From a virus: 27,483 bases of DNA. The stretch is from positions 1 through 27,483 of IMG/VR virus record IMGVR_UViG_3300025880_002570; one strand, 5' to 3'. Shown here piece after piece: positions 1 to 27,483 of the stretch (positions are counted from its first letter, which is position 1; each line of letters opens with the position of its first letter). The notes beneath the pieces were generated by a model. The model was not told where the DNA came from. It saw only the letters and a list, made by a program, of their open reading frames with translations, and did no database searches. A program made the translations under genes and the position numbers.

Positions 1-39
1 AAGCCAAGCTATTTTGCAAATTAGGGGTGAGTAAAATTT

Positions 40-528
40 TTAGAAATTTAATACACAATAATCAGGTTGAACTGTCATTGTAATTTCTTGAGCAGCATTT
101 TCAGTATCCCAGTTATAATCTCCAAATGAAGCTTCTGTAATCATTGCTCCTTTGATGATCCATTCTGAAACTACATCACCTACAGGTCCTAATACATTGA
201 TTGTAAGATCTTTCTTATAGAAATCACTATAACCATCTCTACCAGTTACTGATTCGTGGTGTAATCTAACCCATTCCATTACTGATTGTGCACCAGATGG
301 TGTAATTGGATCAAATAATGTAAACTGAATAGTTCCCCAAGTTGTTTTACCTTTTACAAAACGTTGAACATTAATATGATTTAATGGTACTGTTCCTTGT
401 GATACAGTTACGGCTCCTACACCTTTCATGATGTATGCTGGAAATCCGTCTACAAAAGCTATAAATCTATTCTTTTGTTTTGGCTCGAAAGCTGTGAAAA
501 ATATTTCGTTTGGGTTTAATACTGCCAT
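40..528 (-). CDS. Tail tube protein, T4 gp19-like
   Basis: This 162-residue protein is almost exactly the length of T4 gp19 (163 residues), the subunit stacked as hexamers to form the inner tube of a contractile tail. The order of segments fits the family: an N-terminal strand region with NRFIAFVDGFPAY, a middle stretch FTLFDPITPSG, and a C-terminal part with WIIKGAMITEASFGDYNWD and QEITMTVQPDYCVLNF. It lies directly downstream of the tail sheath gene, the same order as gp18-gp19 in T4. The ATG follows an A-rich leader with no Shine-Dalgarno sequence, and a promoter-like box lies 17 bp upstream. No signal peptide or membrane segment is visible. Family assignment rests on length, context and remembered motif similarity. 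Confidence 0.88.
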   Translation of the reverse strand: MAVLNPNEIFFTAFEPKQKNRFIAFVDGFPAYIMKGVGAVTVSQGTVPLNHINVQRFVKGKTTWGTIQFTLFDPITPSGAQSVMEWVRLHHESVTGRDGYSDFYKKDLTINVLGPVGDVVSEWIIKGAMITEASFGDYNWDTENAAQEITMTVQPDYCVLNF

Positions 529-545
529 TTTATTTTCTTATTTTA

Positions 546-555
546 TTATAAATAT
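546..555 (-). promoter_or_regulatory. Recurrent promoter-like box upstream of tail tube gene
   Basis: Exact copy of the box (minus strand ATATTTATAA, followed by TAAAA), 17 bp upstream of the tail tube ATG, between tube and sheath genes. Probably a phage late promoter; see the finding on this motif. Confidence 0.55.
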
Positions 556-570
556 TCGGTTTTTTTCTTT

Positions 571-2925
571 TTATGCTGGAAATGTTGCTCCAGTTGGTAA
601 TACATTGAAATCAAGTATAATAAATTCAGCTGTTTTAGTTGGTTGTAAGAAAATCTGACCGATTAACTCATTTCTATCAATAACATCTGGTGTATTGTTT
701 GTTTCATCCATTACTACTTTAAAAGCATATAATCCCTGTCTTTGTTGAACACTTTCTAAATATGGATTTACTTGTGTTAAAAAGTTTTGTCTAGTTGCAA
801 TAGTATTTTGTTCAAATACTAAATTATCTGCAATTTGAGAAATATATCCTTTAAGTGTAATTAACAATCTACGTACATTTACTCTATCTAAAGCAGTTGC
901 TGCTTTTTGTAATGTTTTCTGTCCAAATACTACAACTCCTTGTTGTGGGAATGTAGCGATTGGGTTTACATTAGCTTCATATAATGTATCTCTATTTGCA
1001 GATGTTAATTTTCTTTCAGCTCTTACTACAGAACCTAATCCTCCTCTAGTAATACCTGCTGGTGCGAACCATGGGTCTGAAGAAGCATCTGTAAAAGCAT
1101 ATACTCCTGGAATCATTGTAGAAGCTGGTACATATACTAATAATCCAGAATTTGGATCAATAGTTTGTAACCATGGCCAATAAGCTGCTGCATAACTAGA
1201 ATCTATTGCTGCTGCATTTTGGTTTACAGTTGCGATTGCTGTGTTGTAAGGAACTAAATCCATCACATAAATTGCATCTCCTCTTGAAATACACATATTC
1301 TTAATTAAATTACACTGTACAGCATAATTTGAATAATATAAACCTGGAGCTGAAATTACATTGTATTGATATTCGTCCTGATTTGCTAATAAGTTAATTG
1401 CATTTGTATAATCTGTTCCAATTACACCTTGAGTATTTACTGAACTTATATTTTCATAAAATAAATTTGCACTTGTACTATTTAAATTAGATCCTACTGC
1501 TTCATCAAATGAACCAGATCCTAATTGAGGTAAAGATGCTGTAAATTCAGATTTTGCAATACCATTATTATCAAAGTAATAAGGTGTGTTTGCATTTACT
1601 TGTTTTACTCTTATATAATTAGATATATTTGGGTAAGAACCTGATTCTTGTAAATATGTTCCTGAACCATCTGCTGCTACTACAACATTTGAAGTATTAT
1701 CACCAATTGCTCTTGAAATATAATTTGGAGAGAAAGGATCTAAAGAGATATTATTAAATGATTCTAGAATAACTTTTTGGTTATTATTATCATTACCACG
1801 TCTAACAAATAATGAGAATACACCGGATGATGTATTTACAGCTCCAATTTCCCATCTTAGGTTATCAGCAGAACCACTTGCTAAAGCTCCGTTTGCTAAT
1901 TCTGTTCCTCCTTGATCTGCTCCTACAGGAGATGTATTATTCATAATCACTCCTTCTGAAAGTGTTTCTAATACAAAAGCTGCTTGGTTTACAATTGAAC
2001 TGTCAGTTAAAGTTATTACTAAATCGGCTGTTGGAGTTCCAACATCAGCGGCAGCTATTGTTAATGTATCACCTGCGGAATATCCAGCTCCATCACTAGT
2101 TACATTAATAGCAGTTGGTCCATTTAATAAATTAGCGTCAACTAAAGTAACTGTTATATTTTTGTCACAAGCTATAAATCCAGCATCTACTAAATCTGAA
2201 GCTGTTACTGTTAATACATTTCCTGCAACATATCCAGATCCAGCTGCTGCTACTACTATTGAAGTTATAACACCAGCTGCTCCTCCACCATCGGTTGTGA
2301 TAGTAAGTGTTGCTCCTGTTCCAACTTGAGTAGTTCCTCCTGATGTTGTTATTTTGTCAGCGGCTATTGTGAATGGACCTGTTACAGCACCAATTGTAGT
2401 ACCACCTACTAAAGCACTTTGTGCTGTTACGTTTTGGGTTGCTATTAAATTAGTTAATTCACCTATTACTACAGAAAGAGTTGCTCCATTATTAGGGGCT
2501 ATTTCACCTGCTGTTATTGCATAAGTACCTTTTGTACCCCCGGTACCACCTGAACTTAAGTCTCCGACAATATCTCCTGCTATTCCTGCACTTGCTGCTT
2601 CAACATTATTTTGAATTGTAGTAGATAAAGCGGGATCAAAAGAACCACTTGTAACTCTTGTTACTAATAAAGAAGTTCCACCTTGAGAAAAATAGTTATT
2701 AGCTGCAATTGAAGTTAAATAAGTATAATCTTGTGAACCACTTAATAAAGTTGAACCAAAAATTGTTTGGAAAGAACTAAAAGAACTAACTAAAGTTGGT
2801 TTTTCAACCGGTCCTTTAACTGTTGGTCCTATAATTGCTGCTCCTCTAGTTAAGGGTTGAGCTGTAACTAGAGATTGATCGTTTTCTCTTGCTAATACTC
2901 CTGGAGATATTAATGTTTCTGCCAT
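571..2925 (-). CDS. Tail sheath protein, T4 gp18-like, with inserted repeat domain
   Basis: The 784-residue product is longer than T4 gp18 (659 residues). It forms the contractile outer cylinder of the tail. The N-terminus (SPGVLARENDQS, then a GAAIIGPTVKGPVEKPTLV strand) and the C-terminus (ATRQNFLTQVNPYLESV, then PTKTAEFIILDFNVLPTG) are the conserved sheath regions that interlock neighbouring subunits. Residues about 125-315 look like an insertion rich in Gly, Ala, Thr and Val. It contains two similar segments 50 residues apart, GSGYVAGNVLTV (229-240) and GAGYSAGDTLTI (279-290), probably a surface-exposed beta domain. Sheath and tube genes are adjacent, as in T4. The ATG has an A-rich leader and a promoter-like box 29 bp upstream. 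Confidence 0.93.
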   Translation of the reverse strand: MAETLISPGVLARENDQSLVTAQPLTRGAAIIGPTVKGPVEKPTLVSSFSSFQTIFGSTLLSGSQDYTYLTSIAANNYFSQGGTSLLVTRVTSGSFDPALSTTIQNNVEAASAGIAGDIVGDLSSGGTGGTKGTYAITAGEIAPNNGATLSVVIGELTNLIATQNVTAQSALVGGTTIGAVTGPFTIAADKITTSGGTTQVGTGATLTITTDGGGAAGVITSIVVAAAGSGYVAGNVLTVTASDLVDAGFIACDKNITVTLVDANLLNGPTAINVTSDGAGYSAGDTLTIAAADVGTPTADLVITLTDSSIVNQAAFVLETLSEGVIMNNTSPVGADQGGTELANGALASGSADNLRWEIGAVNTSSGVFSLFVRRGNDNNNQKVILESFNNISLDPFSPNYISRAIGDNTSNVVVAADGSGTYLQESGSYPNISNYIRVKQVNANTPYYFDNNGIAKSEFTASLPQLGSGSFDEAVGSNLNSTSANLFYENISSVNTQGVIGTDYTNAINLLANQDEYQYNVISAPGLYYSNYAVQCNLIKNMCISRGDAIYVMDLVPYNTAIATVNQNAAAIDSSYAAAYWPWLQTIDPNSGLLVYVPASTMIPGVYAFTDASSDPWFAPAGITRGGLGSVVRAERKLTSANRDTLYEANVNPIATFPQQGVVVFGQKTLQKAATALDRVNVRRLLITLKGYISQIADNLVFEQNTIATRQNFLTQVNPYLESVQQRQGLYAFKVVMDETNNTPDVIDRNELIGQIFLQPTKTAEFIILDFNVLPTGATFPA
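1981..2553 (-). other. Insertion domain in the tail sheath
   Basis: Encodes residues about 125-315 of the sheath. It is low in complexity (Gly/Ala/Thr/Val/Asp) and carries two copies of a GxGYxAGxxLTx motif 50 residues apart. The flanking sequence matches sheath-type N- and C-terminal regions, so this part is likely an extra domain displayed on the tail surface. Boundaries are approximate. Confidence 0.6.
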
Positions 2926-2954
2926 TTTGTTATATTATTTTTAATATTGTTTTA

Positions 2955-2964
2955 TTATAAATAT
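2955..2964 (-). promoter_or_regulatory. Recurrent promoter-like box upstream of tail sheath gene
   Basis: Exact copy (minus strand ATATTTATAA, followed by TAAAA), 29 bp upstream of the sheath ATG in a 58-bp intergenic gap. Probably the promoter of the sheath-tube pair. Confidence 0.55.
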
Positions 2965-2983
2965 TAGGAAGAGATTCAAAAAC

Positions 2984-3238
2984 TTATTCTGTTGTAGTAA
3001 ATTCCCCAGATTCTAAATCAATGTTTCCATCCCCATATTTTTCTTGTAATTCTTTAGCCGTTTTATTAGTTTTTTCTTGTAAATCACCTAGTTTATCCAA
3101 AACAGATGCTCTTTGGCCTTCTAATATTGCCCTATTAATGTCAACTTGTCCTAATTCAAAAGTAATTGAATTTTGTTGTTGTTGATAACCTTTAAGAATT
3201 TCTAATTCTTCTTTTGATAACTTAATTTTTTTACTCAT
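2984..3238 (-). CDS. Small coiled-coil phage protein of unknown function
   Basis: An 84-residue protein, rich in Lys, Glu and Gln, that should be largely helical. Residues about 6-65 have heptad-like spacing of Leu/Ile (LSKEELEILKGY, then ILEGQRASVLDKLGDLQEK), suggesting a coiled coil. The C-terminal tail has KYGDGNIDLESGEFTTTE, a GxGxIDLExGEF ending I associate with small proteins found among structural genes of marine T4-like phages. No enzymatic motif, signal peptide or membrane helix is present. It sits just upstream of the sheath gene with its own promoter-like box 15 bp before the ATG. It could be a minor virion or assembly protein; its role is unknown. Confidence 0.75.
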   Translation of the reverse strand: MSKKIKLSKEELEILKGYQQQQNSITFELGQVDINRAILEGQRASVLDKLGDLQEKTNKTAKELQEKYGDGNIDLESGEFTTTE

Positions 3239-3253
3239 TTTTTATTTATTTAA

Positions 3254-3263
3254 TTATACATAT
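3254..3263 (-). promoter_or_regulatory. Variant promoter-like box upstream of coiled-coil gene
   Basis: One-mismatch copy (minus strand ATATGTATAA), 15 bp before the 84-aa gene. The same variant occurs at 19635-19644, so the substitution seems tolerated. Confidence 0.45.
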
Positions 3264-3270
3264 TTAATTT

Positions 3271-4242
3271 TTATTGAAAATCTATAGTAGCAAAAATAGA
3301 TTTATGATATTTTTCTGTTAAATCGTAATATTTGTCTTTTACTATATATCCAATTTTTGTTATTGTTTCTGGGAGTTCTAGACACACATTTGTTCCTTCA
3401 ATTGCCGTTTCTAAAGAATTCACTACTAATTTTAATTCTGAGGTATTATTATCATAAACAATTATTCTTGGTGTCCAATCTTCTGTATGTATCCTTTCAT
3501 GTGTGTCAGAGTTTTGAAAAAATATTTTAAAATTTTCATCATTACTAAAATTAAATAGACCATCTGTGTTTTCAAATGATATTTGATCCCAAATGGGTTC
3601 TATGTGAGTAAGATATTCAAAGTTTTTAATTAATTGCTCCCAATATTCTTCTGCATCTCTAAATTTCCCATCCTTTTTCCATGGGTGTTGATCACTCATA
3701 TAATACTTTTTATTAATTATAGGTAATAAGGATTTTAAATTTTCTTTTGATAAGACATTTAACATAAAACTCGGGAATCTATAACCTATATCTTGTAATC
3801 TTAAATCCCTTACTTTAGATACTAAAAAAGGAACAGGGTTGTTTAAATCATGAATAATGTTATCCGTTAATTTAACGTCATAATTAATAAAACTAAAATA
3901 ATCATAATCAAGTGATATTCCTAAATTCCCAGCTAATAATATTTGATTAAATGCCGTCCAACCATAATCATCTAATATATTTTGTAGTTTAATTTTTTTA
4001 TCTTTAAATTTTAAATTTCTCCAAAATACCATTCCCCTATAAGGGTATGTAATTGTTGGGTTGCTTTTATCATATATAAAATAATCAACTTTATTTTGTA
4101 TGGAATTTGATACAGGGATATGAGATAATACCATTATATCAAACCCTTCGGATTTGATTTTATCTATATTTTTATTTAATGTCTTTTTTTTAATATCATT
4201 ATCACAATGACACATTATTATTACTAAATTTTTATTTTTCAT
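3271..4242 (-). CDS. Putative glycosyltransferase (GT-A-like)
   Basis: The 323-residue protein opens with MKNKNLVIIMCHCDN, a buried-strand start. It continues with FDIMVLSHIPVSNSIQNKVDYFIYDKSNP, a pattern I associate with nucleotide-sugar transferases of the GT-A fold in marine viruses and bacteria. Residues 113-123 (YDYFSFINYDV) could provide the acidic metal/nucleotide site (DxD-like), although no perfect DxD is present. The C-terminal 90 residues (from about 230) look like a separate beta-rich segment. Its start overlaps the stop of the upstream four-domain glycosyltransferase by 11 bp, so the two are probably translationally coupled. It is the last gene of the sugar-enzyme cassette before the tail genes. 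Glycosyltransferase assignment is moderately supported; donor and acceptor are unknown. Confidence 0.55.
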   Translation of the reverse strand: MKNKNLVIIMCHCDNDIKKKTLNKNIDKIKSEGFDIMVLSHIPVSNSIQNKVDYFIYDKSNPTITYPYRGMVFWRNLKFKDKKIKLQNILDDYGWTAFNQILLAGNLGISLDYDYFSFINYDVKLTDNIIHDLNNPVPFLVSKVRDLRLQDIGYRFPSFMLNVLSKENLKSLLPIINKKYYMSDQHPWKKDGKFRDAEEYWEQLIKNFEYLTHIEPIWDQISFENTDGLFNFSNDENFKIFFQNSDTHERIHTEDWTPRIIVYDNNTSELKLVVNSLETAIEGTNVCLELPETITKIGYIVKDKYYDLTEKYHKSIFATIDFQ

Positions 4243-7200
4243 AACATGCTATATAGTTATTTTTATTTTTATTTTCTTCATACTTTTCTAAAGACTCGTA
4301 TTCTATATAATTAGTATTATCATTATTACTTTTAAACCAATCCCCTTTATTATTTAATATTTGGTTAATAATAGATTGTTCAGACTTATATAATGTAAGT
4401 AAATTTTTCTTAGTATCCACAATATTTTTATCTAGTTTAGCACTGGATTTTCCAAATACATATAATATGTCTTCTAAAATAATTTTATCAACATACTCTT
4501 TAATAAAATTAAACACAGCTTTATGTTGTGGGTGTCCATATTCACCTATAGGGTTATGTGTTACTATTTTTTCCCATTGTCTATTTAATAATATAGATTC
4601 AATATCGTATCTTTCAGGTGGATTATGTAAATCATCTTTATGATCAAACATTTCCCAAGACCCCACATTTAATTTTGTCATTACTTGTTCAAATTCTTTA
4701 CTTCTAATTTTATTTGATTTATTAGTAAGACAAATAACTTTATATTCCGGACCATGTTTTATTAATTCCGCGCCACCAAATATTAATTCATCATCAGGAT
4801 GAGATACTACCATTAATTTTTTTATTTGGTGATCTTGATACATTAAATCTAAAGTTTTACTATTTTTAGGAACAACTGATGGGTCGGGACCATGTACAAA
4901 ATAAGGTTCTTTGTTTGTTATATCAAACATAACATCAAATCCTTTATCTAATGTATTTTGATCTACAACAACTTTTTCTTTAGGGGAATAATAATTATTC
5001 CATGTAATAGGTAAATAATTAGTTTTATTTTCTTTCCAAAGTAAGGCATTAGTCACTCTTTCTTCTGAGAATGCATTATCGTCGGCAAATATTTGAAGGT
5101 TTTGGGTATTTAATTGTTTATTTAAGTCTAAACATCTTTGAAAAAATGATTCCGAATCTTTATTATAAAAATAAAAACCAGTTGCTATAATAACACTATT
5201 TGGGTTTCTTTTAATATTTAAAATATTAGATACTTCAGCTCCATAATGTCCTTCTAATTTTATGTTTTTATATTTTCTCCAATGAACCATATCTTCATCA
5301 AAATATCTCATAAATAAGGGGTAATCCTTTAAATTTAAAAGATATTTTAAAGAACCATCAATATTTTCGGTAGCAAAAGCATCACCATCTATCCAAGCAA
5401 AGTTTTTATATTCAGTTTTTAAAGAATCTATACTAGTTAAATACTTAGCAAAATATATAGAATAGTCTTTGTCTATCAAATCAAATTCCGTATTAATATA
5501 TCTTATGGGTTTAGGATCAAAGTTAATTCTTTTATTTATTACATTAGGTAAATTAATTTTAGAATCACAATTAAACCCATATACTATTAGTTTATATTTT
5601 GAATGTTTTAATAAACTTTTTGCCAAAACTTCTATCATAGATAGATATTTTTCATCTCCTCCTGTTACCCAAACAAATTCATAATTTTCTTTAGGTTCTA
5701 ATAAGTTTAAACATTCTAAATAAACCTGATCTACTGTAATTGATTTTTGACATATATGTTGTTTTGGGGTTCCTTCATTTTTAGGACACCAATCCCAATT
5801 ACCTGGATCAAATGTAAAATCTTTATTAACCCAACAATTATTACATACAGTATTATTTTCTACTTTAGTTAAATTATTTGTAAATTCGTAACCAAATGGA
5901 ATGAAATTATTAACCATTAAAGTTGGTTTATTTAAAGCCCAATTTGCCCATGATAAACCAGATCCTAAACCAATAAATAATTCTGCGTGGTAAAGGTAGT
6001 TAAAAGTTTTTTCCCAATTAAGTTTATTTTTATTTATTATATTAGTTCCCGAAAATCCCTCATAGGATAAATTAACTACTTTATACCCTTTTTTATGTAA
6101 TTTTTTAGCTAAATTTCTCCACCTATCATGAGGCCATTCTTTTAACCCCGAGGTTGCTCTAGGACCTATACAGATATATTTTCCTTTAATTGGTCTTTTA
6201 CCTATTTTAAAATCTACTCCATGGTTAATTTCTTTATAAGGAAGACCTAAAGCATCTGTTGCGGTTTGGATTAGAGGAATTGTGTTTACTTGGTTTTTAT
6301 TTTTTATACCTTTATCCCATTTTCCATTGGTTTTAAACCACCCTATTTTATAATGAGCGTATGAAGAAATATCTTTGTTAGGTTCTATAAATAATATATC
6401 TTTATATTCTGGGTTGTTAGCAAACCACTCATTATGGAAAGTACTAACTACAACTTTACAGTTATGTTTTCTTTGAAATTCTAAAACTTGAGGAGTCCAT
6501 GCTAATGTATCTCCTATAGATTTTGAATCTAATGATATTTTAACTATTCTATTGGTTACATCAAAAGTATGAATTATTTCCCCATTTACTTTAATAACCC
6601 AAGGGATATAGTATTCATGGTTACATTTAGTCCACATATTATTTTTAATAGTACTAGAATGTATTACTTTATTAGTATCAGAATTTATAAATTCTACAAA
6701 GTATTCTTCCTTATTAGAACCAAATACTTCTAACTTAACTCCTTGGTTAAAACTAAGTTCAATTTTGTTTTTAGGTGGGTTTTTTATAAAAGAATTGATT
6801 TCTTTATTAGCTATTTCAGCCATATTTTCCCAAGTAAACTTTTTTCTTAATTCTTTAGATTCTTCTAAAGCTATTTTTTTATGGTAATCGTAATTATCAT
6901 AAGCATCTCTCATTACTTCCTTAAGATGATTAAAATCTGGGACGTAAAATTCCCCTGATAGCTCTGATTGTGAGTATGTGCTGTATTCTCCTCTAATAGC
7001 GGGTTGTGTGCCTATTATATCTACAGGTAATCCTTTACCTTCAGCAAATTCTAGTTGTGCACTACAATTAGAATAAATAGAAGGTGTACCACAAGCCATA
7101 GCTTCTATTAAAGGCAAGTTCCACCCTTCAGATCGAGCACAAGATAAAAATACATGACCTTTTTGGAGGTATTTTATATATTCTTCTCTGGTAGGAAAAT

Positions 7201-7975
7201 GTTTTATTTTAATTCTTGGGTCTATTAAATTATAATGTTTTAACCTTTTTTCAGTTGTTTCAAATCCATCTTTAGCGAACATATTATCTATAGATATAAT
7301 TAAATCTACAGGTTCATCTTTATCAAATTCTTTTAAAAAACTTTCAATTATTTCTTTTGTTGATTTTCTATAATCCCATCTACCAAAATGGATAAATTTA
7401 AATCTTCCATCATCATATTCGGGTAAAGTAGATTTAGAATTAGGTTTAAAAATTTCCCCATCGACCGCTTCAGGAACTACTTTAATTTTGCTTTCAGGTA
7501 TTCCCTGCAATATGTTACAGTCTTTTTGCCATTGAGAGGGTACCCATATTTGATCAAATTCTTTTATTCGATTGTAAAAATTCTTAGGATATTCTGTTGT
7601 TTCCCATACAAGATAAGCAATTTTAGGTCCATCATATGTCTGGTAGAAATAATGGTGGTTTACTTCTGCTAAAACTATATTTAAATTGTGGTTAAAATTA
7701 TTAGGGTAATTCTTATAAATTTCTGTATCATTTAAAGTTTTATCATTTTTAAATGAAGTTTGTGATGATAAGAGTTTTTTATCTAAATCTAATATATAAG
7801 GTTCTTCATTAAAGGGTTCATCTTTTATACCATTCCAATATTTAGGAACAGTAAAGTTTCTAATTTTTAAAGGGTAATGTTTTGATAGCTTTCTAAAAAA
7901 ATCACGTGAATGGTTATTAAAACCCGTTGTTCCTATATAACAACTAGAAACTAAAATTTTAGGTGAATCTGACAT
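4232..7975 (-). CDS. Four-domain enzyme: GT4 + TibC-like O-heptosyltransferase + GT8-like transferase + PIG-L deacetylase
   Basis: A 1247-residue fusion. Residues 1-400 are a GT4-type glycosyltransferase: VWETTEYP, VPEAVDGEIFKP, FIHFGRWDYRKS, and SEGWNLPLIEAMACGTP with the EX7E pair E283/E291. Residues about 401-760 resemble autotransporter O-heptosyltransferases (TibC/Aah, a GT9 subgroup): KISLDSKSIGDTLAWTPQVLEF (479-500), CIGPRATSGLKEWPHDRW, and four cysteines C711, C714, C730 and C742 laid out as in the family's iron finger. Residues about 761-1045 look GT8-like, with WIDGDA carrying a DxD at 863-865. Residues 1050-1247 form a PIG-L/LmbE deacetylase-like domain with HPDDE at 1059-1063 and GHPQH at 1147-1151. 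Such an enzyme could attach sugars to a protein, extend them and de-N-acetylate one. It abuts the GT9-like gene upstream with no spacer and overlaps the next gene by 11 bp. Domain calls are firm to moderate; substrates are inferred. Confidence 0.85.
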   Translation of the reverse strand: MSDSPKILVSSCYIGTTGFNNHSRDFFRKLSKHYPLKIRNFTVPKYWNGIKDEPFNEEPYILDLDKKLLSSQTSFKNDKTLNDTEIYKNYPNNFNHNLNIVLAEVNHHYFYQTYDGPKIAYLVWETTEYPKNFYNRIKEFDQIWVPSQWQKDCNILQGIPESKIKVVPEAVDGEIFKPNSKSTLPEYDDGRFKFIHFGRWDYRKSTKEIIESFLKEFDKDEPVDLIISIDNMFAKDGFETTEKRLKHYNLIDPRIKIKHFPTREEYIKYLQKGHVFLSCARSEGWNLPLIEAMACGTPSIYSNCSAQLEFAEGKGLPVDIIGTQPAIRGEYSTYSQSELSGEFYVPDFNHLKEVMRDAYDNYDYHKKIALEESKELRKKFTWENMAEIANKEINSFIKNPPKNKIELSFNQGVKLEVFGSNKEEYFVEFINSDTNKVIHSSTIKNNMWTKCNHEYYIPWVIKVNGEIIHTFDVTNRIVKISLDSKSIGDTLAWTPQVLEFQRKHNCKVVVSTFHNEWFANNPEYKDILFIEPNKDISSYAHYKIGWFKTNGKWDKGIKNKNQVNTIPLIQTATDALGLPYKEINHGVDFKIGKRPIKGKYICIGPRATSGLKEWPHDRWRNLAKKLHKKGYKVVNLSYEGFSGTNIINKNKLNWEKTFNYLYHAELFIGLGSGLSWANWALNKPTLMVNNFIPFGYEFTNNLTKVENNTVCNNCWVNKDFTFDPGNWDWCPKNEGTPKQHICQKSITVDQVYLECLNLLEPKENYEFVWVTGGDEKYLSMIEVLAKSLLKHSKYKLIVYGFNCDSKINLPNVINKRINFDPKPIRYINTEFDLIDKDYSIYFAKYLTSIDSLKTEYKNFAWIDGDAFATENIDGSLKYLLNLKDYPLFMRYFDEDMVHWRKYKNIKLEGHYGAEVSNILNIKRNPNSVIIATGFYFYNKDSESFFQRCLDLNKQLNTQNLQIFADDNAFSEERVTNALLWKENKTNYLPITWNNYYSPKEKVVVDQNTLDKGFDVMFDITNKEPYFVHGPDPSVVPKNSKTLDLMYQDHQIKKLMVVSHPDDELIFGGAELIKHGPEYKVICLTNKSNKIRSKEFEQVMTKLNVGSWEMFDHKDDLHNPPERYDIESILLNRQWEKIVTHNPIGEYGHPQHKAVFNFIKEYVDKIILEDILYVFGKSSAKLDKNIVDTKKNLLTLYKSEQSIINQILNNKGDWFKSNNDNTNYIEYESLEKYEENKNKNNYIACYEK

Positions 7976-8854
7976 TTATTGTTTGTTTAATGATGCAGTT
8001 ATTTTGTTTATATCAAATATCTCATTTAAGTCATTATAGGGAAGAGTTTTTATTTCCTCAACTAAACTAAAAGGAGTATAAGATACATTATGCAAAGGGA
8101 TGTCTTTTGTATAAGGGTTTGCTTTAATATTATTATGGAAGTTATAACCAAATATTTCTGGTTTAGTATCTACCCAACATACTGTAGATTTTAGATTTAA
8201 TGCCCTTGCCATATGTTGACTAAAACTATCTATTAATAATCTTTTACTAGATTTTTGAAGGAGGATTGCTATGCTTCGGTATCCATCTAAAGCTTGTAAA
8301 CTGTCGGGGTATGTAATTTGATCTTCTCTTTTAATATGAATTATAGTATAATCCTGTTTGTAATAATCAATTAATTCTTTTACTACAATTGGGGGTATAT
8401 CTCTAGTCCATGAATATTGTTGAGATACACCAGGAGGTCCTCCATTTGGTTGAATAGCCATAATAGGTTTATCTGTAGAGTAGTATGGAGAAAAATAATC
8501 TATTTCAGGTTGTGATAAGTAAAGTTGTGGTTGTTCATTATTATATCTTAACCCAAAAAGTTCACACCAAGTTTTTAATAATGAAACAGGTTTATTAGTA
8601 ATAAAATCAGATGTTTTATAAGGTTCAGACGCAAATATTTTACATTTTTGGTCTTTAATATACTTTAGATATAACCCATTTGCTTGGTTGATATCATAAG
8701 TTTCATGTATATGAGGATTGTTTAAAAAGACGTCAGTATAGCCGGTTACTACTATTAGTTTTGCGTTTTTATAACGTGTTTTAATGGCAATTACTACAGC
8801 TGTTGCCATGATAGACTTACCAAGTCCACCTTCAATTTGAAAGATTATATTCAT
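7976..8854 (-). CDS. GT9-like (heptosyltransferase-type) glycosyltransferase
   Basis: The 292-residue protein begins MNIIFQIEGGLGKSIMATAVV, which matches the first strand and glycine loop of GT9 enzymes (usually GGLGD). It then has AKLIVVTGYTDVFLNNPHI, the typical 'where is the partner strand' segment. The C-terminal half has AIQPNGG (about residue 154) and SSKRLLIDSFSQHMARALNLKSTVCWV, equivalent to the GT9 segment that recognises the ADP-sugar and ends the Rossmann domain. GT9 enzymes transfer heptose or related sugars from ADP-activated donors. The canonical Asp of GGLGD is replaced by Lys, so activity or donor may differ. The gene is directly joined to the four-domain enzyme (7975/7976), suggesting joint action. 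A weak terminator-like hairpin precedes it, so it may need its own promoter, which I do not see. Confidence 0.65.
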   Translation of the reverse strand: MNIIFQIEGGLGKSIMATAVVIAIKTRYKNAKLIVVTGYTDVFLNNPHIHETYDINQANGLYLKYIKDQKCKIFASEPYKTSDFITNKPVSLLKTWCELFGLRYNNEQPQLYLSQPEIDYFSPYYSTDKPIMAIQPNGGPPGVSQQYSWTRDIPPIVVKELIDYYKQDYTIIHIKREDQITYPDSLQALDGYRSIAILLQKSSKRLLIDSFSQHMARALNLKSTVCWVDTKPEIFGYNFHNNIKANPYTKDIPLHNVSYTPFSLVEEIKTLPYNDLNEIFDINKITASLNKQ

Positions 8855-8888
8855 TTATAACTTAATTTATTTATAACTTAAATATACG

Positions 8889-8916
8889 AAAAAAATTTAG
8901 TATTTCCTAACTAAAT
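8889..8916 (-). terminator. Possible weak intrinsic terminator after the 103-aa gene
   Basis: On the minus strand a 7-bp AT-rich stem (ATTTAGT/ACTAAAT) with an 8-nt loop is followed by a run of seven T. It lies just past the stop at 8931. The AU-rich stem makes efficient termination doubtful; an outer ATACGA/TCGTAT pairing also exists. Confidence 0.35.
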
Positions 8917-8930
8917 CGTATTTTTTATTA

Positions 8931-9242
8931 TTAATTCTCCCAAGGAAAACCAGTACCATTAATAGCAGGAGGAGTGGATATCATATTAGCTATTGAAGCT
9001 GAATTTTCTTGTTCTATAAGAGCTGTATCAACTAGAGATGTAATCCAACTTAAAACATTTTCTTGAGTTAGGTTTTCAAATTCAATAAAACCTGGGGTAT
9101 CTATTGATCCTGTTACTTCTATCTCCCCATTATATCTTTCTCCAACTTCTTCATGAAGAGAATCAACTATGAATGAAATTCTATTTATTATTCCAGTACT
9201 TATTTCTCTTTCAAGTTCTGTAATTCTATAATTATGTACCAT
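8931..9242 (-). CDS. Small tail-associated protein (DUF7936-like), function unknown
   Basis: The 103-residue protein begins VHNYRITELERE and contains IEVTGSIDTPGFIEFENLTQENVLSWI and a final GFPWEN. This pattern (VHNYxITxLER near the start, FIxFxxLTxExVxxW in the middle, a PW motif at the end) matches a small uncharacterised family I recall as DUF7936, common beside tail and fibre genes of T7-like and T4-like phages. It has no signal peptide or membrane helix. It has its own promoter-like box 16 bp upstream and interrupts the glycosyltransferase cassette. That placement suggests it is a virion or tail-assembly protein rather than a sugar enzyme. Family membership is from memory; its function is unknown. 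Confidence 0.65.
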   Translation of the reverse strand: MVHNYRITELEREISTGIINRISFIVDSLHEEVGERYNGEIEVTGSIDTPGFIEFENLTQENVLSWITSLVDTALIEQENSASIANMISTPPAINGTGFPWEN

Positions 9243-9258
9243 GTTTATTGTTATTTTG

Positions 9259-9268
9259 TTATAAATAT
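9259..9268 (-). promoter_or_regulatory. Recurrent promoter-like box upstream of the 103-aa gene
   Basis: Exact copy (minus strand ATATTTATAA, followed by CAAAA), 16 bp before the ATG at 9242. It is the only copy inside the glycosyltransferase cassette. Confidence 0.5.
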
Positions 9269-9279
9269 ATAATTTTTAT

Positions 9280-9846
9280 TTAATGTATTGGTTTTATCCA
9301 ACTATCATCAAGGTATGTTTTAAATGGTTCTTGAAATGCTTCATTTACCGCACGTACTACACCAGGCCATTCTTTTTGGTAATCGTGTCCACCTATTAAT
9401 TGTTTAGTTTTGGGTGTGTATAATTTTATATCTTTTTTTACCGATTCGTAATCATGGGCACCATCTATATAAATAAAATCAAAGTAACCATCTGGAAAGA
9501 TGTTTGATATATTGTAACTATATTCTTTGTGGTGAGTGATATTACTAAAATGGCGAGTATTAAGTTTAAATTCTTCTTTTACATTATCCCATGTTTCGTT
9601 AAATACCAAATTAGATTCTTCTTTTTCTTCGTGAGGGTCTATACAATGAATTTCACTAAATATTCCTAACGAGGCAAACATAAAAGTAGATTCACCTTTA
9701 TATGACCCAATTTCTAACATTTTTAAATTAGATTTATTGTTTAATGTAGAATATATATCATACATTAATTGGTTTAAACCTAAATAAAACCTATTACCCC
9801 ACATATTATTCCATTCAGGATTAGGGTTAAATCTTAATGAACTCAT
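9280..9846 (-). CDS. SAM-dependent methyltransferase (class I, Methyltransf_24-like)
   Basis: The 188-residue protein has the class I Rossmann motifs in order. LKMLEIGSYKGE (residues 41-52) is the glycine loop that binds SAM, EIHCIDP with D70 the ribose-binding acidic position, and FIYIDGAHDYESV (124-136) with GGHDY (152-156) the signature of the small Methyltransf_24 group. That group is frequent in glycan clusters, where it methylates sugars or related small molecules. Two bases separate it from the upstream dioxygenase gene, so the two are co-transcribed. The C-terminal domain of the GT25 protein (10557-11897) is a diverged copy of this protein. O-methylation of a fibre or host glycan is a reasonable inference; the substrate is not shown. 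Confidence 0.85.
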   Translation of the reverse strand: MSSLRFNPNPEWNNMWGNRFYLGLNQLMYDIYSTLNNKSNLKMLEIGSYKGESTFMFASLGIFSEIHCIDPHEEKEESNLVFNETWDNVKEEFKLNTRHFSNITHHKEYSYNISNIFPDGYFDFIYIDGAHDYESVKKDIKLYTPKTKQLIGGHDYQKEWPGVVRAVNEAFQEPFKTYLDDSWIKPIH

Positions 9847-9847
9847 A

Positions 9848-10567
9848 TTATCCTACTAAGTTTCTATCACACCAATTGTTTTCTGATGATGCTACGTTAT
9901 TATTATTCGATTCTATGTATTCCCAGGCTAAACTAAACCGAGTATTATTTGAAGTATTTGGATAACACCCATGTATCATATTAATATTAAAAAACACAGC
10001 ATAAGGTGCATCTAATTCTAAGTCTAATATCCAATTAGGATTTAATTTTGTTTCATCTATCCATTGTATTCCTTCTATATGGGATATAACATCATGTGGT
10101 ATTATTCCTATTTTATGAGATCCAGGTATAATTCTTAAACATCCATTTTCTTTATTTGTATTTTGAAAATATAGAGCACAACTAATTATATTATCAGGAT
10201 CACCATTAAAATAAAAGTTATCTTGGTGTAAAAATGTTGATACTCCTACTTTGGGTTTCATTGGAAAAAATTTAGATATATAAACATCTAATGTTTCTTC
10301 TGTATTTATTAATTGTTTGGCTGTATTTACAAGGATTTTATTCTTTGCTATTTTTAAAAACTCAGGTTCATACTCGCATGCCCCTTCTATTTTATTTAGG
10401 TTAGTAGGACTATTTAATCTATAGTTACCTTCATGTTCCGTTAAATTAAGAGAATATTTATAGTGTTTTTGGGATATTTTTAATAGATCCTTTAATTCAT
10501 CTTCGGATAAAAAGTCTTTTATTATTACATATCCTAACTCATTAAATTTATTTATATTAAAGTTCAT
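9848..10567 (-). CDS. Phytanoyl-CoA dioxygenase (PhyH)-like 2-oxoglutarate/Fe(II) oxygenase
   Basis: The 239-residue protein starts FNELGYVIIKDFLSEDEL, the standard PhyH opening (residues 8-25). The iron ligands are visible as H114 and D116 in LHQDNFYF and H199 in MIHGCYPNTS. R210 in NTRFSLAWEY is the likely 2-oxoglutarate-binding arginine. GCLRIIPGSHKIG (142-154) is the typical strand before the second histidine. It should therefore be catalytically competent. PhyH-family enzymes hydroxylate small molecules, lipids or sugar-linked substrates. Collagen prolyl and lysyl hydroxylases share the wider 2OG-Fe superfamily but are a different family. It overlaps the GT25 gene by 11 bp and is 2 bp from the methyltransferase. 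Hydroxylation of a glycan or of the fibre is inferred only. Confidence 0.88.
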   Translation of the reverse strand: MNFNINKFNELGYVIIKDFLSEDELKDLLKISQKHYKYSLNLTEHEGNYRLNSPTNLNKIEGACEYEPEFLKIAKNKILVNTAKQLINTEETLDVYISKFFPMKPKVGVSTFLHQDNFYFNGDPDNIISCALYFQNTNKENGCLRIIPGSHKIGIIPHDVISHIEGIQWIDETKLNPNWILDLELDAPYAVFFNINMIHGCYPNTSNNTRFSLAWEYIESNNNNVASSENNWCDRNLVG

Positions 10568-11897
10568 AATTTTCTTTTTTAATTACCCAACTATTATCAA
10601 ATATTATAGCTTTAGGGGGAGCGTCTTGTATATTGTTACCACCTATAAAACCCTTTTTAGAAATTTTAGGAAAATACCTTTTAATTAAAGGTTTAATATT
10701 TTCTTGTTTTCTATTATTAATATAAAGAAATAATAAATCATCAAAAGATTCAGAAATTAAAGTGGGGTCTTGATTTATATGGTTGATATTTTTATGGAAA
10801 TAATTGTTATTATTAAATCCTATTTTTATATCTTCCCAAGTTAAATTATGTTTAATATTAAATTCATCTTCTCCCTTAAGGGGATCAATAGCATATATAT
10901 TAGAAAATAAACCACTAGAACCAAAATAAAAAGTATTTTCTCCTAAATGGCTGTTTATTTCTACCATTTTTCCTCTTTGATTCAAATTTTTAGATAAAAA
11001 ATCTATTAATCTAATTATACTAAAAAAGTTAAGGTTTAGTTTATCCTTGCTAGAAAAATTTTGAATCCCAAATTTAGGTTCTGATAAGACAATTTCTGTG
11101 TATTCATCTACTTCTTTTGGATGTTTTATATATTTAGCTATGTTTTTATTTAAGATATTACCATTTTCATCAAAAGAAATACCAACCCTTCCCCCTCCTT
11201 TTCTAAATTCATTGAAAAAGGTGTCTGAATCAGATACACTTGAATGGGAAAGATCGGATATTTGGAGAAAAATACTATTTTTTAATGTAAAAGAATTATG
11301 AGTATTATAAAATTGTTCTAGGTACACATCCGCTGCGTTTTTAATAGGTAAGACCTTATTAGTTAAAACTTTGAGCATATGATTAGTTGCAATATAAGAA
11401 TGGGCTCCTTCCCAATTTGAACTAGGGGTTGGGAGAGTTAAATATTTTCCAACATTTAAACCCTCAGTATTTTGATTTTTTTTACCTAAATGAATTAAAT
11501 CGTAATTAGAATTTTCAATTTCATTAATAATTTTAGAGTATTCATCAGTAAAAGTATTGTCGGTATTTAGTATTGGTTTATGTAAAATAATATCATCTTC
11601 TAAAAATAAAGCATTTTTTACACCATCAGATAAAGCCTGATCCCATGCCTTTTTATGGGATAGAGCACAAGCAAATACTCCCATAGTTACCATACCATTA
11701 GGATCAAAAAAAGAGGAATTTAATATTTTATCTTTTAACAATTGTTCTTGGTTAAGGTCTTTACCATCTATTGCTTCTATAAAAGTAAAATCAATATTAG
11801 GAAAATTATCTATTAAAGTTTTTTTTCTGTCTAGTCTGCGTTTTAGGTTTATAACATAGATTTTATCAAAACCAAGTGTAGAGTATTTTGTATTCAT
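10557..11897 (-). CDS. GT25-family glycosyltransferase fused to a degenerate methyltransferase domain
   Basis: The 446-residue protein has an N-terminal GT25 domain: IYVINLKRRLDR (13-24), EAIDGKDL (41-48), CALSHKKAWDQAL (77-89) and ALFLEDDIILHKP (96-108), with the acidic E100-D101-D102 metal/nucleotide site. GT25 contains bacterial LPS galactosyltransferases and animal collagen galactosyltransferases. Residues 309-446 align by eye to the whole core of the neighbouring methyltransferase (9280-9846): KMVEINSHLGENTF against KMLEIGSYKGESTF, IYAIDP against IHCIDP, and DNSWVIKK against DDSWIKP. The IDGAHDY motif has become INNRKQEN, and the glycine loop EIGS has become EINS, so SAM binding is probably lost. 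It is coupled to genes on both sides (1 bp from the GT4-like gene, 11-bp overlap with PhyH). Confidence 0.88.
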   Translation of the reverse strand: MNTKYSTLGFDKIYVINLKRRLDRKKTLIDNFPNIDFTFIEAIDGKDLNQEQLLKDKILNSSFFDPNGMVTMGVFACALSHKKAWDQALSDGVKNALFLEDDIILHKPILNTDNTFTDEYSKIINEIENSNYDLIHLGKKNQNTEGLNVGKYLTLPTPSSNWEGAHSYIATNHMLKVLTNKVLPIKNAADVYLEQFYNTHNSFTLKNSIFLQISDLSHSSVSDSDTFFNEFRKGGGRVGISFDENGNILNKNIAKYIKHPKEVDEYTEIVLSEPKFGIQNFSSKDKLNLNFFSIIRLIDFLSKNLNQRGKMVEINSHLGENTFYFGSSGLFSNIYAIDPLKGEDEFNIKHNLTWEDIKIGFNNNNYFHKNINHINQDPTLISESFDDLLFLYINNRKQENIKPLIKRYFPKISKKGFIGGNNIQDAPPKAIIFDNSWVIKKENYEL

Positions 11898-11898
11898 A

Positions 11899-12933
11899 TT
11901 ATAAGGAATCTAAGAAAAAATGGTATTTTTCTTTTAAAAAATTATCATTTAAAAACTTTATATTATTAACTTCTTGGTACAATATATCCTTTAAATCACT
12001 ATCAGAAGTATTTTTAATTTGTATAATAGTTTTTGTTATTTCATTGTAATTACACTTAGATATAAAGGGGTAATTTGGTAAAAATTCGGATATTGGCAAA
12101 TTTGGGGATATTATAGGTACCATACCATTTACCATACTATATAATGTTTGTAAATCAAAAGAATTATAAAGTCCTATATTAGCATATATATGGTTAGTTT
12201 TATAAAAATTACTGAAGTTTCTTAATTGACCTTTAAAACTGATATTAGAATGTAATGCCGTTGCATTATTTATTAAAGGTTGAGTTGTAAATGGACTTCT
12301 TCCATGTTTCCCATATATTTTCAAATTATAGTCAGATAAAGAGGCTAATGAAGGAATTAAATGCCCAAACCCATTATTAAATGAAGGTATACCATTAAAT
12401 CCTATATTATTATTAGGTTTAAAATAGGAAGGATTAAAGGTAATAGATTTTTCTTTTCCTAAAGAAGGGGGAATTATTGTTACTTTTTTATTACTTTGGA
12501 TTTCGTAATAGTTTGTAAAAAGATTAAAGTCTAAATTACTATAAAAAATTAAGGCATCAGCATAATCGTTGTATAATGTATTTTGGGAATTTTTTGATAA
12601 AGAGTTATATGATGAATCAGATTTAAAATTATAATGTTTTAAAATATCAACATCTATATTTTTATGTATTTCAGGAATAGTATCAATTACAAAAATTTTA
12701 GGGATAGAAATATTATCTAAAAAGGGAGTAAGGGATAGTAAAGAAGTTACTTTAAAATCTAATAATACTAAAACATGAGTATAGTTTTTGTTTATACTAT
12801 ATGATAAATTTACATCAGATATTGAATATATATCTTTTTGTTGAAGGTTTAATGTAGAAATTAAATTATCTAAAATAAATAATTCATTCACATACCCCCT
12901 ATCAATATAGTTTGTAATTATACATATCTTCAT
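11899..12933 (-). CDS. GT4-like glycosyltransferase, directly downstream of the large fibre
   Basis: I start this at the ATG that gives MKICIITNYIDRGYVNELF. An upstream TTG at 12948 is also in frame, but five extra residues before such a typical strand-start look unlikely. The protein has two Rossmann-like halves: the first ends near KVTIIPPSLG, and the second contains NLKIYGKHGRSPF, ISFKGQLRNFSNFY and YANIGLYNSFDLQTLYSMVNGMVPIIS. The last block occupies the place of the GT4 EX7E region, but the acidic pair is missing (N-S-F-D-L-Q instead of E...E), so the enzyme may use a variant mechanism or be inactive. The start lies 22 bp after the fibre stop, so it is the first enzyme of the fibre-linked cassette. 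Its partner and acceptor are inferred from context. Confidence 0.6.
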   Translation of the reverse strand: MKICIITNYIDRGYVNELFILDNLISTLNLQQKDIYSISDVNLSYSINKNYTHVLVLLDFKVTSLLSLTPFLDNISIPKIFVIDTIPEIHKNIDVDILKHYNFKSDSSYNSLSKNSQNTLYNDYADALIFYSNLDFNLFTNYYEIQSNKKVTIIPPSLGKEKSITFNPSYFKPNNNIGFNGIPSFNNGFGHLIPSLASLSDYNLKIYGKHGRSPFTTQPLINNATALHSNISFKGQLRNFSNFYKTNHIYANIGLYNSFDLQTLYSMVNGMVPIISPNLPISEFLPNYPFISKCNYNEITKTIIQIKNTSDSDLKDILYQEVNNIKFLNDNFLKEKYHFFLDSL

Positions 12934-12955
12934 AGGGGGAATATACAAAAATATT

Positions 12956-13270
12956 TTAGATATCCCTACTTATTTTTAATTCTAATTCTTCTACTTTAAC
13001 TGTTAAGTCTTTAATTGCTTCAATTAATAAAGGTACAATTTTTTCATAGTTAACGGCTTTATATCCACTATCTCTAGTTGTAACAGCTTCTGGTAGTATT
13101 GCTTCTATTTCTTGTGCAATTACTCCTACATCTTTACCTGTATTACCGTGTATAGTTTTTGTTTCTTCTTTAGTTAATTCTTTCCAATCAAATGTATTAC
13201 CACTTACTCCAATTACTTTACATAAAGAATTTTCTATAGGTTTAATATTACATTTTAATCTTTTATCAGA
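12956..13270 (-). other. S74 self-cleaving chaperone domain of the large fibre
   Basis: Encodes residues about 1533-1636, beginning at the SDKRLK motif. The family cleaves at this Ser after the fibre has trimerised, releasing the chaperone. Conserved GVIAQE and YxKIVPLLIEAIK segments are present, so cleavage is expected, though not demonstrated. Confidence 0.85.
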
Positions 13271-16200
13271 AGTAGCATAAGCTACAATATCATTTGTTGC
13301 ATCAATTCTACCTGTAGTTGTATTACAAGCATTTCCAGTACCCCCTACATTTAAATGATTTCTAACATGAGAACATTGAGTATAAAAGGTACAATTTTGA
13401 TTTGAAGATAAGTTATAACCAGCAAGAAAGGAATAATCATGACCATTAATGTAATTGCTATACCCACCTAATATAGCACTACAATTAGCACCATTACATA
13501 TACAATTTAGTCTACCTCCTAAGATAGCAGAGGTGTTAGAATTATAAATTTTATTCGTAGTACCTCCAACAATAGAACTCTTAGGTGAACTTACACAAAT
13601 TACATTGAAATCTCCTGCACCTATAAAACTACAATTTGTACCTGTTTGACAGATGCAGTTGTTACATCCTGCAACTATAGCACTATTACCAACACAAGTA
13701 TTAATTTTATTGGCACCTCCTGCTCCTATAAAATTTCCTGAACAAGCAGTATTATTATTGACTATACAATTTACTGATCCTCCTGCTATTACACTAGTTT
13801 TACCACTGGATATATAATTTCTACAACCACCACCAATAAAACTTTCAGTTGAACTTGAACCTGTGTTTTTTAATCCACCAGCTATAGAAAATCTAGTAGC
13901 TGAATTTGTTTGGCTACTTCCTATAGTTATTTGCATAGCCCTAATTTGAGCTAATGCATCTCCATCACCCTCTGTAAAGACATGACATTCACCAGGAGTA
14001 GCATAAACGTTTTGGGCACCATAACCAGCTAAATTATTTAAATCATAAGATATGTTTCCAAAACTATCTCCATCATAATCAAGTATGAATTTCTGGCCTT
14101 CATTAATGGCTATATTTTGGGAATCGTTATGTAATATGTTACCATCAAATGTTAAACTACCTTCAGCATTTAATTGGCCTTGTGTACCTGTTGAAGTTGT
14201 AACTCTGTTGTTACCTAAATTTGTTATAGTAGCTGTTCCGCTTGTTCCTGAAGAACCTGAAGAACCTGAGTTACCTGATGTTCCTGAAGAACCTGAAGAA
14301 CCTGAGTTACCACTTGATCCTGAACTACCTGAAGTACCAGAGTTACCGCTTGTTCCTGATGAACCACTAGAACCTGAGTTACCACTTGATCCTGAACTAC
14401 CTGAAGTACCAGAGTTACCGCTTGTTCCTGATGAACCACTAGAACCACTTGTACCACTTGATCCTGAACTACCTGAAGTACCAGAGTTACCGCTTGTTCC
14501 TGATGAACCACTAGAACCACTTGTACCACTTGATCCTGATGAACCACTTGAACCTGAGTTACCACTTGATCCTGAACTACCTGAAGTACCAGAGTTACCG
14601 CTTGTTCCTGATGAACCACTAGAACCTGAGGTTCCTGATGAACCACTAGAACCTGATGTTCCTGGGGTACCTGTTCCACCACTTGTTCCTGAAGAACCTG
14701 AACTACCCGATGAACCTGAACTACCGGATGAACCCGAAGTTCCTGAATTTCCTGATGAACCAGATGTACCACTTGATCCAGATGAACCTGAAGTTCCAGA
14801 TGAACCACTTGATCCTGAGTTTCCTGAAGAACCACTTGTTCCTGAAGATCCTGATGATCCACTTGTTCCTGAAGAACCTGATGAACCAGATGAACCACTT
14901 GAGCCTGATGTACCACTTGAGCCTGAACTACCACTTGAGCCTGAACTACCACTTGAGCCTGAACTACCTGAGGTTCCACTTGAAGCGGCATTTGTTTCAT
15001 ATCCTACATTACCACTTGAATCTACAACTAATACATCATTACTAGTTGTTATATTAGGTAAATTAGGGGCATTTAAAGTACCATCAATCATTGTTAAACC
15101 TGAACCACTTACAGATAAGATTGGAACACCTGATATATCAGATGCTGCAAATACTATCCCTGTCAAATCATCTGTTACTGAAAATAATTGACCTTGAGAT
15201 CCTTGTACATCTAAAATTGTGCTACCTGATCCTGATACTGTAAGTTTAGTACCATCAAATGTAAAATTAGCTTCAGCATTTAATGCACCTTGAGTTCCTG
15301 TTGATGTAGTTACTCTATTGTTACCTAAATTTGTTATTGTTGCTGTACCACTTGTTCCTGATGAACCAGATGTTCCTGATGAACCACTTGAACCTGAGGA
15401 ACCACTTGAACCTGAAGTTCCAGATGAACCACTTGAACCTGAAGAGCCTGAAGAGCCTGAAGAACCAGATGAACCACTTGAACCAGATGTTCCTGAGGAA
15501 CCTGAAGAGCCTGAATTTCCTGATGAACCTGATGTACCTGATGATCCACTTGAACCTGAAGTTCCAGATGAACCACTTGATCCTGAGTTTCCTGAAGAAC
15601 CACTTGTTCCTGAAGAACCACTTGAACCTGAAGAACCTGAAGTACCACTATTACCTGAACTACCTGATGAACCCGAAGTTCCACTTGAACCAGATGTTCC
15701 TGATGTACCATCATCTCCTCTATCACCTACTAAGGCGAAAGAAACAATTACATCTTCATTATTAGTAAATGGGGATGCAGCTGATGATGCTTGTTCACTT
15801 ATGTTTATTGTCCAATATACACCTAAGTCTGTTAGGTTTGATATTGAAAACAATATAAAATTTTCTGGAGCGAATTTATCCGCTATTCTCATATGACCCT
15901 TTACTGCTGATGTAGAGGCATCAATACTCTCTAAAAATGACTGTATATTATCACCATCTTCTGTAGTCTGACTAATAATGGATAATGTAGATGCGTTTTG
16001 TGTAGTGTTATTTAATCTTATATCTCCATTACCTGGATCAGCAGTACCTGTTGCTGTGTCAAATGTATAATTAAAAGTAGCACCACCAAAATTACCATCT
16101 TGTCCTGATGTACCACTTGACCCAGATGAACCTGAAGTTCCCGATGAACCTGAAGTACCACTTGAGCCTGAAGAACCACTTGAGCCTGAACTACCTGAAG

Positions 16201-17866
16201 TACCAGATGACCCTGATGAGCCACTTGTTCCTGATGAACCTGATGAGCCTGAAGTTCCTGATGTACCACTTGATCCTGTATTTCCTGAAGTTCCAGATGA
16301 ACCACTTGATCCTGAGTTTCCTGAAGAACCTGAAGAACCTGAAGTACCAGAGTTACCGCTTGTTCCTGATGAACCCGATGAGCCGGAGTTACCACTTGTT
16401 CCAGAGGAACCTGATGAACCATCTGAACCTGAAGTTCCTGAAGTACCAGATGACCCTGAAGAACCACTTGTGCCTGATGAGCCTGAAGAACCACTTGTTC
16501 CAGGATTACCTTGGACACCACTTGTTCCTGATGAACCACTTGAACCACTTGTTCCTGATGAACCTGAAGAACCGTTTGAACCTGAAGTTCCTGAAGTTCC
16601 TGAAGAACCGGTATTACCTGAAGTACCTGATGTACCGGATGAACCAGATGAACCTGAGTTACCACTTGTTCCTGAAGAACCAGATGAACCATCTGAACCT
16701 GAAGTTCCTGAAGTTCCGGATGAACCTGAACTACCTGATGTTCCTGAAGTTCCTGAAGAACCTGTATTACCTGAAGTTCCTGAAGAACCACTTGATCCTG
16801 ATGAACCTGATGTACCACTTGTTCCTGGGTTACCTTGGACACCACTTGTTCCTGATGAACCACTAGAACCACTTGTTCCTGAAGAACCTGAACTACCTGA
16901 TGTTCCTGAAGTTCCCGAAGAACCAGTATTACCTGAAGTTCCTGAAGATCCACTTGAGCCTGATGTACCTGATGAGCCCGAACTTCCTGAAGTACCTGAT
17001 GAGCCTGATGAACCTGAAGTGCCTGAAGAGCCTGAGCTACCGCTTGTACCTGATGAACCTGAGCTACCTTTATCACCTATAAGTTCAATAGCCATAAAGG
17101 TAGCATCGCTATTACCTACATTATTCCAACCACTTTTATCAATATGAGTGATATCTAATGTTCTCCAACCACCATTATCTGTTTGGGCAGTAACATATGC
17201 TGAATCATAATATATTTGATTTGATTCTAATCTAAATGTTATAACAGATTTATTATTATTTGTAGAATCTGTTAGAGTACCTAATATTGGGTCTATACCT
17301 AATCCATCTAAATCAGTCTCACTAATATAAACTTCAGTAGCTGCAGCCGGGTCAGCGGCGTTAAATCTAAATTTACCTGAGCCTGGGTCTGCTGATGTTG
17401 TAGATGTAGAGTATTCTATACGGAATCCATAAGTGGAAACACCTGAAGTACCAGATGTACCTGAACTACCTGATGAACCACTTGTTCCTGAAGAACCAGA
17501 TGAACCATCTGAACCTGAAGTTCCTGATGTACCCGAAGAACCTGAAGAACCTGATGTGCCTGAAGAACCAGATGAACCATCTGAACCTGAAGTACCTGAT
17601 GTACCGGATGAACCAGATGAACCACTTGTTCCTGAAGAACCACTAGAACCACTTGAACCTGATGAGCCACTTGAACCTGAACTACCATTTGAACCAGAAG
17701 TACCAGAAGTACCACTAGATGCAGCATTTTCTCTGGTACCTACAGTACCATCACTATTTATTACAAGCGTTGTGTTTTCAGATCCTTGAGTTGAAAGACC
17801 TGTTAATTTAATTTCATTTAACTCAGCATTACTACCACTAAGTATTACTTTTTTCCAATTTGGCAT
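12956..17866 (-). CDS. Giant collagen-like (Gly-X-Y) fibre with Cys-rich solenoid and S74 chaperone domain
   Basis: A 1636-residue virion fibre. Residues 1-48 are an anchor-like head (NWKKVILSGSNAEL) shared with the 409-aa protein at 18385-19614. Four Gly-X-Y blocks (about 51-143, 265-589, 715-840 and 958-1210) consist mostly of GSS and GTS triplets with occasional GNS and GSD; only three triplets contain proline. They are separated by globular modules at 144-264, 590-714 and 841-957; a further module spans 1211-1341. Residues about 1342-1490 repeat a SxIxGGxxNxI pattern, like a beta-solenoid, and are rich in Cys. The C-terminus is a peptidase S74 intramolecular chaperone with SDKRLKCNI starting at S1533, GVIAQEIEAILPEAV and YEKIVPLLIEAIKDL. 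S74 domains trimerise fibres and usually cleave themselves off at the Ser-Asp site. The gene has an unusually long leader and is followed by sugar enzymes. Confidence 0.9.
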   Translation of the reverse strand: MPNWKKVILSGSNAELNEIKLTGLSTQGSENTTLVINSDGTVGTRENAASSGTSGTSGSNGSSGSSGSSGSSGSSGSSGTSGSSGSSGTSGTSGSDGSSGSSGTSGSSGSSGTSGTSGSDGSSGSSGTSGSSGSSGTSGTSGVSTYGFRIEYSTSTTSADPGSGKFRFNAADPAAATEVYISETDLDGLGIDPILGTLTDSTNNNKSVITFRLESNQIYYDSAYVTAQTDNGGWRTLDITHIDKSGWNNVGNSDATFMAIELIGDKGSSGSSGTSGSSGSSGTSGSSGSSGTSGSSGSSGTSGSSGSSGTSGNTGSSGTSGTSGSSGSSGTSGSSGSSGTSGVQGNPGTSGTSGSSGSSGSSGTSGNTGSSGTSGTSGSSGSSGTSGTSGSDGSSGSSGTSGNSGSSGSSGTSGTSGNTGSSGTSGTSGSNGSSGSSGTSGSSGSSGTSGVQGNPGTSGSSGSSGTSGSSGSSGTSGTSGSDGSSGSSGTSGNSGSSGSSGTSGNSGTSGSSGSSGNSGSSGSSGTSGNTGSSGTSGTSGSSGSSGTSGSSGSSGTSGSSGSSGSSGSSGTSGSSGTSGSSGSSGTSGQDGNFGGATFNYTFDTATGTADPGNGDIRLNNTTQNASTLSIISQTTEDGDNIQSFLESIDASTSAVKGHMRIADKFAPENFILFSISNLTDLGVYWTINISEQASSAASPFTNNEDVIVSFALVGDRGDDGTSGTSGSSGTSGSSGSSGNSGTSGSSGSSGSSGTSGSSGNSGSSGSSGTSGSSGSSGTSGSSGNSGSSGSSGTSGSSGSSGSSGSSGSSGSSGSSGTSGSSGSSGSSGSSGTSGSSGTSGTATITNLGNNRVTTSTGTQGALNAEANFTFDGTKLTVSGSGSTILDVQGSQGQLFSVTDDLTGIVFAASDISGVPILSVSGSGLTMIDGTLNAPNLPNITTSNDVLVVDSSGNVGYETNAASSGTSGSSGSSGSSGSSGSSGSSGTSGSSGSSGSSGSSGTSGSSGSSGTSGSSGNSGSSGSSGTSGSSGSSGTSGSSGNSGTSGSSGSSGSSGSSGSSGTSGGTGTPGTSGSSGSSGTSGSSGSSGTSGNSGTSGSSGSSGNSGSSGSSGSSGTSGSSGSSGTSGNSGTSGSSGSSGTSGSSGSSGTSGNSGTSGSSGSSGNSGSSGSSGTSGNSGTSGSSGSSGNSGSSGSSGTSGNSGSSGSSGTSGTATITNLGNNRVTTSTGTQGQLNAEGSLTFDGNILHNDSQNIAINEGQKFILDYDGDSFGNISYDLNNLAGYGAQNVYATPGECHVFTEGDGDALAQIRAMQITIGSSQTNSATRFSIAGGLKNTGSSSTESFIGGGCRNYISSGKTSVIAGGSVNCIVNNNTACSGNFIGAGGANKINTCVGNSAIVAGCNNCICQTGTNCSFIGAGDFNVICVSSPKSSIVGGTTNKIYNSNTSAILGGRLNCICNGANCSAILGGYSNYINGHDYSFLAGYNLSSNQNCTFYTQCSHVRNHLNVGGTGNACNTTTGRIDATNDIVAYATSDKRLKCNIKPIENSLCKVIGVSGNTFDWKELTKEETKTIHGNTGKDVGVIAQEIEAILPEAVTTRDSGYKAVNYEKIVPLLIEAIKDLTVKVEELELKISRDI
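13397..13845 (-). repeat. Cys-rich solenoid-like repeat region in the large fibre
   Basis: Encodes about 150 residues built from repeats of SxIxGGxxNxI (for example SFIGGGCRNYI, SAILGGRLNCI, SAILGGYSNYI). About a dozen cysteines recur at similar positions in the repeat, including two NCIC pairs. It probably forms a trimeric or single-chain beta-solenoid before the S74 domain, possibly the receptor-binding tip. Confidence 0.7.
14235..14990 (-). repeat. Gly-X-Y block 4 of the large fibre, with 72-bp near-identical tandem repeats
   Basis: Encodes about 250 residues of collagen-like triplets (GSS, GTS, GNS). Within 14309-14632 a 72-bp unit recurs almost without change at 14309, 14381, 14453 and 14561. 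The last interval is 108 bp (one and a half units), showing an underlying 36-bp period. One proline triplet, GTP, occurs. Confidence 0.85.
15345..15710 (-). repeat. Gly-X-Y block 3 of the large fibre
   Basis: About 125 residues of GSS/GTS/GNS triplets with no proline, between the second and third globular modules. The block starts with a GDRGDDG transition. Confidence 0.8.
16095..17070 (-). repeat. Gly-X-Y block 2 of the large fibre (longest)
   Basis: About 325 residues of uninterrupted Gly-X-Y triplets, dominated by GSS and GTS with GNT, GNS and GSD variants. GVQGNPGTS occurs twice and supplies the only prolines. It starts with a GDKGSS transition and ends with GQDGNFGG. Confidence 0.85.
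17437..17716 (-). repeat. Gly-X-Y block 1 of the large fibre
   Basis: About 93 residues of GSS/GTS/GSD triplets immediately after the N-terminal anchor head, without proline. Confidence 0.8.
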
Positions 17867-17891
17867 ATCATTCTTATTAGGTTGGTTACTG

Positions 17892-17918
17892 ACTGTTCAG
17901 TCCACTTCCCTTGCGGGC
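17892..17918 (-). promoter_or_regulatory. Structured leader of the large fibre gene
   Basis: Between the promoter-like box and the ATG, the minus strand has a CCC-GCAA-GGG mini-hairpin with a GNRA-type tetraloop (17909-17918) and a GACTG-AA-CAGTC hairpin (17892-17903). This is an island of higher GC in an AT-rich leader and may affect translation or RNA stability. The stems are short. Confidence 0.3.
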
Positions 17919-17929
17919 CGTAATATAGT

Positions 17930-17939
17930 TATAAATATG
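17930..17939 (-). promoter_or_regulatory. Recurrent promoter-like box upstream of the large fibre
   Basis: Exact copy (minus strand ATATTTATAA), 63 bp before the ATG, farther than the usual 12-29 bp. It is followed by CTAT rather than the usual A-rich stretch. Confidence 0.5.
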
Positions 17940-17955
17940 GTTTTAATATTCCCTA

Positions 17956-18141
17956 TTAACTAGGAGGGGGAGGTATTTTTTCTTCTTCTAATTGTTGTTC
18001 AATACTTTCAATTTTTTGATTTAATTTTACTTGTATTGTACCTATAAAGATAGCATCGATACCTGTAATTGGAATGTAATCAGTTGATTTTCTAAGAGCA
18101 CGTAATTCTCTTAGAGATAAACCTGTTAGATTGTAAGACAT
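17956..18141 (-). CDS. Hypothetical small protein between the two collagen-like genes
   Basis: A 61-residue protein beginning MSYNLTGLSLRELRALRKSTDYIPITGIDAIFIGTIQVKL. A predicted helix (about 41-53, KIESIEQQLEEEK) follows, and it ends in a PPPPS tail. I do not recognise the family. It starts 3 bp after the stop of the 76-aa gene and has no separate promoter-like box, so the pair is one transcription unit. Its place between two fibre genes suggests a fibre-assembly or attachment accessory protein, but nothing in the sequence proves it. No signal peptide, membrane helix or metal motif is visible. Confidence 0.65.
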   Translation of the reverse strand: MSYNLTGLSLRELRALRKSTDYIPITGIDAIFIGTIQVKLNQKIESIEQQLEEEKIPPPPS

Positions 18142-18143
18142 AA

Positions 18144-18374
18144 CTATATATTTTTATATTTTTCTTGAATTTTTAAAGTTAAATTATAAAGTATCTCTAC
18201 ATATTCTCCTTTAAATAACCCATTTTTAATAGTAAGTAATATTAATTCAATTTCTTTTTCTGTTAATTCTATATTGTGAGTTAAAGGAGTACCCACTTTT
18301 TCAGTAGGTACTCCTTTTATTTCAACTTTATTAGATTTAAATCCCATAAACCTTTTTATTTTTTTTAAAAACAA
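18144..18374 (-). CDS. Hypothetical small basic protein between the two collagen-like genes
   Basis: The 76-residue product MFLKKIKRFMGFKSNKVE has a basic N-terminus, a central segment TPLTHNIELTEKEIELILLTIKNGLFKGEYVEILYNLTLKI that looks helical, and a Lys-rich end. The start at 18374 is TTG; an in-frame ATG lies at 18347, ten codons in. I prefer TTG because the first residues look like a natural phage N-terminus and because a promoter-like box then lies 20 bp upstream, as for other genes. The family is not recognised. It is coupled to the 61-aa gene 3 bp downstream. Confidence 0.6.
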   Translation of the reverse strand: MFLKKIKRFMGFKSNKVEIKGVPTEKVGTPLTHNIELTEKEIELILLTIKNGLFKGEYVEILYNLTLKIQEKYKNI

Positions 18375-18384
18375 TTTTTATATA

Positions 18385-19614
18385 TTAAGAATAGATATAA
18401 ATATCTTGTGATGAAGATACAAATATATTTCCTTTAGCCGTATATCTTGATACTACAGTTGATGTAGTATCATTAGCATCGGCACCTATTACAACAGTTG
18501 ACATAAAAGCATCTGGAGTAAATCCTGAACCACTTGCATGGAATGAACTTGTTACACCCCATCTTAATGATGATAATCCATCATAAGCAAAGGCATCACC
18601 ATAATCCTGATCTGTTTGTTGTATTACAATACCACCATCTCCAGCAGAAGTAGAACCAGAAGCTAATAATATAAATCTATCTTTTATTAGTAAATTTTCT
18701 GAATTTTGGAATGATGCTGTACCTTGTACTGTTAAATCATGGCTAATTACAACATCACCGGTTACTGTTAATAAACCACCTACTGTAGAACCACCATTAC
18801 TTATAAAAGTTAAATTAGATTCTGCTTCAGCACTTGATCCATCAATATCAGTTAATACTCTATTATTACCAGAATTATTAACATTAATTACACCACTTGT
18901 TCCTGAAGAGCCACTTGAACCATCTGAACCTGAAGAACCTGATGTACCACTTGAACCTGAAGAGCCTGATGTACCTGAGGAACCGGACGAACCATCTGAA
19001 CCTGAAGTTCCTGATGTTCCACTTGAACCAGAAGAACCAGAAGAACCATCTGAACCTGAAGTACCTGAAGAACCACTTGAACCATCTGAACCTGAAGTTC
19101 CTGATGTTCCGCTTGATCCTGAACTTCCAACAGCACCATCTGCACCACTTGTTCCTGAAGTACCTGAAGAACCACTTGAGCCTGATTCACCAGAAGTTCC
19201 TGATGAGCCACTTGATCCACCAGCACCGTCAGCACCACTTGTACCTGATGTACCTGAAGAACCTGAAGAACCTCCTGCACCATCTGCACCACTTGTTCCT
19301 GATGTACCTGAAGAACCTGAAGAACCGTCAGAACCACTTGTTCCTGAAGAACCTGAAGAACCTCCTGCACCATCTGCACCACTTGTTCCACTTGAGCCAC
19401 TTGAGCCACTAGTTCCACTTGAACCTGAGGAACCATCTGAACCTGAAGTACCACTTGAGCCTGAACTTGATGCATTTTCTCGTGTCCCAACTACCCCTGC
19501 AGGGCTGATTACCAATACTGTCTCTTCACTTCCTTGTACCGATAAATCTGATAAGGACAACTGCGCTAGTTCTGCGTTCGAGCCACTAACAATTACTTTT
19601 TTCCAATCTGCCAT
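18385..19614 (-). CDS. Second collagen-like fibre protein, paralogue of the large fibre's head
   Basis: A 409-residue protein whose first 48 residues (MADWKKVIVSGSNAELAQLSL) match the large fibre's head (MPNWKKVILSGSNAELNEIKL) almost position by position. Residues about 51-244 are Gly-X-Y triplets (GSS, GTS, GSD, and GAD-GAG variants), again without proline. Residues about 245-409 are a beta-rich C-terminal domain: NNSGNNRVLTDIDGSSAEAESNLTF, then SHDLTVQGTASFQNSENLLIKDRFILLASGSTSAGDGGIVI. Parts of it recall modules common in phage tail fibres. It lacks the S74 chaperone, so it may depend on another factor for trimer formation. The shared head suggests both fibres bind the same attachment point. 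A variant promoter-like box lies 20 bp upstream. Confidence 0.82.
   Translation of the reverse strand: MADWKKVIVSGSNAELAQLSLSDLSVQGSEETVLVISPAGVVGTRENASSSGSSGTSGSDGSSGSSGTSGSSGSSGTSGADGAGGSSGSSGTSGSDGSSGSSGTSGTSGADGAGGSSGSSGTSGTSGADGAGGSSGSSGTSGESGSSGSSGTSGTSGADGAVGSSGSSGTSGTSGSDGSSGSSGTSGSDGSSGSSGSSGTSGTSGSDGSSGSSGTSGSSGSSGTSGSSGSDGSSGSSGTSGVINVNNSGNNRVLTDIDGSSAEAESNLTFISNGGSTVGGLLTVTGDVVISHDLTVQGTASFQNSENLLIKDRFILLASGSTSAGDGGIVIQQTDQDYGDAFAYDGLSSLRWGVTSSFHASGSGFTPDAFMSTVVIGADANDTTSTVVSRYTAKGNIFVSSSQDIYIYS
18395..18404 (-). promoter_or_regulatory. Variant promoter-like box upstream of the 76-aa gene
   Basis: Minus-strand ATATTTATAT, one mismatch from the box, 20 bp before the TTG start. It lies inside the last codons of the second fibre gene. 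Confidence 0.4.
18893..19466 (-). repeat. Gly-X-Y block of the second fibre
   Basis: About 190 residues of collagen-like triplets. Compared with the large fibre it has more acidic and alanine triplets (GSD, GAD, GAG, GES), and no proline. The DNA is internally repetitive. Confidence 0.8.
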
Positions 19615-19634
19615 TTTATATTAATTAAATTTTA

Positions 19635-19644
19635 TTATACATAT
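19635..19644 (-). promoter_or_regulatory. Variant promoter-like box upstream of the second fibre
   Basis: Minus-strand ATATGTATAA followed by TAAAA, identical to the core variant at 3254-3263, 20 bp before the ATG at 19614. Confidence 0.45.
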
Positions 19645-19661
19645 TAAACTTTATTCTTAAG

Positions 19662-20039
19662 TTAATAACCTAAAAAGAATTCATTAGAAGAAAAAACAAT
19701 TCCTCCTTCTACTGCTGTGGGTAATGAACTAAATTCTAATAATTGTAATACCCCACTATTTTTTATTTTTATACCTTGATTACTAGAGTTTTTAATTAAT
19801 AGTAAATCATTTGAAGTATTATCATTTATTTCAAATCTAGCACCATTTGAAGGACCACCTATTCCTAAGTTTACCCCATCAAATTGAAGGTTGGCGTTAC
19901 CATCTATTTCTTGGTTACCCGTAGCAGTTAGAACATAATTATCAATATTATTATTAATGGTTATACCACTACCTCCAGTATTTTGGGTATTATATGCTCC
20001 TACTTTTAAGGAATCGACAAATCTTATATTATTAGCCAT
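19662..20039 (-). CDS. Short fibre-like structural protein
   Basis: A 125-residue protein starting MANNIRFVDSLKVGAYNTQNTGG. Its middle segment IDNYVLTATGNQEIDGNANLQFDGVNLGIG resembles a module in the two collagen-like proteins (NNRVTTSTGTQGxLNAExxxTFDG). The C-terminus, SSLPTAVEGGIVFSSNEFFLGY, has the EGGIV pattern common in phage tail-fibre modules. It has no collagen repeats. It starts 5 bp after the gp15-like stop, so it is in the neck operon, and has no separate box. It is probably a fibre component or connector; the exact role is unknown. Confidence 0.6.
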   Translation of the reverse strand: MANNIRFVDSLKVGAYNTQNTGGSGITINNNIDNYVLTATGNQEIDGNANLQFDGVNLGIGGPSNGARFEINDNTSNDLLLIKNSSNQGIKIKNSGVLQLLEFSSLPTAVEGGIVFSSNEFFLGY

Positions 20040-20043
20040 TAAT

Positions 20044-21027
20044 CTATTGTTTTAATTCTTTACCACTCTTCACATCATAAATACCAGTAAGTCCTCCTTC
20101 ATTTTCACTACTTTTTCTAGTTCTACCATCTCTTGTTTTAGTTACACCTTCTTTAAATATTTCAGAATTAGAAGTTGTTTCCATTGAAATAATAAATTTA
20201 GATTTAGAATTGTATTTAGAAATAGAATTCATATCTTTTTGTACTGTATCAGGAATAATGTATCCTCTTAATCTTATATTAAATGTACCTTTTACTAATC
20301 TATCTTTTCCATTAGTTAAAGAAGTTTCAGTAGTAAAGGAATCAATAAAAGATCTAAATTTAAACCTTTCTGGATTACCCCAATAAGCATCAGAAGCATA
20401 TTCACATGCTTCAATGATTTTATTTAATTGTTCCATATAGTAAGTTTGGATTAAACAACTATATTCTATATTAACAAAGTCCGGGACAGCTACAGCATAA
20501 AATTGTTTTGCTGGGATTGCGTTATTAATAGCATCAAAATTATTGTAAAAGGTTTTAGGATTATAAGCACGTTGAAAACTACCATATAAATTAGGACTAT
20601 TAGCATCCAGTTTATTATATACTGTTCTATCTTTAGTGATTGAATTTCTTTTAAGTACTATAATGGGTAACATAATAGCACCATTTTTATCCCTATAATA
20701 ATTATCTTTTTGGAATGATTTCCACCTTTCAGGAGAACCATAAATAATAGGTACTTCTCTTCTTTCACCATTTTGATAAACAAAAGGTTTTATCACATTT
20801 TGAAAATAATAAAATACAGCTTCATCTAAATCCTTTATTCCAATTGAAAAGGGTTTAGTTGTATCTCCTGTCCAAGATAGTTTTTCTGATCTATTAAAGG
20901 GAATACCTGTTTCACTTTCATTAGATGCAAGTGGGATATTGGGATTACCATATCTAGCTGAAGAAGGTCTTTGTTGATCTATGCTTAACTCTTTTTGAGT
21001 TTTTGGTATTGGTTTTCTTATAGCCAT
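20044..21027 (-). CDS. Tail completion/sheath stabiliser protein, gp15-like
   Basis: A 327-residue protein (T4 gp15 is 272). The region DEAVFYYFQNVIKPFVYQNGERREVPIIYGSPERWKSFQ (about 67-105) resembles the gp15-type segment with 'VPI-Y-S' followed by an aromatic helix. FVNIEYSCLIQTYYMEQLNKIIEACEY and GTFNIRLRGYIIPDT (about 260-275) fit the family's beta-barrel ends. gp15 caps the tail tube and sheath and joins the tail to the neck. The order gp13-gp14-gp15 supports the call. Its ATG overlaps the stop of the gp14-like gene by 1 bp (TAATG). The Lys/Arg-rich C-terminal tail after residue 290 is additional. Similarity is remote, so the name is provisional. Confidence 0.6.
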   Translation of the reverse strand: MAIRKPIPKTQKELSIDQQRPSSARYGNPNIPLASNESETGIPFNRSEKLSWTGDTTKPFSIGIKDLDEAVFYYFQNVIKPFVYQNGERREVPIIYGSPERWKSFQKDNYYRDKNGAIMLPIIVLKRNSITKDRTVYNKLDANSPNLYGSFQRAYNPKTFYNNFDAINNAIPAKQFYAVAVPDFVNIEYSCLIQTYYMEQLNKIIEACEYASDAYWGNPERFKFRSFIDSFTTETSLTNGKDRLVKGTFNIRLRGYIIPDTVQKDMNSISKYNSKSKFIISMETTSNSEIFKEGVTKTRDGRTRKSSENEGGLTGIYDVKSGKELKQ

Positions 21028-21557
21028 TAAAATCTTTCTTTATATGGTGAAATAGCAACTTTATCTGCTGGTATATAATATGTTGATACTAATACTGATA
21101 CACTTTCTCCAAATTTATCTAAACCTGGATTTAATGGGTTTGGTTCCCCATCTGAATCATTATTTGGGTATGCAGGGTTTTTTCCACCCCAATATTGGTT
21201 TCCTACTGTGCCTTGTACCCCGTAATATCCTTCTTGGTATAAGATAATATCACCTACTTCAGGTACAACATTAGCTACTTTTAAATCATCTCTAAGGAAA
21301 TAAAAATCAATAGCTTGATTAAATTGTATTCCTTCTTCATCTTCTCCATATTGTTGATCTGATCTATTTATTAAAACATTAAATAAAAAAGGACCATTAT
21401 AAAACTTTTCACCAGCAGCTTCACCATATATATTAACTTTAGTTTCTTCTAGTTTAAATTGATATATAGCACATTGTTGGGTAATAATATTACCCATTAA
21501 CTCTCTATTTAAATGTCTCAGAAGAGATACATCTCTGAGTCCTGTATACATTGCCAT
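21027..21557 (-). CDS. Neck protein, gp14-like
   Basis: A 176-residue protein (T4 gp14 is 256, so this is short). It begins YTGLRDVSLLRHLNRELMGNIITQQCAIYQF. It has KVNIYGEAAGEKFYNGPFLFNVLI (about 40-63) and PEVGDIILYQEGYYGVQGT (about 99-117), the type of strand pattern seen in neck/head-completion proteins that bridge portal and tail. It lies 3 bp after the gp13-like gene and overlaps the gp15-like gene by 1 bp, so all three are co-translated. The assignment is by order, size class and weak motif resemblance; a generic head-tail connector is the alternative. Confidence 0.55.
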   Translation of the reverse strand: MAMYTGLRDVSLLRHLNRELMGNIITQQCAIYQFKLEETKVNIYGEAAGEKFYNGPFLFNVLINRSDQQYGEDEEGIQFNQAIDFYFLRDDLKVANVVPEVGDIILYQEGYYGVQGTVGNQYWGGKNPAYPNNDSDGEPNPLNPGLDKFGESVSVLVSTYYIPADKVAISPYKERF

Positions 21558-21560
21558 ATG

Positions 21561-22751
21561 CTATCCTATATAAATAAAATTTGGAACACCTTCTAATTCT
21601 CTATCTCTACTTTCTTTTTCATTTGCTCTTCTTTCTAATAAAGAGGCTCGTGAAGTTTCATCAAAATATGCTCTTAATCTTTCTAATAATGCTGTTTTTT
21701 CAGCAGTTGCTGCAGCTAATAAATCAGCTTGATTTAAAGTCATATTAGCATTAGGTATAGGGATTGTAGAATATTTTCCTCTTACATACCCTAAAATTTC
21801 TTTTACTAATGCTAAAGTATACTCAAAAATCCATTGTCTACCAATTGAATTAATTAAGGTATAATCAGGATTAGTATAGGGCATATTAGAGGCATTTGTT
21901 ACCTGCCCACATGCTGGGTCTACACTTCCGCTAGTTCTATCATTTACTTTAATATATTCAAACCACATATTTCCTACACATGAACCACTAATCATTTCAT
22001 CATCATTAGTATGAGTAAAGGGTCCAGGGATTGGAAATACTCTTAAAATATTATTGTGCATTTCAAAGCTATAATTAGATCTTCTGACCATATCATTCAT
22101 TTCAATAGCTTGAATAACTTGCATATCATAATTAAGGGGCATCATTAAATAACCCATTCCACCTCCAAAACCACCAAGTCCAGTTACTCCAGCAGCTGCT
22201 GCTCCTCCAAATCCAAAACCATCAAAAGGTGCTAGATATCTAGCTGATGCAGGGGTTGGTTCTTGATAAAATACTCTTTTTATTTCTATACTACCTGTTA
22301 TATTTTTTTCTTTTGCCCATGCTTTTAAATCATAATCTTGAACACTGGATGTTAAGGGTATACTACCTTTATACCAAGGCACATTACCACCAGTACCTGC
22401 TTCTGCTCCATACTGCTCTGACATTCTAATTACTGCTCCTAAATTAGGAGTAATAATACTTTCATTTAAAAATATAAAATCATCTATAGCAAACCCTTCT
22501 AAAGTTAACATATTATCCCTAACAAGGTAAGCATATAATTCATTTCCATATACGGTAATTGCTTCTTCAAATGCTGTAAAGAAGGAACTAGATTGTAATT
22601 CTATATCAACTAAAGGATAACCTAATCTGGTAGCACAAAATTCTGCTACTTTTACACAATCAGTTTGAAAATCTATACTATTATTGTAAAAGCCAAAAGG
22701 TACTGAATTTGGGTTCCAAATTGGGTCACCATTATATATAGGTACATTCAT
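21561..22751 (-). CDS. Neck protein / head completion protein, gp13-like
   Basis: A 396-residue protein (T4 gp13 is 309). The segment FQTDCVKVAEFCATRLGYPLVDIELQSSSFFTAFEEAITVYGNEL (about 28-72) is a conserved N-terminal block of neck-type structural proteins in marine T4-like phages. It contains a Gly-rich loop, DGFGFGGAAAAGVTGLGGFGGGMGYL (about 177-202), and a Lys/Arg/Glu-rich C-terminus (ASLLERRANEKESRDRELEG). It heads the gp13-gp14-gp15 run and has a promoter-like box 16 bp upstream and a terminator before that. It should act at the portal-neck junction. The family name is provisional, while its role as a head-tail junction protein is better supported. Confidence 0.6.
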   Translation of the reverse strand: MNVPIYNGDPIWNPNSVPFGFYNNSIDFQTDCVKVAEFCATRLGYPLVDIELQSSSFFTAFEEAITVYGNELYAYLVRDNMLTLEGFAIDDFIFLNESIITPNLGAVIRMSEQYGAEAGTGGNVPWYKGSIPLTSSVQDYDLKAWAKEKNITGSIEIKRVFYQEPTPASARYLAPFDGFGFGGAAAAGVTGLGGFGGGMGYLMMPLNYDMQVIQAIEMNDMVRRSNYSFEMHNNILRVFPIPGPFTHTNDDEMISGSCVGNMWFEYIKVNDRTSGSVDPACGQVTNASNMPYTNPDYTLINSIGRQWIFEYTLALVKEILGYVRGKYSTIPIPNANMTLNQADLLAAATAEKTALLERLRAYFDETSRASLLERRANEKESRDRELEGVPNFIYIG

Positions 22752-22767
22752 AATCTAATTAGTTTTA

Positions 22768-22777
22768 TTATAAATAT
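22768..22777 (-). promoter_or_regulatory. Recurrent promoter-like box upstream of the neck operon
   Basis: Exact copy (minus strand ATATTTATAA, followed by TAAAA), 16 bp before the gp13-like ATG and immediately after a terminator, so it most likely starts a new transcript. Confidence 0.6.
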
Positions 22778-22778
22778 G

Positions 22779-22805
22779 AAAAAAGAGGACTCAAATTGAG
22801 TCCTC
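22779..22805 (-). terminator. Intrinsic terminator after the 78-aa gene
   Basis: On the minus strand, GAGGACTCAA and TTGAGTCCTC form a perfect inverted repeat (22785-22805; a loop of a few bases in practice) followed by six T. It lies about 40 bp beyond the stop at 22847 and just ahead of the gp13-like promoter box. Confidence 0.85.
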
Positions 22806-22846
22806 CGGAATTTTATTTTAAATTAAGTGTAATTTTTAAGTACTAA

Positions 22847-23083
22847 TTATATTGATACTTTTAAAGTCCCAGCATCATTCCAAAGTTGACCTACTACTGA
22901 GGGGTCTGATGTTGGTAATGCTGCTAATGAAACTACTGATCCTTCAACTGTTAAATTAGTTGATACTGTAAGAGACCCAGTAATTGCGTGTGATCCAGTA
23001 AAATGTCTAAAGTTGTTATCTAATTCATTAATTGTTAATGCTGAATCTTTACCGTCTGATCCTGTTCTGTATGTTAATGCCAT
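22847..23083 (-). CDS. Small fibre-like structural protein
   Basis: A 78-residue protein: MALTYRTGSDGKDSALTINELDNNFRHFTGSHAITGSLTVSTNLTVEGSVVSL, then PSVVGQLWNDAGTLKVSI. The LTxxELDNNF segment and the GSLTVSTNLTVEG strand repeats recall N-terminal anchoring parts of phage tail fibres; the GQLWNDAGTLKVS end is a common tail-fibre closing motif. It has its own promoter-like box 21 bp upstream and is followed by a strong terminator, so it is a single-gene unit. It could be a minor fibre, a decoration protein or a truncated fibre remnant. Confidence 0.6.
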   Translation of the reverse strand: MALTYRTGSDGKDSALTINELDNNFRHFTGSHAITGSLTVSTNLTVEGSVVSLAALPTSDPSVVGQLWNDAGTLKVSI

Positions 23084-23104
23084 TTTTTATTAAATTTAAT
23101 TTTG

Positions 23105-23114
23105 TTATAAATAT
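23105..23114 (-). promoter_or_regulatory. Recurrent promoter-like box upstream of the 78-aa gene
   Basis: Exact copy (minus strand ATATTTATAA, followed by CAAA), 21 bp before the ATG at 23083. It touches the stop codon of the 180-aa gene. Confidence 0.5.
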
Positions 23115-23656
23115 TATGAAGATGCTACAAAATACTCTATCTGAACACTTGCTGTATCTGCTTTTGCTTTAATCGATGATAAAGTAGCAAATGAAGAAAA
23201 ATATTGAATATCAACATATCCTTCTACTACATAATCATAATAATCAGTTCCTTGAAATTGGGCATTTGAAAACACCATTGATTTTCCGGCATCTAATTTA
23301 AATAAAGATTCATCTCCTGATCCTACATTACCAGTATTAGGGTTTTGTGCTTCTGGGCTATCTTGGATTAAATATAAGGATACAAAATTAGTTGAACATA
23401 AATTTGTAAATCTCATATATTTAACTGTATCTCTTACAAAGGAACCTGCTGTTTGTTGTTCTTCAGAATCTACAAACCTTAAAATTTCAATTCCACTTCC
23501 ACTAAAGGTAGGAGCTATAGTATCAGTTCTTTTCATTATCTGATTAACATCCTTAATAACCTCGGTATTGATAGATTGCTCCATATTACCATTAGGTAAT
23601 CTTATTTCTTCTCTGATTGTTACTGATAATGAACCAGTAGGGTTACATATTGCCAT
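23114..23656 (-). CDS. Unrecognised structural-looking protein
   Basis: A 180-residue protein starting MAICNPTGSLSVTIREEIRLPNGNMEQSINTEVIKDVNQIMKRTDTI. It is rich in Ser, Thr, Val and Phe with alternating strand-like segments (SFVRDTVKYMRFTNLCSTNFVSLYLI; SMVFSNAQFQGTDYYDYVVEGYVDIQYFSSF). This suggests a beta-sandwich virion protein. The position between PhoH and the neck genes, with its own promoter-like box 12 bp upstream, is that of a structural gene expressed late. I do not recognise the family. A head decoration or fibre-head protein is possible. No signal peptide or membrane helix is visible. Confidence 0.6.
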   Translation of the reverse strand: MAICNPTGSLSVTIREEIRLPNGNMEQSINTEVIKDVNQIMKRTDTIAPTFSGSGIEILRFVDSEEQQTAGSFVRDTVKYMRFTNLCSTNFVSLYLIQDSPEAQNPNTGNVGSGDESLFKLDAGKSMVFSNAQFQGTDYYDYVVEGYVDIQYFSSFATLSSIKAKADTASVQIEYFVASS

Positions 23657-23668
23657 TAGATAATTTTA

Positions 23669-23678
23669 TTATAAATAT
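23669..23678 (-). promoter_or_regulatory. Recurrent promoter-like box upstream of the 180-aa gene
   Basis: Exact copy (minus strand ATATTTATAA, followed by TAAAA), 12 bp before the ATG at 23656, in the 26-bp gap after the PhoH gene. Confidence 0.5.
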
Positions 23679-23682
23679 GGTA

Positions 23683-24420
23683 CTAATTTTTATTATTATA
23701 ATTGTATGAACCAGAAGTAGTAATACTTACACCTTTGTCAATAGCTTCTTTATAATAGTCTAATAAATCTTCTACAATTTCATTTCTATGATTAGTATTT
23801 AAAGTAATAGCTTCTAGATTTTTAATCCTTCTAGCAGCTGAGTAGAGAAACTTAAAACCAGAATCCGATTTCTTTTTTAAATCTGTCTGATGGGCATCAC
23901 CACATATCATCATTTTACTTCTTAAACCTATTCTAGATGTAATCATTTCCATTTGTTCATGAGTAACATTTTGTGCTTCATCTACTATTATCATAGCATC
24001 TAAAAATGTTCTACCTCTCATAAATGATACTGGTACTATTTCTATTTTACCATCTTCAATAAGTTTTTCTATTTTAACTTTATCATACAATTGAAAGAAA
24101 TTTTGGTAAATAGGTTGTACCCAGGGATCCATTTTTTCTCTTAAATCACCAGGTAAAAAACCTATTTCTTCTTTTGATACCGTAGGTCTGGTGATTATAA
24201 TTTTGTCGTATTGTCTACGTAATAGTCCATCTAATGCAACATTACATGCAAGTAATGTTTTTCCACTACCTGCACCCCCTCCAAGGAGAGTAATTGTATT
24301 TTCCAGGATGTGTTTTTTAGCGTCTTTTTGTTCTTCATTAAGTTGGAGTTTGAACTTAATTGGGTTTTTAGGAATTCTTTTAGACCGAAATACTTCGTCT
24401 GTATGGTGTTTACTTGCCAT
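23683..24420 (-). CDS. phoH: PhoH-like ATPase
   Basis: A 245-residue single-domain P-loop protein. Walker A GGAGSGKT is at residues 48-55 and Walker B IIVDEAQN at 144-151. The family motifs ITRPTVSKEEIGFLPGDLREKMDPW (76-100) and GDAHQTDLKK (about 174-183) are both present. LNEEQKDAKKHI before the P-loop is the Q-motif-like start. PhoH-family ATPases are frequent in marine and T4-like phages, and some are linked to RNA metabolism; the exact phage role is not settled. The gene follows the capsid gene after a strong terminator and has an unusually long leader of about 120 bp after its promoter-like box. All key residues are intact. Confidence 0.93.
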   Translation of the reverse strand: MASKHHTDEVFRSKRIPKNPIKFKLQLNEEQKDAKKHILENTITLLGGGAGSGKTLLACNVALDGLLRRQYDKIIITRPTVSKEEIGFLPGDLREKMDPWVQPIYQNFFQLYDKVKIEKLIEDGKIEIVPVSFMRGRTFLDAMIIVDEAQNVTHEQMEMITSRIGLRSKMMICGDAHQTDLKKKSDSGFKFLYSAARRIKNLEAITLNTNHRNEIVEDLLDYYKEAIDKGVSITTSGSYNYNNKN

Positions 24421-24543
24421 AAATTCTTTAAATTAGGGATTGTGTTATCAGTGAATACAACTGTTGTAAATACGTTAAGAAACAGTAAATTATTGATATA
24501 ATTATATAATAAGATAAATATAGTTTGTGTATAACGCATTTTG
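24421..24543 (-). promoter_or_regulatory. Long leader of the PhoH gene with a small inverted repeat
   Basis: About 120 bp without a convincing gene lie between the promoter-like box at 24544 and the PhoH ATG. They contain the imperfect palindrome TACAACTGTTGTA at 24456-24468 (6-bp arms, one central base), which could be an operator. An ORF opening at 24539 overlaps PhoH out of frame and is probably not real. I see no riboswitch-like structure. Confidence 0.3.
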
Positions 24544-24553
24544 TTATAAATAT
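24544..24553 (-). promoter_or_regulatory. Recurrent promoter-like box upstream of PhoH
   Basis: Exact copy (minus strand ATATTTATAA, followed by CAAAA), immediately downstream of the capsid terminator and 124 bp before the PhoH ATG. Confidence 0.5.
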
Positions 24554-24555
24554 AA

Positions 24556-24590
24556 AAAAGAAAAAAAAACCCGGCCTAAGCCGGGTTAAT
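24556..24590 (-). terminator. Strong intrinsic terminator after the major capsid gene
   Basis: On the minus strand, CCCGGC-TTAG-GCCGGG (stem 24570-24575 with 24580-24585, extended by two A-T pairs) is followed by nine T. It lies about 30 bp after the capsid stop at 24617. Confidence 0.93.
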
Positions 24591-24616
24591 TTTATTAAGA
24601 TTTAATTAATCTTCTA

Positions 24617-26308
24617 CTATAGAAGGTCTAAACCTGATACATTGATTTTTCCATAAAATTCTGGACGAACCATTTTCTTAGCATATCTAGTTAATAGACC
24701 TTTTCTTGGTACGAACGTATCTGGATCGTATACAAGTGGAGTCATGATTAACGGAATGTAAGGAGCAAATACAGCACCACTTTCTAGGAACTGAGTACCA
24801 CGGTATCCTAATAGGATTGTGTTAGCAGTCATGTAAGGGTTTTTGTATACTTTTTGGCGGCTATTTAAAGCACCAACTTTTTGTACACCAAATGCATAGC
24901 TCATTTTAGCAGCATCACCATCTGTATCAGCAGCAAATCCTGGAATTGATTCCAAAATTGTTGCTACTTGTGGAGAAACAACCATAAAGTTAGCACCACC
25001 ACGTAGAGTTTTCTGGTGAATGATGTTACTTAATTTCTGAATTTTAGTTCCTAATGTTTGGAACCATTGTCCTTGAGAATTGTAAAATCCAAGATTAGTA
25101 TCTGTGATACCAGCACCTGTTCCTGAAAGTTGTTGGTTATTTTTAACCGACCATGTTTCAGTTCCTGCAGCAGCAGAATCAATTAACATACTTAAGATCT
25201 CTAAGTCAATTTCTAATGAAATGTACTCACTTAAGATTGAAGTTAATTCAGCTTCAGCATCTAGTGCATGATATGCATTTAAATCTTGTGCAAATTCTGG
25301 TGTCCATACAGCTTTCAGTTTTCTAGTTTTAGCAACAATTGCAGATGATTGCATCTGGATGTTGATTTCTGGAATTACTTGGTCTGGGCAACAGTTAGCT
25401 CCTGATTCATCGTTAAATGCATTTGGATGTGGGTTACCTGCTTCAAAATCACCTCTGTTATTATCAGTTGGTTGAATTTGGTAGTTTACATTTACATCAT
25501 TAACTGTAATAGCAGTATCTAAAGCATAGAAATATACTTTTCCAGCTGCTGCATCGTATTCTGTAAATTCAGATACTTGTACACCAGCTACAGATCCATC
25601 AGATCCTGTTGGTACAACACCAGTTAAAGATCCAGTAAATAATTGGAATCCTTTAACAGCTTCGAAATCAGCAAATCCTAGGTCACTAGCATCAACAGCA
25701 ACTCTTTGGTAATCACCAGCTGCAACAGATGCAGAATAATCACTGTTAAAGTTAAATTGATCCCAAGAAGCATTTGTTCTTGCAGAAGTTAATGCTAAAG
25801 ACTGAGTATTTTGGATAGAATATCCAAAACGACCTGATCCATAAAGACCACCTGTGTTAGTGTTACCGAAAGGTTCATTACCACCTTTGTCACCATATAA
25901 TGACCCACCAGCAGTAAATGGAGATTTGTTAGATCCATATTGGAAATCTAAGAAAAATACAAGTCCTGAAGGTAAATTCATTGGTTGTACTGATACAAAT
26001 TCTTGTGCAGCAATTTGTCCGAATACTTTACGTACTAATGGTAAAGCAACTCCAGCCCACTGTCCACCAACGTTTACGCTAGTTTGAGATGAAAAAGTAC
26101 CACCTGTTCCTACACCACCACTAGTTTGTGATGATTCTACTACAAGTTGTTTAGCTTGGTTTTCAAGAATAAGACCCATATTGTTTTTGTGGGCACCATT
26201 CAAACCTTCTAATAAACCTGTCTTTTCCCATTTGCTAGCTAATCTAGCCGCGTCAGACTGTAAAGACTGATATGGGTTCGCGCTTTCTAATAGAGTATTT
26301 AAGCTCAT
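24617..26308 (-). CDS. Major capsid protein, T4 gp23-like
   Basis: A 563-residue protein (T4 gp23 precursor is 521). The diagnostic segment FVSVQPMNLPSGLVFFL (104-120) matches gp23's 'VQPMNSPTG' block. ALPLVRKVFGQIAAQ precedes it as in gp23, and the C-terminus has LLGYRGTQFLESGAVFAPYIPLIMTPLVYDPDTFVPRKGLLTRYAKKMVRPEFYGKI, another conserved gp23 region. It assembles into the hexamers of the head shell. T4 processes the N-terminus with a prohead protease at [LI]xE sites; the candidate here is after E49 (ILE/N), inferred by motif only. It follows the scaffold gene by 32 bp without a promoter-like box and ends at a strong terminator. Confidence 0.94.
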   Translation of the reverse strand: MSLNTLLESANPYQSLQSDAARLASKWEKTGLLEGLNGAHKNNMGLILENQAKQLVVESSQTSGGVGTGGTFSSQTSVNVGGQWAGVALPLVRKVFGQIAAQEFVSVQPMNLPSGLVFFLDFQYGSNKSPFTAGGSLYGDKGGNEPFGNTNTGGLYGSGRFGYSIQNTQSLALTSARTNASWDQFNFNSDYSASVAAGDYQRVAVDASDLGFADFEAVKGFQLFTGSLTGVVPTGSDGSVAGVQVSEFTEYDAAAGKVYFYALDTAITVNDVNVNYQIQPTDNNRGDFEAGNPHPNAFNDESGANCCPDQVIPEINIQMQSSAIVAKTRKLKAVWTPEFAQDLNAYHALDAEAELTSILSEYISLEIDLEILSMLIDSAAAGTETWSVKNNQQLSGTGAGITDTNLGFYNSQGQWFQTLGTKIQKLSNIIHQKTLRGGANFMVVSPQVATILESIPGFAADTDGDAAKMSYAFGVQKVGALNSRQKVYKNPYMTANTILLGYRGTQFLESGAVFAPYIPLIMTPLVYDPDTFVPRKGLLTRYAKKMVRPEFYGKINVSGLDLL

Positions 26309-26340
26309 TTTTTTAGTTTTTTAAGGGTTATTTTAATAAT

Positions 26341-27432
26341 TTAAATTAATCCAGCAAGTTTACGCATACGATTGTATACATCATTGCTTTCAATAATCGG
26401 TTTTTTAGCTTCAGTTATTGTTCCAGTTGCTTTAGATGCAGCACCTTTTGGTCTTACAATAGCTTCTGTTTTTGATACTAAACCTTCGTTTAATGTTTCA
26501 AAAATAACTTTAGCTTCTTTTACTGTTGACGCTTTGTCAAATGCTTTAAGCACTTTAACTTTTTTGTCTTCAGATAAGTTTTTAGATTTAAAAACTTTGT
26601 TTGTGTAGAGTAATTTAGCGTTAAGCAAATTAACTTCGTTTAATTCAACTTTAAGAGCTTCGATTTCATCTAATGCTTCTTTAAATCTCATTTTTTCAGT
26701 TTCTTTCTCGATTTTAGTGTCATCTTTGTCACCATCTTCGTTTCCAGCACCTTTTTCTCCGTCAACTGCTTCATCAATTTCTACATCAACATCAACGTCT
26801 TCAACGTCTTCAACGTCTTCAACGTCTTCAACATCTACAATGTCTTCTTCATCTTCCATTGCTTCCTCACCTGCTTCAATTGTTCCGTCTGCTACTAAAT
26901 CTTTAATAACATCCTCAATGAATCCTTTTAAGTCATCTTCTGACATATCTTCAAGGTCAATTTCCTTGTCGTCTTTGTCTTCCATGTCTTCTTTTTCGTC
27001 TTTTTCGCCATCTAAATAGCCTTCTTCCTCAGCATCCGTACGTTCGTCCTCTTTCAAGTCCTCTTTTTCGTCCTTCATACCGTCTTTGTAGCCTTCTTCT
27101 TCAGCGTCTGTTCGAGCGTCTTCATCCAATTCAAGTTCAGCAAGTAACTCGTCAAGGTTAATTTCATCAAGCTCTTCTTTAGCTTCATCCATATCTTCTT
27201 TCTTTTCTTCTACTGTATCTTCAGAAACTTCTTCTTTAACGTCGTCTTCTTCATACTTATCGTATCCTTCGTCAACGTCTTCGTTGTCCATTTCTTCTAA
27301 TTTTGCAGAAAGCATAGATTTCAAATGTGGTGTGAATGCTTCTTCAAGAGCAAGTTTTGCGTTTGCAATAGCAGTTTCTTTAACAGCTTTAGCATCAGCG
27401 ATTGCTTCTTTTAACAAATCATTGTTTGCCAT
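26341..27432 (-). CDS. Prohead core/scaffold protein, gp22-like
   Basis: A 363-residue, extremely acidic protein located directly before the capsid gene, where T4 gp22 sits. The N-terminus (LLKEAIADAKAVKETAIANAKLALEEAFTPHLKSMLSAKLEEM) is a helix typical of gp22-like scaffolds. Residues about 50-240 are dominated by Asp/Glu/Lys, with a 24-residue duplication (ARTDAEEEGYKDG then ERTDAEEEGYLDG, starting at 106 and 130) and a VED run at about 198-217. The C-terminal third (KMRFKEALDEIEALKVELNEVNLLNAKLLYTNKVF) is a coiled coil followed by a segment ending YNRMRKLAGLI. It should fill the procapsid and be digested at maturation. The start is the ATG at 27432; no box is seen in the 51 bp left in the window. 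Confidence 0.82.
   Translation of the reverse strand: MANNDLLKEAIADAKAVKETAIANAKLALEEAFTPHLKSMLSAKLEEMDNEDVDEGYDKYEEDDVKEEVSEDTVEEKKEDMDEAKEELDEINLDELLAELELDEDARTDAEEEGYKDGMKDEKEDLKEDERTDAEEEGYLDGEKDEKEDMEDKDDKEIDLEDMSEDDLKGFIEDVIKDLVADGTIEAGEEAMEDEEDIVDVEDVEDVEDVEDVDVDVEIDEAVDGEKGAGNEDGDKDDTKIEKETEKMRFKEALDEIEALKVELNEVNLLNAKLLYTNKVFKSKNLSEDKKVKVLKAFDKASTVKEAKVIFETLNEGLVSKTEAIVRPKGAASKATGTITEAKKPIIESNDVYNRMRKLAGLI
26782..26841 (-). repeat. 9-bp tandem repeat encoding a VED run in the scaffold
   Basis: On the + strand a tcttcaacg unit repeats with little change, encoding VEDVEDVEDVED and then VDVDV. It is a slippage-prone acidic tract in a protein that will be degraded. Confidence 0.7.
26977..27126 (-). 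repeat. 24-residue duplication in the scaffold
   Basis: Two neighbouring copies of xxRTDAEEEGYxDGxKDEKEDxxx (starting near residues 105 and 129), each rich in Glu/Asp/Lys. Codon-level divergence is visible, so the duplication is not recent. Confidence 0.7.
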
Positions 27433-27456
27433 AATCTCAAAATTTTTTTTGTGAAA

Positions 27457-27476
27457 TACGATTATTAAGAATCGTA
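27457..27476. other. Short inverted repeat upstream of the scaffold gene
   Basis: TACGATT (27457-27463) and AATCGTA (27470-27476) pair as a 7-bp stem with a 6-nt loop. There is no clear T-run after it on the minus strand, so a terminator is doubtful. It may be the end of an upstream unit or an operator, and the window stops 7 bp later. Confidence 0.3.
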
Positions 27477-27483
27477 ATAGGGA

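What the first reader, a model, noticed from the sequence alone, without database searches (positions are those of the whole stretch)
5696..6775. Phage-encoded TibC/BAHT-like protein O-heptosyltransferase domain with an intact four-cysteine finger
Residues about 401-760 of the 1247-aa enzyme carry SLDSKSIGDTLAWTP, the N-terminal beta segment with YYIPWVIKVN, GPRATSGLKEWP, and cysteines at 711, 714, 730 and 742 in a CxxC...C...C layout. These match what I know of the bacterial autotransporter heptosyltransferases (TibC, Aah), which attach heptose to serines in long repetitive proteins. Few glycosyltransferases act on Ser-rich repeats, and this one lies about 5 kb from a giant Ser-rich repeat fibre. 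It suggests phage capture of a protein O-glycosyltransferase for its own fibre.
Basis: partly seen in the sequence, partly recalled or inferred. Interest (0 to 1): 0.8.

Follow-up and report, generated by a model that had tools for sequence, protein, structure and literature searches.

The report
Phage TibC-like fibre protein glycosyltransferase
A marine phage carries an enzyme domain built like the bacterial enzyme that puts sugars on surface adhesins, and its closest relatives in bacteria and phages tend to sit beside genes for long glycine-serine/threonine (collagen-like) proteins, so the phage probably sugar-coats its own giant fibre.

Summary
Residues 403-753 of the 1247-aa protein match TIGR04414 (TibC/Aah; E 1e-57, 195.8 bits, curated cut-off 200) and TibC itself. 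The AlphaFold model (pLDDT 94) superposes on TibC over 349 residues (Z 39, rmsd 1.9). The four cysteines and the catalytic Asp, Lys and Trp are kept. It is not an ordinary LPS GT9 enzyme.

The wider finding: a tree splits the family into the TibC/autotransporter clade (100/100) and a sister clade holding the window, other phages and some bacteria. In 11 of 13 bacterial genomes of the sister clade a collagen-like Gly-Thr/Ser-Ser repeat gene lies within 2 kb of the enzyme; 0 of 61 classical loci have one within 9 kb. Among 45 phage records picked by tail tube, 11 of 18 with the domain have collagen-like repeats, against 2 of 27 without. The predicted substrate is therefore the (G-S/T-S)n fibre.

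"Heptosyl" is not supported for this protein: the adenine-contact Arg286 is Thr, the thumb is shortened, and 0 of 60 Flavobacteriaceae reach the ADP-heptose synthase cut-off. The donor sugar is open. No activity is shown. Three domain-bearing contigs of 30-36 kb hold no collagen-like gene.

The parts
4232..7975 (-). 1247-aa multi-domain enzyme: GT4 - TibC-like - region with no Pfam hit - PIG-L deacetylase
6803..7930 (-). GT4-type glycosyltransferase module (aa 16-391)
   Evidence: PF00534 E 9e-11; phrog_2170 E 2e-28
5717..6769 (-). TibC-like domain (aa 403-753)
   Evidence: TIGR04414 E 1e-57; TibC 4rap E 2.5e-30; AF2 pLDDT 94.2; Z 39.2 to TibC
6509..6511 (-). Asp489 = TibC Asp110, catalytic base
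   Evidence: alignment; role from PMC4358343 section 11
6005..6007 (-). Thr657 at the place of TibC Arg286 (adenine contact lost)
5750..5845 (-). four-cysteine finger, C711 C714 C730 C742
   Evidence: TibC spacing from PMC4358343
4841..5689 (-). region aa 763-1045, no Pfam hit; DGDA motif, inferred GT-A-like glycosyltransferase
   Evidence: model poor
4493..4816 (-). PIG-L-type de-N-acetylase domain (aa 1054-1161)
   Evidence: PF02585 E 1.3e-9
12956..17866 (-). 1636-aa collagen-like fibre with S74 chaperone; predicted substrate; repeats at 14231-17713 (266 G-X-Y triplets counted, of which GSS 144 and GTS 82)
18385..19614 (-). second, 409-aa fibre protein with GSS/GTS repeats; possible substrate
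10557..11897 (-). GT25-family glycosyltransferase with a C-terminal region resembling the Methyltransf_24 protein
   Evidence: PF01755 E 2.3e-22
9848..10567 (-). PhyH-type Fe(II)/2OG dioxygenase
   Evidence: PF05721 E 1.4e-22
9280..9846 (-). methyltransferase (Methyltransf_24)
   Evidence: PF13578 E 2.3e-14
7976..8854 (-). conserved neighbour, no family above threshold (GT9-like start is inference)
3271..4242 (-). conserved neighbour of unknown family (overlaps the stop end of the enzyme gene)

Best explanation
[quoted passage not shown] The fused GT4, the inferred GT-A and the PIG-L modules, with the neighbouring GT25, methyltransferase and dioxygenase, then extend and trim the glycan. Shown here: fold, finger, catalytic residues, clade, gene linkage. 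Inferred: activity, acceptor, order of steps, and the purpose (stabilising a triple helix almost without proline, and/or shielding or tuning the fibre). Donor sugar open; heptose rather less likely than not for this protein.
For: Family, fold and residues. Sister clade apart from autotransporter enzymes. In 13 bacterial genomes of that clade a collagen-like frame lies within 2 kb in 11, and in 5 of them every collagen match of the genome lies there; 0 of 61 classical loci have such a frame within 9 kb, while 19 of 61 have AIDA-like neighbours against 0 of 18 (AIDA above cut-off for two of three tested). Phages chosen by tail tube, contigs of 10 kb or more: domain with collagen 11 of 18, no domain with collagen 2 of 27, Fisher p 1.6e-4. 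Cultured phage Mel-JY01 has a GTS/GSS ORF upstream of its TibC-like fusion.
Against: No activity data. Three domain-bearing contigs of 30-36 kb (L012, L026, L120) hold no collagen-like gene, though they are fragments. G052 and G067 have Pro-rich, not Ser/Thr-rich, collagen in the parts held. L079 has Ser/Thr collagen and no domain on its contig. Correcting for phage kinship leaves 4-5 supported pairs, none against, but not significant. Arg286, needed in TibC, is Thr.
Confidence: 0.66

Rival explanations
1. The enzyme modifies the host's LPS/O-chain (superinfection exclusion or receptor change), as proposed for glycosyltransferases of pelagimyophages; the fibre lies near only because both belong to a host-range island.
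For: PMC7029224 proposes this for glycosyltransferases in the tail-fibre region of SAR11 myophages (passages). Three domain-bearing contigs lack collagen; one of them carries sugar-nucleotide genes (Polysacc_synt_2, RmlD-like, C-methyltransferase).
Against: The fold matches a protein O-glycosyltransferase, not LPS GT9, by a wide margin (Z 39 against 21), and the bacterial sister genes sit beside small collagen-like secreted proteins, not phage fibres.
Confidence: 0.18
2. It is a true autotransporter-type heptosyltransferase (ADP-heptose donor) used as such on the fibre (a sub-case of the best explanation, differing in the donor).
For: D489, T608, K612, W676 and all four cysteines are kept; 12 of 13 bacterial genomes of the sister clade have a HldE domain II match.
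Against: R286 is T657; the thumb region is 29 against 39 residues; score 2-4 bits under the equivalog cut-off; outside the classical clade; 0 of 60 Flavobacteriaceae over the TIGR02199 cut-off, if the host is of that family.
Confidence: 0.3
3. The domain is a degenerate relic inside a mosaic protein, with the sugar chemistry done by the other modules.
For: L014, L016 and L037 lost all four cysteines.
Against: Catalytic D, K and W are invariant in 32 of 32 aligned phage copies; no stop lies inside the match in 40 of 40 loci; stand-alone copies exist.
Confidence: 0.04

Closest known systems
TibC / AAH bacterial autotransporter heptosyltransferases (TIGR04414; PDB 4rap, 4rb4)
   Same: Beta-barrel plus GT-B fold, four-Cys finger with identical spacing, catalytic Asp, Thr/Lys phosphate contacts, Trp sugar contact
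   Different: Sister clade; Arg286 lost, short thumb, fused to GT4, a region without Pfam hit and PIG-L, linked to a collagen-like fibre instead of an AIDA-type passenger
LPS heptosyltransferases WaaC/WaaF (GT9, PF01075)
   Same: C-lobe similarity, PF01075 E 4e-8
   Different: Structural match much weaker (Z 18.5-20.0, rmsd 3.5-4.1); the WaaC/WaaF match begins after the beta-barrel
Mimivirus L230 (collagen lysyl hydroxylase/glucosyltransferase)
   Same: Virus-encoded enzyme modifying a virus collagen-like protein (PMC9614988, passages); a GT25 enzyme and a 2OG dioxygenase also occur in this window
   Different: L230 acts on hydroxylysine; here the fibre is Ser/Thr-rich with 1.8% Lys, and a different glycosyltransferase fold is proposed to start the chain
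BclA collagen-like spore glycoprotein of Bacillus
   Same: Glycosylated prokaryotic collagen-like protein (PMC8968730, passages)
   Different: The passages seen name no TibC-type enzyme; BclA repeats are Pro/Thr-rich (recalled)

Membership tests
TIGR04414 hepto_Aah_TibC | curated whole-protein score of 200 bits | tested here: not met
   195.8 bits for the whole protein, 198.1 for the domain alone; 15 of the 42 records do pass
TIGR04414 hepto_Aah_TibC | TibC fold including N-terminal beta-barrel | tested here: met
   349 residues, rmsd 1.9, Z 39.2, model residues 5-366
BAHT (TibC/AAH) | four-cysteine iron finger | tested here: met
   cysteines and spacing identical; metal itself not testable, Cys-Cys distances not measured
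BAHT (TibC/AAH) | catalytic base and sugar-phosphate residues D110, T226, K230, W305 | tested here: met
   D489, T608, K612, W676
BAHT (TibC/AAH) | Arg286 (adenine of ADP-heptose) | tested here: not met
   T657; R in 21 of 21 classical rows, 10 of 39 phage rows, 5 of 13 bacterial rows of the sister group
BAHT (TibC/AAH) | beta-hairpin thumb for dodecamer contact | tested here: not met
   thumb region 29 residues against 39 in 21 of 21 classical rows
BAHT (TibC/AAH) | autotransporter/AIDA substrate gene next door | tested here: not met
   collagen-like fibre instead; AIDA-like neighbours in 19 of 61 classical loci and 0 of 18 of the others
BAHT (TibC/AAH) | inside the clade of TibC | tested here: not met
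   sister clade, both sides 100/100
BAHT (TibC/AAH) | ADP-heptose transfer to Ser | not testable with these tools
   needs a donor and acceptor assay
GT9 LPS heptosyltransferase | best match to WaaC/WaaF, no finger | tested here: not met
   TIGR02193 24 bits against cut-off 185; Z 18.5-20.8 for GT9 entries against 39 for TibC

The most novel reading that the evidence does not exclude
A widespread, undescribed class of prokaryotic collagen glycosyltransferases: one TibC-fold subfamily, shared by phages and free-living bacteria, decorates almost proline-free (Gly-Ser/Thr-Ser)n collagen-like proteins, in the window's branch with a sugar other than heptose, and so makes a stable glyco-triple-helix without hydroxyproline. 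Phages use it to build giant glycosylated fibres.
Probability: 0.4. Interest if true: 0.85.

Novelty: new variant of a known kind. Interest (0 to 1): 0.72.

Why it matters
It gives a concrete enzyme-substrate pair for phage fibre glycosylation and for Gly-Ser/Thr repeat proteins of phages and bacteria whose role is unknown. It suggests how a collagen-like helix nearly free of proline could be stabilised, and why Ser/Thr-rich fibres travel with glycosyltransferase islands that are usually put down to host LPS change. It is directly testable in laboratory E. coli.

Tried and rejected
Rejected: ordinary GT9/LPS enzyme; chance cysteine layout; plain autotransporter enzyme. The idea that Mel-JY01 encodes its own ADP-heptose synthase (a 'cytidylyltransferase like protein' nearby) failed: no TIGR02199 match in 4 of 4 phage records searched. 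The second AlphaFold job (aa 762-1247) was poor, pLDDT 46, so the fold of region 763-1045 is unresolved. A home-made autotransporter-barrel profile found only its own seed; I used AIDA-like neighbours instead. Identities of P0003, P0004 and P0008: no family above threshold. The kinship-corrected phage test is underpowered. Cys-Cys distances were not measured, as no coordinates were available. Paper searches gave no report of a phage TibC homologue or of TIGR04414 with collagen-like proteins; the library is open-access PMC only, and I read listings and the passages named in the report, not whole papers.

Rows dropped: one search gave 80 tail-tube loci. Searches tested 41 of them plus immuto (42 records, 11 of 15 against 2 of 27, p 2e-5). 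Left out at first were 33 on contigs under 10 kb, three more under 10 kb already held (L031-L033), and three of 10 kb or more that I had set aside as already searched (L025; L047 and L057 = contigs of L009 and L018). Those three bear the domain and have no collagen match, so leaving them out flattered the result; one search adds them (45 records, 11 of 18 against 2 of 27, p 1.6e-4), and that is the figure I rely on. The tree used 38 of 79 genome-contig loci.

Full report
WHAT IS THERE. The window is a 27,483-base IMG/VR virus record with T4-like structural genes. Gene 24617-26308 is 56% identical to the major capsid protein of Flavobacterium phage immuto. Genes 571-2925 and 40-528 match immuto's annotated tail sheath and tail tube. 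The enzyme gene 4232-7975 (-) encodes 1247 aa: a GT4 module (PF00534, phrog_2170), the TibC-like domain, a region of about 280 aa without a Pfam hit, and a PIG-L deacetylase domain. The region without a hit carries a DGDA motif, which I read as GT-A-like from general knowledge.

CHECK OF THE OBSERVATION. TIGR04414 covers 403-753 with E 1e-57 and 195.8 bits, just under the 200-bit equivalog cut-off (198.1 bits for the domain alone). phmmer against the PDB finds only TibC, E 2.5e-30. The AlphaFold model has pLDDT 94.2 and pTM 0.90. Foldseek ranks TibC first (E 5.6e-29), with GT9 enzymes at about 1e-8. VIA-align gives Z 39.2, rmsd 1.9 over 349 residues for TibC, against Z 18.5-20.8 for GT9 entries. 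I could not measure Cys-Cys distances (no coordinates).

RESIDUES. From sections 8, 11 and 12 and passages of PMC4358343: TibC uses D110 as base, T226/K230 at the phosphate, W305 at the sugar, R286 at adenine, and C339/342/358/370 for iron. In the window these are D489, T608, K612, W676, T657 and C711/714/730/742. D, K and W are invariant in 32 of 32 aligned phage copies and the cysteines are kept in 31 of 32. Of 40 IMG/VR loci, 32 have the exact cysteine spacing, 5 a spacing two residues shorter, and 3 (L014, L016, L037) have lost the finger (near-identical contigs counted apart). R286 is the exception: 21 of 21 classical rows have it, but only 5 of 13 rows of the bacterial sister group and 10 of 39 phage rows. 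The thumb region is 39 residues in 21 of 21 classical rows, 30-35 in the bacterial sister group, 29-42 in phage rows and 29 in the window.

RELATIVES AND TREE. A genome-contig scan with the phage alignment gave 79 loci. A tree of 73 rows puts TibC and 20 other classical enzymes on one side (100/100) and 52 rows (41 labelled phage or other, 11 bacterial with repeat neighbours) on the other. Bacterial and phage rows interleave there. At least L136 and L137, filed under bacterial MAGs, are phage contigs, since they carry the sheath gene.

LINKAGE IN BACTERIA. Of the 18 top loci (L136-L153), 15 have a Ser/Thr-rich G-X-Y frame within 9 kb; of the 61 others, none (some of both sets are short contigs). 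In the 13 bacterial genomes of the sister clade, PF01391 matches occur in 12, and in 11 of 13 one lies within 2 kb of the TibC-like gene. In G082, G084, G087, G089 and G091 every match in the genome lies there (the contigs bear numbers, so this is judged by coordinates). The adjacent proteins are small and secreted or lipoprotein-like (my reading of their N-termini), for example 283 aa in Methylobacter luteus and 233 aa in Methylomicrobium, both Pfam Collagen. Classical loci instead have AIDA-like neighbours in 19 of 61, against 0 of 18. Pfam confirms AIDA stalk repeats above cut-off for two of the three tested, and below cut-off for the third.

LINKAGE IN PHAGES. To avoid choosing by the domain I took tail-tube relatives with contigs of 10 kb or more, immuto included. 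In 45 records: domain and collagen 11; domain only 7; collagen only 2; neither 25 (Fisher p 1.6e-4). My first count of 42 records (11, 4, 2, 25; p 2e-5) had left out three domain-bearing records without collagen. Counting only Ser/Thr-rich collagen, by my reading: 9 of 18 against 1 of 27 (p 4e-4). There G060 counts on a short 24-triplet stretch beside Pro-rich collagen, G058 is mixed, and G052 and G067 are Pro-rich in the parts held. Kinship-corrected pairs: 5 supported for 42 records, 4 for 45, on average 3.3 and 2.6 in favour and none against, p 0.125-1, so not significant alone. In the set chosen by the domain, 21 of 43 records hold collagen, many of the rest being short contigs. Contigs L012, L026 and L120 (30-36 kb) run from capsid-side genes through the sheath, have the domain and no collagen. 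Cultured Microcystis phage Mel-JY01 has a GTS/GSS-repeat ORF of 1016 aa upstream of a GT4 - methyltransferase-like - TibC fusion with a different domain order.

DONOR SUGAR. HldE domain II matches occur in 12 of 13 bacterial sister-clade genomes (10 over the cut-off, 2 just under), in none of 4 phage records, and not in the Winogradskyella genome behind phage contig L137. In Flavobacteriaceae 0 of 60 genomes reach the cut-off and 11 have weak matches. If the host is a flavobacterium, which I infer from the capsid match, ADP-heptose is probably unavailable; with R286 lost, another donor is likely. The Flavobacteriales MAG behind L140 does have HldE, so the host remains the weak point.

MECHANISM. 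Most likely: the TibC-like domain starts O-glycosylation of Ser/Thr in (G-S/T-S)n repeats of the 1636-aa fibre, and perhaps the 409-aa one; linked and fused enzymes extend or trim the glycan. Precedents seen in passages: mimivirus L230 modifies a viral collagen-like protein (PMC9614988); BclA glycosylation is thought to help hydration networks (PMC8968730); mycobacteriophage virion glycans are cited in PMC12619734. Against: pelagimyophage authors ascribe such genes to O-chain change (PMC7029224), and there is no biochemistry.

NOVELTY. Not found in print in searches (open-access PMC only). I rate it a new variant of a known kind: the known fold and finger, in a sister clade with a different linked substrate and probably, in the window's branch, a different donor.

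Noticed in passing
L138, L139, L141, L142, L145-L149, L151, L153: Small secreted or lipoprotein-like GTS/GSS-repeat proteins next to TibC-like genes in Methylobacter, Methylomicrobium, Polaromonas and other Proteobacteria; function unknown.
   Followed up: partly
L042 2-3049 (+): In the Mel-JY01 record the annotated gene 739-2298 lies on the strand opposite to a long GTS/GSS-repeat frame; it is probably a wrong-strand annotation.
   Followed up: partly
L014, L016, L037: TibC-like copies that lost all four cysteines; L014, the one aligned, keeps the catalytic D, K and W: natural finger-less variants.
   Followed up: partly
window 2925-20044 and the same slot in other contigs: The interval between gene 20044-21027 and the sheath looks like an insertion hotspot: empty in L053, L060, L102, L105 and others, filled with fibres and glycosyltransferases elsewhere.
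   Followed up: partly
L215 3875-6731: One domain-bearing phage contig carries sugar-nucleotide genes (Polysacc_synt_2, RmlD-like, C-methyltransferase) in the island.
   Followed up: no
L122 1363-9168 (G056): A phage contig with a Ser/Thr collagen-like frame of 2602 aa, open at the contig end, and no TibC-like gene on the held contig.
   Followed up: no
window 9848-11897: A PhyH-type 2OG dioxygenase and a GT25 enzyme lie side by side downstream of the collagen-like fibre, reminiscent of animal and mimivirus collagen hydroxylation plus glycosylation.
   Followed up: no
Flavobacteriaceae genomes: 0 of 60 sampled genomes reach the TIGR02199 (ADP-heptose synthase domain II) cut-off.
   Followed up: no

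What the first reader, a model, noticed from the sequence alone, without database searches (positions are those of the whole stretch)
9280..17866. A collagen-like fibre is followed by a GT25, 2OG-dioxygenase and methyltransferase cassette: a candidate virion-fibre glycosylation system
The gene order is fibre, GT4-like enzyme, GT25-methyltransferase fusion, PhyH-type dioxygenase, methyltransferase, all coupled or 1-22 bp apart. The fibre carries roughly 790 residues of Gly-X-Y triplets almost entirely made of Ser and Thr, which offer hundreds of O-glycosylation sites. GT25 is the family of animal collagen galactosyltransferases, and 2OG-Fe dioxygenases include the collagen hydroxylases (a different family from PhyH). 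The parallel with eukaryotic collagen modification is striking but may be analogy only: the repeats have essentially no Lys and three Pro, so direct O-linkage to Ser/Thr is more plausible than hydroxylysine glycosylation. Alternatives: remodelling of host LPS, or modification of another virion protein.
Basis: partly seen in the sequence, partly recalled or inferred. Interest (0 to 1): 0.85.

Follow-up and report, generated by a model that had tools for sequence, protein, structure and literature searches.

The report
Phage tail-fibre operon with sugar-modifying enzymes
In an uncultured virus related to T4-like phages of marine flavobacteria, the gene for a long repetitive tail fibre shares a transcription unit with enzymes that build and trim sugars, so the phage probably sugar-coats its own fibre, but relatives keep the enzymes without the collagen-like repeats, so the "collagen modification" parallel is not supported.

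Summary
fib1 (12956-17866, - strand) has 268 Gly-X-Y triplets, 90% Ser/Thr in X/Y. GT4, GT25-methyltransferase-like, PhyH and Methyltransf_24 genes follow, 22 bp apart to 11 bp overlapping.

A promoter motif (ATATKTATAA, 11 sites, all on the coding strand) precedes fib1, other structural genes and the next gene after the set, but none of the four enzyme genes. They are probably expressed with the fibre as late genes.

Comparative data do not support the collagen-specific link. Two GT4-GT25 lineages (L020, L026) have fibres without Gly-X-Y, and none of 48 contigs with Ser/Thr Gly-X-Y fibres carries this GT25. What all 11 GT4-GT25 fibres in view share is a Cys-rich beta-roll head. PhyH-MT24 is an optional two-gene insert; a relative has a sulfotransferase and APS kinase near the pair instead. 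COLGALT1 is the best PDB match of the GT25, but also of a prophage-type GT25. The fused methyltransferase domain has lost its motifs.

Best reading: a variable glycan-decoration cassette tied to a modular virion fibre, inside the fibre/glycosyltransferase island known from T4-like marine phages. The acceptor is unproven; host-envelope remodelling is the main rival.

The parts
12956..17866 (-). fib1: modular tail-fibre protein, MPNWKK N-terminus, 4 Gly-X-Y blocks (268 triplets), Cys-rich beta-roll head, Peptidase_S74 C-terminal chaperone
13322..13966 (-). Cys-rich IGGGxxN beta-roll (YadA-head-like) domain of fib1; present in every GT4-GT25-linked fibre in view
11899..12933 (-). GT4-type GT-B glycosyltransferase (ORF listing gives a TTG start at 12948; the conserved ATG is at 12933)
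   Evidence: Pfam weak; model pLDDT 91, Foldseek BshA/MshA/HepE/SdgB; adjacent to GT25 in relatives
10557..11897 (-). GT25 glycosyltransferase with intact LEDD motif, fused to a degenerate methyltransferase-fold domain
9848..10567 (-). PhyH-family 2OG-Fe(II) oxygenase, conserved H114-D116-H199 and R210; optional in relatives
9280..9846 (-). Methyltransf_24 methyltransferase (IDGAHxYE and GGHDY motifs intact); optional, usually paired with PhyH
17929..17938 (-). Late-promoter-like motif ATATTTATAA, 72 nt upstream of fib1; presumed promoter of fib1-GT4-GT25-PhyH-MT24
9259..9268 (-). Same motif upstream of the DUF7936 gene; presumed start of the next unit (conserved at this place in most relatives)
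8931..9242 (-). DUF7936 small protein, recurrent next to these cassettes
7976..8854 (-). 292-aa protein, proposed GT9-like from appearance; no confident family match; next to GT4-GT25 in most relatives
   Evidence: weak PHROG match only; GT9 label is inference
4232..7975 (-). 1247-aa multidomain enzyme: GT4, GT9, an unassigned region with a WIDGD (DxD-like) motif, PIG-L-type deacetylase; split in two ORFs in some relatives
   Evidence: third region by inspection only
3271..4242 (-). 323-aa protein, possibly a GT-A-type glycosyltransferase; no family hit
   Evidence: assignment is inference
18385..19614 (-). fib2: second collagen-like fibre (64 triplets)

Best explanation
A late-expressed glycan-decoration cassette tied to a modular trimeric tail fibre. 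Shown by sequence: fib1, GT4, GT25, PhyH and MT24 are tightly packed behind one promoter-like motif that otherwise precedes structural genes. Inferred: while virions are built, GT4 and GT25 use host nucleotide sugars to put a short glycan on the fibre, most likely O-linked. Optional tailoring enzymes then change it: 2OG oxidation (PhyH) and O-methylation (MT24) here, sulfation in a relative. The second unit (292-aa protein, GT4-GT9-PIG-L protein, 323-aa protein) would add or modify further sugars. The acceptor could be Ser/Thr in the shaft where one exists, but the enzymes do not depend on Gly-X-Y. The glycan would mask or tune the receptor-binding fibre and vary quickly.
For: Tight packing and one promoter-like motif: 11 exact ATAT[TG]TATAA sites in the window, all on the coding strand, 10 lying 22-133 nt before a gene start, none before GT4/GT25/PhyH/MT24; pattern kept in relatives; in the cultured relative immuto 6 of 8 genomic sites lie in the structural half and none in its separate glycosyltransferase operon. 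GT4 and GT25 are adjacent wherever both are in view, with GT25 catalytic motif and PhyH catalytic residues conserved. The gene directly upstream is a fibre in most lineages, with a beta-roll head in all 11 fibres in view. Tailoring genes swap: PhyH-MT24 absent in L008 and L011-L019, a divergent PhyH with MT24 in the same slot in L022, sulfotransferase and APS kinase flanking the pair in L020, a GT and a sulfotransferase-family gene near PhyH in L045.
Against: No direct evidence of any glycan on the fibre. Beta-roll-head fibres and Gly-X-Y fibres mostly occur without these enzymes. L030 carries GT4-GT25 with no fibre in 10 kb upstream. Glycosyltransferases of the second unit occur in relatives (L054, L104) without a fibre recognised in the region. 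The motif is a sequence inference; no transcription data. No nucleotide-sugar synthesis gene is recognised in the window, and the genome is incomplete.
Confidence: 0.5

Rival explanations
1. Host envelope remodelling: the enzymes modify host LPS or capsule to exclude other phages or to stop progeny re-adsorbing to debris.
For: This is how pelagimyophage authors read glycosyltransferases in the same kind of island (PMC7029224). Pfam calls GT25 'LPS biosynthesis protein'. GT9 and PIG-L domains are typical of envelope glycans. Enzymes of this kind can act late.
Against: They sit in the fibre's own transcription unit with a structural-type promoter motif. No gtrA/gtrB-like membrane partner among the cassette proteins and no clear transmembrane segment (the highest 19-residue hydropathy is 1.73, in GT4), although cytosolic LPS enzymes need none.
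Confidence: 0.27
2. The cassette glycosylates another virion protein (for example the sheath with its variable insert, the tube or the capsid), not the fibre.
For: Mycobacteriophages glycosylate capsid and tail-tube proteins (cited in PMC12619734). Glycosyltransferases next to sheath and tube occur in relatives without a recognised fibre there (L054, L104). The window sheath is 784 aa against 582 aa in L020.
Against: GT4-GT25 follows the fibre, not sheath or tube, and L020 and L026 have the short sheath but keep GT4-GT25.
Confidence: 0.15
3. Collagen-type modification proper (a narrower form of the best explanation): the Gly-X-Y shaft is the specific substrate and its Ser/Thr glycans stabilise a Pro-poor triple helix (BclA-like).
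For: 484 Ser/Thr in 268 triplets. 9 of 11 fibres linked to GT4-GT25 have Gly-X-Y. BclA, a collagen-like spore protein, is glycosylated and the sugars are thought to aid helix hydration (PMC8968730).
Against: L020 and L026 keep the enzymes with Gly-X-Y-free fibres; L022 has a non-collagen Thr/Ser repeat upstream. 0 of 48 Ser/Thr Gly-X-Y contigs carry this GT25. COLGALT1 similarity is not specific. Only one Lys in the repeats.
Confidence: 0.15
4. DNA hypermodification: the glycosyltransferases decorate phage DNA bases.
For: Phage glycosyltransferases can do this (Pyle et al. 2024, cited in PMC12619734); 2OG oxygenases hydroxylate bases in some systems.
Against: PhyH rather than TET/JBP family; no base-modification genes recognised nearby; location among structural genes.
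Confidence: 0.03

Closest known systems
Host recognition cluster (fibre plus glycosyltransferase island) of T4-like pelagimyophages and cyanomyophages (PMC7029224)
   Same: T4-like marine phage; hypervariable stretch with fibres and several glycosyltransferases; collagen repeats and YadA domains are mentioned among structural proteins of the same phages
   Different: Here GT4-GT25 (+PhyH-MT24) share the fibre's own transcription unit; that paper reports GT8 as the most represented family and infers LPS modification
Mycobacteriophage virion glycosylation (Freeman et al. 2023, cited in PMC12619734)
   Same: Phage-encoded glycosyltransferases proposed to act on virion proteins
   Different: There the glycan is demonstrated, on capsid and tail tube; here the fibre is only the inferred target
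COLGALT1 / LH3 collagen lysine glycosylation, and mimivirus L230, R699 and R655
   Same: GT25 domain with LEDD motif; COLGALT1 and R655 are the best PDB matches
   Different: One GT domain only, no lysyl hydroxylase, no Lys acceptors, and a prophage-type GT25 gives the same best hit
BclA exosporium collagen-like glycoprotein (Bacillus)
   Same: Gly-X-Y protein of a microbe that is glycosylated
   Different: BclA is spore-borne and Thr/Pro-rich (own knowledge), with a known glycan; no homologous enzymes sought or found here
Flavobacterium phage vB_FspM_immuto (closest cultured relative by sheath)
   Same: Structural gene order, promoter motif, fibres near sheath
   Different: No Gly-X-Y fibre or GT4-GT25 in the structural region; a larger separate glycan operon at 49-60 kb

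Membership tests
T4-like marine host recognition cluster (fibres + glycosyltransferases) | Variable island with fibres and glycosyltransferases among T4-like structural genes | tested here: met
   description in PMC7029224
Glycosyltransferase family 25 | GT25 domain and conserved acidic LEDD motif | tested here: met
   Pfam 2.3e-22; motif kept in all 13 aligned relatives
Collagen galactosyltransferase (COLGALT) | Closest to COLGALT1 in a way that other GT25 enzymes are not | tested here: not met
   Prophage-type GT25 of L145 also hits COLGALT1 best (1.7e-12), as the window does (6.3e-12)
Collagen galactosyltransferase (COLGALT) | Hydroxylysine acceptors in Gly-X-Lys | tested here: not met
   One Lys in 268 triplets; oxygenase is PhyH, not lysyl hydroxylase
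Collagen prolyl/lysyl hydroxylase | P4H or LH family 2OG oxygenase | tested here: not met
   PhyH 1.4e-22; best PDB matches human PHYH, PHYHD1, EvdO2
Active PhyH-family 2OG oxygenase | HxD...H iron triad and 2OG-binding Arg | tested here: met
   H114, D116, H199, R210 invariant in 7 sequences
Methyltransferase (C-terminal domain of the GT25 protein) | Motifs shared with intact Methyltransf_24 (IDGxHxY, GGHDY) | tested here: not met
   Motifs degenerate, YINNR in the window; fold retained at moderate confidence
Phage virion glycosylation system | Glycan on a virion protein made by phage-encoded enzymes | not testable with these tools
   needs virion glycoproteomics
O-antigen conversion (gtrABC) | GtrA flippase and GtrB membrane glycosyltransferase partners | tested here: not met
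   No such family and no clear transmembrane segment in the cassette proteins of the window; rest of genome not available

The most novel reading that the evidence does not exclude
A phage-encoded O-glycosylation pathway acting on its own Pro-poor, Ser/Thr-saturated collagen-like fibre, with GT4 starting and GT25 extending a glycan that PhyH oxidises and MT24 methylates, doing chemically for a phage triple helix what hydroxyproline does in animals.
Probability: 0.15. Interest if true: 0.82.

Novelty: new variant of a known kind. Interest (0 to 1): 0.5.

Why it matters
If the fibre is the acceptor, this would be a phage tail fibre (the host-range protein) modified by its own swappable glycan enzymes, giving a second way to vary receptor recognition or hide from defences. 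It would also show that glycosyltransferases in marine T4-like islands, usually read as LPS-modifying, can act on the virion. The transcription unit and the occurrence with and without Gly-X-Y make the question testable on one cultured relative.

Tried and rejected
(1) COLGALT1 as best PDB and fold hit of the GT25 taken as evidence for a collagen substrate: rejected after the L145 control. (2) Gly-X-Y as the obligate partner of GT4-GT25: rejected. (3) Beta-roll head as a predictor of GT25: the head is in all 11 linked fibres, but two Gly-X-Y contigs with the head (L196, L251) lack GT25, and of 50 head contigs only the window's near-identical record G001 has the full fusion (one further record, L345's contig, carries the window's own head type but no GT25 on its 25 kb). 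So the association runs one way only, and Cys-rich heads are common in phage fibres. (4) Phylogenetic clustering of the Gly-X-Y trait on the GT25 tree: not clustered beyond shuffles; at least 3 changes. (5) T4 late promoter TATAAATA on the coding strand: not the motif in use; the real one is ATATKTATAA. (6) A bacterial source of the GT25-MT fusion: one hit only, a contig with the same phage genes inside a MAG (L297). (7) GT25 survey in the phylum of that MAG: only 3 genomes held, uninformative. (8) Head alignment scan: too little conserved. (9) Several malformed calls.
Full report
What is there. The window is a 27,483-base IMG/VR virus record from a T4-like myophage: major capsid protein, PhoH, head-tail adaptor, tail sheath and tube. 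By sheath protein the closest cultured phage is Flavobacterium phage vB_FspM_immuto, 54% identity. fib1 has 268 Gly-X-Y triplets in four blocks; 90% of X and Y residues are Ser or Thr, with one Lys and three Pro. Pfam gives GT25, PhyH and Methyltransf_24 well above cut-off. The GT4-like gene is at most 0.08 in Pfam but models with pLDDT 91 as a GT-B enzyme; the best matches are BshA, MshA and HepE-type GT4 enzymes, with the Ser-repeat protein glycosyltransferases SdgB and GtfA also in the list. That list is generic and does not identify the acceptor. The enzymes do not stop at 9280: a DUF7936 protein, a 292-aa protein, a 1247-aa protein with GT4, GT9 and PIG-L domains and a 323-aa protein follow to 3271.

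One transcription unit with the fibre. Inspection of upstream sequences showed a motif, ATAT[TG]TATAA, usually continued as YAAAA. The window has 11 exact copies, all on the coding strand, and 10 lie 22-133 nt before a gene start. Eight sites score 21.5 or more; the best score in 20 Markov-shuffled sequences was 19.3 (the matrix was trained on eight of the window's sites, so the strand and position bias is the more independent evidence). The motif precedes fib1, fib2, DUF7936, p84, sheath, tube, adaptor, p78, p180 and phoH, but none of GT4, GT25, PhyH and MT24 (one copy lies inside the GT4 reading frame). In relatives L009-L013 it again sits before DUF7936, and before p84 and sheath where these are in view, with none between fibre and GT4 (one internal to GT4 in L008 and L010). 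In the immuto genome 8 exact copies exist, all on the coding strand, 6 in the structural half, and none in that phage's separate glycosyltransferase and nucleotide-sugar operon at 49-60 kb. So the four enzymes are probably made together with the fibre. This rests on sequence only.

What the enzymes look like. In 13 aligned GT25 proteins the LEDD motif is kept. The C-terminal domain keeps a methyltransferase fold at moderate confidence (overall pLDDT 70) and is a paralogue of the neighbouring MT24, but the IDGxHxY and GGHDY motifs have degenerated (YINNR and GGNN in the window). It is probably a non-catalytic domain (inference). PhyH keeps H114-D116-H199 and R210 and should be active. Its solved relatives include human PHYH and EvdO2, the latter an oxygenase of sugar-containing natural products (own knowledge).

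Is it about collagen? The GT25 profile's best PDB match is human COLGALT1 (1.7e-18), then mimivirus R655 (4.5e-12), with a bacterial GT25 at 0.017; the model agrees. A control weakens this: the prophage-type GT25 in L145 also finds COLGALT1 first (1.7e-12). R655 itself is only a putative collagen enzyme (PMC9546862). The comparative test was done in both directions. With the enzymes as anchor, 10 of 19 GT25 records contain Ser/Thr Gly-X-Y DNA and 9 do not, including 104- and 116-kb records (several records are near-identical). Fibres upstream of GT4-GT25 in L020 and L026 are in view and have no Gly-X-Y; in L022 a non-collagen repeat with 64% Ser/Thr lies upstream. On the GT25 tree the Gly-X-Y trait needs at least three changes and is not clustered beyond shuffles. 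The enzymes are therefore not tied to Gly-X-Y.

What does go with GT4-GT25. All 11 lineages whose fibre is in view (window, L008, L009, L012, L013, L015, L016/L019, L020, L026, L131, L297) have a beta-roll head of IGGGxxN repeats with 5-8% Cys in that fibre; 9 of the 11 also have Gly-X-Y. None of the 80 sheath-anchored loci has the head, but many of those are short. The reverse does not hold: Cys-rich heads are frequent in other phages (104 of 120 loci of a pattern scan that asks for a Cys in the repeat), and among 50 head contigs only the window's near-identical record has the fusion. So the partner is a kind of modular fibre rather than one repeat.

Modularity of the tailoring genes. PhyH-MT24 is absent in L008, L011 and L012-L019, which otherwise keep fibre, GT4 and GT25. 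The pair occurs alone on large contigs (L036-L040, L048). L022 carries a divergent PhyH (3.9e-13) with MT24 in the same slot. L020 has a sulfotransferase before the pair and an APS kinase and a cytidylyltransferase-like gene after it. L045 has PhyH next to a Gly_transf_sug glycosyltransferase with a Sulfotransfer_2 gene nearby. The simplest reading is that these enzymes finish a glycan by oxidation, methylation or sulfation; none needs a collagen acceptor.

Mechanism and verdict. The best-supported account is a fibre-linked glycan cassette acting during virion assembly (0.5). Host-envelope remodelling, which is how the pelagimyophage literature reads glycosyltransferases in such islands (PMC7029224), is the main rival (0.27). 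Another virion protein stands at 0.15; Gly-X-Y-specific modification, a narrower form of the best explanation, also at 0.15. No acceptor, sugar or activity is shown. The kind of island is already described; sharing of the fibre's transcription unit, the GT25 fused to a degenerate methyltransferase, and the interchangeable tailoring genes make it a new variant. The decisive experiment is virion glycoproteomics of a cultured relative.

Noticed in passing
L136:3807-5240 (+), IMGVR_UViG_3300013108_000408: 478-aa phage protein fusing a COLGALT1-like GT25 domain (2.8e-14) to a lysyl-hydroxylase domain like mimivirus L230 (1.6e-25) and human LH3 (4e-23); the contig encodes a baseplate wedge protein, so it is a tailed phage. 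No other full-length copy found. Possibly more interesting than the given finding.
   Followed up: partly
window 555, 2964, 3263, 9268, 12927, 17938, 19644, 22777, 23114, 23678, 24553 (-): Putative late-promoter motif ATAT[TG]TATAAYAAAA of immuto-like T4-type phages, also in the cultured immuto genome; not the T4 late consensus.
   Followed up: yes
window 13322-13966 (-) and L308-L427: Cys-rich (roughly 3-12%) IGGGxxN beta-roll heads are common in phage fibres; the role of so many Cys is unexplained.
   Followed up: partly
L020:5439-6263 and L020:9448-10677: Sulfotransferase, APS kinase, HAD-like and cytidylyltransferase-like genes flanking GT4-GT25: a possible phage-encoded glycan sulfation set.
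   Followed up: partly
L022:3-1226: Open frame of Thr/Ser-rich repeats (TTTTFSTSQS type, 64% Ser+Thr) upstream of GT4-GT25 in place of a collagen-like fibre.
   Followed up: partly
window 4232-7975: 1247-aa four-region glycan enzyme (GT4, GT9, DxD-like region, PIG-L) that is split into two ORFs in L011, L013, L051 and L104.
   Followed up: partly
window 571-2925: Tail sheath carries a long variable insert (784 aa against 582 aa in L020-type relatives).
   Followed up: no
NC_055915.1 49172-59988: Cultured relative immuto has its own operon of glycosyltransferases, WecE-type aminotransferases, epimerase, methyltransferase and a 'pilin glycosylation protein'.
   Followed up: no
L036-L040, L048: PhyH-MT24 pair (85-86% PhyH identity to the window) on virus contigs of up to 373 kb without GT25 nearby, suggesting recent transfer.
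   Followed up: partly
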